In this document: one piece after another, positions 1-64,000 of the stretch
Layout: every line of letters begins with the position of its first letter
How positions within the stretch are numbered: the first letter of the stretch is position 1
Source: Thermoplasmata archaeon
Lineage (GTDB): Archaea; Thermoplasmatota; Thermoplasmata; Lutacidiplasmatales; UBA184
Length of the DNA: 64,000 bases
Direction: 5' to 3'
Assembly: GCA_027306505.1 (NCBI GenBank)
Contig: DAHUZP010000022.1
Span: forward strand, 1-64,000
The notes under the pieces: generated by a model
The model's input: only the letters and a program-made list of their open reading frames with translations
Told to the model about the DNA's origin: nothing
Database searches by the model: none
Position numbers and translations under genes: made by a program

Positions 1-212
1 GTCTTCCCCCTGCAAGGTGGACCGAACGTCTCCGGCAGCACAACCCTGTAGACGGCCTGGGAGGGAGCGGGGGGGAGCGAGCGGAGGAACGTCCGCGATG
101 ACCGATGAGCCCCCGCGGGATGAGAGGACGGAGGGAGGGAGGGAGAGTTGGCCCAACGGCCGGCCCCTCCTCGCTCCGCGTTCCTTCCCCCCTCCAACCT
201 GGAAAGGTCCCT
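1..212. other. left-edge stretch without a supported gene
   Basis: I see no convincing coding region, RNA gene or hairpin here. The stretch lies downstream of the stop codon of the minus-strand VWA gene and is G/purine-rich on the plus strand. Open frames across it have Arg/Pro/Gly-rich composition typical of chance frames in GC-rich DNA. Confidence 0.4.
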
Positions 213-1490
213 CTAGGGAGGCGAGGTGGACGGTCCTCGTCCCCCCAAGGTTTGAAGGAACGCCTTTCCGACGGCGGTCGCACGGTCGCGTTCGCCGGAG
301 AGGGCGCTGCTCAGGAGCTCGTGGGCCAGCGCCACGCGATGGTACCGGACCCTGGACGGGTGGTAGTAGCGGCCCCCGGTGCCCTGCGAGAAGATCCGGA
401 GGAAGGGAGACCCGTGCGGGGTGACATCGACGATGAGGGGCGGCAGGTCCAGTTCCTGGAAGAAGTGCGGGACGAACTGCAGCTCCCTGCGGACGTTCCC
501 TCCCTGGAGCAGCGGGACGTTCGCAAGGCCCGTGCCGATGACCGCGAAGATGCGGACCACGTCGATGGTGTCCGCGAGCCGGGCAAGGAAGAGCTTGGTC
601 CCTTCCATGATGCCGGAGGAGAACGGGCTCAACCCTCCCCACGGGGCCTCGAGGAACCGGGCCCGGACCGCTTCCAGGTCCGTCGTGAAGTCGCTGGCGA
701 TGACCGCCCGGTTCCCCCGCGAGAGCACGAGGCCCACCTGGTCCCTGCGCTCGTACGCGTCGAGGAGGAGGGAGCGGACGATGCTCTTGATCTGGTCCTG
801 GACCTCTTCGTCGTAGGTGCTCGTGTCCACAACGAGGCACATGTACGAACCCACGCGGGTGTAGCGGACGTTCTCCTGGATGTCCTGCTTGACGATCTCC
901 AGCCGGTCGAGCCGGGAGCTGATCTTGGCGCCCCTCCGTACAGCGGCTCGGATGGTGGGGAGGAGGGCGACGTCCTGGGTTCCGTCGGGGGGAGCCTGGT
1001 GGTAGGCCACGATCCGCCCGCGTCGGCTCTTCGTGATCCGGGTCGTCGCGCGTCCGTGCCGCTTGACGTTCTCCAGGATCTCGCGCTGCCGCTGGTCGGA
1101 GATCTCGTTCAGGATGCGCCGGAGGCGGGGGTCGCGCCCCCCCTCGAGCCCCTTCACGGCGTCAGAGACGGCCTCGCGGATCGGTCCGGGCTGCCGCTGC
1201 TTGAGCAGGAACATGAACCGGTCCGTGTCCAGCTCGACGAAGTCGAGGTCTGCGATGAGGAAGGCGCTCGTGGTCCGCTGGGCGACCTGGTCGAGCTCCC
1301 TCCGGAACGCGCGTTCGAGCCGCTCCAGGGCTTCAGGGGTGGTCTCCGCGACGCGCGGGAAGGGGACGCGGGCGTAGACCGCGTAATGCTCGCGGACCAG
1401 TTCCCACCCATAGTCTCGGGGGAGGTTCTCCCGGAGGTCCTCGACCCCCAGGCCTTCGGCCGGAATCCCGGCTCCCCCTGCGAACGCCAT
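213..1490 (-). CDS. VWA-domain protein, BchD/ChlD C-terminus-like
   Basis: A 425-residue protein whose second half resembles the von Willebrand A domain at the C-terminus of magnesium-chelatase D subunits. The signature is SLLLDAYERRDQVGLV followed by GGLSPFSSGIMEG, matching the family pattern of LLxDAYxRRDxVxLI then GGxTPL. The MIDAS start reads DTSTY instead of DxSxS, so metal binding may be weakened. The N-terminal ~200 residues are charged and helical and I do not recognise them. No AAA+ partner or chelatase gene lies nearby, so it is unlikely to be a true chelatase subunit. A scaffold or ligand-binding role is inference. The start is the ATG at the 5' end of the frame; the next gene upstream is the divergent pilin. 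Confidence 0.72.
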   Translation of the reverse strand: MAFAGGAGIPAEGLGVEDLRENLPRDYGWELVREHYAVYARVPFPRVAETTPEALERLERAFRRELDQVAQRTTSAFLIADLDFVELDTDRFMFLLKQRQPGPIREAVSDAVKGLEGGRDPRLRRILNEISDQRQREILENVKRHGRATTRITKSRRGRIVAYHQAPPDGTQDVALLPTIRAAVRRGAKISSRLDRLEIVKQDIQENVRYTRVGSYMCLVVDTSTYDEEVQDQIKSIVRSLLLDAYERRDQVGLVLSRGNRAVIASDFTTDLEAVRARFLEAPWGGLSPFSSGIMEGTKLFLARLADTIDVVRIFAVIGTGLANVPLLQGGNVRRELQFVPHFFQELDLPPLIVDVTPHGSPFLRIFSQGTGGRYYHPSRVRYHRVALAHELLSSALSGERDRATAVGKAFLQTLGGRGPSTSPP

Positions 1491-1855
1491 GGCGCGTCAA
1501 CCTCTAGGGGGTCGGCGGTATTTGGCCTGGAGCGGTGAGGGGGGGAGGGGGTCCCCCCAGCCCGAGCCGCGACCGCTCAGCACGCGGGCGGGCACCATGC
1601 GGAGGGGGGGGTGGCGAGAGGGAAATTGATGTGCGAAAGGTGGGGCTCGGAGGTCCTTACTCGGGCACGTAAACATGCATCTTTATACGTATGGGCTTCC
1701 CGGTCCATTCATCGTAAAAAGCCAATCGGGGGATGCTCGTCAAGTGTCGATTTGTAATACGACACACGCCGCTGCGGTGGACCCAACGCTATTATAACCC
1801 GGAACGGAACTATCGACCAACTCGAGGGCGTAAGTCCTCAGGGAGAAGCGAAAGC
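1491..1855. other. A/T-rich divergent intergenic region
   Basis: This 365-base gap separates the minus-strand VWA gene from the plus-strand pilin. It is strikingly A/T-richer than its surroundings between about 1620 and 1850. Several TATA-like words are visible: CTTTATACG at 1681, TTGTAATAC near 1752 and ATTATAAC at 1791. A CACGTAAACA word at 1666-1675 recurs at 43136-43145. No RNA gene is recognisable. Confidence 0.5.
1791..1798 (+). promoter_or_regulatory. TATA box of pilin 1
   Basis: ATTATAAC sits about 60 bases before the chosen pilin ATG, predicting a start site near 1820 and a ~36-base leader. The leader contains GGGAGAAG at 1841-1848, a plausible ribosome-binding site 8 bases before the ATG. 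Confidence 0.5.
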
Positions 1856-2479
1856 ATGCAGAGCGAATCTGTGAATCGCCTTAGCCGAAAGAACAAGCGC
1901 GGGGTATCCCCGATCATCGCTACGATCTTGCTCGTGGCGATCACCGTGGTGCTGGCGGCCGTGCTGTATATCCTGGTCACGGGTCTGCTCACGCACACCT
2001 CCACGACCTCGAGCATCGGACTGGCGGCGGGAACTCCGGCGCAGTGCACCAACGGCGTTGCTACGACTCCGGCCACTTTCAACACGTACCCGGTAACCAT
2101 TGCGTCTACGACCTCCACGATCACCACCGCGAACTTCGGGTTGAAGGTCGTGCCCGCGGGGTCAAACACACCCACTGTCCCGGCCGCGTCTACTAGCGCA
2201 ACTCCAGGAACATGCCCAGGTGCCTCGCCGAGCACCGCCGCCGGTTGGGTTGCAGTGCTCCAGAGCGCTAGCGGATCCAATGTGGCTGTGTTCGATTCCG
2301 GCGGAGTATGGAGCACCACAGCCAGTTTGATTACGTGCACCGGAACTTGCCCCACGCTCCCCATCACGATCTCCGGTGGCATGACCATCATCGTGGTGTC
2401 GTCAGCGGCCCAGACGCAGGCGTCTCTCCAGGTCTACGGCCTGGGCGGGGCCTCCATCAGCGGAGCGGAGACGATCTAG
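1856..2479 (+). CDS. archaeal type IV pilin (Pilin_N) 1
   Basis: A secreted 207-residue pilin-like subunit. The N-terminus carries a class III signal peptide: a basic leader ending in NKRG (residues 13-16), cleaved before VSPIIATILLVAITVV. The hydrophobic helix (17-43) serves as membrane anchor and filament core. The remaining ~160 residues are Thr/Ser/Ala/Gly-rich and beta-like, with three cysteines. The frame extends upstream to 1733, but the ATG at 1856 is preferred because it gives a normal 16-residue leader and follows a GGGAGAAG site. The prepilin peptidase that would process it is at 8079. Pilin 2 lies downstream. Whether it forms an adhesive pilus or another surface filament cannot be told; no assembly ATPase is in the window. 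Confidence 0.88.
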   Translation: MQSESVNRLSRKNKRGVSPIIATILLVAITVVLAAVLYILVTGLLTHTSTTSSIGLAAGTPAQCTNGVATTPATFNTYPVTIASTTSTITTANFGLKVVPAGSNTPTVPAASTSATPGTCPGASPSTAAGWVAVLQSASGSNVAVFDSGGVWSTTASLITCTGTCPTLPITISGGMTIIVVSSAAQTQASLQVYGLGGASISGAETI

Positions 2480-2505
2480 GTCTGACGACGAACGAACAAA
2501 CCAGG

Positions 2506-2533
2506 AGCCGGGGGCCCATTCGGGTCCCCGGCT
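2506..2533 (+). terminator. strong hairpin between the two pilin genes
   Basis: A 12-base stem with one G-U pair encloses the 4-base loop ATTC: AGCCGGGGGCCC pairs with GGGTCCCCGGCT. It begins 26 bases after the pilin 1 stop. No T-tract follows, so it may be an RNA-processing or attenuation structure that sets pilin 1 to pilin 2 ratios rather than a terminator. Confidence 0.45.
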
Positions 2534-2591
2534 TCAACCTCTTCCAAACTGAACAACCCCTTCACTCAAGACCTTCTCAGGAAATGGATTC

Positions 2592-3236
2592 ATGGACGCA
2601 AGTCGTTGGCCCGCTGGTTGCCACCTCAGGAAGCACCGGTCAAACAATGCCCTCGTTGAAGGACACGGCGGCCGGGGGGTATCCCCAATCATTGCCACGA
2701 TCCTCCTCGTTGCAATCACCGTGGTGCTCGCGGCGGTTCTCTACATTCTTGTCGTTGGGATCACCTCTACCTCGAAGCCTACAGCGAACGTCGGCCTCGT
2801 CTTCGACAAGCAGCTCACCTGCACGAACTCCGCGGCGACTCCCGCCACTTTCAACGTCTACGAGGTGACGGTAGCCTCAAGCACGCAGACCATCACCACC
2901 GCCGACTTCGGTCTCAAGGTCGTTCCGGCAAGCTCTTCCAACGCCATTGCTCCTGGGACGGGTACGACAACCAACGCGGGGCTCTGCCAGGTCTTCCCGT
3001 CAAGTGGAGCTTGGGTTGCCGTTCTTCAGAACTCCCAAGGAAACGCTCTTGGGTGGTTTGACGGCTCACCTACCAACTCTGGATGGAATGCACTGGGTTC
3101 CAACACCCTGCCCCTCCCCCTCCAGGACATCGCGTCCATCGTGATCATCGGCCAGGGCTCCGTCAATCTTGGCCAGGCCGCCCTCTCGCTCTATGGTCTG
3201 AACGGGGAGAGCGTGTCAGGGGCCTCGTCTCTATAG
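2592..3236 (+). CDS. archaeal type IV pilin (Pilin_N) 2
   Basis: A second pilin of 214 residues, a tandem paralogue of pilin 1. A 29-residue leader ending in GGRG precedes VSPIIATILLVAITVV, which is identical in sequence to the anchor segment of pilin 1. The ectodomains share blocks such as TPATFN, TITTADFGLKVVPAS and WVAVLQ, then diverge. The leader is longer than usual and lacks a clear ribosome-binding site, so the true start is uncertain. It probably shares a transcript with pilin 1, separated by the hairpin at 2506. It would need the same prepilin peptidase. The pair may form a heteropolymer or encode alternative major subunits. Confidence 0.85.
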   Translation: MDASRWPAGCHLRKHRSNNALVEGHGGRGVSPIIATILLVAITVVLAAVLYILVVGITSTSKPTANVGLVFDKQLTCTNSAATPATFNVYEVTVASSTQTITTADFGLKVVPASSSNAIAPGTGTTTNAGLCQVFPSSGAWVAVLQNSQGNALGWFDGSPTNSGWNALGSNTLPLPLQDIASIVIIGQGSVNLGQAALSLYGLNGESVSGASSL

Positions 3237-3427
3237 TACGGTGTCGCCCCGCGCATGATGGGAACAACGAGCTCATGGCCACGGTCGATCTGGATGAATT
3301 GACCGGCCACCCCGTGGGTCGAAGAGCACCCCCATGAAGGGCGCCTCTTCCAGACCCGCCGGTGGTCCTCTCGACATCAAACAGAGCGGAGTCGCGGTTC
3401 CGTAAGGGCGTCCTAGACCGGTTTGGG

Positions 3428-4564
3428 TCAGTTCCCGTCTTCGTCCCGCTCGCCCGCAGGTGCATCTTCAGGATTCACCGGCTTCGGCTTCCCCCGTTGG
3501 ATGGCCCTGCGCTCCCTCAGGTGGTGGATGAGCTTGGGGACGACCGTCGGCAGGACGAGGATGGCCAGGATCGTCGCGGCGAGGTAGTCCCAGGTCTCCG
3601 GGGGCACGTACTGCGGGTTGCCCGACAGCCAGAGCTTGATCGCTCCGAACCAGGGGATCATCCCCCGGGCCACCCCTTCCACCCATGACGTGGCGACGGT
3701 GGCACAGACGATTGCGCATCCCCTCTGATCGTACACCCCCTGCCCGCCGTAGGTGCACACCGACCCGCCCAGGCAGTTGTCGTCGCCCTCCGTGATGAAC
3801 CCCGAGTGTGGCGTGGCCTGACGGGCCAGGCCCGAGAGGTCGATCGAGACGAGGACCGATTGCCAGCCCACGTTGAAGAGGTCGATGGACCCGCTCAGCG
3901 GGGCGTTCGGGTCCGAACTGCTCACGCACCCGTAGTTGCTCCCTCCTCCCCCCGGGGGGACGATCTCGTAGTTCCCGTAGGAGCTGGGGCCGCACTGGAG
4001 CGCAGAGAGCGATGGGGCCGAGAACTCCTGGGCCGTCGCGTTCCAGTTGAGCCAGATGATGGCCCGGTGGATGACGGGCGTGTACGCGGTGTTCCCGTTG
4101 GGGAAGTACAGCAGGACGTCCCCGTACTCGCCGTAGGTCATGTAGCCCGAGGCCAGACCCTGGACGTAGGTCGTGACCTGCGAGGGGACGTTCAGTTTCT
4201 TGACGAGGACCAGGTCGCCCGTGTTCACCAGCCCTAACACGTCGTGGTCGCCGTGCTGCATGCTGCTCGACTCGACAACGACGAGCGGTGGCCAGTTCCC
4301 GGCGTACGCGTAGAGCCCTCCCAGCAGGGCGACGATGGCCACGACCGTGACGACCGGCTCGAACCAGGGGCGGCCGACGAGGTCCCTGATCCTTCCCGGA
4401 TGCGCGAGCGAACGGCGATTCCGCCTCCCGCGCCGGGGAAGCAACTCCTCCTTCGAGGGACGGCCTCGTCGGTGGGTCCGATGGGGCTCCTCGGAGACCA
4501 CGGGGGTCGGCTCGTCGTCGACGGAGCCGGCACCCTCCATTTCCGACACGTGCACCGGACCCAA
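3428..4564 (-). CDS. type I signal peptidase, archaeal SEC11-like
   Basis: A membrane serine protease (S26B type) that removes signal peptides from exported proteins. After a ~65-residue basic, disordered N-terminus comes TM1 (about 69-88), then ESSSM with the catalytic serine at 101 before Met. VIHRAI supplies the catalytic His166, and TEGDDN (259-263) supplies the aspartate(s), giving the Ser-His-Asp arrangement of archaeal and eukaryotic enzymes. A second TM lies at about 325-345, followed by a charged tail. A Ser/Gly-rich insert of ~70 residues separates His from Asp. The frame opens at 4564, but a TATA box at 4571-4577 predicts transcription from about 4545, favouring Met9 at 4540 (370 residues, nearly leaderless). 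It is convergent with pilin 2. Confidence 0.88.
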   Translation of the reverse strand: MGPVHVSEMEGAGSVDDEPTPVVSEEPHRTHRRGRPSKEELLPRRGRRNRRSLAHPGRIRDLVGRPWFEPVVTVVAIVALLGGLYAYAGNWPPLVVVESSSMQHGDHDVLGLVNTGDLVLVKKLNVPSQVTTYVQGLASGYMTYGEYGDVLLYFPNGNTAYTPVIHRAIIWLNWNATAQEFSAPSLSALQCGPSSYGNYEIVPPGGGGSNYGCVSSSDPNAPLSGSIDLFNVGWQSVLVSIDLSGLARQATPHSGFITEGDDNCLGGSVCTYGGQGVYDQRGCAIVCATVATSWVEGVARGMIPWFGAIKLWLSGNPQYVPPETWDYLAATILAILVLPTVVPKLIHHLRERRAIQRGKPKPVNPEDAPAGERDEDGN

Positions 4565-4570
4565 GCGTGG

Positions 4571-4577
4571 TTTATAG
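4571..4577 (-). promoter_or_regulatory. TATA box of the signal peptidase gene
   Basis: CTATAAA on the minus strand lies in the 27-base gap after the upstream membrane-protein gene. Its spacing supports initiation of translation at the second Met codon (4540). Confidence 0.5.
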
Positions 4578-4591
4578 CGAGTATCGCGGAC

Positions 4592-5365
4592 CTACGCCCT
4601 CGCGGCCTTCCGGTCCCTGTCCAACCGGAGGAGGATCGCCACCCTCACCGCGAGGAAGCTCACGATGAAGAACGGCACCAGCACGATGTCCGAGGGGATG
4701 CCGTGGATGCTCGCGGGCCAGGAGATGACGCCGAGGTTGCCCAGGCTCTCCACGGTCCAGAAGACCGCGAAGGTGAAGAGCAGGCTGGTCGCGACCCACT
4801 TGAGCGGCGGGACCTTCATCCGGCGGATGCGCTCGTGGAGCGCGATCCCGGCAGAGACGAGGATGACCCCTCCGATGACGGCGCCGACGACCGCCTCCCA
4901 GGCGCTCCCGCCCAGGACGAGCCCGAGGAGCACCACGACGGCCTCCAGGGTCTCGATGGCGCCCACGGAGAAGGCGGTCGCGAAGAGGGCCCTCGGTCCG
5001 AGGCCCTCGTCGTGATGGACGGGGCCGCCGGCGGCAATCCCCCGCTTCTTGCGGTCCTCCTTGAGGTAGGTCTTGAAGGTGGACCGGAGCAGGAAGTAGG
5101 CGAAGAACCACAGGACCCCGGCGCCCGCGAGGAGGGTGTAGGTGAGGTACCCGCGGTTCGCGACCTGGGTCAAGCCGTATCCGACGACCAGGGCGATCCC
5201 TCCGACGACCCCCACGCCGGCGACGGCTCCCGCGAGACCGGGGCGCATGTTCTTCGCCCCCGCACCCAGGGCGTAGACGATGGCGACGACCTCGGTGAGC
5301 TCGAGGACGGTGATCAGCACCGCCGCCAGGAGCGCCGCGGCCGCTGTCCCGGTGAACAGGACCAT
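4592..5365 (-). CDS. FTR1-like membrane protein (COG4280 type)
   Basis: A 257-residue integral membrane protein with about seven hydrophobic segments. Two similar halves each carry an acidic motif in a membrane helix: LELTE (about 21-25) and IETLE (about 137-141). These resemble the RExxE motifs of FTR1 iron permeases and fit the COG4280 group of predicted membrane proteins. Metal or cation transport is therefore plausible but unproven. A His/Asp/Glu patch (VHHDEG) lies in the central loop. The gene precedes the signal peptidase by 27 bases and is divergent from the small membrane protein at 5480. Confidence 0.65.
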   Translation of the reverse strand: MVLFTGTAAAALLAAVLITVLELTEVVAIVYALGAGAKNMRPGLAGAVAGVGVVGGIALVVGYGLTQVANRGYLTYTLLAGAGVLWFFAYFLLRSTFKTYLKEDRKKRGIAAGGPVHHDEGLGPRALFATAFSVGAIETLEAVVVLLGLVLGGSAWEAVVGAVIGGVILVSAGIALHERIRRMKVPPLKWVATSLLFTFAVFWTVESLGNLGVISWPASIHGIPSDIVLVPFFIVSFLAVRVAILLRLDRDRKAARA

Positions 5366-5479
5366 GCGGAGGGGCGACGGTCTGACTCAGATACCCCTTT
5401 GCATCGAGAGTGCCGCCCGGGACGCCTCCATCGGTAGGGGTCTTACGTCCCGAGGGCTCGGGCGAGGTCGTCCGAGGAG

Positions 5480-5917
5480 ATGGTCGCACCCACGAATCCC
5501 CCGACGGGTCCGGGGAACTACCCGGTAAGCGTGGACACGTTCTCCTTCCTCGTCCTCCTGCTGATCCTGGGGCTCTTCGTCGCGATGTACCTCGCGCTGC
5601 GCGCGAACACACGCTCCCGCCGCGCGCTCGAAGGGTTCCGCGAGGCGATCTTCGTGGACGCCACGTTCCTCACGTTCTCCGTCGTGCTCGTGGCCTACCT
5701 GGCCTGGAAGTTCCCCGTCGGGAATCACGTCGCCTACGCGCTCGCCCAGACGGTCCTGGGCGGCCTCTGGCTCACCTTCGCCATCCCGGTCGTGACCGTG
5801 GGGTCCTCCGTGCACTCGAAGACCCGGGGCCAGGTCGCCTGGATGTTGCCGTCCATGCTCTTCGCGGCCGGCCTCTTCGTCGTGCTCTACTGGTACATCT
5901 TCAACTTCGCGAGCTGA
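5480..5917 (+). CDS. small four-helix membrane protein, unknown
   Basis: A 145-residue protein with four predicted membrane helices (about 22-41, 57-75, 82-106 and 122-142) and a short Pro-rich N-terminus. Basic residues after helix 1 (RANTRSRRALEGFR) suggest a cytoplasmic loop. I do not recognise a family. It stands alone between a divergent membrane protein and a convergent translation cluster. The ATG is preceded by GAGGAG with little spacing, so the exact start is uncertain. Confidence 0.6.
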   Translation: MVAPTNPPTGPGNYPVSVDTFSFLVLLLILGLFVAMYLALRANTRSRRALEGFREAIFVDATFLTFSVVLVAYLAWKFPVGNHVAYALAQTVLGGLWLTFAIPVVTVGSSVHSKTRGQVAWMLPSMLFAAGLFVVLYWYIFNFAS

Positions 5918-5948
5918 CCGGAGGGGCCGAGGGGCCCTGGGGCGGGGA

Positions 5949-6134
5949 TCAGTCCCGCTCGTCCGGCGGGAGAAGGTTCGGGATCCCGTCCTCGATGGGG
6001 AACGTGGTCGCGCACCGCTTGCAGGTGAGGGTCCCTTCCAGGACCTCCTTGGGGTCGCGCTTCTTGACGTCCAGCTTCAGCTCCCCCTTGCACATCGGGC
6101 AGCACAGGACCTCCATCAGGTCGTCGCGCACGTT
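5949..6134 (-). CDS. Trm112-like zinc-ribbon protein
   Basis: A 61-residue protein with two CxxC pairs (CPMC and CKRC) and the ending IEDGIPNLLPP, characteristic of the Trm112/UPF0434 family. In archaea and eukaryotes these proteins activate methyltransferases that act on tRNA, rRNA and release factor. I chose the GTG at 6134 over the ATG at 6116. It lies 10 bases after a GGAGG site, and the family normally begins with a short RxxLMxxLCCP segment. It follows aIF2-gamma in the same direction, so it probably belongs to the translation operon. Confidence 0.85.
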   Translation of the reverse strand, partial: NVRDDLMEVLCCPMCKGELKLDVKKRDPKEVLEGTLTCKRCATTFPIEDGIPNLLPPDERD

Positions 6135-6172
6135 GCTCGAACCTCCGTCGTCCTCTCCGAACGGGGACCTTC

Positions 6173-7396
6173 CTACTGCACGATGCCGTAGCCGATGAGC
6201 CGCCAGGCGTTGAGCCTGCGGGAGATGGCGACCCGGCTCCCGGGGAAGAACGTGACAGGCCTCGTGAGGGAGATCTCGACGTCGTCCCCCCGGGCGCTCG
6301 TGACCTTTCCCGGGGCGATCGTCGTCCCCATGGTGAGGGTGAGCACTTCGCTGGTCTTGATCTTCTCGACCTTGAGCTCCCTTTGGCTCCCGACCACCCG
6401 CTCGAGCAGGTTCGCGTGGAGCCGCACCTTCGTCGTGACCGGAGGAAGGCTTCCCGGCTTTCCCACCAGGCGGCCGGTGAGGGCATCGCCCTTGGTCATC
6501 GACGGGTCGAGCATCGTCCCGATCGCCGCGAGGCCTCCCGGGTGGAGCTCCTGGAGGTCGTGGCCTCCCGACACGAGGGACGTGACCTTCGTGAGGATCT
6601 TCTCGGAGGCGACCCCTTCGTGGCTGGTGGGGCCCGGGCGCACCTCGATCTCGTCGCCCACCTTGAGCGTCCCCTGGAGGAGGGAGCCGCCCAGCACCCC
6701 GCCCGTGAGGTCCTTGGGCCTCGTGCCGGGCCGGTTGATGTCGAAGGAGCGGGCCACGTACATCAGGGGCGCCTTGCCCTCGTCCCGGTTCGCGGAAGGG
6801 ATGTGCTCCTGGATTGCCTGGATGAGGACGTCGATGTTGACGTTGTGGTTCGCGCTCACCGGGATGATCGGGGCGTCGGCCATGGAGGTCCCCTGGAGCA
6901 TCGCCCGGATCTCCTTCTGGTTCTCGATGGTCTTCTCGCGCTCCATCAGGTCGATCTTGTTCTGGACGACCACCACGTTCTTCACGCCGATGATCTCGAG
7001 CGCGGTCAGGTGCTCCCGGGTCTGCGGCTGAGGGCACTTCTCGTTCGCCGCGATGAGCAGGAGCGCCCCGTTCATGATGGCCGCTCCCGAGAGCATCGTG
7101 GCCATGAGCGTCTCATGGCCCGGAGCGTCAACGAAGCTCACGGCGCGCAGGAACTTCGCCTCCCCGCCGCACTTCGGGCACTTGGGCTGGTTCGTGAAAG
7201 CTTCCGGCTCCGGGCAGGTCGGGCACTTGTAGAAGGCGGCGTCGGCGTAGCCCAGCTTGATGGAGATGCCGCGTTTGATCTCCTCGGAGTGGCGGTCGGT
7301 CCAGTCCCCCGTGAGCGCGTGGGTGAGGGTGGTCTTCCCGTGGTCCACGTGGCCCACGAGCCCGATGTTGACCTCCGGCTGTCCTGGGACCTTCAT
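6173..7396 (-). CDS. translation initiation factor aIF2 subunit gamma
   Basis: The GTPase subunit of archaeal initiation factor 2, which delivers initiator Met-tRNA to the small ribosomal subunit. The 407-residue length is normal. Visible motifs are G1 GHVDHGKTT (15-23), the switch region with RGISI, a zinc knuckle (CPTC...CPKC, about 58-77), G3 DAPGH, G4 NKID and the two C-terminal beta-barrel domains ending in LIGYGIVQ. It lies 85 bases downstream of S6e, the common archaeal arrangement. CATAAG near 7424 on the minus strand could be its own TATA box. Confidence 0.97.
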   Translation of the reverse strand: MKVPGQPEVNIGLVGHVDHGKTTLTHALTGDWTDRHSEEIKRGISIKLGYADAAFYKCPTCPEPEAFTNQPKCPKCGGEAKFLRAVSFVDAPGHETLMATMLSGAAIMNGALLLIAANEKCPQPQTREHLTALEIIGVKNVVVVQNKIDLMEREKTIENQKEIRAMLQGTSMADAPIIPVSANHNVNIDVLIQAIQEHIPSANRDEGKAPLMYVARSFDINRPGTRPKDLTGGVLGGSLLQGTLKVGDEIEVRPGPTSHEGVASEKILTKVTSLVSGGHDLQELHPGGLAAIGTMLDPSMTKGDALTGRLVGKPGSLPPVTTKVRLHANLLERVVGSQRELKVEKIKTSEVLTLTMGTTIAPGKVTSARGDDVEISLTRPVTFFPGSRVAISRRLNAWRLIGYGIVQ

Positions 7397-7450
7397 CTTG
7401 ACACCCCTCGGAGGAACCTGGGCTTATGATGATGCGGGCCACCCGTGCCT

Positions 7451-7469
7451 CCCGCGCCTGATGCGCGGG
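7451..7469 (-). other. GC hairpin between S6e and aIF2-gamma
   Basis: CCCGCGC and GCGCGGG form a perfect 7-base stem around a 5-base loop in the 85-base gap. It may be a processing or partial termination site; no T-run follows. Confidence 0.3.
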
Positions 7470-7481
7470 CGGCCCGGAACC

Positions 7482-7883
7482 TCAGGCCTCAGCCTTGGGC
7501 TTCTCGGTCTTCTCGGCCAGGAGCTCCTCCAGCTTGGAGGGGCCCCGCGCGGTGACGATGAGGTTGATCTGGGCGGTATCCTCGCTGATGGTGTTGCCCC
7601 GGTAGGTCCGCCGGTCCCGCGTGCCGTGCCGCTCCGGATGGAAACCGAGCCCCGCGCCCACCAGGAGCTTCATCTGGCGTGCCCCGGGAAGGTCGGCGCG
7701 CATCGGGAAGCCGCTCTTGTCGGTCCCCCCGGTGATCTTGAACTGGTAGCCCGGTAGGCCCAGGGGCTCGCCCCCCACGTCCTCGCCGAGCTTGCGCCCG
7801 AGGAGCCCCGCGGCCTGCGGGTCGGCGAGGGTCTTGGCGTAGGCCTTTCCCCCGTCCGATATCGAGAGCTTGAACTCCACCAT
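7482..7883 (-). CDS. 30S ribosomal protein S6e
   Basis: A small-subunit ribosomal protein of 133 residues, normal for archaea. Recognisable family segments include VEFKLSISD at the start, GLPGYQFKITGGTDKSGFPMR in the middle, and RRTYRGNTISEDTAQINL towards the end. The last ~20 residues are a charged tail. It heads the translation cluster S6e, aIF2-gamma, Trm112-like. The 195-base gap to the divergent prepilin peptidase contains CTTTTTTAG near 7936, a possible promoter element. Confidence 0.96.
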   Translation of the reverse strand: MVEFKLSISDGGKAYAKTLADPQAAGLLGRKLGEDVGGEPLGLPGYQFKITGGTDKSGFPMRADLPGARQMKLLVGAGLGFHPERHGTRDRRTYRGNTISEDTAQINLIVTARGPSKLEELLAEKTEKPKAEA

Positions 7884-8078
7884 GCTGCGACGGTCCTCTG
7901 CGTTGAGCGCGGCGCGGCCACTCGCCAGGTCTAAAAAAGCCTACGTAGAGGCGACGGGCGACCGTGACCCCCCTCCGCGGGCCCAGGTCAACGGCTTCAA
8001 GGGGGGCCGGCTCTCGCCCCAGGGACAGGAAGGTAGGGGTTTGTCGATGCCGCGGAAGCCCAGAGCGCTACGCGGGGG

Positions 8079-8996
8079 GTGCTGAGCCTGGCCTGGCCCG
8101 ACCCGAGCGCGGTCCTGGACCTCCGGTTGGGGGCCCTGCTCACCCTCTTCGGTATCGCCTCCTACTTCGACTGGCGCATCCGGGAGGTCCGTGACGAGCT
8201 CTGGCTCGCCGGAGGGCTCCTGGGCGGGGTCCTCCTCATCCTCTCCTCCGGGACGACGAGCCTCCCCCTCTTCGGGCTCTACGTCCTCGTCGTCGTCTTC
8301 ACGGTACAGCACTTCATCCCCTGGGACGCGCGTCTCGACAAGCACCCCCAGGCCGTGGTGGCCCTGGAGGGAGGGCTCTACTTCGTCGTGGTCCTGGCCG
8401 CGACGCTCGCCTACCTCTACCTCAAGCCCGCTCCCCCTGCCGAGTTCTACGCGGTGGTGGTCGCGGTCGTGCTCTCCCGGGTCCTCTTCGAGACCGGGCT
8501 CCTCTACGGTGGCGCGGACGCGAAGGCCATGATGACCGCGGGGCTCCTGCTCCCGCTCGCGGCCGCTCCCCTCCTGGTCACCCTGCCCCCGAACCTTCAG
8601 TACCCCCTGCTCCAGGACATCCCCTTCGCCTTCACCATGCTCGTGAACGGCGCCGTGGTGACCCTGGCCGTCCCGATCGTGATCCTCGCCTACAACCTCT
8701 CCCATGGCGAGCGACGGCTGCCGAGGGCCTTCCACATGTACGAGATCCCGACCCGGGAGCTCCCGCACCGCTTCGTCTGGCTCAAGGACCCGGCCCCCTC
8801 CGAAAGGTCCCGGGAAGAGACCACCGCCGAGGACGAGGAGCTCCGACGCAAGCAGGCCCACGAGCTCCTCTCCAAGGGCATCGACCGGGTCTGGGTCACC
8901 CCCCAGCTCCCGTTCCTCATCGCCCTCGCCTTGGGCGCCCTCATCGGGGTGCTCTTCGGAGACCTATTGCTCTGGTTCATCGCCTCGGTCCCCTGA
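8079..8996 (+). CDS. archaeal prepilin peptidase (A24 family)
   Basis: A membrane aspartyl protease that cleaves class III signal peptides of pilins and archaellins. The two catalytic aspartates are visible: the first in [11 protein letters not shown] (about residue 31) and the second in the GxGD-like motif GGADAK. The protein has 305 residues, about six to seven membrane helices, and a cytoplasmic charged region (about 215-280) before the last helix. The start is a GTG. The tandem pilins at 1856 and 2592 are natural substrates, and their leaders end in the Gly expected for this enzyme. No other pilus-assembly gene is adjacent. Confidence 0.9.
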
Positions 8997-9054
8997 AGGG
9001 GTCCCGGCAGGGGAGGGGGCCCAGGAAGAGGCCTCTCCCTCCCCCTCCGCGCCC

Positions 9055-9060
9055 TTTATT
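9055..9060 (+). promoter_or_regulatory. TATA box of the mcmA2-meaB operon
   Basis: TTTATT lies 29-34 bases before the ATG at 9089, predicting a near-leaderless mRNA. This supports that ATG over the TTG at 9077. Confidence 0.45.
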
Positions 9061-9088
9061 CCTGCTCCGCGGTGGCTTGGGCCCGTCC

Positions 9089-9535
9089 ATGCCCGAGGGA
9101 AAGGGACGCAAGAGCCCCGGAGCCAAGGTCCGACCCATCCGCGTGCTGATCGCGAAGCCGGGACTGGACGGACACGACCGCGGGGCGAAGGTGGTCGCCC
9201 GCGCGCTCCGTGACGCAGGGATGGAGGTCATCTACGCCGGGCTGCGCCAGACGCCCGAGGACATCGTCGCGGCGGCGATGGAAGAGGACGTGGACATCAT
9301 CGGGCTCTCCATCCTGAGCGGCGCCCACAACGTGCTCGTGCCCCGGGTCTTGGAGCTCCTCAAGGAACGGAGGGCGATCGATGTCCAGGTCTTCGCCGGC
9401 GGGATCATCCCCGACGAGGACGCGGCCCGGCTGCGCAAGCTCGGGGTGAAGGCCATCTTCGGACCCGGGGCATCGCTCGAGACCATCATCCAGACCGCCC
9501 GTGACCTGGCGGCGAAGCGGGTCGCCCGCGTATGA
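9089..9535 (+). CDS. mcmA2: methylmalonyl-CoA mutase, cobalamin-binding subunit
   Basis: The small B12-binding subunit of methylmalonyl-CoA mutase, which interconverts methylmalonyl-CoA and succinyl-CoA. The ~148-residue Rossmann-like domain has the cobalamin signature DGHDRG (DxHxxG, His being the lower axial ligand), then LSILSGAH and the [10 protein letters not shown] segment. Archaea often encode the catalytic subunit separately, and it is not in this window. The gene overlaps the MeaB GTPase by four bases (ATGA), so the two are translationally coupled. Roles in propionate or odd-chain metabolism, or in a carbon-fixation cycle, are possible. Confidence 0.93.
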
Positions 9536-10548
9536 GCGCGCGCTCTCGGCCCGCCCCTGGCCGTGGTCCCTCCACGAAGCGAGAGGGCAAGGCCATGGCG
9601 GCCGGACCGGTCGCTCAGCGCATCCTGCAGGGGGACCGGCGTGCGCTCGCCCGCCTCATCAGTGACGTGGAGGAAGGGCGCGAGGAGGCCCGAGAGGTGC
9701 TTCGCGAGCTCTACCCTCGAACGGGGAAGGCCCCGGTCGTGGGGATCTCGGGCCCCCTGGGGGTGGGAAAGAGCTCGCTCATCAACCAGCTCATCCAGCA
9801 ACTGCGCACCGCCGGCAAGAAGGTGGGGGTCATCGCGGTGGACCCCTCGAGCCCCTTCAGCGGAGGGGCGGTCCTTGGGGACCGCATCCGCATCGAGCGC
9901 GACCCGGACGACCCCGGGGTCTTCTTCCGGTCCATGGCGAGCCGCGGACACGCCGGGGGGCTCTCCCAGAGCACGCGCGATGCGGTCCGCCTGCTGGAGG
10001 CCTTCGGCATGGACGTCGTCCTCGTCGAGACGGTGGGCAGCGGACAGGTGGACGTGGAGATCCACGACATCGCGACCACCCGTGTGGTGGTGGTCGTCCC
10101 TCACCTGGGCGACGAGGTCCAGACGCTCAAGGCGGGCCTCTTCGAGATCGCGGACGTGTTCGTGGTGAACAAGTGCGAGCTTCCCGGGGCCGACCTGGCG
10201 GCGCGCGACCTCAAGGAGCTCGCGACGCTCGCGGTCCCCAGGGACGGATGGGTCCCGCGCGTCGTGCTGACCTCCACGGTCGAGCGGAAGGGGATCGGGG
10301 AGCTCTGGTCCGCGGTCCGCGAGCACGAGAGCGCGGTCCATGAAGGGGGAGGCTCCTCCGAGGTGCTCCGCGAACGCGCCGAGCGGGAGGTGCGCGGGCT
10401 CCTGCAGGAGAAGGTCGAACAGCTGCTCCAGGAGGAGCTCCTCGAGGACCCTGCCTGGGCCCGACTGCTCGACCGCTTGATGGACAAGGAGGTCGACCCG
10501 TACACGGCGGCCGACCGGGCGTTCCAGGAGCTCAAGCGCAGGTTGTAG
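9532..10548 (+). CDS. MeaB/ArgK-type GTPase, mutase chaperone
   Basis: A G3E-family P-loop GTPase that protects methylmalonyl-CoA mutase and gates its cobalamin loading. Motifs present are Walker [10 protein letters not shown] (about 74-82), [17 protein letters not shown], the switch segment [12 protein letters not shown], and NKCE in the position of the usual NKxD. Two small departures stand out: the P-loop contains LGV where PGA is usual, and Cys-Glu replaces the usual Ala-Asp after NK. The C-terminal helices fit the dimerisation arm. It has 338 residues, with an N-terminal basic stretch that may be trimmed if translation starts at a later ATG (residue 22). Confidence 0.93.
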
Positions 10549-10583
10549 GGTCCACCCGAAGCTCCCGGTCGCGCTCACACCCC

Positions 10584-11162
10584 ATGAACTACTACGCCCT
10601 GCTCCTCATCGTCCTCATCCTTCTCGCGATGTACTTCCTGCTCGGCTCCTTCCTCTGGGGGGCCGGCTACCAGCCCACCCCGCGCTCGGTCCTCCTCCGC
10701 ATGATGGCCATGGCCCGCATCGGGCCGAAGGACCGGGTGTACGACCTGGGCGCCGGGACCGGAGCGCTCGTCGTGCGGGCCCTGGACGAGGGCGCGGACT
10801 CGGTCGTGGGGATCGAGATCGAGCCCATCCGCTTCTGGTTCCTCCGCTGGCGCCAGCGCCGCCACCCGCGAGGGGACCACCTGGAGCTGCTCCGAGAGGA
10901 CTTCTTCAAGGCGGAACTGAGCGATGCGACGGTGGTGCTGGTCTTCCTCTGGCCCGGAGCGATGCGGCGGCTGGACGAGAAGTTCCGGCGGGAGCTCCGG
11001 CCCGGGACCCGTGTCGTGAGCTACTGGCACCCGCTCGAGGGATGGAGGGCCCTGGAGGAGGACCCAAAGAAGCGTGTCTACCTCTACGAGGTGCCGACCT
11101 CGCTGCGCCCGGCTTCGCCGGGCGCTGCCTCATCGGCGGGACCCTCCGGCGCGTCGCCCTGA
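10584..11162 (+). CDS. membrane-anchored SAM methyltransferase, FAM173-like
   Basis: A 192-residue protein with one N-terminal membrane helix (about 4-26) and a class I methyltransferase fold. Motif I is VYDLGAGTGAL (about 52-62) and the acidic residue ending strand 2 is in GIEIEP. The phrase QPTPRSVLLRMM before motif I matches the FAM173/ATPSCKMT-like family, whose members methylate lysine in membrane proteins such as ATP-synthase subunit c. The substrate here is inference. The disordered tail (about 173-192) overlaps the 3' end of the convergent gene by 79 bases. It follows the MeaB gene by 35 bases. Confidence 0.75.
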   Translation: MNYYALLLIVLILLAMYFLLGSFLWGAGYQPTPRSVLLRMMAMARIGPKDRVYDLGAGTGALVVRALDEGADSVVGIEIEPIRFWFLRWRQRRHPRGDHLELLREDFFKAELSDATVVLVFLWPGAMRRLDEKFRRELRPGTRVVSYWHPLEGWRALEEDPKKRVYLYEVPTSLRPASPGAASSAGPSGASP

Positions 11163-11959
11163 ACCTCGGACGGCCCACCGTTCCCCCCGTCCTCCCGGTC
11201 CTCGCCCCCCTCCTGGTCCGAGCCGCTCTCGCCGGCCGGTGCGGACGAGGTCGCTCTCCCCTCGTCGTCCGGGACCTCGCTTTCGGACCCCGTGGAGGCA
11301 GGGGAGGCAGGGGAGGCGTCCTTCGCATCGGACGTCGCGCTTCTCTTTCGGTCCGAGGAAGCAGGACGCGGCCTTGCTTGCCGGCCGGGGGAGCTGCCCT
11401 GCCCGTCGGTCCCCTCGTCCTCGGAGGCGGGCTCGGAAGAGGTGCTGTCGGCCCTTCCCTTGAGGGGCGATGATCTCAGCGATGGTGCTTCTCCCCTGGG
11501 GCCCTTGGACGGGCGGACCGTGAGGCCCAGGACCAGCAGGATCGACCCCAGGACGACGGAAGCGAACCCCACCTCCCCGTTGGAGACCCGCAGAGAGATC
11601 TTCGCCATGCCGTTGTTCGCTCCGACGTAGATCCAGTCGCCGTTCTGGGCGCTGAAGCTGAGCGTTCCGGAGCTCCCCGTCCCCTTGGCGAGGACCGTGC
11701 CCTGCGAGCAAGGGGTGAGGGCGGCCCCCACGGGCATCTGAGGGCCGCAGTCGACCGCGAAGACCTCGGTGGAGGTGCTGTTCGAGGTCCAGGGGAGTTC
11801 GATGTAGAGAGGGAAGACCAGGGAGTGGACCTCGAAGTCCGCGATGGTGCCGTTGCCGACGGTCTGCGCTCCAGAGGGCACGGGGAAGAGCGGGACCAGG
11901 GAGACGAGCGCTCCCAGCACCAGCGCGGTGATCCCGACGGCCGTGAGCGCTCGGTGCAT
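11084..11959 (-). CDS. small membrane protein with acidic disordered tail
   Basis: An unrecognised 291-residue protein. It has a signal or anchor helix (about 5-25), a ~100-residue exported domain with two cysteines (71 and 84) and possible N-glycosylation sites (NGT, NST), then a membrane helix (129-148). The remaining ~140 residues form a Ser/Glu/Asp/Pro-rich cytoplasmic tail. The tail overlaps the methyltransferase 3' end on the other strand. The layout matches other surface proteins in this window: exported domain, one helix, disordered cytoplasmic tail. Confidence 0.6.
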   Translation of the reverse strand: MHRALTAVGITALVLGALVSLVPLFPVPSGAQTVGNGTIADFEVHSLVFPLYIELPWTSNSTSTEVFAVDCGPQMPVGAALTPCSQGTVLAKGTGSSGTLSFSAQNGDWIYVGANNGMAKISLRVSNGEVGFASVVLGSILLVLGLTVRPSKGPRGEAPSLRSSPLKGRADSTSSEPASEDEGTDGQGSSPGRQARPRPASSDRKRSATSDAKDASPASPASTGSESEVPDDEGRATSSAPAGESGSDQEGGEDREDGGNGGPSEVQGDAPEGPADEAAPGEAGRSEVGTS

Positions 11960-12099
11960 GGGATGGAGGAGGGCAAAGGGCGACGACCGAAAGCGTCACC
12001 GATGCCGTGGGGTAGCGGGGGGAGGCGTCGGAGGGCCCCCCCACGAGGCGCCAGCTCCGCTACGAGGTGAGAGCGGCGCCTGGGGCCTGAGCCCCTTCC

Positions 12100-12954
12100 C
12101 TACGGGGCAGGGGTGGGCTCGGGAGCTTCCTCGGCCTCGGGGGCCGAAGCGGCGGCGGGCTTGGACGCCCCCTCGGTTGCGCCCTCGCCCTTCTTCTTGT
12201 CGGCGGGCGGGGGGGTCTTGTGCTCCTCGACGAAGAGCACCGACTTGACCTTCAGCCGGTCGCGGAGGTCGCCCACCACGGCGGCCTTGGTCGCGAGCCA
12301 GTTGACATCGAAGAGCGCCCGGCCGTCCAGACGGATGGTCGCGGTCTGGTCCTTGACCTCCACGCCGAAGTCCTTGTGGCGCCCGTACTCCATCTCCAGG
12401 ATGGCGCGGGCGACCTCCTCGGGGGAGGTGACCTTCTCGACGACCTTGCACTTCCAGATCGCCTTGCGGCCGGCGTAGTGGCGGTTGAAGTCGACCCGGA
12501 CGCGCCCGGCGGTGAAGCTCGAGACGCGGCCCTGGCGGCCCCGGATGGAGAGGACCGTCCCGATGTCGAGGTGGGCGTCCTCCTTTCGCATCTCCGGGAG
12601 GCGCTGGATCTCGTTCATGGAGAAGAGCTCGATGAGCTTGGGGTCCTTCTCGCCGAAGGACTCGGCGGCGCCGAACTCCTTCTCGATGGGCTCGCCGATC
12701 CTGGCCCCCTCCAGGGTGGCCTCGACCGGGCCCGGGCTCTGCGCGAAGATGGTCCGGAAGAGCTCGCGGCCGACGATGTAGGGCTGGGGGCCCCAGTTCA
12801 TCGCCTTCGGGGCGTCGCCGCCCAATGCTTCCTTGGCGACCTTCTCTTCGGTACAGGCCACCAGTTCCTTCTTTTCGCCGACCTCGGCCCAGAGCTCGAA
12901 GTCCAGGCGGACGAGATCGCCCTTCTGGACGGCCCCGGTAGGGTTCTCCGCCAT
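12100..12954 (-). CDS. FKBP-type peptidyl-prolyl isomerase, SlyD-like
   Basis: A 284-residue archaeal long-type FKBP, a proline isomerase and holdase. The start VQKGDLVRLDFELW is the typical first strand. DFNRHYAGRKAIWKCKV corresponds to the family's DFNxPLAGKxLxFxV after the inserted IF domain. A family-typical C-terminal extension follows (about 170-240), then an Ala/Pro/Glu-rich tail. Some binding-pocket residues differ from canonical FKBPs (HY replacing PL), so isomerase strength is uncertain. A TATA box at 12981-12990 gives a near-leaderless transcript from the ATG. Confidence 0.85.
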   Translation of the reverse strand: MAENPTGAVQKGDLVRLDFELWAEVGEKKELVACTEEKVAKEALGGDAPKAMNWGPQPYIVGRELFRTIFAQSPGPVEATLEGARIGEPIEKEFGAAESFGEKDPKLIELFSMNEIQRLPEMRKEDAHLDIGTVLSIRGRQGRVSSFTAGRVRVDFNRHYAGRKAIWKCKVVEKVTSPEEVARAILEMEYGRHKDFGVEVKDQTATIRLDGRALFDVNWLATKAAVVGDLRDRLKVKSVLFVEEHKTPPPADKKKGEGATEGASKPAAASAPEAEEAPEPTPAP

Positions 12955-12980
12955 GGCGGCGGGGCGACCCCTGAGCCGTC

Positions 12981-12990
12981 TTAAGTATTA
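12981..12990 (-). promoter_or_regulatory. TATA box of the FKBP gene
   Basis: TAATACTTAA on the minus strand overlaps the stop codon of the upstream glycosyltransferase. Its centre is about 31 bases before the FKBP ATG, so the leader would be only a few bases. Confidence 0.5.
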
Positions 12991-14126
12991 CTCGAGGGAG
13001 GCGGGGGCTTCGGAGAGGCGGGAAGGTTCTTCCGGCCGCTCCAGCCGTAGCGTACCAGCCCCCGGAAGGCCCCCCACAGGGTCGACCAGCGGCGCAGGAT
13101 CTCCAGAGGGCGGTACCGGGCCCCCGGATAGGTCCGCTCCCACGCGATCCCCTGGGCCATCAGGTAGACGAAGAGGAGCAGGAAGGCCCACCACCCCAGG
13201 AGGAGCATCACCTCCCCCCCGAGCATCAGCAAGGAGGAGAAGTGGCGGCCGAGCCCCCAGAGGAGCAGTCCTACGACGACCAGGGCGGGGGCCAGGACGT
13301 AGGGGAAGAGCCGCCCGGTGCTGGCCTCATAGGTCGTCCCCTTGCGGCGCCAGAGGACGTAGCCCCCCGTGGCGTAGGTGGCCTGCTTGCGTAGCAGCCC
13401 GGGGAGATCGATGTCGGAGAAATCGTGCTCGACCCAGGCCTTGGGCTCGTAGACCCCCTTCCACCCGGCCTGCAGCGTCCGCAGGGCCATGTCCTGGTCC
13501 TCGCTCGCGGCCCGTGGGAAGAGCGTGGTGTCGAGTGGACCCACCTCCTGGAAGACCTTGCGCCTCCAGGCGGAGTTCCCCATCGGTAGCGCGTGAGGGT
13601 GCTCCTTCGCGACCTGGTCGTAGAAGCGGCGGAGGTAGGAGTCATAGTAGCGGGCCCCCACGCTCCGCAGGGTCCCGGCCATGCCGGGGGTGGGCCCACC
13701 CACGAAACCGACCTGATCGTCGGAGAAGGGCCCCAGGAGCTCCGCGAGCCACGTGGGGGGAGCCACCTCGTCCGCATCCAGGAAGGCGACCAGGTCCCCC
13801 CGCACCAGGGCCAGGGCCTGGTTGCGGCTCTCCGGGATGTTCCCCGGGAGCCGGCAAGGGCGGATGCGCGGGTCCTCCTTCGCCAGCTGTTCGGCCATCT
13901 CGAACGTGCCGTCCTTCGATCCCCCGTCCGCGACGAGGACCTCGAGGGGGGCGAGGGTCTGGCGCTGGAGGCTCCGAAGGGTCCGTCCGACGCGCTGGTC
14001 GTTGAGGACGGTCACGATGACGCTCACCCGATAGGCCGGGGTGTCCGGGCCCGCTGCGGCAGCGGCGGGCGGGGAGGAGGAGGACCTCTCGACCTCTCCC
14101 GAGCGCCCTGCGGGGGCGGCCGCCAT
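12981..14126 (-). CDS. family 2 glycosyltransferase, membrane-bound
   Basis: A 381-residue inverting glycosyltransferase with a GT-A fold. SVIVTVLND (about 34-42) opens the nucleotide-sugar domain, VADGGSKDGT follows, and FLDADE is the metal-binding DxD-type motif. SEDQDM supplies the likely catalytic acidic residues (ED). Two hydrophobic helices near the C-terminus (about 270-325) anchor it, so it acts on the cytoplasmic membrane face. It lies 7 bases after the epimerase gene in one operon. Together they suggest sugar supply and transfer for surface glycans or N-glycosylation of the many NxS/T-rich surface proteins in the window. Confidence 0.88.
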   Translation of the reverse strand: MAAAPAGRSGEVERSSSSPPAAAAAGPDTPAYRVSVIVTVLNDQRVGRTLRSLQRQTLAPLEVLVADGGSKDGTFEMAEQLAKEDPRIRPCRLPGNIPESRNQALALVRGDLVAFLDADEVAPPTWLAELLGPFSDDQVGFVGGPTPGMAGTLRSVGARYYDSYLRRFYDQVAKEHPHALPMGNSAWRRKVFQEVGPLDTTLFPRAASEDQDMALRTLQAGWKGVYEPKAWVEHDFSDIDLPGLLRKQATYATGGYVLWRRKGTTYEASTGRLFPYVLAPALVVVGLLLWGLGRHFSSLLMLGGEVMLLLGWWAFLLLFVYLMAQGIAWERTYPGARYRPLEILRRWSTLWGAFRGLVRYGWSGRKNLPASPKPPPPSSNT

Positions 14127-14133
14127 CGACGGG

Positions 14134-15129
14134 TCACCTCGCCCGGGTGGCGGCAGAGGTGGGTCCCCGGAGCTCCGCTTGCAGGGTCCGGATGGCCTTC
14201 TCGACGACCTCGGCGGATCGGTAGCGTGGCCGGTAGCCGATCGCCTTCAGCCGCTCGATGGAGAGGCGCTGGACCGGGACGTCGCCGGGCCACCCGCGAG
14301 GACCACCGGTGTACTCGATCCGGGCCTTCGAGCCGGTGAGGGTGAGGACCTTCTGGGCGATCTCGGCGACGGAGATGGTGTCCTCCGGGGCGAGGTTGAA
14401 GACGTTGACCGCGTCGTTCGAGTGCTCGGTCGCGTAGATCATCGCCTGCACGCAGTCCTCCACCCAGAGGTAGCCCTTGGACTGCTTGCCGTCGCCCAGG
14501 ACCTCCAGTCGGTCGGGGGTCTTCTCGATCTTCTTCAGGAAGTCGTAGATGACCCCGTGGTTCGCCCCGGGGCCGACCACGTTCGCGAACCGGAAGATCC
14601 AGGAGCGGAAGCCGAAGGAGTGGCAGAAGGCCGAGATGAGCCCCTCGCTCCCGAGCTTGCTCGCGCCATAGAGGCTTTCCGGGAGGAGCGGGCCGTAGTC
14701 CTCCCGGGTGGGGAAGACCTTGGGATGTCCGTAGACGACGGAGCTCGACGAGAAGGCGATGGTCGAGACGTTCGCCCGACGCATGGCCTCCAGGACGTTA
14801 CGGGTGGCGACGGTCCCCTGCTGGACGTCGAGGTCGGTCTCCACCGCCCCGCGACGGACGTCCGGGTTCGCGGAGAGGTGCCAGACCGTGTCGACCCCCT
14901 GGAAGTGGGGAGCGATCTTGGCGAGGTCGGTCACGTCCGCCCGGAGGACCTCGACCTGGGGGTCCTCACGGACCGGGGCTAGGTTCTCCACGCGACCGGA
15001 GGAGAAGTTGTCCAGCACGCGCACGGCCCAGCCGCGCTCGCGAAGGGCGAAGACGAGGTGCGCGCCGATCCCTCCCGCGCCGCCGGTGACCAGCGCCCGT
15101 CGGGGCGCCTCCCGGGTCGGAGCGGTCAT
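14134..15129 (-). CDS. NAD-dependent nucleotide-sugar epimerase, GalE-like
   Basis: A 331-residue extended short-chain dehydrogenase. It has the NAD-binding GGAGGIG (about 16-22), the acceptor aspartate in LDNFSSG, HLSANPDV, the catalytic Ser in FSSSSVVYG and the YxxxK pair in YGASK. Family-typical C-terminal substrate residues follow. It probably makes UDP-galactose or a related sugar for the coupled glycosyltransferase. A TATA box at 15171-15180 precedes it. The small conserved gene at 15228 is divergent. Confidence 0.9.
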   Translation of the reverse strand: MTAPTREAPRRALVTGGAGGIGAHLVFALRERGWAVRVLDNFSSGRVENLAPVREDPQVEVLRADVTDLAKIAPHFQGVDTVWHLSANPDVRRGAVETDLDVQQGTVATRNVLEAMRRANVSTIAFSSSSVVYGHPKVFPTREDYGPLLPESLYGASKLGSEGLISAFCHSFGFRSWIFRFANVVGPGANHGVIYDFLKKIEKTPDRLEVLGDGKQSKGYLWVEDCVQAMIYATEHSNDAVNVFNLAPEDTISVAEIAQKVLTLTGSKARIEYTGGPRGWPGDVPVQRLSIERLKAIGYRPRYRSAEVVEKAIRTLQAELRGPTSAATRAR

Positions 15130-15170
15130 CTGCGGGTCCTCCTCCCTGCTGAGGGTCCTTCAGCCGTAGC

Positions 15171-15180
15171 CAATATAACC
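15171..15180. promoter_or_regulatory. shared A/T island between divergent genes
   Basis: CAATATAACC reads GGTTATATTG on the other strand, so it could serve both the epimerase (start near 15148) and the small gene at 15228 (start near 15202). Confidence 0.4.
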
Positions 15181-15227
15181 TTCCCGGGGAGTTAGTGTCG
15201 GTGCCGCCTCGGGCAGATGATACGGGC

Positions 15228-15452
15228 ATGCGAACCTACGTGCGTATGATTTTCAACTCGGAGGGCGCCAACCCGCAACAGATCGTGAGCCTCATGCGCC
15301 AGATGGGCTTCGAGGAGTCGATGGGCATGCACGACTTCGTCTACAAATGGAAGGACCGTGCCAGTCTGGACGAGGTCCTGAAACTGGTCTCGGACATGCA
15401 CACTCGGATGAAGGGTCTCCAGGTCAACTACGAGGTCACCACGATCTCGTGA
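15228..15452 (+). CDS. small conserved-looking protein, unknown
   Basis: A compact 74-residue protein starting MRTYVRMIFNSEG with alternating strand and helix character (VRMIF, IVSLMRQMGF, YKWKD, LKLVSDMH, VNYEVTT). It looks like a small alpha/beta fold of the ferredoxin-like sort. The upstream extension to 15195 lacks a start signal, and the ATG at 15228 suits the predicted promoter. I do not recognise the function. It sits 80 bases before a winged-helix gene. Confidence 0.6.
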   Translation: MRTYVRMIFNSEGANPQQIVSLMRQMGFEESMGMHDFVYKWKDRASLDEVLKLVSDMHTRMKGLQVNYEVTTIS

Positions 15453-15531
15453 TTCTGGCCCAAGGAGGGACCAAGGGACGTGACGGGGGGGTTCGGTCGC
15501 CGTCAAACGCAGGAGGGGTGAGCGCAATCCC

Positions 15532-15879
15532 GTGTCACCGCCCAAGGACACCTCGGTGCTCGAGGTCGAGGAGTCGATCCTCCTCCATCTGCTCGCCCAC
15601 CGCGGACACCAGGTACGCTTCGAAGCGGACCGGGCGGTGACCGAGTTCGGGATCCTGAGGGCCTTCGAGGCCCGAGGGCTCATCGTGCGAAGGGCCCTCG
15701 CGGACCTCGAGAGCAACCGATGGGTCGTGCGCCGACTGCAGTACGTGGTGGGCTACAGCGAGCCCAAGGTGGTCTACACCCTCACCCCCATCGGCCACCA
15801 GCGGGCACAGACCCTCCTCTGCCAGGAGGTCCCCCCGGCCGCGCGGGACCATCACCAGAAGGCCGGGATCCTCCGGTGA
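15532..15879 (+). CDS. winged-helix DNA-binding protein
   Basis: A 115-residue protein starting at GTG, with AGGAGGGG 11-12 bases upstream. Residues ~10-95 form a winged helix: helix EESILLHLLAHRG, a short strand, helix FGILRAFEARGLIVRRAL, recognition helix DLESNRWV, then a wing with VVYTLTPIGHQRA. The last phrase is typical of MarR/PadR-like archaeal regulators. The stop overlaps the GTG of the acetyltransferase (GTGA), so the two are translationally coupled. Its target is unknown; self-regulation of the pair would be usual. Confidence 0.7.
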   Translation: MSPPKDTSVLEVEESILLHLLAHRGHQVRFEADRAVTEFGILRAFEARGLIVRRALADLESNRWVVRRLQYVVGYSEPKVVYTLTPIGHQRAQTLLCQEVPPAARDHHQKAGILR

Positions 15880-16547
15880 CCCGTACCGTCGACCGACCGG
15901 GTCCCCGGACGGGTCGGAACCCTTCGCGCCCCTCCGCTCAGGCCCCTTACGCCCGACACGGGGTCGGGCACCTCAAAGGCCCCCGGGTCGCGCTTCGCGT
16001 GCCGGCCCCCGAGGACGTGCCGCTCCTCTTCCGGTGGCTCAACGACCCTGACGCGATCGCTCCCTGGGACCGCTTCGAGGTGGACAGCTTCGACGCGCTG
16101 CGCGACGCGATCCGGGACGCGCCGCAGGACCCGCGCTCGCTCGCGCCTCGATTCCTCCTCACCCTGGCGGGAGAGGGAGGGCGGCCCATCGGCGTAGTGG
16201 GCTACTTCGACTCCTACACGGCCCTGGAGACGGTCGACGTCTGGTACGCGATCTGCCTGGCGGAGGAGCGCGGGAAGGGCTACGGCTCGGAGGCCGTCGA
16301 GCTGCTCGTGGATTACGTCTTCTCCCACCGCCCGGTCGAGCGCGTCGGCGCGACCAGCGACGTGGAGAACCCCGCCTCCTGGAAGCTCTTGGAGCGCCTG
16401 GGGTTCACCCGGGAGGGCACGCTCCGTCGGGCGCTCTTCCACCACGGGCTCTGGCACGACGTTGCGATCTACGGTCTCACCCGGGCGGAGTGGAAGGGGT
16501 CGAGGAGCGGTCCCTCGGCGCGACGGGGGGCATCGCCCCCAGCGTGA
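15876..16547 (+). CDS. GNAT acetyltransferase, RimJ/RimL-like
   Basis: A 223-residue N-acetyltransferase. After a basic, Pro-rich N-terminus (about 1-40), LKGPRVALRVPAPEDVPLLFRWLNDP is the usual RimJ/L beginning. The acetyl-CoA motif A is EERGKGYGSEAVELLVDYVF (RGKGYG), and ENPASWKLLERLGFTREG is the conserved C-terminal part. The substrate could be an N-terminal amine or a small molecule. Its GTG start overlaps the winged-helix gene. Its 3' end overlaps AlaX on the opposite strand by 71 bases. Confidence 0.85.
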   Translation: MTRTVDRPGPRTGRNPSRPSAQAPYARHGVGHLKGPRVALRVPAPEDVPLLFRWLNDPDAIAPWDRFEVDSFDALRDAIRDAPQDPRSLAPRFLLTLAGEGGRPIGVVGYFDSYTALETVDVWYAICLAEERGKGYGSEAVELLVDYVFSHRPVERVGATSDVENPASWKLLERLGFTREGTLRRALFHHGLWHDVAIYGLTRAEWKGSRSGPSARRGASPPA

Positions 16548-17301
16548 AGCTCACCCGGACCCCCCCGGTCGGCAGGGGCGTCGGGGGGGCGAGCACGACC
16601 GGACCCACTTCGATCGTGTCCCGCACGTGGGTGCCCCCGCAGGGAGCGAGGTCCGCCTCCCCGATGGAGACCAGACGCACGCGCTCCACCCCTGGAGGCA
16701 GCTTGCCGGCCCCGGAGCGGTTGGGGATCCGTTCGAACTCCTCGCGGGAGACGAAGGAGAGGTGCACCGGGACCTGTCGGGTGAAGAAGCCCTCGTTGGC
16801 CTCCCGACCGAGGGCCCTCCAGGCCTCCGGGTCCGGGAAGGGGCGCTCCAGGTCCAAGTGCCCTCCGCGGGCGTTCACCTGGGACCTGTCGGTCCTGAGC
16901 TGGAAGGTCCGGAAGGCGAGGGCGGAGAGCAGGTGCTGGCCCGTGTGCGCCCGCATGTGGGCGTGCCGACGTGTCCAGTCGATCTCCCCGACGACGGTCA
17001 TGCCCCGTTGCAGGGAGGCCGCGGAGGAGGATCCCTTCCGAGCGAGACGGTGGAGCGTGGCTCCGGCCTGGTGCCCCACGTCCACCACCTCCACCTTCGA
17101 TCCGTCGGGCAGGTGCAGGACCCCCTGGTCGCACGGCTGTCCTCCGCCGGTGGGGTAGAAGAGCGACCCGGAGAGCACGACCCCTCCTGGAGGGAGGGCG
17201 ACCACGCGGGATTCGAAGCGCGCCTCGTAGCCGGCTTCGAGGTCGGTCAGGTACCGGGGCTCCTCGGGGCTCCGCGTCATGGCTCCGTGGGCCTCGCTCA
17301 C
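16477..17301 (-). CDS. alaX: AlaX-type alanyl-tRNA editing protein
   Basis: A stand-alone trans-editing hydrolase that removes serine or glycine from mischarged tRNA-Ala. It has the first-domain signature FYPTGGGQPCDQG. The zinc-site motifs are HMRAHTGQHLL (HxxxH) and CGGTHVRDT (CxxxH), all intact. The 274-residue length fits the AlaX-M class. Two starts are possible, at 17301 and Met8 (17280). The C-terminal ~25 residues are Pro/Ser-rich and overlap the acetyltransferase gene. Confidence 0.92.
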   Translation of the reverse strand: MSEAHGAMTRSPEEPRYLTDLEAGYEARFESRVVALPPGGVVLSGSLFYPTGGGQPCDQGVLHLPDGSKVEVVDVGHQAGATLHRLARKGSSSAASLQRGMTVVGEIDWTRRHAHMRAHTGQHLLSALAFRTFQLRTDRSQVNARGGHLDLERPFPDPEAWRALGREANEGFFTRQVPVHLSFVSREEFERIPNRSGAGKLPPGVERVRLVSIGEADLAPCGGTHVRDTIEVGPVVLAPPTPLPTGGVRVSFTLGAMPPVAPRDRSSTPSTPPG

Positions 17302-17463
17302 GGGCAGCTCGAGCCGCCGGGGCTTGAAAATCCTCGCCTACCGTGGGGAGGGGTCCTGGGTGCCCTCTGGACGAGGCGGGAGGGGGTCGTCGCCCGTCGA
17401 GCGGCCGGATGGGCCGCCCCGTCGCGGTTTCCGGTGGAGTTCTTCGAGATTGAGAAGGGCAAG

Positions 17464-17470
17464 CTAAATA
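17464..17470 (+). promoter_or_regulatory. TATA box of the OFOR operon
   Basis: CTAAATA lies 60-66 bases before the ATG at 17530, predicting a start site near 17494. It supports that ATG rather than the much longer open frame running back through AlaX. Confidence 0.45.
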
Positions 17471-17529
17471 CGGGGGTCGGGCTCACAATCGCTCCGAGGA
17501 CGGGCCATCAGGCCCGACCCAGGCAAGCC

Positions 17530-19329
17530 ATGGGCAGCACCCCCGCAGAACAGGTCCATCCTCCGCTTTCCACCGAGAGGGTCGGACCCCCGGTCCGACC
17601 TCGCGAACCGCTCAACGACATTTCCCTCATGATCGGCGGTCAAGGGGGCGACGGCACGCTCACCATCTCCGACCTGCTCGGCCGATACTTCCACGCCCGA
17701 GGGCTCTACATCTACACCGCTCGCGCCGTCCTCTCCCGCATCCGGGGAGGGCACGCGGACGCCTCGACCCGGGCCCACGTCGACCCGGTCTGGTCACAGA
17801 AGGCGAGCCAGGACGTCCTGGTGGCCTTCGATGAGGACGCGGTCAAGGTGGGGCTCAAAGAGCTCGCTCCCGGCGGCTTCGTCCTCGCCGACCAGGGCTC
17901 GGTCAAGAGCGAGGGCCCCAACATCTACCATCTCCCGCTCTCCATCACCGCCGCGAGCAAGGCGGGCAACGGGCTCTACAAGAACGTGGTCTCCTTCGGC
18001 TCCCTCTCCGTCATGCTGGGGTTCGACCCCGTCGTGGCCCGGGGCGTCGTCGAGAAGCGCTTCGGCCGCCGGGGCGGGGAAGCGCTGGAGGCGAACCTCA
18101 AGGCCTTCGACCTGGGACGCGAGATCGTCCGCGAGGCGGGTCTCAAGACCCCGATCTTCACCGTCGCCCAGGGGAACGCGAAGGACCAGATCCTCATCTC
18201 AGGGAACCAGGCCTGCGCGCTCGGCTTCGTCGTGGCCGGTGGCCGCTTCTTCGCGGGCTACCCGATCACGCCCGCGACCCCCATCATGGAGAACCTGGAG
18301 AAGTTCCTCCCGCAGTTCGATGGCATCGTGCGCCAGGCCGAGGACGAGCTCGCCGCGATCAACATGGCGATCGGTGCCGCCTACGCCGGGGCCCGGACCA
18401 TGACCGCCACGAGCGGCCCCGGGCTCTCGCTCATGACCGAGGGGATGGGCCACGCGGGAACGGCCGAGGTCCCCCTGGTGATCGTCGATTGCCAACGGGC
18501 AGGGCCGTCCACCGGGGAGCCCACGCGCCACGAGCAGAGCGACCTGCTCTTCGTGGTCTTCGCTTCCCACGGCGAGTTCCCCCGCTTCGTCCTCTCCCCG
18601 GGGTACGCCTCCGACGTGTTCGACCTCACCGTGGAGGCGACGAACCTCGCGGAGAAGTGGCAGCTCCCGGTGTTCATCATGCTGGACAACGACGAGAGCG
18701 AGAACACCCAGAGCACGGCCCCCTTCGACCTCTCGAAGGTGCGCGTGGACCGCGGCCGCCTCACCTCCAACGAGGAGCTCGCGAAGATGGAGGTCTACAA
18801 GCGCTACGAGTTCACCCAGGACGGGATCTCCCGAAGGAGCGTCCCCGGGATGAAGGGCGGCGTGAGCCAGACCACCGGCAACGAGCACGACGAGTGGGGG
18901 CACGTCTCGGTCAACCCGGAGAACCGCCGCAAGATGATGGCCAAGCGGATGAACCGCCTGGAGCTCGCGAAGAAGGACCTCCCGGCCCCCCACCTCTGGG
19001 GGGACGAGAAGGCCCGTGTCGGGCTCATCGGCTACGGCAGCACCTACGGACCCATCCGGGAGGCGCAGCGCGTCCTCAAGGAGAAGGGCGTCCCCACGCG
19101 CTTCTTCCAGGCCCGCACCCTCTGGCCGGTCCCCAGGGAGGCCCTGACGACCTTCCTCGAGAGCGTCGACGTGGCCTACGTGGTGGAGAACAACTACACC
19201 GGGCAGTTCGGCCGCCTCATCCGCCAGGAGCTGCCCGAGCTCGCCCCGAAGCTCCGGCCGGTCGTCAAGTTCGACGGGCTCGCCTTCCGGGCCCCGGACA
19301 TCGTCCACGCGGTGCGAGGTGAGCCATGA
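17530..19329 (+). CDS. 2-oxoacid:ferredoxin oxidoreductase, fused gamma-alpha subunit
   Basis: A 599-residue subunit of the enzyme that oxidatively decarboxylates 2-oxoacids to acyl-CoA with ferredoxin as acceptor. Residues ~30-200 are the gamma domain (IGGQGGDGTLT, then SRIRGGHADAS). Residues ~215-599 are the alpha domain, with YPITPATPI, the signature that positions substrate and TPP, and TSGPGLSLMTEG. The gamma-alpha fusion is known from Sulfolobus and other archaeal and bacterial 2-oxoacid or 2-oxoglutarate enzymes. The stop overlaps the beta-subunit start by four bases. The substrate (pyruvate, 2-oxoglutarate or branched) cannot be fixed from sequence alone. Confidence 0.94.
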   Translation: MGSTPAEQVHPPLSTERVGPPVRPREPLNDISLMIGGQGGDGTLTISDLLGRYFHARGLYIYTARAVLSRIRGGHADASTRAHVDPVWSQKASQDVLVAFDEDAVKVGLKELAPGGFVLADQGSVKSEGPNIYHLPLSITAASKAGNGLYKNVVSFGSLSVMLGFDPVVARGVVEKRFGRRGGEALEANLKAFDLGREIVREAGLKTPIFTVAQGNAKDQILISGNQACALGFVVAGGRFFAGYPITPATPIMENLEKFLPQFDGIVRQAEDELAAINMAIGAAYAGARTMTATSGPGLSLMTEGMGHAGTAEVPLVIVDCQRAGPSTGEPTRHEQSDLLFVVFASHGEFPRFVLSPGYASDVFDLTVEATNLAEKWQLPVFIMLDNDESENTQSTAPFDLSKVRVDRGRLTSNEELAKMEVYKRYEFTQDGISRRSVPGMKGGVSQTTGNEHDEWGHVSVNPENRRKMMAKRMNRLELAKKDLPAPHLWGDEKARVGLIGYGSTYGPIREAQRVLKEKGVPTRFFQARTLWPVPREALTTFLESVDVAYVVENNYTGQFGRLIRQELPELAPKLRPVVKFDGLAFRAPDIVHAVRGEP

Positions 19330-20198
19330 CCGAGGTCGTGAAGCCCATCCCCTCCACCTGGTGCCCCGGGTGCGGCGACTTCGGGGTCATGGCCGCCCTC
19401 AAGAACTCCTTGAAGGAGCTCAAGGTCCCGACCGAGGAGACCGTCATCGTCGGAGGCATCGGCTGCTCCGGCGGGATCCACAACTTCCTGGACGGCTACG
19501 GCTTCCACTCGCTCCATGGCCGGCTCCTTCCGACCGCGGTCGGCGTGAAGCTCGCGAACCCGAAGCTCACCGTGGTCGCGGTGGGCGGCGACGGCGACGG
19601 GTACGCGATCGGCATGGGCCACTTCATCCACACGCTGAAGAAGAACGTGGACATCACCTACATCGTGATGAACAACGAGACCTACGGTCTCACCAAGGGC
19701 CAGCCCTCCCCCACGGCGAAGGTCGGCTTCCACGGCAACATCGAGAGCCCCTTCGACTCGGTCCTGACCGCGCTCTCCATCCCCTCCGCGGGGTACATCG
19801 CCCGCGGCTTCTCGGGGGCCCCCCGGGAGGCGGCCCAGTACGTGACGGAGGCTCTGCGGTACAACCGGGAGCGCCGAGGGTTCGCCTTCGTGGAGATCCT
19901 CTCCCCCTGCGTCACCTACAACGACACCTACCAGCTCTGGCGGCAGCAGGTGGAGAACGTGGAGAAGCTCCCCGGCTACGACCGCTCCCAGCGTGCGAAG
20001 GCCTTCGCCTCGGTCCTCGAGGTGAAGGAACGCGGGAAGATCCCTGTCGGCCAGATCTTCCGGGTCGCGGACGACAAGGGGGTCCCTGCGCTGGACAAGA
20101 CGCTCCTGCCCATGATCGAGCGCTCCCCCACCACGGCGGACATCTCGCTCGAGCACAACCTCACCAAGTACCAGAAGCTCGTCTCGTCGTTCTCCTGA
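19326..20198 (+). CDS. 2-oxoacid:ferredoxin oxidoreductase, beta subunit
   Basis: The 290-residue TPP- and iron-sulphur-binding subunit partnering the fused gamma-alpha protein. WCPGCGD (12-18) and GGIGCSG (Cys47) with a later Cys in LSPCVTYN (about 198) give the four cysteines for the single 4Fe-4S cluster. GGDGDGYAIG and NNETYGLTKGQ bind the TPP diphosphate and magnesium. The length is typical of the two-subunit enzymes lacking a separate delta ferredoxin subunit, and none is adjacent. It is translationally coupled to the upstream gene. Confidence 0.95.
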   Translation: MTEVVKPIPSTWCPGCGDFGVMAALKNSLKELKVPTEETVIVGGIGCSGGIHNFLDGYGFHSLHGRLLPTAVGVKLANPKLTVVAVGGDGDGYAIGMGHFIHTLKKNVDITYIVMNNETYGLTKGQPSPTAKVGFHGNIESPFDSVLTALSIPSAGYIARGFSGAPREAAQYVTEALRYNRERRGFAFVEILSPCVTYNDTYQLWRQQVENVEKLPGYDRSQRAKAFASVLEVKERGKIPVGQIFRVADDKGVPALDKTLLPMIERSPTTADISLEHNLTKYQKLVSSFS

Positions 20199-20247
20199 GG
20201 GGAGCCCAACGGGACGGGCGACCCCCTTCCCCCCTGGGGTGGCCGCC

Positions 20248-21690
20248 ATGGTCTGGTTGGGCGTCGACGACACCGACTCCCCTCGCGGGGGGTGCACGAC
20301 CTGGGTGCTCACCGAGGTCATCCGGGAGGTGCAGCGGGAGGACCCCCGCATCCACCTGCTTGGCCCGCCCCGCCTCGTCCGCCTGAACCCGAACATCCCC
20401 TGGAGGACCCGGGGGAACGCGGCCCTCTCAGCTCGGTTCGGCAGGGGGACCGGGCCCCATCTCGTCGCGGGTGACCTGGGAGGTCGACCGCTCCGCTACC
20501 ATCTTCGAGGCGCTCCGCTCTCCCCGGAACAGACCGAGCGGGTGTGGGAGGTCGCGCTCCGGGTCGTGCTCGAGAGCTCCGACCTCGACCAGCCAGGCAC
20601 CGACCCGACCGTCCTCCTCTCCGAGCGGCGGCTCCCGGAGGACCTGTACTGGTCCGCCGTGAGGGAGGTGGTGCCGTGGCAGGCCGTCCGCGAGCGTCTT
20701 CTCGAGCTCCCGGGCGTCCGTGTGGTCGCTTTCGGATCCGGACAGGGGATGGTGGGAGCCGCCGCCGCCCTCGCCTGGCCGGCGCGCCGGGCGACGTGGG
20801 AGGCGATCGCCTACCGAGAGCGGTCGCGTTGGGGGAGCCCCCGCCACGTCGACCCCGCCAGTGTCCGGAGGATGGCCTCGCGCTTCCCTGAGACCTTCCT
20901 CTCCTTCGATGACCGGACCCGTCGTGTGATGATCGCCCCGCACACCCCCTGCCCGATCCTCTACGGGGTCCGCTCCCGCTCGCGCGAGAGGCTCCATTCG
21001 GCGCTGCATGCCGTCCGGACGCCCGACGAGCGGCCGGAGCGATGGGCCCTGTTCCGGACCAACCAGGCCACGGGCGACCACCTCGTCGCTCGTGACCTGG
21101 GAGATCGGGCGGAGGGCACCTCGGGCATCTACGAGGGAGCGGTCGCGGAGGACCCGCGGCCGCTGCCCGGCGGTCACGTGGCGTTCTCCGTCGCCACCGG
21201 GTCCTCGCTCTCGCCGCTCCCCTGCGTCGCCTTCGAGCCCACCAAAGCCCTCCCGGGGGTGGTCCGGGGGCTGCTACGCGGCGACCTGGTGCGCGTCTGG
21301 GGCTCCATGCCGATGACCCATCGGTCCCCCGGTCCCGCAGGGGCGGGAGCAGGGCAGGGGGGCCGGGGGGCTCCACCCCCCGAACGGTCCACCCCGTTGC
21401 TCCAACCGCCCCCGCCCCCCACGCTGCAGTTGGAAGGGGTGGAGGTCCTCCGGGCCCGACCCCTCTGGGAGAAGCGCGGGAACCCCGTGTGTCCGGGGTG
21501 CTCCTCACGGATGGGTTCGATCGGACGCGGGAAGGGCTACCGGTGCGAGCGGTGCGGGCGCCGGGCCCCTCCGGAGTCCGCCCCGGGGCGCTGGGTGTCC
21601 CGCAAGGCACGGGAAGGCACGTTCCTTCCCACCCCGTCCGCGAGACGTCACCTCGCTCCGCTCGAGGGATCGCGGAAGGTGCGCCGCTAG
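20248..21690 (+). CDS. tiaS: tRNA(Ile2) 2-agmatinylcytidine synthetase TiaS
   Basis: Converts C34 of the CAU anticodon of tRNA-Ile2 to agmatidine so it reads AUA, an archaea-only reaction using agmatine and ATP. The N-terminal catalytic part opens VWLGVDDTDSPRGGCT, the family signature. An OB-fold region and a C-terminal zinc ribbon (CPGC...CERC, about 413-435) follow. A Pro/Gly-rich insertion of ~40 residues (about 355-395) interrupts the OB region and is unusual. The ATG at 20248 is preferred over the GTG at 20239 because the family begins directly with the GVDDTDS strand. The gene sits 49 bases after OFOR. Confidence 0.93.
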   Translation: MVWLGVDDTDSPRGGCTTWVLTEVIREVQREDPRIHLLGPPRLVRLNPNIPWRTRGNAALSARFGRGTGPHLVAGDLGGRPLRYHLRGAPLSPEQTERVWEVALRVVLESSDLDQPGTDPTVLLSERRLPEDLYWSAVREVVPWQAVRERLLELPGVRVVAFGSGQGMVGAAAALAWPARRATWEAIAYRERSRWGSPRHVDPASVRRMASRFPETFLSFDDRTRRVMIAPHTPCPILYGVRSRSRERLHSALHAVRTPDERPERWALFRTNQATGDHLVARDLGDRAEGTSGIYEGAVAEDPRPLPGGHVAFSVATGSSLSPLPCVAFEPTKALPGVVRGLLRGDLVRVWGSMPMTHRSPGPAGAGAGQGGRGAPPPERSTPLLQPPPPPTLQLEGVEVLRARPLWEKRGNPVCPGCSSRMGSIGRGKGYRCERCGRRAPPESAPGRWVSRKAREGTFLPTPSARRHLAPLEGSRKVRR

Positions 21691-21710
21691 CTCCGCGTGG
21701 TCCCGCGCGG

Positions 21711-21716
21711 TATATA
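21711..21716 (+). promoter_or_regulatory. TATA box of the zinc-ribbon coiled-coil gene
   Basis: A canonical TATATA in GC-rich surroundings. The expected start site is near 21740, leaving a ~55-base leader before the ATG at 21796. Confidence 0.55.
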
Positions 21717-21795
21717 CGGCCCTCCGTTGTGACGAACGCCGAGCCGCGGGAGGGTAAGCCCTCCGGGCGGCGTCCGACCGAGGAGACGCTCCAAC

Positions 21796-22917
21796 ATGGC
21801 CTCGATGGGGGAACTCAAGTGCCCCGTATGCAAGGCCGCTCTGCCCTCGGACGGGCCCGAGTGCCCCACCTGCGGATTGCCCAAGGAGCTCTGGCCGACC
21901 TCCCCTGAAGCAGGGGGACAGGCCGGGAGCCTCTCCGAGGAGCTCCTCGCGGACCTCATGAAGGGGCTCGCGGACCTGGAGGCCCCGATGCCGGGACCCA
22001 CGCCATCTGCCTCGGCACCCCCGAAAGGGGAGCTCCCTGCGGCCAGCGCCGAACCCGATACGAGGGCCCCGAGCCCCCCGCGCGCCCCCGCGGTACACTC
22101 GGGCATGAAGGAGGTCGAGCCCGTGGTCGTCGGCCCTCAGAAGGACGGCGACGGAATGGCGCTCACCGCGGTCCTCGACGATGTCCAAGGGATGGTCCAG
22201 CTGGGACGGCGCGCCGGTTTCGACCTCGGTGCCTACTCCCCGGAGGTCACCCGGGCCATCGGGCTCATGCGCTCCCAGCAGAGCGAACAGGCCCGCACCT
22301 CTCTGCTCTCCCTCCGAAAGAGGATCTACGACGACCTGGGCCGGCACTTTGCGGGTCGGGTGGAGGAGATCGAGGTGAAGCTCGCTCGCTTCCGCACCTT
22401 CCTTCGGACCGATCAGGCGGACGTCCACCTCAAGACCGCCCGAGAGGCCTTTGCCGCGGGAGACCTCGGGAAGGGCCAGGTCGAGCTCCGCCGCCTGGAG
22501 GGGGAATCGAGCCGGCTGGAGAGCGACCTGGGCACCCTCGGACAGACCCTCGAGCAGGTGGACCTGCTCACCTCCGAAGTGGAGCGGATGGGGGGGGACA
22601 CGACGCAGGCCCTCCTCTACCAGGGAAAGGCCCTGGAGGCCGCCCGCCGGGGGGACCGCGGGAAGGCCGAGGGACTGCTCTCGACCGCCTCCGCCCTGCT
22701 GTTGGACGCGCTCGCCCCCTTGATGGGCCGGGAGCTGGTGCGCCTGACCGAGCGGATCAAGGGACAGCGGTCCCAGGGTCGTGACATCCGAGCCTCGGTG
22801 GCCCTGGTCCGTCTCATCACGGTCGATCTCAAGACCCGCAACTACAGCCGGGCGGTCTCCACGCTCACCCGCCTCAGAGAGGAGATCGCGCAACCCTCCG
22901 GGGCGGCCACTTCTTGA
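21796..22917 (+). CDS. zinc-ribbon and coiled-coil protein, unknown
   Basis: A 373-residue soluble protein. The N-terminus has a zinc ribbon (CPVC at 9-12 and CPTC at 23-26). A Pro/Ala-rich linker follows (about 60-110), then ~250 residues of helical, heptad-like sequence rich in Leu, Arg and Glu (RRLEGESSRLESDLGTL, LLYQGKALEAA). It resembles other archaeal zinc-ribbon/coiled-coil proteins without known function. A scaffold role is a guess. No membrane segment is present. The transposase remnant directly follows its stop. Confidence 0.65.
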   Translation: MASMGELKCPVCKAALPSDGPECPTCGLPKELWPTSPEAGGQAGSLSEELLADLMKGLADLEAPMPGPTPSASAPPKGELPAASAEPDTRAPSPPRAPAVHSGMKEVEPVVVGPQKDGDGMALTAVLDDVQGMVQLGRRAGFDLGAYSPEVTRAIGLMRSQQSEQARTSLLSLRKRIYDDLGRHFAGRVEEIEVKLARFRTFLRTDQADVHLKTAREAFAAGDLGKGQVELRRLEGESSRLESDLGTLGQTLEQVDLLTSEVERMGGDTTQALLYQGKALEAARRGDRGKAEGLLSTASALLLDALAPLMGRELVRLTERIKGQRSQGRDIRASVALVRLITVDLKTRNYSRAVSTLTRLREEIAQPSGAATS

Positions 22918-22955
22918 GCTCCCGGTCGGCGGACCGGTCGGACGTGGAGGTCTCC

Positions 22956-23198
22956 AGGAGGGTGCACGCCTACGCCAAGTTCCGCCCGGAGGAGGCGTCC
23001 CCCGCGTTCAAGCGGTTGGTCTTGCGCCGGAGGGCGGAGCCGCAGGCCCACCGGTTCCGCTACCATCGGCGGCCGGTGATCGAGGGCCTCTTCGGAGCGT
23101 TCAAGGGGAGGCTCCGCGCCCGGGTCCGGGCTCGACGTAGGCACACCCAGCGAACGGAGATTCTGGCTCGGGCAGTGACGGGGAACCTGCTCGGGTCC
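22956..23198 (+). pseudogene. C-terminal remnant of a DDE transposase
   Basis: About 80 residues in one open frame resemble the end of IS4/IS5-superfamily transposases: YAKFRP, then YHRRPVIEGLFGAFKGRL, then RTEILARAVTGNLL. These match the family pattern YxxRxxIExxFgxiKxrl...ExxxrxxxyNl, where the Glu (in VIEG) is the third catalytic residue. The upstream catalytic aspartates and any start are missing. Terminal repeats are not recognisable. It is a decayed insertion at the boundary before the histidine-kinase locus. Confidence 0.6.
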
Positions 23199-23390
23199 TG
23201 CTGGCGGCCCCCATCATGGACGAGGGCCCCAAGCAGGTGGGCCCCCACCTGTCCGAGGACTGCCGAGAGCAGCTCTGGCGGGTGCGCCCCCACGTTTATC
23301 TCCCTCGACCGACCTTCTGGAGAGAGGTCCAGGAGGTACGGGCCCGGTCTTTCTTCACATCCGATGCGCGGGTCATGACGGTTCTGAGGG

Positions 23391-26071
<2,681 letters not shown>

Positions 26072-26075
<4 letters not shown>

Positions 26076-26542
26076 GCGAGATGGAAGAGCGGGCCGGGGG
26101 AACCGCGGGAGCACGGGTGGACCTCACGCCGCAAGCGCCTGGACCCGCGCCGCCGGCCCCTGCCGACGCCCCGTCCTCCGAAGGGTCGGGGAGCGCCCCG
26201 GGCAGCTCCACCGTGAGGGATGGCGAGGGCCCTCCCGGGTCCTCCGAGCCGTTCCGGGTCGAGGTGGACCGCGACCTGGAGGACCTGGTGCCGCAGTACC
26301 TCCAGAACAAGAGGAAGGACGCCCAGAAGATCCGGGAGGCCCTCGACAAGGGGGAGTTCGACACGGTCCGGGTGCTCGGCCACTCCATGGCCGGGAGCGG
26401 TGGAGGCTACGGGTTCCCGGGGATCACCCGGATCGGCCGGAACATCGAGCGCTACGCGCTCGCGAAGGACGCGGACGCGGTGCGCGGCTCGGTGCACGAG
26501 CTCGAGATCTACCTCTCCCGGGTCGTGGTCGAATACGTCTGA
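26072..26542 (+). CDS. Hpt histidine phosphotransfer protein
   Basis: A 156-residue relay protein coupled by ATGA overlap to the hybrid kinase. The N-terminal ~65 residues are a Pro/Gly/Ser-rich tether. The rest is a four-helix Hpt domain with phospho-accepting His104 in LGHSMAGSGGGYGF, followed by ITRIGRNIE, the usual second helix. It would take phosphate from Asp819 of the kinase and pass it to a free receiver. The divergently oriented response regulator at 27226-27960 is the obvious candidate. Its last 34 bases overlap the convergent hypothetical gene. Confidence 0.9.
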
Positions 26543-27210
26543 GGACGGCCGCGCGACCCGGAGTGCGCGGGAGCGCTGGAGCCCCGGAGGGCCGCGACGT
26601 GGTGGGCGGTCCGCCGGTCGGTCGACCAGGGCTTCGGATCGGGGGCGGTGAGGTCGCGGTCCAGCTGACCCTTGAGCTCCACGAGACCGCGACGGGTGGT
26701 GCGCTCCACCCGCGATCGTAGCTCCTCCTCCAGCCGGCGACGGGCGGCGCTGGACTGACGCCGCTCGGGGTAGACCTCGAAGCGGAAGGAGACCCCGGTG
26801 CCGTTCCAGTCCGGCCGACCGCGGATCTCGAACCGGACCCGTCCGAACCTCCGGCGGTACCGGTGCTTCGGGTCCTCCACGTCCTCGCCGGTCTCGTGAA
26901 GCACGCCGCTCAGGAGGAGGCGGCAGGGCTCCTCCGCGAGCAGCGTCCCGGAGAGGAGCAGGGCCCGGTCGTCGAGGCGCACCCGGCCCTCGATGGTCAC
27001 CCGGTCCCCCATCACGAAGACCCGGTCGTACCCCTGGGGCGAGAGCGGGAAGCCCAGGGTGTCCGCCTGGAAGAGGGAGCGCGCGAAGAGGTGGTCCCGG
27101 ACCAGGTCCACCGTCGCGCGGACGTGCACCTCGCCGGAGAGCACGATCCCGTTCGGATCGTCCCCCGTAGGGGGCTCCGGCGACCATCGCTCGTACACGG
27201 GCCCCCTCAC
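26509..27210 (-). CDS. hypothetical protein, possible SRPBCC-like fold
   Basis: A 233-residue protein of unknown function. It has alternating beta-rich segments (VLSGEVHVRATVDLV, RVTIEGRVRLDD, RFGRVRFEIRG, VSFRFEVYPERR) ending in a long amphipathic helix (AARRRLEEELRSRVERTT). This strand pattern with a C-terminal helix is reminiscent of START/SRPBCC proteins, but I cannot confirm it. The last ~35 residues are low-complexity. It lies 15 bases after the response regulator in the same direction, so it is probably co-transcribed and may be an output or target of it. Confidence 0.5.
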   Translation of the reverse strand: MRGPVYERWSPEPPTGDDPNGIVLSGEVHVRATVDLVRDHLFARSLFQADTLGFPLSPQGYDRVFVMGDRVTIEGRVRLDDRALLLSGTLLAEEPCRLLLSGVLHETGEDVEDPKHRYRRRFGRVRFEIRGRPDWNGTGVSFRFEVYPERRQSSAARRRLEEELRSRVERTTRRGLVELKGQLDRDLTAPDPKPWSTDRRTAHHVAALRGSSAPAHSGSRGRPQTYSTTTRER

Positions 27211-27225
27211 CTCCGGAGGAAGGGG

Positions 27226-27960
27226 TTACGACGTCACGGGCGCGCTACCCAGGGGCCGGAGCGTCACGGTCACGTGGAAGCGCCCTTCAAAGACGTGGAC
27301 ATCGCCTATCTGGGCGGTCTTCGACCGGAGCACCTCGAAGGTGAAGCGGTTGAAGTCCACCGAGGACTCGAAGGCGAGGGTCACTCCGAGCTTGACCACC
27401 TCGCGCGGGGCGCTCGCGACACGCTTCTCGAACTCCCGCACCACCTCGAGCGCTTCCTCGACGCGGGAGACGTTGATGACCACGCCCTGGACCCGTTCCT
27501 GCCGGCGCAGCAGGGCCTCGTGGAGGCGCCGGTTGACCTCCTGCGGGTCGAACGGCTTCTCGATGTAGCCGTGTACCTGGGCCAGGTTGACCGCCCGCAG
27601 CACCGCGCCCACGTTGGTGTGGGCGGTGATGAGCATGCGGACCGTCTCGGGATAGCGCTCCTTGACCTCCATCAGGAACGCGATGCCGTTCTCGTTGGGC
27701 ATGATCTGGTCGGAGAGGACCACGTCGATGGGCTGCTTCGCGAGCTGGTCCATCGCGGTCCTGGCGTCCGGGGCGAGCACCACGTCGGAGTCGAACTCCT
27801 TCGCCTTCGACAAGGTGAGCCGCAGCAGCGCCAGGATGTCGGGATCGTCTTCCACGACGAGGATCCGGTAGCGGCGCTTGTCGAGCGAGGCGGGACCGTC
27901 CCCCTTGAACGGGGCCTTTCCCGGTGGGGGGGAGGCCCCTCGACCCCGGTCCGCCCGCAT
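27226..27960 (-). CDS. response regulator with novel C-terminal domain
   Basis: A 244-residue protein. Residues ~32-150 are an intact receiver: acidic VEDD (36-39), phospho-acceptor Asp84 in LSDQIMP, Thr in ITAHT and Lys135 in IEKPFDP. The HGYIEKPFDPQE ending resembles RpfG-type receivers. After a helical linker (about 150-190), the C-terminal ~55 residues (KLGVTLAFESSVDFNRFTF, VHVFEGRFHVTVTLR) are beta-rich and unrecognised. There is no DNA-binding or enzymatic domain. It lies next to the hybrid kinase and Hpt, which likely feed it. Confidence 0.85.
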   Translation of the reverse strand: MRADRGRGASPPPGKAPFKGDGPASLDKRRYRILVVEDDPDILALLRLTLSKAKEFDSDVVLAPDARTAMDQLAKQPIDVVLSDQIMPNENGIAFLMEVKERYPETVRMLITAHTNVGAVLRAVNLAQVHGYIEKPFDPQEVNRRLHEALLRRQERVQGVVINVSRVEEALEVVREFEKRVASAPREVVKLGVTLAFESSVDFNRFTFEVLRSKTAQIGDVHVFEGRFHVTVTLRPLGSAPVTS

Positions 27961-28141
27961 CGTCCACGACCCGGCGGAGCCGATCGCCCTGCCGCGCCGC
28001 TCCTACCGACCGGGGAGGATATCTTGCTTTGCTCGGACAGATCGGGGCGGGTCGGGCGCGGGAGGTGGGGTCCCGTGCTGGGAAGGGGCCGTTCCGACGA
28101 CCAAGGGAGGGGGGTCCCCTTTCCGATGGGACGGGTCCCCC

Positions 28142-29176
28142 CTACCTTCGGATAGGGGTCCCGCGCGTGCGGGAGGACGAGGATCCCGCCTTCGGAAGAG
28201 CGTGCGCCCGCCTCAGAGCGAGGTAGGCATCGAGGTCACGCGGGAAGCTCCGGCGGGTGAGGCATAGACGGGTCCCGGAAGGATCGCGGAAGTAGTGCCC
28301 CGGACAGACGAGGACCCCCTCGCGCACTCCGGCCCGTGCCAGGTCGAGCGTACGGGCCCCCCCCAAGGCACGGTCGAACCATACCGGCGCCTTCAGCGAC
28401 GGAACGTCAGGCACCCTTTCGCGGAGGTAGGCGAGGTTCTTCCCGAAGATCCCCCGCGCCTCGCCCACGATGCGCTCCCGGTCCTCTAGGATGGCGAGCG
28501 CCCCCCCCACGGAAGCGAGCGGCGGACGGTCGACCCAGAGCTCCGCCTCGTTCCGGAACGCCTCGGCCTCCTCCGGCGGGGGCACCACGTAGCCCAGGCG
28601 CAGGTCGTCCGCGCCGTAGATCTTGGTGAAGGTGCCGGTCGCCCAAAGCCCCCGACGGGAGCGGGCGGCGAGGGAGCGGGCCGGGGTGAACTCCCGGAAG
28701 GTCTCGTCGACGAGCACCTGCGAGGTACCTTCGGTCTCCCGTTCGAGGGCGTCCGGCGACCTCAGGGTCCCCTCGGGATTGTTCGGGTTCGACAGGATGG
28801 CGAGGTCCTGGTGGGCAAGCCCCCCAGAGACCTGGAACCCGGCTGCCTCTGCGGTGTCCCAGAGGGGAGGATACTCCGGGGCCCGGAGCCCCGCCCGAGG
28901 GCGTCGGCCGCTTCGAGCCCTGAGGCGTCGGTAGAGGTAGAGCAGCACCAGGCTGTTGGCGGTGGTGGCGCCAATCGTGAGGACGACGCGGCCCGACGGG
29001 ATGCCCAGAACGTGGCCGAGGCGGGCGCGCAGCTCTCCGGGATCACCGGGCCGGAGAGATCGCAGCAAGGCACCGACCCGCGGGATCTCCCCCTTCATGC
29101 CGCTCTGAGCGAGGTCGTGAGGCAACCCCGGGTGGGAGAGGATCCAGTCCGCGAGAGGGAAGGACATCTCCACCAC
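28142..29176 (-). CDS. PLP-dependent aminotransferase, class I/II
   Basis: A 344-residue fold-type I aminotransferase. It has LSNPNNPEGT (about 128-137), which contacts PLP and substrate, the strand end VDETFREF, and the Schiff-base lysine Lys185 in GTFTKIYGADDLRLGY. The arginine binding the substrate carboxylate is probably in GTRLCLTRR near the end. It is shorter than most family members, resembling HisC/CobD-like enzymes. The amino donor and product are not evident. It stands alone between the response regulator and the surface protein. Confidence 0.85.
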   Translation of the reverse strand: MVEMSFPLADWILSHPGLPHDLAQSGMKGEIPRVGALLRSLRPGDPGELRARLGHVLGIPSGRVVLTIGATTANSLVLLYLYRRLRARSGRRPRAGLRAPEYPPLWDTAEAAGFQVSGGLAHQDLAILSNPNNPEGTLRSPDALERETEGTSQVLVDETFREFTPARSLAARSRRGLWATGTFTKIYGADDLRLGYVVPPPEEAEAFRNEAELWVDRPPLASVGGALAILEDRERIVGEARGIFGKNLAYLRERVPDVPSLKAPVWFDRALGGARTLDLARAGVREGVLVCPGHYFRDPSGTRLCLTRRSFPRDLDAYLALRRAHALPKAGSSSSRTRGTPIRR

Positions 29177-29221
29177 CTGGAGCTTCGTTCGATGGGGCTT
29201 GGGAGCAGGGACCGGCCGTGG

Positions 29222-31321
29222 TCACGTCCGAGGGGGTCTCCACTCCTTCGCGGGAGCACGGCGGGAAGAGCCGTCTCCTCCCTGGCCCTCCTCGCCCTCG
29301 CGCTCGGGGAGCGCCTTCCCTTTCCCCGTCGCAGCACCGGCCCCTGAGGTCTTCGGAGCCTTCTCAGAGGGCGCGGATCCGGCGGAGGCGTCCTTGGTCT
29401 CCTGGGTGGTCGAGGGAGCCTTGGAGCGGCGGTGCTCGAGCCTTCGGATGCGCGTGCGGAGGAAGGCGATGGTGCCCACCACGATGCCGATCCCGCCCAC
29501 TTCGAGCAGGAGGACCGGCACCAGCTGGGCCGGCACCACCGGGGGGCTCATGAGGACGCGGACGAGGAGGTCGTCATGGGTCACCTGCACGGTGACCGGG
29601 TCCGAGCTGTAGCCGGCGCCCTGGGACGTCGCGGAGACCTGGTAGGTCCCGACGAAGGTGTCGATCCCGTCCAAGGTCACGACGTCGGTCGGCACGAACT
29701 CCCCCACCTCCCCCTGGGCGTCCACCCGTAGCGCGGCGCAGCTGTTGCCGGAGCTCGAGCTGAGGTTGGTCGTGGGGCCGCAGACGGAGACCTGGATGCT
29801 GGTCGACCGTACGGCCGAGGAGACCGGAGAGGCGCTGATCAGGAGGTAGCGCCAGACGTGCACCGCGACCGCGGTGGACCCCGTCGTGATGCTCGGCAGG
29901 GCCCCGGAGGTCGAGGAGCCGAGCGTGGTGTTGAAGCCCCAGTTGTACACGTTCACCTGGGCGTTCCCCGCGACGGTGATCGAGGGGGCGGTGGTGTTCG
30001 TGAGGTTCGCCCAGTGGGCGCTGTTGAACACGATGGGGAAGCCGAAGTGGGAGCTCCCGTTCGCGACGAAGCTCCCGGTGGTGGAGGCCGCGACGGAGGA
30101 GGCACCGGGTCCGAGGCTCGAGTTCTCGACGAGCACGCGGTTCGCGCTCATCCCCAGGCCGCTCACCTGGGCGTGGGCGACGATGAGCGAGCTCACCGGG
30201 TTGCCCACGGTGAACCCGTTGATGGACACCGTGTCCGCCTCTGGCCCCTCCTCGCCCAGCTGGACCGTGGTCGACGAGGTGAGGGCGATGCCCGAGAGCG
30301 CGGCGTCGTCCGCGAAGAAGGACCCGGTCGAGTTCACCGTGAGGTTCTGGACCTGCAAGGGCCGAGAGAAGAACCCCTGCAGGGAGAGGGCCCCCACGTT
30401 GCCCGGGGCGGAGGCGTCGAACCAGTGCAGGTCGGAGTCGCTGTCCGCGAAGGTGCCCAGGGTCCCGGTGACATTGATGTTGGAGACCCGCGGCACCCCC
30501 AGCGTGGCGGTGGGCCCCGTCGAGCTCCCATCGAGGATGCCTGGGTAGGTGACCAGCACCGAGCCTCCCCCGGCGTGGATCGCCGTGCCGTGGGTGTAGA
30601 CGCGGCCCCCGTCCACGATGAGGTGGGAGCCCGCTCCCAGCAGGAGCGTCGAGTTCGAGGAGAGGGTGAGATTGGCCCCGGGAAGCACCGTCACGGTGCC
30701 CTCCACGGCGAGCCGCAGCGCGGTCCCCTGCGCTACGGAGAACGTGGCGCCTCCACCGATGGTGAGCCCGCCGGCGATGTCCATCCAGAGCGAGTGATTG
30801 CTCCACGGGTCACTGACGGTGATCGGGTCGTTCCCCCAGACGACCAGGCTCCCGGTGGGGGCGCTCACCGAGAGGTTCGACGAGAGGGTGCAAGGCTGAG
30901 GGGTGCCCGTCGGCGGAGAGGTGGTGTTGAACGTGCCCGTGAGGGAGAGCGGAAGCCCCTGGTCCGTCGTGCAGGAGTACGCGCTCCCCCCCTGAACGGC
31001 GCTCCCCGAGGGATGAGGCGACCAGGAAGGGAGCATGGACGGCGTGCCGGGCAGGGTGGAGCGCGGGGCCCCAGGGGATCTGGCATCCCCGATGGCGTTG
31101 GAAAGGAGGATGGACGCGCGCTGGGCGCTCTGTCCCTGGGCGTGGGAGGTGAGCGGGCCTGTAGGGAAGAGCAGGGCGGAGCCTAGGGCCAGGACGGTGA
31201 GGGTGAGGGTCAGGGCCAGGACGAAGGCGAGCGCGGGGACGGGGCGGGTGAAGGGGCGCCTCCAGCGTCGCGCCTTCGCGGGAGAGGCGTGGAACGAAGG
31301 GTCGCGACGGTAGGAACCCAT
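29222..31321 (-). CDS. large beta-rich surface protein with C-terminal anchor
   Basis: A 699-residue predicted cell-surface protein. The basic N-terminus (SYRRDPSFHASPAKARRWRRP) precedes a signal helix (about 30-55). A ~540-residue Ser/Thr/Gly/Val-rich exterior follows, with many NxS/T sites and repeated short strands like those of right-handed beta-helix proteins. Late in the exterior lies a region with four cysteines. A membrane helix at about 598-620 precedes a basic, disordered cytoplasmic tail. The frame opens at 31504, but the ATG at 31321 gives a proper signal peptide. The role is unknown, perhaps S-layer or adhesion. Confidence 0.7.
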   Translation of the reverse strand: MGSYRRDPSFHASPAKARRWRRPFTRPVPALAFVLALTLTLTVLALGSALLFPTGPLTSHAQGQSAQRASILLSNAIGDARSPGAPRSTLPGTPSMLPSWSPHPSGSAVQGGSAYSCTTDQGLPLSLTGTFNTTSPPTGTPQPCTLSSNLSVSAPTGSLVVWGNDPITVSDPWSNHSLWMDIAGGLTIGGGATFSVAQGTALRLAVEGTVTVLPGANLTLSSNSTLLLGAGSHLIVDGGRVYTHGTAIHAGGGSVLVTYPGILDGSSTGPTATLGVPRVSNINVTGTLGTFADSDSDLHWFDASAPGNVGALSLQGFFSRPLQVQNLTVNSTGSFFADDAALSGIALTSSTTVQLGEEGPEADTVSINGFTVGNPVSSLIVAHAQVSGLGMSANRVLVENSSLGPGASSVAASTTGSFVANGSSHFGFPIVFNSAHWANLTNTTAPSITVAGNAQVNVYNWGFNTTLGSSTSGALPSITTGSTAVAVHVWRYLLISASPVSSAVRSTSIQVSVCGPTTNLSSSSGNSCAALRVDAQGEVGEFVPTDVVTLDGIDTFVGTYQVSATSQGAGYSSDPVTVQVTHDDLLVRVLMSPPVVPAQLVPVLLLEVGGIGIVVGTIAFLRTRIRRLEHRRSKAPSTTQETKDASAGSAPSEKAPKTSGAGAATGKGKALPEREGEEGQGGDGSSRRAPAKEWRPPRT

Positions 31322-31547
31322 AGAGGACCCCCGGCGGGGGACGTGACCAAGGGGGGGGCGACTCCTCTTGAAAGTTCTCCCCCAAGGGTCCACCCCAGAC
31401 GGAGGCCCGGTGCGATGGAGCGAAGGGGAGACCGAGCCTTCGCCCAGGCACGGTGCGTACGGCCTGGAGCCGGTCGGGAGGGCGCCCTCGCGCCCTCGAC
31501 GCAAAGGGGCTTATGCGAGGGGGGGTGGGACGCCCCAAGGAGGAGCG

Positions 31548-32999
31548 ATGCGGTTCCAGACCCTGCGAGGCTTCCGTGACTACCTGCCCGCGGACGCCTC
31601 GGCCCGACGGCTCCTCTTCGACACCGTGCGGCAGGTCTCGCGGAGGTTCGGCTTCGAGGAGGTGGAGACCCCTAGCGTAGAGGGGATCGACCTGTTCAAG
31701 GTGAAGAGCGGGGACGCGATCGTCGCGGAGACCTTCTCATTCACCGACAAGGGGGGCCGAGAGGTGACCCTCGTTCCCGAGATCACCCCCTCCGTCGCGC
31801 GGATGTACGTCGAACGCGCCAAGATCGAGCCCCTCCCGGTCAAGTGGTTCTCGATCCAACGGCTCTGGCGTTACGAGGAGCCCCAGTCCGGTCGCACCCG
31901 GGAGTTCTCGCAGGTGAACTTGGACATCCTGGGCGTCCCCGGCATCGAGGCCGATCTGGAGGTCCTCTCCGTCACCCGGGAGATCATGGAACGGATCGGG
32001 CTCAACGGTCGCTACGTGATGCGCGTGAGCGACCGTCGGCTCGCGGAGGGCCTGGGCCGTTCGCTCGGTGCTCGCGAGACCGCCCCCTTCTTCCGGGCCC
32101 TGGACCGACGGGAGAAGATCTCCAAGACCGAGTTCCGGGGCGAGCTCACCGCGGCGGGGCTTTCCGAGGAGGCCTGCCAGCGGCTGGAGGACCTGCTGGA
32201 GCGCTGTGGCACCGGCCTCGGGCCGTCAGAGGCAAGGCCCGTGCTCGAGTCGCTCAGGGGCTGGGACGCGATGGGCCCGGAGGGCACCGCCGGTGTTGAC
32301 AACCTGCTCGCGCTCCTCGACCGGGCGGCGAGCACCGGTCTCGAAGGAGCGCTGCTCTTCGACCCGTCGCTCATCCGCGGCCTCGCCTACTACACCTCGA
32401 CGGTCTTCGAGGTCTGGGCGAAGCAAGGCCAGGTCCGGGCCCTCTTCGGGGGCGGGCGCTACGACCGTCTGGTGGAGCTCTTCGGTGGGCCTAGCGTGCC
32501 GGCCTGCGGCATCGCGATGGGCGATCAGACGTTGGAGATCCTGCTTCGCGAGGCCGGCCTCTGGCCGGAGAGGGCCCCTGGCCTCGAGGTCTACGTCGCG
32601 ACCGTCGACGCCGCCCTCGTCCCCCAGGCCCGCGCGTGGGCGATGCGGCTGCGCGAGGAGGGGATGGTCGCCGACTACGACCTGCTGACCCGTCCGCTCG
32701 CCCGCCAGATGAAGGAGGGAGCCCGCCGAGGGGCCCAGTGGCTGCTCCTTCTCGGCCCGAGGGAGCTCGAGAAGGGCGAGGTCACCGTCAGAAATATGCG
32801 GACCGGTCAACAGGTCGCCGTCGCGGCTTCGGAGGTGGTGGGCTGGATTCGATCGGCCTCCGTCTCGGACGCTCCTGGTCCCGCTCGCTCTCCTGCCCCC
32901 CCGACGAGCCCTTCGGACGCAGCGACGCCGGGGCCCCGTGGCTCTCCCTCCGGGGGACCGGGCGGGGCACGTGATCCTCCGTCCAAGGGCTCGGGGTGA
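31548..32999 (+). CDS. hisS: histidyl-tRNA synthetase
   Basis: A class II aminoacyl-tRNA synthetase of 483 residues. RGFRDYLPAD opens the protein, motif 2 is RYEEPQSGRTREFSQ, the HisA signature is GLAYYTSTVFE and motif 3 is GGGRYDRLVELFGG. A C-terminal anticodon-binding domain follows. The ATG at 31548 follows AAGGAGG (31538-31544) and is the right family start; a longer open frame upstream is not needed. Beyond about residue 437 the protein has a ~45-residue Pro/Gly/Ser tail, which overlaps the convergent TPD gene by 212 bases. Confidence 0.95.
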   Translation: MRFQTLRGFRDYLPADASARRLLFDTVRQVSRRFGFEEVETPSVEGIDLFKVKSGDAIVAETFSFTDKGGREVTLVPEITPSVARMYVERAKIEPLPVKWFSIQRLWRYEEPQSGRTREFSQVNLDILGVPGIEADLEVLSVTREIMERIGLNGRYVMRVSDRRLAEGLGRSLGARETAPFFRALDRREKISKTEFRGELTAAGLSEEACQRLEDLLERCGTGLGPSEARPVLESLRGWDAMGPEGTAGVDNLLALLDRAASTGLEGALLFDPSLIRGLAYYTSTVFEVWAKQGQVRALFGGGRYDRLVELFGGPSVPACGIAMGDQTLEILLREAGLWPERAPGLEVYVATVDAALVPQARAWAMRLREEGMVADYDLLTRPLARQMKEGARRGAQWLLLLGPRELEKGEVTVRNMRTGQQVAVAASEVVGWIRSASVSDAPGPARSPAPPTSPSDAATPGPRGSPSGGPGGARDPPSKGSG

Positions 33000-33750
33000 G
33001 CGACTCGAGCGTCTCCCCTTCGTAGAGCAGGATCCCCGGAGGGCTCTCCGCCCCTCGGGTGTATCCGTACCAGTAGACGACCGCCCCCTCGCCGAACATG
33101 GAGGTGTAGGGCTCGAGCTGCTTCCTCAGGTTCCGGCGCAGCTCCACGTCGTCCCCGAAGTTCGCCTTGGACTCGATCCAGCAGACCCTCTGGCCGTCGA
33201 GCACGATGGGGTGGTCCAAGAGGGCGTCCGGGGTCTTCGCGAACTTCCCCCGAAGGTCCTTCTCGGTCCGGTAGGTGATCCCGTGCTGCTTGAGCCAGGC
33301 CGCGAGCCGTGCCTCGCCCTTGATCCCACGGACCCTCTGGAGCTCCCCGCCCTTCGGCGAGTAGACCCAGTCCTCCTCCAGCACCTCCACGACCTCCCGG
33401 CGCAGGCGGGCGTCCGGGATCTCCTCGGGACGACGGAACGCGTCCCAGAAGGTGCGGCGCGGGGTCTGGCGCGCCTTCTCGATCATCTGGGCCATGAGCA
33501 CGGGGGGGAATCGCCACTGCCGAGCGAGCTCGAGGTAGCTGCGTCCCCGGTCCCACTCCTTGAGGAGACGGGGAGCCTCCTTCTGCACGACATAGAAGCG
33601 CTTGGTCGCGTCGCGGGTGATCCGGTGGGTGTAGATCACCATCAGAAGGTCGGGGTCGAGCCCGCGCTCCTGGGCCACGCGGTCGATGTCGGAATGGTCC
33701 TGGAGCTCACGGGAGAGCTCGTGGTACTCCTCGCGGGAGAGCTGGGTCAT
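32788..33750 (-). CDS. TPD-family protein, CDIN1/C15orf41 nuclease homologue
   Basis: A 320-residue protein. The N-terminal ~120 residues are helical with helix-turn-helix character (YLELARQWRFPPVLMAQMIEKA). A PD-(D/E)xK-like nuclease core follows, with AKTPDALLDHPI (the TPD motif carrying the catalytic Asp) and CWIESKANFGD (ExK). It resembles archaeal homologues of human CDIN1, a nuclease-fold protein of unknown substrate that partners codanin. A basic, Pro-rich tail (about 255-320) lies antisense to the HisRS tail. It lies 85 bases downstream of NadE, with GGGTTAAGC-like promoter sequence in the gap. Confidence 0.82.
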   Translation of the reverse strand: MTQLSREEYHELSRELQDHSDIDRVAQERGLDPDLLMVIYTHRITRDATKRFYVVQKEAPRLLKEWDRGRSYLELARQWRFPPVLMAQMIEKARQTPRRTFWDAFRRPEEIPDARLRREVVEVLEEDWVYSPKGGELQRVRGIKGEARLAAWLKQHGITYRTEKDLRGKFAKTPDALLDHPIVLDGQRVCWIESKANFGDDVELRRNLRKQLEPYTSMFGEGAVVYWYGYTRGAESPPGILLYEGETLESLTPSPWTEDHVPRPVPRRESHGAPASLRPKGSSGGQESERDQERPRRRPIESSPPPPKPRRRPVDRSAYF

Positions 33751-33835
33751 GGTTGGAAGAAGAGCGGTCGGGGGGGTCCAATGGGTCCTGGGCTTAACGT
33801 TGCACGGGGACGACGAGGGCCGACCATGAGGGGGA

Positions 33836-34675
33836 TCAGTCCCGCCAGTCGAGGCCGAGCGTGCGCAGTGAGAGCTTGGGGATCGGAGGGGGACGCCGCT
33901 TGTGGCGATGGAAGGCGACGCGGTCCGCGATGCGCTGCACCTCGGAGAGCTCGATCTTGAGGAGCGAGGCGATCTCCGGTGGCTCCAGGAGCCGCTCGAG
34001 ACCGAAGAGGATACGGTCGAGCCGCTCGTAGGGCATGCCGAGCTCCTCTTCGTCGGTCTGCCCCTCCCAGAGCCCCGCCGAGGGAGGGCGTTCGAGCACC
34101 GCCCGGGGCAGCCCCAGGGTCGCGGAGAGCTCCCGGACCCCCGTCTTGTAGAGGTCCCCGATCGGCAGCAGATCGACGCCCCCGTCACCGTACTTGGTGA
34201 AGTAGCCCAGCAGGAGCTCCGACTTGTTGCCGGTGCCGACGACGAGCGCTCCCCGTCGACGGGCCTCCTGGTACCAGACCACCATCCGGAGCCGTGCCTT
34301 GAGGTTCCCTCGCGCGAGACGGTCCTCCGGCGGGACCAGGTCCCCGAGGAAGGGCCCCTCCAGCGGAGCGAGCGGAACGACCCGCATCTCGACCCCCAGG
34401 TCCCGGGTGTAGGCCGCGATCTCGTCACGGAGCTCAGGGGACTGGGAGCCGTCGGGAATGGAGATCGCCCAGACCCGCGAGGGACCGAGCGCGTCCTTGC
34501 ACAGTCGCAGGGCGAGCGCACTGTCGATCCCTCCGCTCACGCCGACCACGACCCCCTTGGCCCCCGCTTCGCTCACGTGGGCCCTCAGGAACCGTTGCAG
34601 CGTCTCCTGGGCATGGCCGGGAAGGCGGGGGACCAGGGTATCGATCACGTTCCGCTCCTCTCCCTGTAGATGCAT
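33836..34675 (-). CDS. nadE: NAD synthetase
   Basis: Makes NAD from deamido-NAD and ammonia with ATP; 279 residues, the ammonia-dependent form without a glutaminase domain. The PP-loop is SGGIDSA (about 48-54). GTGNKSELLLGYFTKYGDGG contacts adenylate and deamido-NAD, and PSAGLWEGQTDE is the conserved loop closing the site. It is the last gene of a tight operon (LSm, RibK, RaSEA, NadE), which makes NAD and flavin cofactors along with RNA-related functions. Confidence 0.95.
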   Translation of the reverse strand: MHLQGEERNVIDTLVPRLPGHAQETLQRFLRAHVSEAGAKGVVVGVSGGIDSALALRLCKDALGPSRVWAISIPDGSQSPELRDEIAAYTRDLGVEMRVVPLAPLEGPFLGDLVPPEDRLARGNLKARLRMVVWYQEARRRGALVVGTGNKSELLLGYFTKYGDGGVDLLPIGDLYKTGVRELSATLGLPRAVLERPPSAGLWEGQTDEEELGMPYERLDRILFGLERLLEPPEIASLLKIELSEVQRIADRVAFHRHKRRPPPIPKLSLRTLGLDWRD

Positions 34676-34693
34676 CCCACGACCCGGCCCCGT

Positions 34694-35815
34694 CTAGTTC
34701 GCGTCCGGGCCCAGGGATTCGAGCCCCTGCTCCCACTCCCACTGCGTGCGGCACCGGCAAGATGGGAGGGACCGCAGGGGCCGGAAGTCCTGGGAGAGCG
34801 AGGCTTCCTCGATCGCCTCCAGAAGGCCCCGGTCGCAGGTGAGGCAGTTGTGCACGCCACGGGCGTTGCCACCTGAGGTGGGGAAGCTCACGAGGCGCGT
34901 CCCCTCGCGCCGCACCTCGGAGGACCGTACCAGCGTTTCCACGAGGCTCCAGATCCACGGAGGGCGGTAGAGCCCCCTTCGGTAGAGGTGTTCGACGACC
35001 GTGCCGCCCTGCAGGTGGACCGGGTTGATCGAGAGGGTGTCGAAGTGCTGGCTCGCGATGCCCACCGACTTGACGGTGTCCTCGATCGCCTCGCGCTCGG
35101 TGAGGTAGGGGGGTTTGAGCAGGAGGTAGGCCTTCGCCTGTCCCCCTCCCTGATGGACTCGCCCGGCCGCGTCGAAGTAGGAGGAGGGTGGGGAGTTCTT
35201 GTTCACGGCCCGCCGAAGGACCTCCTCCTGAGCGCTCTCCAGCCCCAGGGCGACCTCCACCTCCCCGCCGAAGGATTCCCTCAGCGCCCCCACGTTCGCC
35301 TGGTCGACGAACTCCGGGAGCGTCTCGACCAACAGTCGGCGCGCGCGACCGCGGAAGGCCGAGGCGAGAGCATGGCGCGAAGCGACCGGGACCTCCCGGG
35401 GATCGAAGAAGCTCCCGGAACTGAAGACCTTCACGTAGGGCTCGTCGTGGTACTCGAGGAGCGCCCGCTCGACCTGCTCCGCGATCTCGGCCTCCGTCGC
35501 GGAGCGGCCGAGCGTGTCGCGGGCGTAGCCGCACATCGTGCACCCCTTGAGGTCCGCCCAATAGCAGCCTCGGGTCTTCAGGATCAGGACGAAGGCGCTC
35601 GTCCTCTCGCCGTTCAGGGCCTCCTTCTCGGTCCAGAGGTTCACGTAGCGCCGGGCGTCCTGGGACGACGCGGGCGAGGGCCGTCGCTCCTGCGCGACGG
35701 ACCGCGCGATGGAGCCCGAGGGCGTCCCCTCCCCCGAGAGCCCATGGGGGCGAGGGGAAGGACCCGGACCCGTTCCCGGGGGCGACCCCGAGGGACCCGT
35801 GGGGGGGTGGTTCAT
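34694..35815 (-). CDS. archaeosine biosynthesis radical SAM protein RaSEA
   Basis: A 373-residue radical SAM enzyme that converts the lysine adduct of preQ0 in tRNA to archaeosine together with ArcS. The cluster motif is CYWADLKGCTMCGY, with the family's spaced cysteines. KVFSSGSFFDP, VALGLESAQEEV and INPVHLQGGTVVEHL are recognised family segments. A C-terminal cysteine cluster (CLTCDRG and CRC) is also typical. The first ~55 residues are a Pro/Gly-rich extension. The ATG at 35815 overlaps the RibK stop by four bases, so the two are coupled. ArcS itself is not in the window. Confidence 0.88.
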   Translation of the reverse strand: MNHPPTGPSGSPPGTGPGPSPRPHGLSGEGTPSGSIARSVAQERRPSPASSQDARRYVNLWTEKEALNGERTSAFVLILKTRGCYWADLKGCTMCGYARDTLGRSATEAEIAEQVERALLEYHDEPYVKVFSSGSFFDPREVPVASRHALASAFRGRARRLLVETLPEFVDQANVGALRESFGGEVEVALGLESAQEEVLRRAVNKNSPPSSYFDAAGRVHQGGGQAKAYLLLKPPYLTEREAIEDTVKSVGIASQHFDTLSINPVHLQGGTVVEHLYRRGLYRPPWIWSLVETLVRSSEVRREGTRLVSFPTSGGNARGVHNCLTCDRGLLEAIEEASLSQDFRPLRSLPSCRCRTQWEWEQGLESLGPDAN

Positions 35816-36519
35816 CGTCCCCTCTTGGTAGGGACGGCGGGGGGCGCGCCCTTGCCGATGCCGATCCGGACCCGGTCCTCGTCGTGGAGACCGAGCACCT
35901 TCCGAAGCTCCACGGGCGCGATGAACTCGGCGACGTCCGTGTAGTGCGTCCGGTCCGGGACGATGAGGTGGCAGGTCGTGCCGTTGAGGAGCGAGGGATA
36001 GCACGTCGCGCCCCCGAAGGTGCGGCCCTGGTCCTGGAAGCCCTCGATCCGGACGCCCTGGATCGCTCCCACGTTCTCCAGACGGGAGGCTTCCGCCGGG
36101 GCGAGGCGCACGTTGAGCGTCCCGGGGAACGGCTCGTAGCCCAGGCTCCTCCGGAACTGGGAGACGTACCCGGGGATCGAAAGGTAGTACTTGCCCTCCC
36201 CGAGGCCGGAGACGACCGTGCCCTCGAGGTCGAAGGGCTGGGCCCCCTCCACGATGGTCCGAAGCTCATGGAGCTCCTTCCGAAGCACCTGGGTGCCGGA
36301 AGCGGTCAGCTTGAGCCCCTGCTTCCGCCCGCCCAGGACGCGCTCGAGGTAGCCCTTCTCCGTCAGGGCGATGAGGTACTGGCTCGCGGCCTGCTGGGAG
36401 ACCCCCAGGACCTCGCCCAACTCCCGGGAGGAGAGGAAGACCGGGGCTTCCCGAGCCCCCCGGGCCGCGAGGAGCTTCAGCACCTCGAACGATTCACGGG
36501 GAAGCCGAGCTACCGCCAC
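35812..36519 (-). CDS. ribK: CTP-dependent riboflavin kinase with HTH domain
   Basis: Archaeal riboflavin kinase that uses CTP to make FMN. Residues ~8-85 are a winged helix (SSRELGEVLGVSQQAASQYL). The kinase follows: VVSGLGEGKYYLS, YVSQFRRSLGYEPFPGTLNVRL and VPDRTHYTDVAEFIAP, all family-specific. The GTG at 36519 gives 235 residues and overlaps the LSm stop by ten bases. The HTH-kinase fusion is common in archaea and may let the enzyme regulate its own operon, but this is inference. Confidence 0.93.
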   Translation of the reverse strand: MAVARLPRESFEVLKLLAARGAREAPVFLSSRELGEVLGVSQQAASQYLIALTEKGYLERVLGGRKQGLKLTASGTQVLRKELHELRTIVEGAQPFDLEGTVVSGLGEGKYYLSIPGYVSQFRRSLGYEPFPGTLNVRLAPAEASRLENVGAIQGVRIEGFQDQGRTFGGATCYPSLLNGTTCHLIVPDRTHYTDVAEFIAPVELRKVLGLHDEDRVRIGIGKGAPPAVPTKRGR

Positions 36520-36776
36520 GGGGACCCGACCCTTTCGTCGGGACGGGGAGGAGGCAACGGGTTCGGTGCCTGCACGGCGATCACCTGGCTCCCGCGTACC
36601 ACCGCCTTCCCGAGCTTTCGTGCCCTCGAGGGGGTCTCTTCCGAGGCCTCCTCCAAAGAGAGGTTGATGAACTCGTCGTACCCCTCCAGGCGTCCCTTGA
36701 GGGTCCTCGAGTCCTTGAGGACGATGACGACCGTCTGGCCCAGGCAGCGGGTCAGGAAGCTCTTCGCGTTCTCCAT
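36510..36776 (-). CDS. Sm-like (LSm) RNA-binding protein
   Basis: An 88-residue archaeal LSm protein that forms a ring binding U-rich RNA. Sm1 is visible as VVIVLKDSRTLKGRLEGYDEFINL and Sm2 as VVRGSQVIAV. The C-terminal ~18 residues are a Pro/Arg-rich extension. It is the first gene of the operon with RibK, RaSEA and NadE. A TATA box at 36803-36808 places transcription start at about the ATG, so the mRNA is probably leaderless. Confidence 0.94.
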   Translation of the reverse strand: MENAKSFLTRCLGQTVVIVLKDSRTLKGRLEGYDEFINLSLEEASEETPSRARKLGKAVVRGSQVIAVQAPNPLPPPRPDERVGSPWR

Positions 36777-36800
36777 CCGCGCCGGCGCGACGGGACGACC

Positions 36801-36808
36801 TGCTTAAC
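36801..36808 (-). promoter_or_regulatory. TATA box of the LSm operon
   Basis: GTTAAGCA on the minus strand is centred about 29 bases before the LSm ATG, giving essentially no leader. Confidence 0.5.
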
Positions 36809-36979
36809 CCTTGCGACGCGGGCCGGGAGCGGAGGGCCAGGCCGGGGTCGAATAGACTCAAGACCCCCCTCCGCCTTCGACCCAAGGGTCGGTGCGGTCG
36901 CCGCACGGACCGGGCCCGGACGCGAGGAGGGAGCAAGCTTGCTGCTTCGGTTGACGCCCCAGGTCGGAGGGCGCCTGCC

Positions 36980-39900
36980 TTGACCCCCACGGTCCGAGGT
37001 GCGCTCAAGGAGTGCATGGACCAGCGCGGCGACGCGCTCTTCGACGACCCCCGGCTCCTGCGTGCGTTGCTCCGTGACCTCTGTCCCGGGGTCCGGGACC
37101 GAGAGGTCTTCGCGGTCCTGTGGGCGCTCGAGGACGGGATCCCCCAGGACCTGCGCGCCCTGCCTCAGGGACCTGGGGCGAGGTACGGGGTCGTGCGCTT
37201 CGTCCGCCGTCTGGCCGACCGTCGTGGCATCACGGAAGAGCTCTCTCGCATGGCGGTGGAGAGCTGGGTCTTCGCGCTGGGGCTCCCCTTCTCGGACACG
37301 GGCGAGGCGGGCAGCGCCCCCCCCCCGCCAGCTGCGACGGCGACCGGAGGGAGCCCTCCCGGAGGGCCGCCGTCCTGCCCGGCCCCGTGGTCGCCCGCAC
37401 CCCCTTCACCCTGGGCCGCTCCGCCTCCGCCCCCTACCGCCCCGGCCCGCGCGCCCCCGCCTCCGCCACCGCCATCGGCGAGCAGCGGAGGTGCCGGAGG
37501 CTCGGGCGCGGAGAGGGACTGGGTCGCCCTCGGGCTCTCCCTCCCTCCACAAGGAGAGGTCACCGCCCTCATCGACGGGATCCCGGTGCGCCTCACCCGC
37601 AGGGAGTGCTTCGAGAAGGCGGTGGCGCTCCGACCTCGGGACCCGAGGGGATGGTGGCACCTCGGGTCGATGCTCCCCCCCGGCACGGTGGCGACGGTTC
37701 CCCTCCACGGTCGGCCGGCCCCCCTGGGAGCGGTCGAGTGCCTGCAACAGACCCTTTCGCTCGATCCGGCGCAAGCCCAGGCCTGGGTCCAGTTGGGGGT
37801 CGCGCTCGACCCCTCCACTCAGCGGTCGGTGAGCGTCTCGATAAGTGGCCGACCCCAATCGGTCCGCCCGCGTGACTGTTTCGAACGCGCGGTGGTCGTC
37901 GACCCGAAGCTGTCGGTCGCCTGGCTGAACCTCGCTCGAACGCTCCAGGGTTCGGAGTCGATCCGCCTGCGGCTGGGGGGGGAGGAGACCACGGTGACCC
38001 CGGTCCTCGCCTACAGTCGGGCCGTTGAGCTCGACCCGAAGGACCCCGGTGCCTGGGCAGGTCTGGGGCGAGCTCTGGGGCCAGGGGGAAACACCACCTT
38101 GGCCCTCCCCGAAGGGCCCCTCCCCTTCTCGGCCCGGGGTTGCTTCGAGCTAGCGATCGGGCTGGGGGCGACGAAGGAGGCGGACATCTGGTTCGCTCTC
38201 GCGAGGTCGCTCGGGGCGAGCGAGGAGGTCAAGCTCGAGATGGAGGGGAAGGAGGTCCGCCTTCGGCGCTCCCAAGCGCGAGAACGCGGGCTCTCGCTCT
38301 CCCCGGCCCGGGCCGAGGAGTGGTTCGAGCTCGGACGCGACCTGGTCGGCTCTCAGACCGCGCAGGTGGTCATCGACGGACGTGCGCGGGTCGGCGGAAG
38401 GGTGGAGTGCTTCGAAAGGAGCCTCAGCCTGGAACCGGAGAACGCGGAAGCGTGGTACGAGCTTGGGACGAGCCTCGCGAAAGGGGGCCGGGCCTCCGTG
38501 CTGCTCCAGGGGAAATCGACCCCGCTCACCTCCCAACAGTGCCTGGAGCGGGCGATCCTCTTGGACCCATTGCACCCCCGGGCCTGGAGCGCGCTCGCGG
38601 ACACCCTCGGGCCGGTGGGGTACACGACGCTCCGACTGAACGGCGTGGAGACCCGGGTCACCTCCCTGGGCTGCCTCGAGCGGCACCTCGGGATGGACCC
38701 CAAGGACGGCACCGCATGGTGGCGTCTCTCCCAAGTGCTCGGTCCGGACCAGACCGCGAGCATCCCGGGCAGCGAGAAGGGTATGCGACCGACCACGATC
38801 ACCCGCCGGGGCTGCCTCGAGCGCACCGTCGCGCTCGAGCCGGGAGCGGCCAATGCTTGGCTCCGCCTCGGCGCAGAGATGGGCGCGCAAGAGCGGGTGG
38901 CGCTCGCGATCCAGGGCGGCACGACCTCGCTCTCCGCCCGCGAGTGCTTCGAACGCTCGATCACCCTCGATCCGAAGGTGGGCGAGGCCTGGACACGCCT
39001 GGGTAGCAGCCTCGGGCCGAGGGAGAGGACGGAGCTCAGCCTGGAAGGGAGCAAGCGGAGCTTCGATGCCCAGGCGTGCTTCCTGCGAGGTCTCGGGTTG
39101 GACCCGAGCGATGCCTCGGCGTGGGTGCTCCTCGCCCGCACGCTCGACAAGGGCGAGAGCGCGGCCCCTCCCTCGGGCGGGGGCTCCGAGCCCATCTCCC
39201 GACGTCAGTGCGCGGAGCGTGCGCTGGAGAGGGACCCCAAGCTCGGAGAGGCCTGGAGCGTGCTGGGGGAGGAGCTCTCCGGCTCCGAGCGACCGACGGT
39301 CCAGGCCGGAAGGGAGAGCGTCCCCGTGAACGCGACCGAAGCGTTCGTCCGGGCCGTCGTGCTCGACCCCTCGCTCGCCACGGCCTGGCGCGGGCTGGGA
39401 AGTTCGCTGCCCCGGGGTGGGTCCGTCGTGCTCCCGAAGGATGGGGGACCCCAGACGGTCACGAGGACACAAGCCTACCAGCGGTCCGTCGAGCTAGATC
39501 CCATGGACCCGCGGGCGTGGGAGGGTCTGGGAAGCTCCCTGGGGCCGAGCGAGACCGTCCCGCTGAGGGCCCCCGAGGTGCGGGGCCCGGTGAGCCGACA
39601 GCTCTGCTTCGAGCAGGCCGCCATGCTCGACCCGAAGAACGCGAAGGTCTGGAACAACCTGGGAGCGGTCCTACCGAAGGGCTCGATGGCCAGCGTAGCG
39701 ATCGAAGGGGCCCGCAGGACCTTCAACGAACAGGCCTGCTACGAACGTGCGATCGCTCTGGACCCCCGCTACGCCATCGCGTGGAACAATCTCGGCGCGT
39801 GCTTGGGTCCCAAGGGCCTTGCCCACGTCCCCAAGGCGGGAGGAGCGGCCTCCGAGACGGAGGAGGTCTCCGCCCGGTTCTGCTTCGAGCGGGCCCTCGC

Positions 39901-42763
39901 GCTCCACGGCCCCTACACCCAGGCGTGGAAGAACCTGGGCAGGGTCCTCGGTCCAGAGGAGAGGAGCACGGTCTCGGTGGGCGAGCACCAGGTGAGCGTG
40001 GACCCCACGGAGGCGTTCCGTCGCGCGCTTTCCCTGGACCCTCGTGACGCTGACGCGTGGGAGGGCCTTGCCGATGCTCTACCCCCGGGAGGGACGACCA
40101 ACGTCGACCTGGGCGAGGGCGACCAGGCCGTGTGCCGGGCGGACGCCTACGTCCGCGCACTGGAACTAGGGCCCCCCGCACGGGCCGAGGGTTGGATCGG
40201 GCTCGCGGCAGAGCTCGGACCGGAGGAGCGGCGCCTGCTCCATCTCCGGGGGAAGGAGGTGACCTTCACCCGGGCGGGCTGTGTGGACCGGTTCCTGACG
40301 CTGCGGGGGAGCGACGCAAGCGCGCTCCTCGAGGTCGGCAAGGTCCTGCGGGCCGGGGAGACGTTGCCGGTTCGCTTCGGGACCGACACTCGCACCATGG
40401 ACCGCCAGGACGTCTTCTTGCGGACCCTCTCGCTCGACGACCGCCTCGCGGAGGCCTGGCTGCGTCTCGCGCAGGAGCTCGCCCCCGGTCCCCGACCGGT
40501 CCCCGTAGGACCGTCCGGCAAGGAGGTTCCGATGACCCGGCAGGGCTGCTTCGAGCGTGCGCTCACCCTGGGCTTGGAGGGGCAGGACGAGGTGGAGGCC
40601 GAGGCCTGGGCCGGGCTCGCCGAGACCCTGCCCCCGGGGACCTCGATCACGCTGCGGCTGCAGGGAGGCTCAGCTCGTGTGGACCGGGCCAATGGCCTCG
40701 GACGCGCGGTGAGGCTGGACCCGTCGAACTCCTCGCGATGGTTCGAGCTCAGCAAGGCGCTCGCCGGGGGAGGTTCGGTCTCGGTCCCCTTGCAGGGCAA
40801 GGAAGAGGCGATCGATCGCCACGCCGCGCTCACCAGGACGCTCGAGCTCGATCCCTCGAACGCCGAGGCCTGGTTCCTCCTCTCGACCTGCCTCCCGAAG
40901 GGGAAGGAGACCCTGCTCGCGCTACCCGGTCGGCCACCCGCCATGTTCTCCGGGCAGGCTTGCCTCGAGCGCTGCCTCGCGGCGCAACCCCTTCACGACA
41001 AGGCCTGGCGGGCCCTCGCCAGCGCGCTGGGCCCCGAGGGGACGACGCAGGTCCCGCGTCAGGGAGCGCTCCTGCGCGTGAACGCGGTCGCTTGCCTGGA
41101 GCGCCACCTGGGGCTGACCCCTCGGGACGCCGGTGCGTGGTGGGACCTCTGGGGATTCCTTCCCGCGGAGGGTGTCGCCCAGCTCGTCCCCAGGTCCGGG
41201 CCGACCCAGCCCTACACCCGCCGAGGCTGCCTCATCCGGTGCCTCTCGCTGGACGCCTCTCGGGCTGCGGCGTGGGAAGCGCTCGGAGGCTCGCTCGCCC
41301 CGTCGGAGACGCTCAACCTGCCCGTGGAAGGGCGAACGCTCAGCGTCAACGCGCGGAAGTGCTTCGAGAGGGCCATCGAGCTCTCGCCCTCCCTCGTCGG
41401 GGCGTGGCGGGGCCTCGTCCGCACGCTCGGTCCCGGGGAGGTGTCGCAGGTCCGCCTGCCGGGGGGCGCAGGCCCGGTCAACCGTCGCATCGCGCTCGAG
41501 CACTTGCTCGCTCTCGATCCCGATGACGGCGCGAGCTGGGGCACGCTCGCGGACGTCCTCGCTCCGGGGGAGTCGACCTCCTTCGCCCTGGGCTCTGGGC
41601 GCGCCGAGACCTGGGACCGACGTTCCTGCCTGGAGCGCGCGCTCGCCCTCGATCCCTCCCAGGGGCGGGCGTGGACCGCCCTCGCCGCTCTCCTGCCGAA
41701 GGGAGGGGGAACGACGCTCCCGGCTCTTCCCCCGAACGGCGCATCCACGAAGGTGACCCGCCGCGAGTGCCTCACCCACGGGGTCGAGCTCGACCCGCGC
41801 TCCGGATCCGCGTGGCGCGCCCTGGCGGAGGACCTCTCCCCCGGGGAAACGGAGACCGTGGAGCTCGACGGCCGGCCCTCGAAGCTTGATCCCAGGGCGT
41901 GCCTGGAGCGGGCCGTCTCCTTCGCTCCCACCGATGGCGAGGCCTGGGCCGCGCTTGGGCTCCTCCTTGGTACGGAGGGATCGGCGGAGGTCCTCGTCCA
42001 TGGCCAGCCGCGCAGGTTCCCGGCCCGCGCTTGCCTGGAGAAGGCGCTCGAGCTCTCTCCCTACCAACCCCGAATCTGGTGGGCGCTCGCCCGACAGCTG
42101 CCGGCGGACGCGTCGACGACGCTCACCCTGCAGGGCGCCCCTCGCACGGTGCGCCGCTTAGAGGCCCTCACCTGGTGCGTGAACCTGGACCCGACTCTCG
42201 CCACCGCGTGGGCGGACCTGGGAGCCCTGCTTCCCCCCGGTGGCTCGGTCCAGGTGACCCTGAAGGGCCAAGCGAGGTCCATGGGCCCCCGGGACTGCCT
42301 GGAACAGAGCCTGACCCTCGACCCCAAGAATCCCCGGGCATGGAACAACCTGGGCGTCATGGTCTCCGATGGCGGCGCCGCGACCATCATGTTGGATGGT
42401 CGGCCGACGGAGGTCAACGAGGCCGCCTGCTACGAGCGCGCTCTCGCTCTGGACCCCGCCTACGCGGTGGCCTGGAACAACTTGGGAAAGGCGATCCCCG
42501 CCGGGGGCCGTGGTCGCGTGGAGGGGAGCGAAGGGCCGGTCCAGGTCGTGGCCAAGGACTGCTTCGCGAAAGCGGTGAGCCTGCAGCCCCGCTACGCCCA
42601 GGCCTGGAGGAACCTCGGAGAGTCCCTCGGTGACGACGAGAACATCTCCCTCGCGTTGGAGGGGGCCGGCCAGGCCTTCAGCTCCGAGGAGTGCTTCCAA
42701 AGAGCGCTGGAACTGGAGAACGGGCCCTCCGCTCCCCCACCCTCGAACGGCGCGAGCCAGTAG
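36980..42763 (+). CDS. giant protein of 39 hairpin-inserted TPR-like repeats
   Basis: A 1,927-residue soluble protein. Residues ~3-102 are a helical domain (LRALLRDLCPG, SRMAVESWVFALGL) also found at the C-terminus of the receptor at 61170. A Pro-rich linker follows (about 108-175). The rest is 39 tandem units of ~45 residues. Each has helix A (WxxLGxxL), a short strand pair with the pattern VxLxGxxxxV, then helix B (CFERALxLDP). This is a TPR with a ~10-residue beta-hairpin placed between its helices. Translation starts at TTG 36980, nine bases after GGAGG; the next Met is at 37016 and would truncate the first helix. It is probably a scaffold for the neighbouring signalling proteins; no enzyme motif is present. 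Confidence 0.85.
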   Translation: MTPTVRGALKECMDQRGDALFDDPRLLRALLRDLCPGVRDREVFAVLWALEDGIPQDLRALPQGPGARYGVVRFVRRLADRRGITEELSRMAVESWVFALGLPFSDTGEAGSAPPPPAATATGGSPPGGPPSCPAPWSPAPPSPWAAPPPPPTAPARAPPPPPPPSASSGGAGGSGAERDWVALGLSLPPQGEVTALIDGIPVRLTRRECFEKAVALRPRDPRGWWHLGSMLPPGTVATVPLHGRPAPLGAVECLQQTLSLDPAQAQAWVQLGVALDPSTQRSVSVSISGRPQSVRPRDCFERAVVVDPKLSVAWLNLARTLQGSESIRLRLGGEETTVTPVLAYSRAVELDPKDPGAWAGLGRALGPGGNTTLALPEGPLPFSARGCFELAIGLGATKEADIWFALARSLGASEEVKLEMEGKEVRLRRSQARERGLSLSPARAEEWFELGRDLVGSQTAQVVIDGRARVGGRVECFERSLSLEPENAEAWYELGTSLAKGGRASVLLQGKSTPLTSQQCLERAILLDPLHPRAWSALADTLGPVGYTTLRLNGVETRVTSLGCLERHLGMDPKDGTAWWRLSQVLGPDQTASIPGSEKGMRPTTITRRGCLERTVALEPGAANAWLRLGAEMGAQERVALAIQGGTTSLSARECFERSITLDPKVGEAWTRLGSSLGPRERTELSLEGSKRSFDAQACFLRGLGLDPSDASAWVLLARTLDKGESAAPPSGGGSEPISRRQCAERALERDPKLGEAWSVLGEELSGSERPTVQAGRESVPVNATEAFVRAVVLDPSLATAWRGLGSSLPRGGSVVLPKDGGPQTVTRTQAYQRSVELDPMDPRAWEGLGSSLGPSETVPLRAPEVRGPVSRQLCFEQAAMLDPKNAKVWNNLGAVLPKGSMASVAIEGARRTFNEQACYERAIALDPRYAIAWNNLGACLGPKGLAHVPKAGGAASETEEVSARFCFERALALHGPYTQAWKNLGRVLGPEERSTVSVGEHQVSVDPTEAFRRALSLDPRDADAWEGLADALPPGGTTNVDLGEGDQAVCRADAYVRALELGPPARAEGWIGLAAELGPEERRLLHLRGKEVTFTRAGCVDRFLTLRGSDASALLEVGKVLRAGETLPVRFGTDTRTMDRQDVFLRTLSLDDRLAEAWLRLAQELAPGPRPVPVGPSGKEVPMTRQGCFERALTLGLEGQDEVEAEAWAGLAETLPPGTSITLRLQGGSARVDRANGLGRAVRLDPSNSSRWFELSKALAGGGSVSVPLQGKEEAIDRHAALTRTLELDPSNAEAWFLLSTCLPKGKETLLALPGRPPAMFSGQACLERCLAAQPLHDKAWRALASALGPEGTTQVPRQGALLRVNAVACLERHLGLTPRDAGAWWDLWGFLPAEGVAQLVPRSGPTQPYTRRGCLIRCLSLDASRAAAWEALGGSLAPSETLNLPVEGRTLSVNARKCFERAIELSPSLVGAWRGLVRTLGPGEVSQVRLPGGAGPVNRRIALEHLLALDPDDGASWGTLADVLAPGESTSFALGSGRAETWDRRSCLERALALDPSQGRAWTALAALLPKGGGTTLPALPPNGASTKVTRRECLTHGVELDPRSGSAWRALAEDLSPGETETVELDGRPSKLDPRACLERAVSFAPTDGEAWAALGLLLGTEGSAEVLVHGQPRRFPARACLEKALELSPYQPRIWWALARQLPADASTTLTLQGAPRTVRRLEALTWCVNLDPTLATAWADLGALLPPGGSVQVTLKGQARSMGPRDCLEQSLTLDPKNPRAWNNLGVMVSDGGAATIMLDGRPTEVNEAACYERALALDPAYAVAWNNLGKAIPAGGRGRVEGSEGPVQVVAKDCFAKAVSLQPRYAQAWRNLGESLGDDENISLALEGAGQAFSSEECFQRALELENGPSAPPPSNGASQ

Positions 42764-43255
42764 CGCGCCCTCCCCTAGGGAGGTCGCTCGGACCCTCCAG
42801 GCTCGGAGAGCGTCCTCTCACGGCCGTCAGCCGGTGTCCATGGTCCGTCGCGGTGGCTGCCACGCGGCGGGAGCCCCGCAAGATGGACAGGGGGAGGCGT
42901 CGACCGACCGGCGACGGCCGCACCGGGCGCAGCGCCGGCTCGGCGGGGGTGGAGGACGGGGGGGAGGCACCACGGCGGCAGGCGGAGGCGGCGGACGGCG
43001 GGACCAGGACCACGACGGCCAGGAGCAGGGAAAGGAGGGCCACGACGCCGCCCCGCACCTTGCGGGGCCCCCGATGCTCCCCCCTGGCCCCCGCCAGAGC
43101 TAGGTCCACCATGTGTTACAGACCGCAATGGTGGACACGTAAACAAGAATCTATGCCCGGCCCGGAGGGGAGGACGTCCCCGATGGCCCGTGAGCTCCCT
43201 TCGAAGAGAAAGGGGCCCTTCCCACGACCGGCCAGGCGGCGACGGCCAGCGTGGA
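42764..43255. other. 492-base gap after the TPR giant
   Basis: No confident gene lies here. The gap holds a 9-base inverted repeat (43104-43136) and a CACGTAAACA word (43136-43145). A minus-strand frame from 43112 to 42678 begins with one hydrophobic segment (VVALLSLLLAVVVLV) but turns into Arg/Ser/Pro-rich sequence and overlaps the TPR gene. A small secreted protein is possible but weakly supported. Confidence 0.35.
43104..43136. repeat. perfect 9-base inverted repeat, possible operator
   Basis: GTCCACCAT and ATGGTGGAC are separated by 15 bases and are directly followed by A/T-rich CACGTAAACAAGAATCTATG. The arms could bind a dimeric regulator or form a hairpin. The left arm contains the ATG of the weak minus-strand frame. 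Confidence 0.4.
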
Positions 43256-46200
43256 TCATAGGTCGAGCGTCCGCGTCGGGTCGACACCGCTCATCGGGGT
43301 ACCGCACTTCGAGCAGGCGAACGCGGAGGCGGGGACCATGGTTCCGCAGTGCTCGCATCGGACCTGGGGCTCGGTCACCGGGGCGGGGCCCGGCGCGGGG
43401 GTCGGCGTGGTCCCAGAGGGAGGCGCCGCATAGGCCGCGGAACCGGGGTAGGGTGGCACGGTCGCGGGAGCTCCACCGGGGGCACCTGGTGCACCTGCCG
43501 AGGGGCCAGCGGCGACGGCCCCGGTCGGCGCGGGGGCCGGGGCTGGCTGCGGCGCCTGGTAAGGAGCCATGACGATGGGGATGACGTAGGCACCGGGAGC
43601 GGGCTCCGCGCCTGCGGTCGGACCGGGGGAGGCGATGAGCACGGGCACGGCACCGGGCGGGGTCGCTGGCGCTTGGGACGGGCTGGCCGCGGTCGTGAGG
43701 GCGCGCTTCCGACGGCGGGACACGGCGGCCCCGGCGATGGCCACGATCACCAGGACGACGAGGAGGAGGACCAGCAGGTAGGACTCCATCTCGGAGAGCC
43801 CGAAGAGGCTGAAGGGCGAAGGGGCGGGGGCGGCCAGCACCTGGATCGGGACCGACGCGGAGACCTGGGTGCCGGCCAGGCTCGCCACCACCGTCAGGAG
43901 GACCCAGCCGGGGGAGGCGCCTGATGAGAAGGTGGTGGTCGCCCCTGTGCTCGTGCTGAGGGTCCCCAGAGAGCTCGTGTTCATGCTCCAGGCATAGGAG
44001 AGCTGGGCGGGGCAACTGCCGCCCGCGCAGGAGGCCGCCGCCGTGAAGGTCTGGGACCCCCCCGACGTCAACGCTGCCGTGCCGGGAGATAGGGTGACGG
44101 AGAGGACCCCCGAGGCCAGGACCGAGATGGTGCCGGTGCCGGAGACCGTGACCCCGTTGAGGGACGCCTTGAGCGTCACCACGACCGTGCCCGCGCCGAG
44201 CGCCGTGAAGGTCGTCGATGGCCCCGTCGTGGAACTGACGGAGCCCAGGGAGGGGGTGCCCACCTGCCAGATGTAGGCGATCCCGGTGGGACAGGTCGAC
44301 GAGCAGCTGGGCATCGCCGTCAGGAGCTGGGTCCCGCCCACCGGGAGCGAGACGTTGCGCGGAGTGACCAGGACCGAGGTGAGGGTCGGCACCGAGCCTG
44401 ACGAGATCGATATGGACACCGGGCCCGAGGACACCGTCACCCCGTCCCACGTGGCATTGACGAACAGCAGTGCCGTCCCGGGGGTGGGGCCCGCCGTGAA
44501 GATCACCGAGGAGCCGGAGGTCGTGCTCAACGATCCAAGGGCATTGCTGAGCGACCAAGTATAGCTCGGTCCGCCCGCGCACGGTCCGCCGCTGCAGGCT
44601 GGGCTCGCGACGAAGGTGAGCGCAGAGCCCACGCTCACGCTCGCTGGAGAGGGGGAGACCGAGACCGCCGTGAGCTCCGCCCCCAGGAAGGAGAGCGAGC
44701 CGGAGACCCAGTTCGAGACATAGACGGACTGCTCGGCGGGATCGTAGACGAGGAAATTGGGGTTCGTCCCGACCGGGACGGAGGGGAGCATGAGCCGACT
44801 GGTCCCGTTGAAGCTCGTAACGCTCGCCCCGAGCAGGTCGCTCACGTAGAGGACCCCGCGGGCCGTGTCGTCCGTCAGGTCCTCGGGCGAGGGCGGGGTG
44901 GGGATCGAACCCACCGTCGTGTCCGTGGACGGGTTCACGACGGTCACATTGTTGTTCTCAAAGTTCGCCCCGAAGAGGTCGCCGCTCAGGGGATCGTAGG
45001 CCATGCCGAGGAGCTCCCCCCCGATCGGGAGGCTGGCCCCCACCGTGTCCGAGGAGGGATCGAACGCGGTCAAGTTCCAGAACTGGGTGCCGCTGAAGGT
45101 GATGACGCCCGTCGCCACATAGAGCATGCCGTTCGAGGTGTCGAGCGCGATCCCGCCTCCGTACGAGAAGGAACCCGCCCCCGTCGACACCAGAGAGAAG
45201 GTACTGAGGGCCAGAGAGGCCCCGTTGATCACGTGGATGGAAGCGAACGATTCGTCCGTGAAGTAGACGTCCCCCGTCACGGGGTCGAAGACACCATACC
45301 CCGGTGTCCCGCCCACCGAGATCGTCCCGACGACCTGGGCTTTACTGACATCGATCACGGAGACGGTCCCGCTGAACTGATTCGCGACGAAGAGGTCCCC
45401 CGTCGTGCTGTCCATGACATCGGCATACGGGTACGTCCCGACATCCACGCTCGACACGATGGAGCCGGTCGAGGGGTTGAGGATGTCCACCTGGTCGGAC
45501 GCCTGGTCCACCACGCAGAGGTCACCCAGGGCGGCATCGACCACGATGCCCTCAGGCGCGCTTCCCAGGCGGATGCTCCCCGTGACCTTCTGGGTGCTGG
45601 GTGCGATGATGCTGAGATTGTCCGAACCAGCGTTGGTGGTGTAGAGGTCACCCGTGGAGGGGGCGATCGCCAGGTCCGTCGTCATCGTCCCGGTGTTGAG
45701 GTTCTCCACGACCGTGTTCGTGGAGGGGTTCACCACGGTCACGTTCGACGGGTAGTTGTCCGCGACGTACAACGTGTTGTCCGAGGGGTCATACACTGGC
45801 CAGTAGGGGGAGTACAAGGTGGACGACATGGGGATCGTCCCGACGACCGAGTCGCTGGTGGCCGAGAGGACCGTGAGGTTCCCCCCCGCGTTGGCGACGT
45901 AGACCTCCCCGTCGACGGGGTCGAAGGCCGCCCCTTCGGAGAGGTTCCCCCGGGCCGGGATGGTGGCCGAGATCGTGTAGTTCAACGTGCTCGCGACCTG
46001 GACCGTGGAGAGGGCTTCCTCGAGCGCGACGAAGATCTTCGAGGCCCCGGCATCGACCGCCAGGCCATAGGGCGAGGTTCCGGTGGCGATGGTGTGGGTC
46101 ACCGTCCCTGTGGTCGTGTTGATGTCCGAGAGCGAGCTCGAGCCGTAGTTCGAGACCCAAAGGTCGCCCCGATCGAGGGCGACATCGACCGGGCTCGTCC

Positions 46201-46888
46201 CCACCGGGATCGAGGCCGTGGTCGTGTCCGTCTGGCCGTTGATGACCGTCACGTTGTTCGATCCGTAGTCCGCGACGTAGAGGTCGCCGTTGGACGGATC
46301 GAACGCGATCCCGCCCGGGTAGGTCCCGACCGGGATCGACCGGAGGACGCTGCCGGTGCTGAGGTCCACCAAGGTCACGAGGTTGGTGTTACCGTCCGAG
46401 ACCCACAGCATCCCTGTGGCGGTATCGACGGCGGCATCGATGGGACCGGCCCCGTTCGACGGCAGGAAGTTCCCGCTGACCAGGCTCCGGTTCTGCAGGA
46501 CGAGCGTGTCCCCGACGCTCGTTGCGCCGCTGACCATGGGGCGAGGGGTCCAGGGGGCGCTCCTGCGGGCGCCGGCCCCGGGGGCGTGGGCCCCACCCAT
46601 GAGGGCCGCGTACCCCGGGAGCCCGAGGCCCAGGCGGGCCTCGCCTGGGGAAGGGATGGCGGCCCGTTCATCGAGGATCGCGCCTCCGAACGTGGAGAGC
46701 GAAGGGCGTGCCCCAGTCACCGAAAGGATGGGAGATGCGCTCGAGGCAAGGGAGGGAGGTGGAGGCCAGCCGCCGCCGTGGACCACGGGCGCTACGGTCG
46801 AAGCGCCGGTAGTCGCGAGGAGGAGCGTGGGGAGCAGGAGCGAGGCCAGGAGGACCCAAGGTTGCCCCCTGGCTCGCTGGCCGTCCAT
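43256..46888 (-). CDS. YVTN beta-propeller surface protein with cytoplasmic zinc ribbon
   Basis: A 1,210-residue type I membrane protein. After the signal peptide (about 10-30), residues ~125-735 form YVTN-type propeller repeats (LYVADYGSNNVTVIN, VYVANAGGNLTVL). Three Ig/PKD-like domains of ~93 residues follow, each with a close cysteine pair (CSGGPC, CSSTC, CAGGSC). A membrane helix (about 1036-1056), a ~120-residue Pro/Ala/Gly linker and a C-terminal zinc ribbon (CEHC...CSKC, 1178-1195) complete it. The ATG at 46888 is leaderless relative to a TATA box at 46913-46920. The ectodomain probably binds a surface ligand or partner. The intracellular zinc ribbon is unusual for such proteins and may signal inward. 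Confidence 0.82.
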   Translation of the reverse strand: MDGQRARGQPWVLLASLLLPTLLLATTGASTVAPVVHGGGWPPPPSLASSASPILSVTGARPSLSTFGGAILDERAAIPSPGEARLGLGLPGYAALMGGAHAPGAGARRSAPWTPRPMVSGATSVGDTLVLQNRSLVSGNFLPSNGAGPIDAAVDTATGMLWVSDGNTNLVTLVDLSTGSVLRSIPVGTYPGGIAFDPSNGDLYVADYGSNNVTVINGQTDTTTASIPVGTSPVDVALDRGDLWVSNYGSSSLSDINTTTGTVTHTIATGTSPYGLAVDAGASKIFVALEEALSTVQVASTLNYTISATIPARGNLSEGAAFDPVDGEVYVANAGGNLTVLSATSDSVVGTIPMSSTLYSPYWPVYDPSDNTLYVADNYPSNVTVVNPSTNTVVENLNTGTMTTDLAIAPSTGDLYTTNAGSDNLSIIAPSTQKVTGSIRLGSAPEGIVVDAALGDLCVVDQASDQVDILNPSTGSIVSSVDVGTYPYADVMDSTTGDLFVANQFSGTVSVIDVSKAQVVGTISVGGTPGYGVFDPVTGDVYFTDESFASIHVINGASLALSTFSLVSTGAGSFSYGGGIALDTSNGMLYVATGVITFSGTQFWNLTAFDPSSDTVGASLPIGGELLGMAYDPLSGDLFGANFENNNVTVVNPSTDTTVGSIPTPPSPEDLTDDTARGVLYVSDLLGASVTSFNGTSRLMLPSVPVGTNPNFLVYDPAEQSVYVSNWVSGSLSFLGAELTAVSVSPSPASVSVGSALTFVASPACSGGPCAGGPSYTWSLSNALGSLSTTSGSSVIFTAGPTPGTALLFVNATWDGVTVSSGPVSISISSGSVPTLTSVLVTPRNVSLPVGGTQLLTAMPSCSSTCPTGIAYIWQVGTPSLGSVSSTTGPSTTFTALGAGTVVVTLKASLNGVTVSGTGTISVLASGVLSVTLSPGTAALTSGGSQTFTAAASCAGGSCPAQLSYAWSMNTSSLGTLSTSTGATTTFSSGASPGWVLLTVVASLAGTQVSASVPIQVLAAPAPSPFSLFGLSEMESYLLVLLLVVLVIVAIAGAAVSRRRKRALTTAASPSQAPATPPGAVPVLIASPGPTAGAEPAPGAYVIPIVMAPYQAPQPAPAPAPTGAVAAGPSAGAPGAPGGAPATVPPYPGSAAYAAPPSGTTPTPAPGPAPVTEPQVRCEHCGTMVPASAFACSKCGTPMSGVDPTRTLDL

Positions 46889-46912
46889 CAACGGAGACAG
46901 GGGCGGGGCGGG

Positions 46913-46920
46913 TTTGTAAA
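46913..46920 (-). promoter_or_regulatory. TATA box of the propeller surface protein
   Basis: TTTACAAA on the minus strand is centred about 29 bases before the ATG at 46888, predicting a leaderless transcript and supporting that start over a longer frame to 47017. Confidence 0.45.
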
Positions 46921-47075
46921 TCTTCTCTCCTGGGCTCGGCCGGGTCCATGGCCGCTCTCGCTCGATCGAACACCGTCCGGGGGGGAACGACGGGGTCCCG
47001 GGCCGGCCCCCTCGCAAGGTTCATCGTTCGGACCCCTGCTCCAGCCTCCGCGTTTCCCGGAGGGACCGGACACCC

Positions 47076-47972
47076 ATGGAACTACGGCACGTGAGGATCG
47101 TCGGGAACCCCGGCTCCGGTCGCACGACGCTGCTCGCGCTCCTCTATGCCTATCTGGTCCAGCAGTCCACCGCCGAGGAAGGGTCGCGGGCCGCCTACCG
47201 GTTCTACGCGGACCCGGAGTCGGTCCGCAAGGGCGGTGACCTCTACCGCCGACTCTCCCAGCGGCGAGGGGGCGAGAGCCCCGTGCCCCCCTTAGGCTCG
47301 ATCACGCTGGAGATCGGACGGGGGACCCCGAGCCGTCTCTCCTTCCTTCGAAAGAAGGACCCTGACGGGGGAGACCCCGACAGGGTCCGAATCACCTTCT
47401 CGATCCCCCGCTCCGACGGGCAGGGGAGCAACCCCCAACCCACCCCGCCTTATCCTCCGCTGAACCCTTCGCTCCCCGTGGGCCAGCCGGTCAAGATGAT
47501 CGATCTCCTGGTCCATGCGATCCCCAGAGAGACGACCCCTGGCGGAGGCGTCCCAGGCAAGGTCTCCAACCCCGAGGGTCCAGGAAGCGCTCCCCCGGTC
47601 CCACCGGGGAGCCCCCCCTCCATCGCTCCCTTCGCCTTCGCCATGCCCGGCCCGGGGTCTCCCCTGGTGCTCACCCAATGGGACGTCGCGCTGCGCTCCG
47701 AACCCGATCTCAAGCTGGGGGCGGCGCCCCCGGCCTTGGAGGACGTCCAAGCGCGCCGAGAGCTCGCCGAGTCGATCCTGGACCTTCAGGCCGGGGGAGC
47801 GGGCAGGGTCCGCCTCCCCCCCGAGGTCCCGATCTACTTCTTCGGGCTCAGCCGGGGCGGCGGACCCTTCAGCGGGACGGCCGTCAAGGGGCATCACGTG
47901 GACTTCGCGACCTACGTGCCGCGGGAGGCCGATGCCTTGCTCGCGCGGCTCTTGGGTTTGAGGCGACCCTGA
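47076..47972 (+). CDS. P-loop pseudo-GTPase, paralogue of the island GTPase
   Basis: A 298-residue protein related to the GTPase at 50311. The first ~60 residues align: P-loop then LLALLYAYLVQ and YRFYADPESVRKGGDLYRRL, against LGLLYAAQT and YRFYGDPSTIRQMGSMYNAM. The P-loop reads GNPGSGRTT, so the invariant lysine is Arg16. The region matching the GTPase's DVAGED lacks the aspartate/glycine pattern, and no NKxD-like motif is evident. A Pro-rich insert lies at about 110-190. It is therefore probably a catalytically dead partner or regulator. It is convergent with the AAA+ gene, with 19 bases between them. Confidence 0.65.
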   Translation: MELRHVRIVGNPGSGRTTLLALLYAYLVQQSTAEEGSRAAYRFYADPESVRKGGDLYRRLSQRRGGESPVPPLGSITLEIGRGTPSRLSFLRKKDPDGGDPDRVRITFSIPRSDGQGSNPQPTPPYPPLNPSLPVGQPVKMIDLLVHAIPRETTPGGGVPGKVSNPEGPGSAPPVPPGSPPSIAPFAFAMPGPGSPLVLTQWDVALRSEPDLKLGAAPPALEDVQARRELAESILDLQAGGAGRVRLPPEVPIYFFGLSRGGGPFSGTAVKGHHVDFATYVPREADALLARLLGLRRP

Positions 47973-47991
47973 ACTTGCCTAGCGGCCCCGC

Positions 47992-50295
47992 TCAGTCCTC
48001 TGGGGGGGTCGGCCCCGGGCCCTGCGGCCCGGCCCCGGCGAGCTCAACCTTCCCCCCCGCAGGGGCTGAAGCGGTTTCGAGGTAGCGCACGCCCTCGGGG
48101 GTGAGCGTGCGGCCCGTCGGCTGCACCGAGACCAGGCCCGCGCGCTGGAGCCCGGCGAGGATCTCCCGCTCCACGTACAGGCGATCGCTTTCCCCGAGGA
48201 GGTTCAGGAGCGTGTCCAGGCCGACCGGTCCGTCCTGGGCCCTGAGGAGGGAGAGCACCTTCCGGTGCACCGGGCCGAACCCGAGAGCGTCGAGCTCCTC
48301 GGAGCGCTCGAGGTCCGCGAGGTGGTCGGAGAGGCTCCGGTCCCGGTCCAGGCTCACCTTCTGCCGGGAGGCGAGGTCGTGCGCGAGCCGCAGGGCGACC
48401 CGCGGGATGAGCTGCCCCAGCGTCGCGAGACGGGCGCAGATCTCCTTCGGGAGCTGCGGGTAGCGACGGGCGACGATCTCCGCCACCTCCTCACGGGTGT
48501 AGTCGTTGAGATGGACCTCGGGGCTGAACCGGGAGCGAAGAGCGCGGTCCACCGCCTGCGGCCTCGTCGTGGCCGCGACGAACGTGGCGTAGGGGAACCG
48601 GTGGATCCCCGAGTCCAGCCGCACGAACCGGGTGTCCGGCTCGGTCAGGGTGAGCAGGGCTTCCTGGGTGCGGCGCGGGACCAGCTGGACCTCATCGATG
48701 AAGACGAGCACAGGGGGGTACTCGTACTCGGTCATCCCCTGGGACCTCGCCTCGAGGGTCCTGGGCGGGGTTCCCTGGGCGCGGAGCGTGGACCCTACCG
48801 CCTCGATGAGCGTGTCGCGGTCGGAGACCGACTGGCCGTCCAGGAGCACCAGCGGGACCCCCAGAGCCTTCGCCATGGTCTGGGCGAGCGTGGTCTTTCC
48901 TGTGCTCGGGTTCCCCGTGATGAGGTAGGACGAAGCGAGACGGGGCGGTGAGCTGGTCAGCGCCGAGACCAGGTCGATGGAGATGCGCTCGATGGCGCCG
49001 GAGTTCCCCACGAAACCGTGGAAGGCGTCCCCCACGCGCCGGTGCGCCTCCTCCAGCGAGGGAGGGGCGGGGGCAGCAGAAGGGACCTGGGCGGGGGGCG
49101 CGGGCTCGGGCGTCTTCGGGGCGGGCGGAGATCGGGGGGTCGGGCTCGCAGCGATGCCCTTGCCGTACGGGTCCGGGGAGGGGGCGTGGGGGGCGGGTGT
49201 GGTAGGGGCGGATCTTGGGGAGGAAGAGGGGGGGGCCGAAGAGGGCGAAGGGGAGCGTGGGGAAGGAGAGGGAGGAGGCGCAGGAGAGGGAGGAGGCGCA
49301 GGAGAGGGAGGAGGCGCAGGAGAGGAAGACGCGGAGGGCGGCTCGAGGTCGGAGGGATCTCCGCCACCTTCCGGCGGGCCCGGCCCGGTCGTCCTGGAGC
49401 TCGTCGGGGAGGGCCGCTTGGGCGGCGCGCCCACGATGCGAGGGGTGGGCTTATAGGCGGTATCGATCGCGGCGTAGAAGGCGGAGAGCTTCGGGTTCCG
49501 CGGGGCGTCCACCTTCTCGACGTTCGCCTCCACCAGGGCCCACCTCTGGTCCGCCCGGATGCCGCGGGGGGAGACGACCACCTGGAACGCGTCGAGCTGG
49601 CTCACCGGAGGAACGTCGCTCATCGACACGGGGACGGGGAGCTTTCCGCCGATGCAGAGGACCTCCAGCAGCTGGTAGAGCACCTCCACCCTCACCGCGT
49701 CCTCGGTCCCGGGCAGGTAGAGCAACGTCCTCCCATCGCGCACCGTCGCCCAGCGCGACGCGACGTTCTCCACGGCCGCCTTCGACAGGAGCTTACGCAG
49801 TCCAGCCCCGAGCATCGGCAGTTGCGCGGGGTCCTCCTGCAGGGGTACCTTGAGCGGAGCGATCGTCCCCTCCACACCGGGCTGCTCCCGGTCGAAACGA
49901 CGGACCGCCTCATCGATCGAGGAGAGGAGGAGCCGCCGGGAGCGGAGCAGCTCCATCGGCGCGATGACCGAGTGATTGACGTAGGTGTCGCGCCCGGCCT
50001 CGTCGGGAAGTCCCGGCTTGAGGACGGAGAGCAGGAGCTCGTCGCTGTCCGCGACCGGATGGGCCATCCGGATGTCGGTCAGCTTTCGGTCGACGCTGTC
50101 CGAGACGATCCCCCGGAGCGGAGTGTAGTGCCCCCTCAGTTTCGCCTCGTACAGGGTGAGGTTCAGTCCCTCTGCGACCGCCATGACCCGGTAGCCGACG
50201 GTCCTGGGACGCCCGTAGATCCAGTGGTCGAGGAGGATCGCCTCCCCCTCGTCCCCCGATCCCTCCGGGACCGGCTCGCCCTCAGGACCGGCCAT
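47992..50295 (-). CDS. AAA+ ATPase with GAP1-like N-domain and RuvB-like C-terminal wing
   Basis: A 767-residue protein. Residues ~15-282 resemble the N-domain of GTPase-associated proteins (GAP1-N type), with YGRPRTVGYRVMAVAEGL and GRDTYVNHSVI. A Pro/Ser-rich linker follows (285-415). The AAA+ core has Walker A GNPSTGKTT (461-469), Walker B LVFIDEVQLV (Asp534 and Glu535), sensor 1 in FVAATTRP, and an arginine in ALRSRF. A winged helix (about 670-745) matches the RuvB C-terminus (RAGLVSVQPTGRTLTPEG). It lies 15 bases downstream of the GTPase in one operon, and the fusion suggests it acts on, or in response to, that GTPase. It is not a canonical Holliday-junction helicase. Confidence 0.78.
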   Translation of the reverse strand: MAGPEGEPVPEGSGDEGEAILLDHWIYGRPRTVGYRVMAVAEGLNLTLYEAKLRGHYTPLRGIVSDSVDRKLTDIRMAHPVADSDELLLSVLKPGLPDEAGRDTYVNHSVIAPMELLRSRRLLLSSIDEAVRRFDREQPGVEGTIAPLKVPLQEDPAQLPMLGAGLRKLLSKAAVENVASRWATVRDGRTLLYLPGTEDAVRVEVLYQLLEVLCIGGKLPVPVSMSDVPPVSQLDAFQVVVSPRGIRADQRWALVEANVEKVDAPRNPKLSAFYAAIDTAYKPTPRIVGAPPKRPSPTSSRTTGPGPPEGGGDPSDLEPPSASSSPAPPPSPAPPPSPAPPPSPSPRSPSPSSAPPSSSPRSAPTTPAPHAPSPDPYGKGIAASPTPRSPPAPKTPEPAPPAQVPSAAPAPPSLEEAHRRVGDAFHGFVGNSGAIERISIDLVSALTSSPPRLASSYLITGNPSTGKTTLAQTMAKALGVPLVLLDGQSVSDRDTLIEAVGSTLRAQGTPPRTLEARSQGMTEYEYPPVLVFIDEVQLVPRRTQEALLTLTEPDTRFVRLDSGIHRFPYATFVAATTRPQAVDRALRSRFSPEVHLNDYTREEVAEIVARRYPQLPKEICARLATLGQLIPRVALRLAHDLASRQKVSLDRDRSLSDHLADLERSEELDALGFGPVHRKVLSLLRAQDGPVGLDTLLNLLGESDRLYVEREILAGLQRAGLVSVQPTGRTLTPEGVRYLETASAPAGGKVELAGAGPQGPGPTPPED
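49271..49324 (-). repeat. three perfect 18-base tandem repeats
   Basis: Three identical copies of an 18-base unit encode SPAPPP units within the Pro-rich linker of the AAA+ protein. Copy number could change by slippage and alter linker length. Confidence 0.85.
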
Positions 50296-50310
50296 GCGAT
50301 CTGGCCTCCG

Positions 50311-51306
50311 TCAGCGCGAGGGGACCTGGTTGCCTTCTTCCACGTCGTCCGGCGCCCGGTCCGCGAGCTCCCGGAAGTAGTCGATGAAGGCCCGGTACTC
50401 CTCGTAGGCGAACTTCACGTCCCCCTTGAGGTCGCGCTCGATGGCGGGCTTGCTCGACGTGTCCATCCCCGCCACCTGGGCCACCTGGACCCAGCTGAAG
50501 AAGAACTGCGACTTGTCGAAGTTCACGCCCATGAGCCGCCCGCCCTTGAGGAGGGCGAACATCTGCGGCAGGAACCGGGTCATCAGCGCCTGTCCGAACC
50601 TCTCACGCCCCGAGTGGTCCGACGGGGCCGGGGGGGACGGGGGCAGCCCGAGCTGGGTCAGGACGTCGGAGGGGATCTGGTCGAACTTCGACAGGACGAT
50701 CACCGGGTAGATGGTGGTCTGGGAGGTGCCCTTCTTTCCGCCGGTCGGTGCGGTCTTCTTCGCCATGTCGGCCTTGTGCTTCGCCAGCGAGGAGAGCAGG
50801 ACGGCCCCGTTCTTGTCGTAGTCAAGCATCCGGTCGAAGAGGCTGCCGGTGGTGGTGGTCGTGAACCGCGAGCAGTCGACGATGAACACGATGATGTGGG
50901 CCTTCAGGAGCTCCTGGATGACGCGGCGGTTCTCCGTCACGCCGGTCTCGACGAACTCCTCGACGTCCTCACCGGCGACGTCGTAGGCCGCGAAATCGAT
51001 GATGCTGAAGGGCTTGACCCAGTTCGCCTTGCGGATGTTCTCGGGGAGCATCTGGGAGAGGCCGCGTGGAAAACCGAACTTGAATCGGATCTCGCTCATC
51101 TCCTCCTTGAGGTTCGCGGGCGGGAACCGTCCGTTCCGCATCGCGTTATACATGCTGCCCATCTGACGGATCGTGGAGGGGTCCCCGTAGAACCGGTAGC
51201 TCTCCCCTCGAAGCTCGTTCGTGTAGCGGGTCTGGGCCGCGTACAACAAGCCGAGGAAGACCGTCTTTCCGGACGACGAATACCCGTAGATCGCGGCTGG
51301 GCACAT
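50311..51306 (-). CDS. small GTPase of the signalling island
   Basis: A 331-residue GTPase-fold protein. G1 is GYSSSGKT (8-15), G3 is DVAGED (109-114, with Ala and Glu where Ras-like proteins have xxGQ) and G4 is SKFD (206-209). YRFYGDPSTIRQMGSMY after G1 is shared with the pseudo-GTPase at 47076. Long helical inserts lie between G3 and G4 and at the C-terminus. Bacterial GTPase-centred conflict systems pair similar GTPases with GAP1-type proteins, and such a protein is the next gene. A TATA box at 51331-51338 gives a leaderless start. It probably acts as a nucleotide-dependent switch, with no membrane segment. Confidence 0.82.
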   Translation of the reverse strand: MCPAAIYGYSSSGKTVFLGLLYAAQTRYTNELRGESYRFYGDPSTIRQMGSMYNAMRNGRFPPANLKEEMSEIRFKFGFPRGLSQMLPENIRKANWVKPFSIIDFAAYDVAGEDVEEFVETGVTENRRVIQELLKAHIIVFIVDCSRFTTTTTGSLFDRMLDYDKNGAVLLSSLAKHKADMAKKTAPTGGKKGTSQTTIYPVIVLSKFDQIPSDVLTQLGLPPSPPAPSDHSGRERFGQALMTRFLPQMFALLKGGRLMGVNFDKSQFFFSWVQVAQVAGMDTSSKPAIERDLKGDVKFAYEEYRAFIDYFRELADRAPDDVEEGNQVPSR

Positions 51307-51330
51307 AGCGCCTCGATGGGGGGTGGTGGA

Positions 51331-51338
51331 TGAAAAAG
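51331..51338 (-). promoter_or_regulatory. TATA-like box of the GTPase-AAA operon
   Basis: CTTTTTCA on the minus strand is centred about 28 bases before the GTPase ATG, so the mRNA would be leaderless and separate from the kinase operon upstream. Confidence 0.4.
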
Positions 51339-51434
51339 GTGTCGGCGACCCGATACTTCGTCCTCCGAGCGCCCTCCCGCCTCTTGGGCCCGCTCGGAGG
51401 ATAGGGTCCGGCGACCCTCACGGCGCGCCTGGGC

Positions 51435-52823
51435 TCAGGCGGCGATGGCCCCTTCCACGGTGCCGAACCGTATCCTCCGTCCAAGGGTGATCGAGACGCT
51501 CCTCCCCGGCTCCACGGAGGCCTGAGAGCCATCCGGTGCGGTGGTCGACCAGGCACGGTTGCTGAGGTTCTTGATCCCCCACCGGGACGGGTCCTGGGGA
51601 TGCTGCACGATCGAGGCCACCGGTTGGGAGTAGTCGTAGAGGCGGGTGGGGTCGATGTGGTGGGGGAAGAGCTGCGTGTCAGCGTTCAGGATGACCCAGG
51701 TCTTGCCGAGCCGCAGGCGCGGAGGTCGTGAGACCGTGGCGGAACAGACCCAGCAAGGGTCCGTGGGGGGAAGTTCCCCGGCCCCCTCGGTCGGCGGGGT
51801 CCCCCAAAGTCGGGCCGAGCGGTCGACGAAGTTCTCGTGGCGGTTAGGGCAGTAGGTGATGTCGTCGCGCAGCTGGGACATCACCATCCTCCACTCGGTC
51901 TCGCGGACGCGACCGTTCTTGGGGTCCTTGAGCCCCACCGTGAAGGCCTTCGTGAACTTCTCCCGTAGGAACTCCGGGTAGATCTTCCAGAGGTCGAACG
52001 CGTTCGCCCCCGCCTCGCCCGTCGGGTCCTTCTCCCAGGGCAGCGCCTCGTTGACGGTGTTCGATTCGTCGAAGATGAAGACCGGCTCCTCGCCGCACAG
52101 CTTGATCCGGGCCTTGAGGTCCAGGCTGCGGATCTGGAGCAGGCGCTTCCCGTAGAGCGGGTGATGGACGTGGAAGAGGTAGAACAGGAGGACGCTCAGC
52201 GAGAAGAGGTCGGACTGCGTGTTGGGCAGGCTCTGGCCCCGGACGAGCTCAGGGGCCATGAAGTCCGGGGTGCCCATCACCCCTCCGATCCCTTCGGCGT
52301 CCACACCCACGTTGTCGTTGTCGCAGATCGCGATGTCGCCGGTCGTGGGATCGAGGAAGACGTTCCCCGCCGAGATGTCACGGTAGCAGAGACCGTGGGC
52401 GTGCAGTTGGAGGAAGCTGTGCGCGAGCTGGAGGCCCGCGGTCGCCCGCGCGCGGAAGGTGGGGTCGATCCGGCCCTTCAGCAGGTCGGTCATCCCTCGG
52501 AAGCGTTTCTGCCGCAGGGGCATGAGATACCCGAACGAAGGCGAGCCCGGCTGAGACACGAGGTCCGACGGCCAGAGGAAGCGCTCGCTGGGCGTCCCCT
52601 TCGAGATGAGGACCTCGAGGGAGCGACGTTGGGAGGGAGTGCACCAGTTCGGATAGTACCACTTGACCGCGACCTCTTCTCCGTCGAGGCTGGCCGAGTA
52701 GACCTCCCCCTGTCCGCCCGCCCCGATGAACTCCCGGACGACGCACGGGCTGCCGGAGGTCGAGCTGATGAGCCGGTCCCCCGAGCCGAGGGAGTTGAAG
52801 GCTGGACGGGGAGGAGGGCTCAC
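51435..52823 (-). CDS. Ser/Thr protein kinase of TerY-P type with FHA-like C-terminus
   Basis: A 462-residue kinase. The Gly loop is GAGGQGEVY (34-42) and the ATP lysine is Lys54 in VAVKWYY. The catalytic loop is YRDISAGN (147-154), with Tyr replacing His but Asp149 and Asn154 kept. The magnesium loop is CDNDNVG in place of DFG, and MAPELV (189-194) ends the activation segment. Residues ~325-375 contain four cysteine/histidine positions of a possible zinc ribbon (CPNRH...CWVC). The last ~70 residues (WGIKNLSNRAW, PGRSVSITLGRRIRFG) resemble an FHA domain. It starts with GTG directly abutting the PP2C stop codon. With PP2C and VWA it forms a TerY-P-like triad. Confidence 0.88.
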   Translation of the reverse strand: MSPPPRPAFNSLGSGDRLISSTSGSPCVVREFIGAGGQGEVYSASLDGEEVAVKWYYPNWCTPSQRRSLEVLISKGTPSERFLWPSDLVSQPGSPSFGYLMPLRQKRFRGMTDLLKGRIDPTFRARATAGLQLAHSFLQLHAHGLCYRDISAGNVFLDPTTGDIAICDNDNVGVDAEGIGGVMGTPDFMAPELVRGQSLPNTQSDLFSLSVLLFYLFHVHHPLYGKRLLQIRSLDLKARIKLCGEEPVFIFDESNTVNEALPWEKDPTGEAGANAFDLWKIYPEFLREKFTKAFTVGLKDPKNGRVRETEWRMVMSQLRDDITYCPNRHENFVDRSARLWGTPPTEGAGELPPTDPCWVCSATVSRPPRLRLGKTWVILNADTQLFPHHIDPTRLYDYSQPVASIVQHPQDPSRWGIKNLSNRAWSTTAPDGSQASVEPGRSVSITLGRRIRFGTVEGAIAA

Positions 52824-53795
52824 CTATCCTGCACCTCCCTTCGCGGCGACGTGGGCCCCGGCGGCCCTCTTGGACGCTCCTGCCGGACCGACCGAGGGGA
52901 CACGGAAGAGAAGCCCCAGGGTGATGTCGTCACCGCTACCGTCCCGGGAGGTCTGCTCCAGCATGCCCGGGAGGCTCTCCCCCACGTGACGGGCCCCCTC
53001 CCGACAGAGGCTCGCCAGGACGTCGCGCGCGAAGGCCTGGAAATCGGTCGCGTGGGGAAAGGACTTGGACAGCCCGTCGGTCGAGAGCCAAAGGAGCACG
53101 GGGTCCGCTCGGGAGCGGGCGTAGAACCGCAGCCGAAAGTCCTGCCAGGCACCCTCGCGCGAGAGCGAGAGCGTCTGGTCCCCCACCAGCCCCGCGTCGG
53201 GCGGGACCGGCTCCATCACCTCGCCACCTTCCGAGACCATCAGGATGTCGCCGTCCCCGATCTGGAGATGCAAGAGGAAGTCCGGGGCCACGGCCGAGAC
53301 CACCAGCGTGGTGCCGTAGGCGAGCCTTCGGTGCCCTTCAGAGACGGTCGATCCCGGGGACGCGGGGGTGCCAGCGCCCCCTTGGAGGGCCAGGGTCTCC
53401 TCGGGGGTCAGCGGCCTCAGGGCGAGCTCCTCGTCGACCTTCCTCTGCCACTCCCGCTCGATCTGCTTCGCCAGCATGTCCTCGGCGAGGCGCTTCACCA
53501 CGAGCAGGTTCTCGTGCGATGCGGTCTTCTGCAGGAAGCGCCAGAGGACCTCGGTCGCGGTCTCCACGGCAAAGACCGCCCCCTGCTGGCTGCGGGGGCT
53601 CCGGGCGTCGCCATGTCCGTCCGCCACGGACATCACCAGGGGGGTGGGGGTCTGCCCCTCTCCGGCCGGGAGGCGGGGGAGGAAGCGGAAGGCGTCCTGG
53701 TTCGGCCGGGCGTCACGCACGTGCTTCGCGCCCCGCACGCTCGCCGCCACGGGAGCCCAAGCGTCCACGGTGCCCTGGACCTCCACCGCCGCCAC
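52824..53795 (-). CDS. PP2C-family protein phosphatase
   Basis: A 323-residue metal-dependent Ser/Thr phosphatase that presumably opposes the adjacent kinase. Metal-site and fold motifs are present: NQDAF (32-36), VADGHGDAR (58-65), YGTTLVV, IGDGDI, LWLSTDGLS and SGDDITLGLLF. An insertion of ~60 residues (about 105-155) lies between the early motifs. The GTG start is 28 bases after the VWA stop. The protein is soluble. The kinase gene begins at the next base, so expression is tightly coupled. Confidence 0.9.
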   Translation of the reverse strand: MAAVEVQGTVDAWAPVAASVRGAKHVRDARPNQDAFRFLPRLPAGEGQTPTPLVMSVADGHGDARSPRSQQGAVFAVETATEVLWRFLQKTASHENLLVVKRLAEDMLAKQIEREWQRKVDEELALRPLTPEETLALQGGAGTPASPGSTVSEGHRRLAYGTTLVVSAVAPDFLLHLQIGDGDILMVSEGGEVMEPVPPDAGLVGDQTLSLSREGAWQDFRLRFYARSRADPVLLWLSTDGLSKSFPHATDFQAFARDVLASLCREGARHVGESLPGMLEQTSRDGSGDDITLGLLFRVPSVGPAGASKRAAGAHVAAKGGAG

Positions 53796-53823
53796 CGCCC
53801 CTCTTTCGGTGACCAGGTCCGGC

Positions 53824-54519
53824 CTACCAGACCGCCTCGGAGGACGGGCCGGAGGGTGAGACCGTGACGGGCGTGGGGAGCGGGACGGTGACCGAGGTCT
53901 CCTCTGAACGAAGTCGGCCGCGCGAGGGCTGCGAGACCGCCTTGAGGACCGCGGTCGAGGCCCAACGGATCGACCGAACGAGGGCCTCGGGGTTGTTCGC
54001 TTGCAGCGGCCGGATCGTCGGGTCGCCGATGAACTCCTGCAGGACCTCGAGGTCGACGTCCCGCCCGATCGCGATGCCGATCCTCACCGAGGACCGGCCC
54101 CAGGGCTCCTCGAGCAGCGCCTCGAGCCCACCCTTGTAGTCGTCGGTCGGTTGCCCGTCCGAGAGCAGCACCAGGACGGGGGGGAGCGCGCGTTCCTCCA
54201 TCGGGGGGATCGCGAGCTGCGAGGCGACCAGCCGGAGGGCCTTGCCGAGGTCGGTGAGCCCTCCCGCGCTCACGTCCTGCCAGGAGAAATCGTCGAGAGG
54301 GGTCGGCTTCTCCAGGTGCCAGCGAGCCCCGGAGGAGAAGGCGACCGCCCTCACCAGGACCCTCGCGTTCGGGTTGTCGTCGGCCACCTGGCGCATGAGC
54401 GGTATCGTGTCCCGGATGGAGTTGTTGACGGCCTGGATCTTCCCGTCGTCCCGCATAGAGCCGGAGGCGTCCACCAGCCAGATGAAGTGGAGCGGACGTG
54501 AGGCGACGGCCCGGGGCAT
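53824..54519 (-). CDS. TerY-like VWA protein
   Basis: A 231-residue VWA-domain protein of the TerY type. The MIDAS is intact: DASGSM (17-22), Thr in GGLTDLG and Asp in LSDGQPTDD. FIWLVDASGSM near the N-terminus and the VRIGIAIGRDVD segment fit TerY. A ~45-residue Ser/Thr/Pro tail follows and could be a phosphorylation target read by the FHA proteins. It heads the operon VWA, PP2C, kinase, the order expected for TerY-P triads linked in bacteria to tellurium and stress-response Ter systems. A TATA box at 54542-54550 gives a leaderless ATG. Confidence 0.88.
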   Translation of the reverse strand: MPRAVASRPLHFIWLVDASGSMRDDGKIQAVNNSIRDTIPLMRQVADDNPNARVLVRAVAFSSGARWHLEKPTPLDDFSWQDVSAGGLTDLGKALRLVASQLAIPPMEERALPPVLVLLSDGQPTDDYKGGLEALLEEPWGRSSVRIGIAIGRDVDLEVLQEFIGDPTIRPLQANNPEALVRSIRWASTAVLKAVSQPSRGRLRSEETSVTVPLPTPVTVSPSGPSSEAVW

Positions 54520-54541
54520 CTTGACCGTGGATGCGGGACCC

Positions 54542-54550
54542 GATTAATTA
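54542..54550 (-). promoter_or_regulatory. TATA box of the VWA-PP2C-kinase operon
   Basis: TAATTAATC on the minus strand is centred 27 bases before the VWA ATG. Its A/T-content is extreme for this genome, suggesting a strong promoter. Confidence 0.55.
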
Positions 54551-54590
54551 GTCCATCTCCGCCGGTCCCGAGGGCCCCGTTCAATCTCGG

Positions 54591-54598
54591 CTAAATAT
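54591..54598 (+). promoter_or_regulatory. TATA box of the membrane-protein gene
   Basis: CTAAATAT is centred about 25 bases before the GTG at 54619, predicting a leaderless transcript. It faces away from the VWA promoter, 40 bases apart. Confidence 0.5.
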
Positions 54599-54618
54599 CG
54601 GCTCCATGATGGAGAAGC

Positions 54619-55164
54619 GTGGGCCTATCGGTCATCCTAGGGAGGTCCCTGGTGGCAGGGACCCTCATCGGCATCTCGTTCCTCTACTTCCTGTGGGTCT
54701 GGGCCTCCGGTGGCCCCCGCGACTCTCGCGAGATGCGCGAGATCGTGGTCGACCTGCTGTCGCTCCCGGCCGGGGCCTTCGCCATCGTGATCGGGGCGGC
54801 CAACGGGATCGAGGGCGTGGTCCTCGCCTTCAGCGCAGCCCTTCTCGCCGGCGGCGGGGTGGGTCTGCTCGCCCGGGCGCTCCACAACGTCCCCTGGAGC
54901 GCCATGCTGGCGCTGGCCGTCGGGACCGCGGCCGGGGTCGCCGTGTGGATCCTCGCCCCTCCCTGGGTCCCCGGATATGTCGCGCTGGTCGTGGGGTTCG
55001 TGGTCTTCATGCTCATCTACATCCCGCTCCACGCAGCTTCCGCGATCTTCGAAGTGGTGGGGTTCTTCCTCAAGGCGAGGATCTTGCTGGCCCTCCTGGG
55101 TATCGCCCTCCTCGCGGAGGGCATCCTGGTCGCGCTGGGCACGTCCATGTGGTCGCTCGCCTGA
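54619..55164 (+). CDS. polytopic membrane protein, unknown
   Basis: A 181-residue protein with five or six membrane helices and very short loops. One charged loop (GGPRDSREMREIVVD, about 31-45) follows helix 1. I do not recognise a family. It starts at GTG, matching the promoter spacing. It is divergent from the TerY-like operon and convergent with the cyclase gene, so it may be the membrane element of the island, but no direct link is visible. Confidence 0.6.
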   Translation: MGLSVILGRSLVAGTLIGISFLYFLWVWASGGPRDSREMREIVVDLLSLPAGAFAIVIGAANGIEGVVLAFSAALLAGGGVGLLARALHNVPWSAMLALAVGTAAGVAVWILAPPWVPGYVALVVGFVVFMLIYIPLHAASAIFEVVGFFLKARILLALLGIALLAEGILVALGTSMWSLA

Positions 55165-55295
55165 ACCGGACCTGCCCGGGGGGGGGAGCTCCCGCGTGGG
55201 AAGGCTGTCCGGCCCCCACCTCCCTCAGGTCGCGTAGCGCTGGGGACGCCCCTTCGGTGCGGCGCAGGACCCCGCGATGGGGCACGAGCTCCCGC

Positions 55296-58220
55296 TCAAG
55301 GGGAGCGGGGAGCGGCCGAGGGCTCAGGTGACCCCGAGGCTCCGGCGGGGGGAGGCGGAGGGGACGGAGCCGGCAGGGGGCGAGCGAGCACGAACGCTCC
55401 GGGGACCAGCCGTAGGGCGAGCCGCTCCAAGACCGCGGTCTGCTCCGCTGGAAGCGAGCTGCGGTCCACCGAGAAGAGCATCGACCCCCGCTTCGGCAGG
55501 GCGAGGTCGCGGACAACATCGAGGAGCCGACGGACGTTGCGGACGTTCGTCGCCTCCACCAGATGTTCGAGGCCGGGCAGGACGACGACGCGCCCGGGAC
55601 CGGCGGAGAGATGCCGGTCGATGAAGAGCCCGATCCGCTCGAGGTCGGTGGGAAGCACGCTACCGTCACCCTCGATCGTGGAGATCCGGTACAGGGTCGC
55701 CCCCTCCAACGAGAACTTGGCCACCACGCCTTCCGGGTTCTGCTTGGTGAAGCCGAGCACCTGGGAGGCCGTGAGCCCTGCCGCACCGATCCGCCCCCAG
55801 AGCTCCTCCTCCTTGTCGGTCTCCACGTAGCAAAGAGGCTCCTCCAAGGGCCACGGCGGCGGAGGTGGTGGGGGTGGCGGCAGGGGAGGAGGGGGGGGAG
55901 CGAGGGAGGTGGCGGCCAGCGCCGACCTTGCGTCGGATGGCGAGGGGCCGGCGGCAGGGGATGCGGGCATCGCCGTCGCAGGGGGGCCCTGCCCCACCGG
56001 ACCACCGCTGAGCGGTGCGGGAGCGGCGGGGGCCGTGGGCCCCGCGCTCTCCGACGCACCCCAGGTGGCGCGGTAGGTCGGCCCCTGGGGTGAACGGCCA
56101 CGCTCGACCCTCCAGCCTAGGACCTTCCAAACCCCGTCCGGAGGGGCCCGCTCGGTGTCACCGAACGCGGCGTCATTGAGCTCCGCCTCCAGGTAGTCGC
56201 TGTCGGAGTCCGTCTCAGGAACGAGCGAGCCGTCCTGCCAGAGCTTGGAGAGGAGCAGAGGGCCCTTCGGCTTGCCCTTCCAGTGCGCGACCGCGAAGGC
56301 CCTCCGAGAGGTCTCGCTCTTGGCGAGCAGGGAGCGCAGCTCCTGGTAGGAGCCGATCTGGCGGTAAGTGGACGTGGGGGGTGCGCTCACGCGCTGCCCC
56401 TTGTCCCGCAGGGTGGCGAGACGTTCCTCCCAATCCTTCTCCTTGAGCCCGGGGGGCTCCCACGGCGAGGAGGTCCCGGGGGAGGCGCCGACCGTCAGGG
56501 AGGCAGGGCCGGCTCCCCCAGGCGGAGCGGGTGCCGTCCACGCCAGGTGGAAGGCGAGGGCGGCCCCTGTGGCACGTCCCTCGGGCGGCTGCACCGCGAC
56601 CAGGCCACAGTCCGGGAACCGGTTGGGGTGGAGCAGCACGTAGGTGTCCCGCTCCTCCCCAGGGAAGAGGTCGCCCAGGACCTCGAGGATGTCCCCCAGG
56701 TCGGCCTCTTGAGCGAGCTCGTTGAGCCGGCCCAGGGGCCGACGGGAGAGGTTCGCCTCCCGAGGGGCGAGCGCGAGATCGTCCAGGAGGGCCTGCGTGA
56801 CCCGTCCCAAGAGGATCGCCCGAGGGGAGCGGCCTTGCTCGTCCTCCTTCTTCTGCCCGGGCATGAGCCGCTTCAAGGCGGTCACGGTCGAGCCCGAGCC
56901 CGAGGCCTGGTCCTTCAGCTCGAGCAGCCGGTCCAGGAGCCAGGGGCGGCGCTCGCCTCCCCGCGTGGTGGAGGACGCGAGCATCCCTCCCCAGCGGTGG
57001 GGCATGGTCCGCGCCCAGTCGGGCGCGGTGGTGCTGGAGCGGTACCAGCGTGCGACCCGCTGCTCGACCAAGGTCACGAGCGCGGCCTCCGAGGTGGTCT
57101 CCTGTCGGACCCTCGCGAGGATGGGCTCGAGCCGCAGGGCGATCGTGGGGGCGAGGTCAGGGTTCTGGACGATGAGCGAGCGTAGCCGGGGGAAGTCGAG
57201 GTTGCTCAGCACCTCCACGTCGAAGCGCTCCTCACTGTCCATCGCTAGGAGCGAGCCGAGCTCGGGAGGAAGGGGGCGCGCGGGGGCGGGGGCCGAGGCG
57301 GACCTCGCACGGGCAGCGGCCGTCGCCGCCTTGGCCTTCTCCAGCTCGAGGCGGCTGCGCACCCGCTCCTGCTCGAGCCGTGCCTTCCACTGCTCCTGAT
57401 CGATGCGCCGCTGGAACTTCGCGCGGTCCTTCTCGCGGCGGGCCTCCTCTTCGCGGCGCGCTTGCTCTTCCTTCTCCCGCCGCTCGGCCTCGGCCTGCTG
57501 GGCCTTCTTCTGGACCTCCAGCTCGGCCTTGCGCTTCTCCTCGGCCTCTCGCCGCGCGCGCTCCGCCTGCGCCGCGATCCGGTCCTGGGCCCGCTGCTGG
57601 CGCTGCTGCTGGTCGACCTGGTCGATGAGCGAGAGCGATGCCGCGGGGGCTGCGTCCCCCGCCTGGGAGGCGGGCGACTCCTCCACATGGGCGTGCGGCG
57701 CGGCCCAGGGAAGCTCGATGCGGTAGACGTCGAGGGTGCCCTGCACCCCCTTGAGCTGCTTCGAGCCGACCTTCGAGATCGGGAAGGTCATCTTGTTGCG
57801 GACGTGGACGAAGATCTGGTCGGAGACGACCACCCCTCCGGGCTCCGCCAACGGAACGAGCCGTGCGGCCACGTTGACCGCGTCCCCGAAGATGTCGCCG
57901 CCGCGCTCCTCCACATCCCCGGCGTGGATGCCGATCCGCAGCTCGAGCGGAGGGCCCGCGCTCCCCTCGTTCCGGGAATGGAGCTTCCTCTGGATCTCCA
58001 CCGCGCACTGCGCGGCCTTGATCGAGCTGTCGAACTCGACGAGGGAGCCGTCGCCGGTGGACTTGATCCAGCGTCCCCCGAACTCCTCGAAGAGGGGCCG
58101 GACCATCCCCTCCTGCTCACGCAGCCGCGCGAGCGCCCCGTTCTCGTCCCTTTGGGCGGAGGCCGTGAACCCGACGATGTCGGTGAAGAGGATGGCCGCG
58201 AGCCTGCGCGAACTGGCCAC
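55296..58220 (-). CDS. class III adenylate/guanylate cyclase with C-terminal DUF835
   Basis: A 974-residue soluble protein. Residues 1-~175 are a class III cyclase with metal aspartates Asp14 (LFTDIVGFT) and Asp57 (STGDGSLVEF), Lys53 near the purine site, and GDAVNVAARL (112-121), so it looks active. A charged coiled coil follows (about 200-305, EEKRKAELEVQKKAQQ). Residues ~330-720 are unrecognised. A stretch of consecutive prolines leads to a DUF835 domain (about 770-935, LPGLEHLVEATNVRNVRRLL), which is mostly archaeal. The start is GTG, about 26 bases after a TTTAATT box. The next gene upstream is a cyclic-nucleotide-binding protein, an obvious receptor for its product. Confidence 0.88.
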   Translation of the reverse strand: MASSRRLAAILFTDIVGFTASAQRDENGALARLREQEGMVRPLFEEFGGRWIKSTGDGSLVEFDSSIKAAQCAVEIQRKLHSRNEGSAGPPLELRIGIHAGDVEERGGDIFGDAVNVAARLVPLAEPGGVVVSDQIFVHVRNKMTFPISKVGSKQLKGVQGTLDVYRIELPWAAPHAHVEESPASQAGDAAPAASLSLIDQVDQQQRQQRAQDRIAAQAERARREAEEKRKAELEVQKKAQQAEAERREKEEQARREEEARREKDRAKFQRRIDQEQWKARLEQERVRSRLELEKAKAATAAARARSASAPAPARPLPPELGSLLAMDSEERFDVEVLSNLDFPRLRSLIVQNPDLAPTIALRLEPILARVRQETTSEAALVTLVEQRVARWYRSSTTAPDWARTMPHRWGGMLASSTTRGGERRPWLLDRLLELKDQASGSGSTVTALKRLMPGQKKEDEQGRSPRAILLGRVTQALLDDLALAPREANLSRRPLGRLNELAQEADLGDILEVLGDLFPGEERDTYVLLHPNRFPDCGLVAVQPPEGRATGAALAFHLAWTAPAPPGGAGPASLTVGASPGTSSPWEPPGLKEKDWEERLATLRDKGQRVSAPPTSTYRQIGSYQELRSLLAKSETSRRAFAVAHWKGKPKGPLLLSKLWQDGSLVPETDSDSDYLEAELNDAAFGDTERAPPDGVWKVLGWRVERGRSPQGPTYRATWGASESAGPTAPAAPAPLSGGPVGQGPPATAMPASPAAGPSPSDARSALAATSLAPPPPPLPPPPPPPPPWPLEEPLCYVETDKEEELWGRIGAAGLTASQVLGFTKQNPEGVVAKFSLEGATLYRISTIEGDGSVLPTDLERIGLFIDRHLSAGPGRVVVLPGLEHLVEATNVRNVRRLLDVVRDLALPKRGSMLFSVDRSSLPAEQTAVLERLALRLVPGAFVLARPLPAPSPPPPPAGASGSPEPSAAPRSP

Positions 58221-58242
58221 GGGGGCCCATCGGCTCCCTGGG

Positions 58243-58249
58243 AATTAAA
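58243..58249 (-). promoter_or_regulatory. TATA box of the cyclase gene
   Basis: TTTAATT on the minus strand is centred about 26 bases before the GTG start, so the transcript is probably leaderless with a GTG at its 5' end. Confidence 0.5.
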
Positions 58250-58300
58250 CCAGCGCTCGCCGCGGGGGCCCACGGGCGGGGGGGCCCCCGACCTCTTCCC

Positions 58301-58726
58301 CTATTCGGAGAAGCCGGACCCGGAGCTCCTCAAGCGCCGGACCGTCTCGCGCAGGAGGGCCTGCAGGACCTCCGGCTCCTTGGCGATGGTCCCCCAGAAC
58401 TCCCAGCGGTTGAAGACCAGGCAGCGGGAGGGCTTGGAGGCCACCACGTCCGCGGTGCGTGGCTGTTCATCGAAGAGGGCCATCTCCCCGAAGAAGTTGC
58501 CGGGCTGAAGGGAAGCCACCCGCTTCCCGTCCTTGCGGACCTCGAGCTCCCCGTCCAGCACCAGGTAGAACCCGACCCCCTTCTCGCCCTGGCGGACGAC
58601 CGCCCGCCCGGTCTCGTAGGAGAGCTGCGTGCCGCTCTTCGCGAGCCCCTTGAGGTGACCTCGGGCGACGTTGGAGAAGAGCGGCACCGTGGCGAGCATC
58701 TTCAGGGTCGACTCCTCTTCCGGCAT
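58301..58726 (-). CDS. stand-alone cyclic-nucleotide-binding protein
   Basis: A 141-residue single CRP-type binding domain without a DNA-binding helix-turn-helix. The phosphate-binding cassette is FGEMALFDEQPRTADVVA, with Glu81 and Arg90 in the positions that hold the ribose and phosphate of cAMP or cGMP. GEKGVGFYLVLDGELEV is the usual roll. It probably reads out the product of the adjacent cyclase and passes the signal to a partner. Its promoter (58771-58777) leaves a ~22-base leader. Confidence 0.9.
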   Translation of the reverse strand: MPEEESTLKMLATVPLFSNVARGHLKGLAKSGTQLSYETGRAVVRQGEKGVGFYLVLDGELEVRKDGKRVASLQPGNFFGEMALFDEQPRTADVVASKPSRCLVFNRWEFWGTIAKEPEVLQALLRETVRRLRSSGSGFSE

Positions 58727-58770
58727 GTTCCTGCACCGCTCTTGGGCAAGGGCTCCTCAGGGCTCCACCA

Positions 58771-58777
58771 TAAAAAA
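58771..58777 (-). promoter_or_regulatory. TATA box of the cyclic-nucleotide-binding gene
   Basis: ATTTTTTA on the minus strand is centred about 48 bases before the ATG, predicting a start near 58748. Confidence 0.45.
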
Positions 58778-58869
58778 TGCTCTGTGCGAGAGGGACGCGA
58801 GGACGCCCCCGGCCCGGGAGCGGTTCCCGGCGGCGGGGTCGGCCGGTCCAGGGCCGGGGGCGGCCCTCC

Positions 58870-59460
58870 TCAGTTGAGGTCGAACAGGGTCACCCGCTGC
58901 TTGTACTGCTCCCGGGTCTGTTGGATGTAGAGCCGCACCCTCTGGAACTCGGTCTTGAGGTCCAGGGAGGCGCCGTCCACGAGCATCCGTGAGATGCGCT
59001 GGGAGGCCTCGGCGATCACCGAGAGCCGGTGGGTCACGTCGAGGTCCGCCTTCCGCAGCTTCTCGACGACCGCGTCGTCGACCTTCCCCTTCTTGTCGAA
59101 GAAGATGACCGCCTTCTGGCTGGGGCCCAGCCGTACCTCGTTGAGGAAGAGGTCGAGCTCGTCCATGCACTCGCGGATGGGGCCCGCGAGGGCGGCCTTC
59201 TTCTCCTTCACCAGGAGGTCCACGCAGGTCCGCAGGCTGGAGCGGCCGCGCTCGATCTCCGCTGAGAGGAACTGGCGGATCTTCGAGTCGTCCTTCGACC
59301 GGTGGCCATCCTCGTAGCCCCAGTAGCTCGAGACGATCGCCTCCTCCTTCTGGCCCTGCGCCGCCTTCCACACCCGGTAGAGGTTGTACCCGATCGAGGT
59401 GGCGTAGGAGACGATGGCGATCTGGGGGATCAGCAGGTCGATGATGGGGATGCCGACCAT
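58870..59460 (-). CDS. helical partner of the SPFH-like protein, unknown
   Basis: A 196-residue protein with one N-terminal hydrophobic helix (about 3-28, IIDLLIPQIAIVSYATSIG). A mostly helical, charged body follows, rich in Lys/Arg/Glu (LVKEKKAALAGPIRECMDELDLFLNEV). It could be membrane-tethered with a cytoplasmic helical bundle. I do not recognise the family. A single base separates it from the SPFH-like gene upstream, so the two are certainly co-transcribed and probably form a complex at the membrane. Confidence 0.6.
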   Translation of the reverse strand: MVGIPIIDLLIPQIAIVSYATSIGYNLYRVWKAAQGQKEEAIVSSYWGYEDGHRSKDDSKIRQFLSAEIERGRSSLRTCVDLLVKEKKAALAGPIRECMDELDLFLNEVRLGPSQKAVIFFDKKGKVDDAVVEKLRKADLDVTHRLSVIAEASQRISRMLVDGASLDLKTEFQRVRLYIQQTREQYKQRVTLFDLN

Positions 59461-59461
59461 G

Positions 59462-61009
<1,548 letters not shown>

Positions 61010-61053
61010 CGTTGGACCCCCCAGGGGTGCCCCTAGCCATCGACGGACGCCGC

Positions 61054-61060
61054 GATAATC
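61054..61060 (-). promoter_or_regulatory. TATA-like box of the SPFH-like operon
   Basis: GATTATC on the minus strand lies about 48 bases before the ATG, predicting a ~20-base leader. Confidence 0.35.
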
Positions 61061-61169
61061 CTTTGCTCGCTCCCGGGTCCTCCCTGCGGGAAGCCGACCC
61101 GACTTCGCACTCCCCCAGCTCGAGGTGGGGAAACTTCACCTCCACGAGGATTCATGAAGGAGTGGAGGC

Positions 61170-63533
61170 ATGGGTGGCCAGTCGTATAGGATGACCGTGT
61201 TCCGTAGGGCCACCATCCTTGGGCTCTGCGCCCTCACGCTCGGGGCCCTCTGTGGCTTGGCCATGGCTCCGACCGCCGCCGTCGGAACGGCGGCCGGCGC
61301 CGAGCCCGGCCACGCTTCGAGCGTGTCCTTCTCCCCCCGTGCTTCCCTGACGGGGACCGGGCCCCACCCTGCCTACACCATGCCCCATACGACCGGATCC
61401 CTGGGAGACTGGATCGTCGGAGCCTCCGCCGCCCAAACGACCTACTCCGGGTTCGATGGCATCCAAATGACGGCCAACCTGGTCGCGCTCTCCACCCCAC
61501 CGGTCAGTTCCGGCAACTGGGACATCGAGAACGTGTATGTCTGGGAGAACACCAGCGTAGGCGTCGCTTTCGACTTCGGCTACGCGGTTGGACAGACCGC
61601 GGCCGGGGCCTGGGGCCCCTACCCGTTCTACAGCTGGGGGACCTCCGGGGGAGGGGTCTCCTGCACACAGCCGCTTTCCTTGGGCAACAACCTGTTCGAG
61701 GTGCTCGAGCTGCCCGGGGGGACCTGGGACTTCACCGTCGATGGGAACCCCATCTCGGGCCCCTCCCTCTTGACCGGAGGGACGTGCACCGGTGCCACGC
61801 TCACCGGCTCTCTCAGCCTTCCAGGGTCCACGGCCGTGGAGGGGCCCACCTACCTTGAGACCAATCTCCAGGAGGAGGCCTCGAACCGTACCACGCTCTG
61901 GACCTTCCCGACCCTGACCCTGCCCCATGCGATGGACCTGCAGTTCATGGGAGCGTGGGCAACGGTGGGGTCCGCCATCGCGGGGTTCTACACCTCGACG
62001 GGGGCGATCCCCACCTTCGGGGTCAACGGTCGGGTGCAGAACACCTCGCTGCCCGATGACGAGCTCCTCTTCTCCTCGTCGGCCCTCTCTCCGCCGACCG
62101 GCTCCTCCCTGTGGAACGGGCTCGTCGCTACGATAGGGACCTTCTCCCCGACGGCGCAGTCCTCCGGGAGCTACAGCGTGTCCATCTCGGGAGGCACGGC
62201 GCCCTACCATTGCGTCTGGCGCTTCGGTGACGGGGGTATCGCCGCCGGGCAGACGGTCAACTACAGCTACAGCCAGGCCGGCACCTACACGCTGGTGGTC
62301 TTCGTCAACGACTCCTCCGGCGAGGCAGCGGTGGCGACGACCTCGGTCATCGTGCAGACCGGGGTCACGCCCTTGGACGCCGTGTTCTCCGCGTTTATCG
62401 GCCTGCTCTTCTGGGTGCTGATCATCGGGCTCATCGCCTATGCGGTCCACCGTTCCAGGAAGCGCAAGCGCGAGGCGAAGGCCGCGGCAGCCCAGGCCGC
62501 TTCGCGCCCGGCCCAGGTGTTCGTGCAGTACGTCTACATGCCGACCCCGGCCGCCAGCACCGCGCCCCCTGCTGCCGTCGCACCCGCCCTCCCTCCCTCG
62601 GCGGCCCCACCCGTGATCGCCGCGCCTTCCGGCGGGTCGTCCCCACCCATGCCCGCCCAAGGGGGCGTGGGAGGACCCTCTTCGGGACCCGCCACAACCC
62701 CGCGAAGCACCTCTGCTCCCTCCGATGCACGCCCGGCTTCCACCACGTCGACCGCGACGGGGAGCCGCTCGGTCGATTCCGAGGGGGAGCCCACGTCCCT
62801 CTCGGACACCTCGGGCCCCCTCTCGTTCTCCTCGGGCCGTTCCTGGCAGGCCCTCTCCATCTCTACCCCCTCCTCCGAGCCCGCTTCGGACTCGATCTCC
62901 CTCTCGCCGGCGATGGACGGACCGGCAACGGGAGCGGGGGCCTCGAAGGACCCGAACGCTGCCCGCCCCCTATCTTCCGACGAAGTCCCGCGCCCCTATC
63001 CGGAGCCCACGACCTCCACCGGGGGCGCTCTGGGGCCCTACCCCTCGTACGCTCCCATTGCCCCACCCCCCGCTCCATCCCCCGCTCCACCCCCCGCCCC
63101 TCCCCTCTCGCCTGCCCCGGTCGCCCCCCCCTCCCCGGCCCCCATCGCGGCTCCACCGCCAGCGCCCCTTGCCCCTCCGGCCCCTCCCCCCCTAGCTCCG
63201 CCGCCTCCCTCCACGCCGGACCCGGTGGGTGACCAGGTGCGGGCGGCGCTCCGGAGCATCTGGAAGGAGCGCGCCGAACAGATCTCGGGCAATCCCCGCA
63301 TGCTCCGGGCCATCCTGTCCGACGAGTGCCCCGGGTCGAAGCGCGAGATCAACCTCGTGGTGGCCGCGCTGGACGACGGCGCGGTCGATGAGCTGCGGTC
63401 AGCGATGCGTCCGGGCGCCCCTCCCCCTCCGCCCCTGACCGAGCAGCTGGTGCAGCGGCTCATGGACCACCGCGGGTTCACCTATCCTTTGGCGCGATGG
63501 GCCGTGGATTCCTGGGTCGCGGCGCTGCTCTAG
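61170..63533 (+). CDS. transmembrane receptor-like protein with effector-associated-type C-domain
   Basis: A 787-residue single-span protein. It has a signal peptide (about 10-43), a beta-rich exterior with NxS/T sites (45-320) and a PKD-like domain (about 325-397, WRFGDGGIAAGQTVNYSYSQ). The membrane helix (about 402-425) ends in RKRKREAK. A ~255-residue Pro/Ser-rich linker follows. The last ~100 residues (VRAALRSIW, MLRAILSDECPGSKREINLVV, LARWAVDSWVAALL) are the same helical domain that opens the TPR giant at 36980. It probably binds an external ligand and recruits partners inside. The ATG follows AAGGAG by a few bases. The gene is divergent from the SPFH-like operon. Confidence 0.82.
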   Translation: MGGQSYRMTVFRRATILGLCALTLGALCGLAMAPTAAVGTAAGAEPGHASSVSFSPRASLTGTGPHPAYTMPHTTGSLGDWIVGASAAQTTYSGFDGIQMTANLVALSTPPVSSGNWDIENVYVWENTSVGVAFDFGYAVGQTAAGAWGPYPFYSWGTSGGGVSCTQPLSLGNNLFEVLELPGGTWDFTVDGNPISGPSLLTGGTCTGATLTGSLSLPGSTAVEGPTYLETNLQEEASNRTTLWTFPTLTLPHAMDLQFMGAWATVGSAIAGFYTSTGAIPTFGVNGRVQNTSLPDDELLFSSSALSPPTGSSLWNGLVATIGTFSPTAQSSGSYSVSISGGTAPYHCVWRFGDGGIAAGQTVNYSYSQAGTYTLVVFVNDSSGEAAVATTSVIVQTGVTPLDAVFSAFIGLLFWVLIIGLIAYAVHRSRKRKREAKAAAAQAASRPAQVFVQYVYMPTPAASTAPPAAVAPALPPSAAPPVIAAPSGGSSPPMPAQGGVGGPSSGPATTPRSTSAPSDARPASTTSTATGSRSVDSEGEPTSLSDTSGPLSFSSGRSWQALSISTPSSEPASDSISLSPAMDGPATGAGASKDPNAARPLSSDEVPRPYPEPTTSTGGALGPYPSYAPIAPPPAPSPAPPPAPPLSPAPVAPPSPAPIAAPPPAPLAPPAPPPLAPPPPSTPDPVGDQVRAALRSIWKERAEQISGNPRMLRAILSDECPGSKREINLVVAALDDGAVDELRSAMRPGAPPPPPLTEQLVQRLMDHRGFTYPLARWAVDSWVAALL

Positions 63534-63572
63534 GGCTCCCTCCCCGGGCCCCACGAGCGGCGGTCCCTCACC

Positions 63573-64000
63573 TCAGTGCCAGGTCAGGTCCACGACGAAC
63601 TTCGTCGCACCCACGGCGATGACATCGCCCTTGGCGAGGACCTGGGACTGGCCCTTCGAGAGCTTCTTCCCGTTGACCACCGTCCCGTTCACGCCGCCCT
63701 CGTCCACCACCCGGACCTCCCCGGTGGGCCCCACCACGACGCTCGCGTGCTTGTGGGAGACCGCCCGGTCCTTCGGGCCCGAGCAGATGGCGCACTGGGG
63801 ATCGCGGCCGATGGTCCACTGGGAGCCGGGGGAGATGTCGAAGGAGAAGCTCTTACCGACGCCCTCGCCCTTCTCGATGCGCAGCGTGATCCTCGCCGAC
63901 CCCACGACCTGGGTCGTGGTCGACTCTCCAGAGGTCTCGAACCCGAGGACGGTGTTGCCGATGCGGATGACGTCCCCCACCTTGAGCTCGAGCGACTCCA
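63573..64000 (-). CDS. FHA-domain protein, 5' end beyond the window
   Basis: A phosphothreonine-binding protein cut by the right edge. The visible FHA domain has WTIGRDPQCAI, then SHKHASVVV and the usual VNGTVVNGKKL with DVIAVGATKFVV at the end. Residues just before it (LELKVGDVIRIGNTVLGFE) match the last strands of another FHA domain, and the frame stays open to base 64000. The full protein therefore probably has two FHA domains. A GTG at 63980 could start a short form but would cut the first domain. It is a likely reader of the island's kinase. Confidence 0.85.
   Translation of the reverse strand, partial: ESLELKVGDVIRIGNTVLGFETSGESTTTQVVGSARITLRIEKGEGVGKSFSFDISPGSQWTIGRDPQCAICSGPKDRAVSHKHASVVVGPTGEVRVVDEGGVNGTVVNGKKLSKGQSQVLAKGDVIAVGATKFVVDLTWH

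Follow-up and report, generated by a model that had tools for sequence, protein, structure and literature searches.

Tandem hairpin-bearing TPR units joined to an uncatalogued adaptor domain in an uncultured Thermoplasmata archaeon

Results

Organization of the repeat gene and its protein

The window analysed here, a 64,000-nucleotide stretch of one contig from an uncultured archaeon of the class Thermoplasmata, carries a plus-strand gene with a TTG start at 36980..42763 that encodes a protein of 1,927 aa (205 kDa, pI 5.9). Its N-terminus is an all-helical, adaptor-like domain of ~102 aa (aa 1-102; 36980..37285, +), referred to here as the H-domain, which is recognized by an H-domain HMM of which the sequence is itself a member (E 3e-40) and which is predicted to form a six-helix bundle in a relative from the sister genome REEB18. 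A proline-rich linker, evident from the sequence at aa 103-179 (37286..37516, +), follows and is presumably flexible; the corresponding linker of the REEB18 relative has pLDDT < 50. Next come 39 tandem units of 44-50 aa each (aa 180-1920; 37517..42739, +), here called hairpin-TPR units, which were delimited by cutting the protein at the WxxL motif of helix A, with one false and one missed cut corrected. As no stretch is hydrophobic enough for a transmembrane (TM) helix, the protein is taken to be cytosolic. An Lsm gene of 88 aa (36510-36776, -) lies divergently adjacent.

The unit consensus opens with A-W-x2-L-G-x2-L-x-P-G-x, continues through the hairpin, and closes with C/A-[FLY]-E-R-A-L-x-L-D-P. 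The original prediction had described units of ~45 residues; the regularity of the repeat holds, and the modal length is 44 aa (28 of 39 units, the remainder being 45-50 aa). A profile of related 40-aa units, with rows from Thermoplasmata, Simkaniaceae and Margulisiibacteriota plus one hand-made consensus and with the window sequence excluded, identified 38 domains in the protein (E 9e-219). Because this profile finds 38 domains without any contribution from the window, the periodicity of the array is not a product of chance, and together with the WxxL splitting it bears out the 39 TPR-like repeats first counted in these 1,927 residues. The 44-aa and 40-aa forms differ by four residues, located inside the hairpin.

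Mean amino acid identity among units is ~31%, and Tandem Repeats Finder detected no array in the corresponding DNA; for both reasons the array must be old, and a recent tandem expansion is ruled out. Block duplication at lags of 18-20 units left weak hints of an old event only (lag-18 score of 40.2 versus a shuffled 95% value of 42.1; best run of four 32.5 versus 29.3).

A predicted β-hairpin in every modelled unit

An AlphaFold2 model of units 34-39 (41942..42739, +; pLDDT 92.9, pTM 0.87) contains helix A (~8-11 residues), a strand, a tight turn, a second strand and helix B (11 residues) in all six units. Structure prediction of consecutive units, proposed at the outset as the check on the inserted hairpin, thus returned a hairpin in each unit and not ordinary TPRs, and the same insertion was predicted in the 40-aa relatives. 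A separate model of a 652-aa REEB18 protein with 40-aa units comprises nine helix-hairpin-helix units with a six-helix domain at either end. Searches of the PDB by fold matched the model to TPR superhelices, including O-GlcNAc transferase (OGT), PilF and consensus TPRs, with the best VIA-align score for O-GlcNAc transferase (Z 17.0, rmsd 3.0, 200 residues aligned).

The folding alignment held 9 rows, mostly internal repeats taken from other stretches of the same array together with three relatives, and so few, largely self-derived rows could favour the view that these are ordinary 34-aa TPRs with disordered loop insertions whose hairpins are a prediction artefact. We regard this as highly improbable, since pLDDT exceeds 90 through most hairpins, the five models are similar in mean pLDDT, and a different protein with 40-aa units gives the same result. 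The sequences themselves speak against it as well: across 39 diverged copies the insertion keeps a fixed length, in-phase hydrophobic alternation and a turn glycine. Of the 28 units of 44 aa, 26 have hydrophobic residues at three or more of positions 15, 17, 19 and 26, compared with 4 for an out-of-phase set, and 23 keep the turn glycine. The sequences and the model therefore give good support to an array that forms a TPR superhelix, with a conserved amphipathic hairpin in place of the short turn between helices A and B. Entropy peaks at positions 3, 7 and 8 of helix A and at hairpin positions 16, 18, 20 and 22, and as these are the most variable positions, the surface of helix A and the polar face of the hairpin probably bind partners.

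Comparison with catalogued repeat families

Pfam models TPR_17 (E 4.7e-91) and TPR_11 (E 1e-70) match the protein, consistent with the sequence signature of TPR helices A and B, and the model and its PDB matches display the superhelical stacking of helix pairs typical of TPRs. A 34-residue unit with a short A-B turn is not what this array has; its units are 44-50 aa long and contain a two-stranded hairpin. All Pfam and NCBIfam matches were to ordinary TPR models, the best of which mostly span helix B and the following helix A, and the hairpin is covered by none of their models. Searching PDB sequences with the array returned ordinary TPRs only, and a Sel1 profile did not match the protein at E <= 1. 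Within our incomplete coverage of the literature on TPR diversity and loop insertion, we found units of 34 or 42 residues and insertions in the loops between repeats, and no hairpin unit of this kind. The original statement that no described family was known with this architecture therefore agrees with both the databases and the literature covered.

Distribution of the hairpin unit

All four genomes of the Thermoplasmata genus studied here contain hairpin units, against 0 of 396 other genomes sampled from the class. Besides the 39-unit protein, the same genome encodes a separate protein with 40-aa hairpin units on contig C56, and in the sister genomes hairpin-TPR genes number three in REEB18 (G003) and one each in G001 and G002. 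Surveys of 400 class-level and 389 phylum-level genomes turned up no further case outside the genus; the sole class-level match outside the genus (G138) proved to be an ordinary TPR protein.

A genome-wide pattern scan of 84,980 species recovered, beyond a sister genome, one Simkaniaceae MAG with 40-aa hairpin units (e.g., AWNNLGATLELGQEVEVNGKKYSKQECYLEALKLDP) and one Margulisiibacteriota MAG. In the scan for the DNA pattern, 5 of 9 matches were attributed to chance, near the expected number. A profile search across the phylum of the Simkaniaceae genome gave matches in 6 of 232 genomes at E 1e-10, and among those inspected, Chlamydiae genome G546 has clear hairpin units with Leu replacing Cys. 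Two Chlamydiae proteins (G400 contig C17 and G546 contig C19) carry diverged units with the consensus NLGTTL..GE.IQL.DGTKMTK..LYLKAI.LDP, and one of them has pentapeptide-like repeats upstream. The C-terminal part of the hairpin-TPR protein in the Margulisiibacteriota MAG (DT_59) looks F-box-like by eye, which is odd for a bacterium and possibly a binning error.

No homologue of the unit was found in phages, and a pattern scan of viral contigs yielded none. The only plasmid match inspected, from Cereibacter, was an ordinary TPR protein, and most other matches had alignment lengths of ordinary 34-aa TPRs. The search for taxonomic spread that had been proposed for the repeat unit thus shows that the unit is not exclusive to this protein, as it extends to the genus, to Chlamydiae and to one Margulisiibacteriota MAG. 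This spread is sparse and patchy, which suggests that the unit may have been dispersed by horizontal transfer.

A switch-like gene cluster between two H-domain genes

Downstream of the repeat gene, a run of minus-strand genes from 54519 to 47992 lies between two genes encoding H-domains. In order of transcription it encodes a vWA domain protein (53824..54519, -), a PP2C phosphatase (52824..53795, -), a protein kinase (51435..52823, -), a DO-GTPase2-like GTPase (50311..51306, -) and an AAA+ ATPase with a RuvB_C-like winged helix (47992..50295, -); the phosphatase, kinase and ATPase were assigned by domain scan, and the GTPase scored 26.7 bits against a Pfam cut-off of 27. A second, divergent GTPase related to the DO-GTPases follows on the opposite strand (47076..47972, +; 38% identity over 55 aa, E 1e-5). 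The first GTPase has two close paralogues elsewhere in the genome, the DO-GTPase-like genes at C77:88247-89233 and C46:32285-33274 (41-45% identical), each with a weaker match to a second GTPase nearby; since each of these adjoins such a match, the genome appears to contain about three GTPase pairs.

The kinase, PP2C and vWA genes are consecutive (51435-54519), and one theme of the DO-GTPase systems described by Kaur et al. 2020 (PMC7159879) ties together the same three; the window resembles this theme as a candidate member. GAP1, the constant partner of DO-GTPases in those systems, had no match among the subset of window open reading frames scanned, and PADLOC returned generic kinase and AAA matches only.

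Other genes of the region were noted in passing. The TPR gene is separated from the GTPase/AAA+ genes by a gene for an NHL-type β-propeller protein of 1,253 aa (43256-47017, -), which combines a TM segment with a zinc-ribbon-like CxxC pair at the C-terminus. The interval 55296-64000 encodes an adenylate/guanylate cyclase-DUF835 fusion, a probable cyclic-nucleotide-binding protein, a zinc-ribbon protein and a zinc-ribbon/FHA-like protein, and a DnaK-like gene follows these signalling genes at contig positions 64785-66698.

The H-domain recurs beside vWA and PP2C genes on a Methylomonas plasmid

The two H-domain copies found in the 2.96-Mb genome are both in the window and flank the vWA-PP2C-kinase-GTPase-AAA+ genes. 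The second belongs to a secreted/TM protein (61170..63533, +) with a PKD domain, a TM stretch and the H-domain at its C-terminal, cytosolic end (63234-63527, E 1e-16). Neither the N-terminal H-domain nor this second copy figured in the original prediction. The hairpin-TPR proteins of G001-G003 have an H-domain at both ends of the array. Neither Pfam nor NCBIfam matches the H-domain, and PDB sequences gave nothing convincing. Outside the genus it was found in 0 of 37 sampled genomes.

Among plasmid records the H-domain was present in one, the Methylomonas sp. AM2-LC plasmid CP157007. A vWA gene and a PP2C gene are followed there directly by five genes in which the H-domain is fused to Sel1 repeats, Tim44, a ClpX zinc finger, Clp_N and an unknown part, and the plasmid vWA is 61% identical to that of the window over 194 aa.

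Kaur et al. 2020 (PMC7159879) described small effector-associated domains (EADs) common to several proteins of DO-GTPase systems. The H-domain fits this description, being a small, non-enzymatic helical domain on varied proteins near a core system: the scaffold and the PKD/TM protein here, and five partners in Methylomonas. As to membership of a named EAD family, the comparison covered Pfam, where no family matched the two H-domains of the window or the H-domain regions of the Methylomonas proteins.

Discussion

A proposed scaffold and its alternatives

From gene context, we propose that the protein is a cytosolic scaffold whose ladder of 39 hairpins is coupled by the EAD-like H-domain to the vWA-PP2C-kinase-GTPase-AAA+ switch and to the PKD/TM protein, a reading to which we give an even chance. 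The 39 TPR-type helix pairs would stack into a long superhelix, and a rigid amphipathic hairpin at each A-B turn would form the ladder along one edge of the spiral. Variable surface positions of helix A and the polar faces of the hairpins would probably bind partner peptides or proteins. The proline-rich tether would lead to the N-terminal six-helix H-domain, which may couple the scaffold to the switch (vWA, PP2C, kinase, paired GTPases and AAA+) and also to the membrane protein bearing the same domain at its cytosolic end; H-domains could bind each other or the switch. The whole may act as a stress or conflict-response complex. Attachment to the switch is suggested by the recurrence of the H-domain in two distant organisms, and a single small domain distributed over many partners next to a core switch follows the EAD pattern of Kaur et al. 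2020 (PMC7159879).

Against such coupling, the TPR gene lies outside the operon, on the opposite strand, with the β-propeller gene intervening. The proposal is weakest where the sister genomes are concerned, which possess the scaffold but lack this vWA. Hairpin-TPR genes and H-domains are present in all three, a search for close relatives of the vWA found none in any of them, and no such switch module was seen among the called genes around their hairpin-TPR genes. As just one of 61 relatives has this vWA, the switch module looks to have been acquired later. The sister genomes would fit a cytosolic TPR scaffold or assembly platform of general use that has nothing to do with the vWA-PP2C-kinase genes, in which the H-domain merely dimerizes the scaffold and the operon is nearby by accident. 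We consider this a serious though less probable explanation: the single further H-domain detected in the genome lies on the opposite side of the operon, ~20 kb beyond the TPR gene, and the Methylomonas plasmid displays the association of H-domain with vWA and PP2C independently.

The array might instead bind RNA or another polymer lengthwise, as PPR or IFIT proteins do, rather than proteins. The Lsm gene adjoins the TPR gene divergently, the 44-aa hairpin-TPR gene of REEB18 is preceded by an Lsm-like C-terminal fragment in the same orientation, and some TPRs bind RNA (PMC11514114). The array is acidic (pI 5.9), however, its units have no net positive face (helix A 0, hairpin +0.3, helix B -0.5), and no PPR model matched, which together make binding of RNA or another polymer very unlikely.

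A bolder extension of the coupled scaffold would have the hairpins of consecutive units pair edge to edge with a rise of two strands per repeat, giving an alpha/beta superhelix with a continuous β-ribbon of ~78 strands on one edge. Such a protein would represent a class of solenoid separate from TPR, with a new death-domain-like adaptor tying it to an archaeal kinase-phosphatase-GTPase switch; we think this reading doubtful.

Relation to known systems

Few scaffolds in biology are as common as TPRs, and the hairpin-TPR unit is a rare new variation on them, joined to an uncatalogued adaptor domain. It shares with TPRs the W-x2-L-G of helix A, the A/C-F-x2-A-L-x-L-D-P of helix B and superhelical stacking, with Z scores of 13-17 to solved TPRs, and it differs in its length of 44 (or 40) aa, in the hairpin that takes the place of the A-B turn, and in the Cys or small residue that opens helix B. 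Sel1-like repeats, at 36-44 residues, are likewise TPR-related helix pairs, but they follow another consensus and fold as a helix-turn-helix that lacks strands (PMC11514114). Engineered long-loop TPRs resemble this array in having an insertion in every unit, but theirs are unstructured loops between repeats that weakened coupling (PMC6817815), whereas the hairpin-TPR insertion is structured and lies within the repeat. We found no natural array described with the same structured hairpin in every unit. An alpha-solenoid can thus apparently tolerate a structured insertion in 39 consecutive units, where engineered long loops weakened repeat coupling, and binder design would gain a new template in which hairpins stand in a regular row.

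The neighbourhood can be compared in the same way with the DO-GTPase systems (PMC7159879). As in those systems, kinase, PP2C and vWA genes stand together with GTPases, and a small helical domain resembling an EAD is carried by several different partners beside the switch module. The differences are an H-domain without a Pfam match, the presence of an AAA+ ATPase, the lack of a GAP1 match among the proteins scanned and the archaeal host. The H-domain is an uncatalogued adaptor that, in archaea and bacteria, may link such scaffolds to membrane proteins and to vWA/kinase/phosphatase switches.

Follow-up and report, generated by a model that had tools for sequence, protein, structure and literature searches.

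A TerY-P-type triad beside a conserved GTPase module in a Thermoplasmata archaeon

Gene content of the locus

The locus lies in the first 64,000 nucleotides of contig DAHUZP010000022.1 (assembly GCA_027306505.1) of a Thermoplasmata archaeon, a stretch referred to here in its entirety as the window. All six genes that a preliminary description had placed between positions 47076 and 54519 are confirmed as real and occupy the coordinates compiled in Table 1. Coordinates, Pfam matches, and gene spacing bear out the arrangement it proposed, in which genes for a VWA protein, a PP2C phosphatase, and a Ser/Thr kinase (STK) follow one another on one strand, with those for a GTPase (g1) and an AAA+ ATPase next in line. 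The intergenic gaps, which measure 28 bp (VWA/PP2C), 0 bp (PP2C/STK), 128 bp (kinase to GTPase), and 15 bp (GTPase/AAA+), favor a division into two operons, the triad and the GTPase–AAA+ pair. The gene that converges on the latter operon from the + strand (g2) encodes a pseudo-GTPase, as had been suggested, since the Lys of its P-loop is replaced (GNPGSGRTT), the DxxGE motif is lost, and TQWD is the remnant of NKxD. The AAA+ protein, correctly recognized earlier as an ATPase with a distinctive N-terminal domain, has intact motifs and is built from an N-terminal regulator domain (Ndom), a Pro-rich linker, a RuvB-like AAA+ ATPase, and a C-terminal winged helix.

Table 1. Features of the locus, with positions in the window, strand, and supporting evidence
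Feature	Position	Strand	Evidence
VWA protein, TerY-like, intact MIDAS (DASGS...T...D)	53824-54519	-	PF00092 E 1e-7
PP2C phosphatase, metal-site motifs intact	52824-53795	-	PF13672 (PP2C_2) E 5e-31
TerY-P-type Ser/Thr kinase, C-terminal CxxxH...CxxC ribbon and beta-rich tail	51435-52823	-	PF00069 E 2e-15
GTPase g1, 331 aa, DO-GTPase2-like, active-looking	50311-51306	-	PF19993 E 5.4e-6, 26.7 bits (cut-off 27)
AAA+ ATPase, 767 aa	47992-50295	-	PF00004 E 1e-13; RuvB_C E 2e-6
Ndom (N-domain of the AAA+ protein)	49423-50250	-	Alignment, AF2 model, Foldseek
Degenerate P-loop protein, g2 family, 298 aa	47076-47972	+	Motifs; paralogue of g1
Multi-TM protein	54619-55164	+	Similar sequence (by eye) directly adjoining g1 in sister locus L033
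Class III nucleotidyl cyclase, c2 (~residues 322-725), DUF835	55296-58220	-	PF00211 E 3e-13; DUF835 E 6e-16
Cyclic-nucleotide-binding protein adjoining the cyclase	58301-58726	-	PF00027 E 3e-21

Toward the end of the window, a zinc-ribbon protein with an apparent tandem FHA region, recognized by eye, is encoded from 63573 to beyond 64000 (L134, 5574–6566, − strand); this FHA-like protein begins ~9 kb from the triad, and a DnaK gene adjoins it outside the window. Another zinc-ribbon protein (59462–61009, − strand) appears by eye to be homologous to one in L129 (10105–11574) that weakly matches Band_7/SPFH (E 0.009) and is encoded next to a distantly related copy of the module to which g1 belongs.

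The TerY-P-type triad

The VWA, PP2C, and kinase genes constitute a bona fide TerY-P-type triad, as the preliminary description had anticipated: the catalytic motifs are intact (DASGS in the VWA protein; RPNQD, DGHGD, and SGDDIT in PP2C; VAVKW, YRDISAGN, and APE in the kinase), and full homologous triads are found on bacterial plasmids. The definition applied is taken from PMC11090510, which cites Anantharaman 2012 for a triad of VWA, PP2C, and a Ser/Thr kinase that bears a C-terminal zinc ribbon; the three genes are likewise encoded together here. The tail of the window kinase has zinc-ribbon-like Cys/His pairs, its motif CPNRH...CWVC aligning with the CxC/CxxC...CxxC pattern of its homologues, but with one ligand replaced. 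Full triads were compared at three loci (L061, L064, and L065). Two bacterial plasmids carry full-length triads with the same kinase tail: one from Methylomonas, whose kinase shares 44% identity with the window kinase across 98% of its length, and one from Prevotella, whose triad adjoins an annotated TerY-C protein. L061, from an archaeon belonging to the same class, likewise harbors a full triad, with a kinase that is 36% identical. No close homologue of the triad kinase was found in 150 related genomes besides the window's own, in which it is the sole PF00069 match above the cut-off. On the simplest reading of these sequence comparisons, the triad would have been acquired horizontally beside the GTPase module.

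The reported absence of canonical Ter proteins holds for TerD, which was not found in the window's genome (87 contigs, 88% complete), and no defense genes were recognized around the triad; for TerY-P, linkage to Ter or restriction genes is usual, not invariable. TerY-P triads form part of CoCoNuT systems and also of stand-alone antiphage modules (PMC11090510). The gene order in the accessory triad of type II and III-A CoCoNuT is STK-VWA-PP2C (PMC11090510), whereas that found here is VWA-PP2C-STK, and, unlike at CoCoNuT-linked triads, no CoCoNuT helicase or nuclease was recognized at the window locus.

A domain of ~100 aa, recognized by eye around RCRGMLKDL...AVESWALAL, opens a 1927-aa TPR protein elsewhere in the window (36980–42763, + strand), is repeated beside the Methylomonas triad (L065, 10894–15430), and adjoins c2 in another locus (L111, 149–904). 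It is possibly a shared adaptor.

The archaeal GTPase module

The motifs of g1 are intact (GYSSSGKT, conforming to GxxxxGKT; DVAGED; LSKFD). The P-loop Lys is kept across 57 g1 homologues, and the Walker B Glu of DxxGE is present as DVSGED, DVAGED, or DIAGED in 56 of these and as DAPGEE in the remaining one. All 10 members of the g1 alignment match the DO-GTPase2 family PF19993 (best E 1.6e-6), the window protein falling slightly below the cut-off, and a DO-GTPase2 from Rhodococcus that is accompanied by a verified GAP1 scores little better (E 4.4e-7). g2 is a paralogue of g1 (E 7e-7), and its family as a whole has lost DxxGE, with the P-loop Lys gone in 33 of 47 members. The PF19993 match, just under the cut-off in the window, and the g2 motifs support an assignment of g1 to the DO-GTPase type and of g2 as its degenerate partner. 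The GTPase profile retrieved nothing significant from PDB sequences, and no useful match came from plasmids searched with g1. The pairing of the two genes suggests that g1 and g2 may form a complex, that is, a GTPase dimer.

g1 is present in 33 of the 150 related genomes and Ndom in 32 of the same 150, the two being adjacent nearly always except at contig ends. Across 84,980 species genomes, 53 g1 loci were recovered, mostly from Thermoplasmata or "Euryarchaeota" MAGs, with one Desulfurococcaceae MAG (29% identity; L117) that retains the g1–Ndom pair and one MAG titled "bacterium" whose locus closely resembles those of Thermoplasmata. Ndom is encoded on 53 of 57 g1 contigs, g2 on 47, c2 on 45, a flotillin-like protein (c3) on 26, the AAA+ fusion on two, and the triad on one; because these contigs are mutually related, the counts do not represent independent events. 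Spacing between g1 and Ndom is mostly 0 to 50 bp or the genes overlap, and module order persists in Thermoplasmata from soil and mine drainage and in another class (L116/L129). The window's genome has three g1 copies, on C78 (the window), C77, and C46. In the better-sampled modules, the flanking genes are common to the species within a genus, which points to vertical inheritance. Further g1–Ndom(–g2) loci occur in other families (L130, 7252–10602; L131, 5109–6980, where g1 is split across two reading frames). The substantive result is a conserved archaeal set of an active-looking GTPase, a degenerate GTPase, a TagF/longin-DENN-like regulator, and c2, often with flotillin. This widespread module is apparently undescribed, a non-exhaustive literature search having found no earlier description of it.

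Ndom is elsewhere mostly encoded by a stand-alone gene of ~280 aa, and its fusion to a RuvB-like AAA+ ATPase is found at two loci only, the window and L110/L033. In L049 (2474–4342), and probably also in the genome G145 (L132, 9356–10659, with L133, 3–1001), Ndom is joined to a HerA-like ATPase, so that the domain has been linked to an ATPase independently. The confident AF2 model of Ndom (pLDDT 85.6, pTM 0.87) begins with a longin-like part, in which three strands, a helix, three more strands, and a pair of helices succeed one another, continues into an alpha/beta part, and has no d-DENN part. Its best Foldseek match is the type VI secretion protein TagF (9t0n; E 2.4e-5, prob 1.00, moderate TM-score (TMq) of 0.46), while Lst4 longin, Npr2/Npr3 of the SEA complex, FLCN, and Loki longin match below significance (prob 0.3–0.5). 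From this single predicted model, the fold of Ndom appears to resemble TagF and, more weakly, longin-DENN regulators that act on Rag-type GTPases. Nothing significant emerged from a fold search of a viral library; at the sequence level, a TagF profile does not match Ndom, and the Ndom profile finds nothing significant among PDB sequences, leaving no sequence-level link to the fold relatives.

The domain had previously been likened to GAP1, a view that Pfam profiles and hhalign lead us to reject at the sequence level. No GAP1 Pfam match is found in Ndom of the window or in five distant members, a single member out of 21 in the family matches GAP1-N2, with an E value of 0.076, and hhalign gives ~0% probability against a bacterial GAP1-N2 that itself scores 1.8e-18 in Pfam. 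The Rhodococcus GAP1 operon was found with an approximate GAP1-N2 query and then confirmed as GAP1-N2 by Pfam; Streptomyces plasmids searched for GAP1 yielded nothing. We consider it unlikely that the locus is an archaeal version of the DO-GTPase–GAP1 conflict systems (Kaur et al. 2020, PMC7159879) in which Ndom would be a GAP1-N/M that has diverged strongly. The PF19993 score of g1, close to that of the GAP1-linked Rhodococcus protein, the Walker B GE motif, the frequent second GTPase, and a partner encoded directly downstream all recall those systems, and bacterial GAP1 too begins with two consecutive domains (GAP1-N2 and GAP1-M). However, the partner is not detectably GAP1 by sequence, with no significant match to either a GAP1-N or a GAP1-M profile, no FNIII protein or variable effector was recognized, the loci are archaeal, and their second GTPase is usually degenerate.

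c2 is a domain of ~400 aa conserved next to the GTPase module and a convergent neighbor in other loci, encoded on the strand opposite to the module. In the window, it is placed between a nucleotidyl cyclase and DUF835; in other copies, PKD domains precede c2, and a hydrophobic insertion, probably a membrane segment, interrupts it. The AF2 model of c2 is confident (pLDDT 86, pTM 0.63) and has no fold match in the PDB (best E 2.2). c2 may be a mere neighbor of the module in some lineages. The cyclase–c2–DUF835 protein and the cyclic-nucleotide-binding protein (55296–58726, − strand) possibly form a cyclic-nucleotide circuit in this Thermoplasmata archaeon.

One system or two modules

The preliminary description envisaged the two modules as fused into one archaeal locus, with a possible threshold-type role in defense or stress. 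Spelled out, the triad would phosphorylate and gate the GTPase/AAA+ module upon viral or envelope stress, as might fit two adjacent and codirectional operons, the antiphage associations of TerY-P triads (PMC11090510), the FHA-like reader nearby in the window, and an FHA protein (PF00498 E 7e-11) that adjoins g1–Ndom in the Desulfurococcaceae locus. We judge this rather improbable. Comparison of neighborhoods across archaeal genomes places the triad beside the GTPase in the window only, in 1 of the 57 g1 contigs, an absence elsewhere that rests partly on draft MAGs, with the sister contig L033 ending near the corresponding point; with no close homologue of the triad kinase in the 150 relatives besides the window's own genome, an integrated TerY-P/GTPase system is not conserved, and, by the standard that the preliminary description itself had set, the proposed fusion is not upheld. 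No nuclease, pore, or other effector was recognized, PADLOC identified no complete defense system, and the GTPase modules sit in common chromosomal contexts within the sampled genera; the defense part of the proposed role therefore finds no support, and a mobile defense island was rejected on the PADLOC result and the shared flanks. Among the genomes sampled, the triad–GTPase linkage looks like a one-off of the window's genome. A GTPase and a longin-type regulator in shared chromosomal contexts would also suit a housekeeping switch for polarity or motility, similar to MglA–MglB and with no tie to stress, but the GTPase is DO-GTPase-like rather than MglA, and the module is patchy even inside the family; we regard this as very improbable.

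We instead lean toward a reading in which the locus comprises a conserved archaeal GTPase switch (module A: g1, g2, Ndom, and c2) and a bacterial-type TerY-P phospho-switch (module B) apparently acquired alongside it, in this genome only. Active, DO-GTPase2-like g1 would pair with degenerate g2 to form a GTP-gated switch, Ndom would set the nucleotide state of the pair as a putative GAP, GEF, or clamp, and c2 would carry the output. The flotillin/SPFH neighbors suggest that module A is often sited near such a scaffold at the membrane. In the window, where Ndom is attached to a RuvB-like AAA+ motor and c2 forms one protein with a nucleotidyl cyclase that has a cNMP-binding protein as its neighbor, the output would likely be a cyclic-nucleotide signal. 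Module B may phosphorylate module A or may merely adjoin it, the arguments for triad control over the switch being just codirection and proximity.

A further proposal, which we put forward as speculative and rather doubtful, is that Ndom is a prokaryotic longin-DENN-type regulator of an active/degenerate GTPase pair, the archaeal counterpart of both FLCN/NPR2–Rag and TagF; longin-DENN control would then not be a eukaryotic invention, and DO-GTPases, TagF, and DENN would belong to one switch superfamily. Longin domains bind GTPases, and the DENN domain is an alpha/beta sandwich known from the eukaryotic DENN module (PMC3521125). Like FLCN, Lst4/FNIP, and Npr2/Npr3 (PMC3521125), Ndom has a predicted longin and alpha/beta order and adjoins a GTPase pair, but the Foldseek support is weak, the d-DENN part is missing, and the GTPase is DO-GTPase-like rather than Rag or Rab. 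TagF, the best fold match (PDB 9t0n, 6iz8, and 2qnu), acts with Fha, the kinase PpkA, and the PP2C PppA in type VI secretion (PMC5995506), a combination that the FHA, STK, and PP2C genes found here recall, but it has no sequence match to Ndom, which adjoins GTPases, and no type VI secretion genes were recognized.

The triad–GTPase linkage carries little weight, since it is so far unique to the window's genome, and c2 represents a conserved protein domain without a recognized fold relative. Should Ndom prove to regulate a DO-GTPase in the manner of longin-DENN proteins or TagF, the origin of this type of regulator, the DENN part of which has so far been placed in eukaryotes (PMC3521125), could be tested in archaea outside Asgard, and an effect of Ndom on the g1 GTPase, if true, would tie together the GTPases of conflict systems, the control of type VI secretion, and Rag-type signaling.
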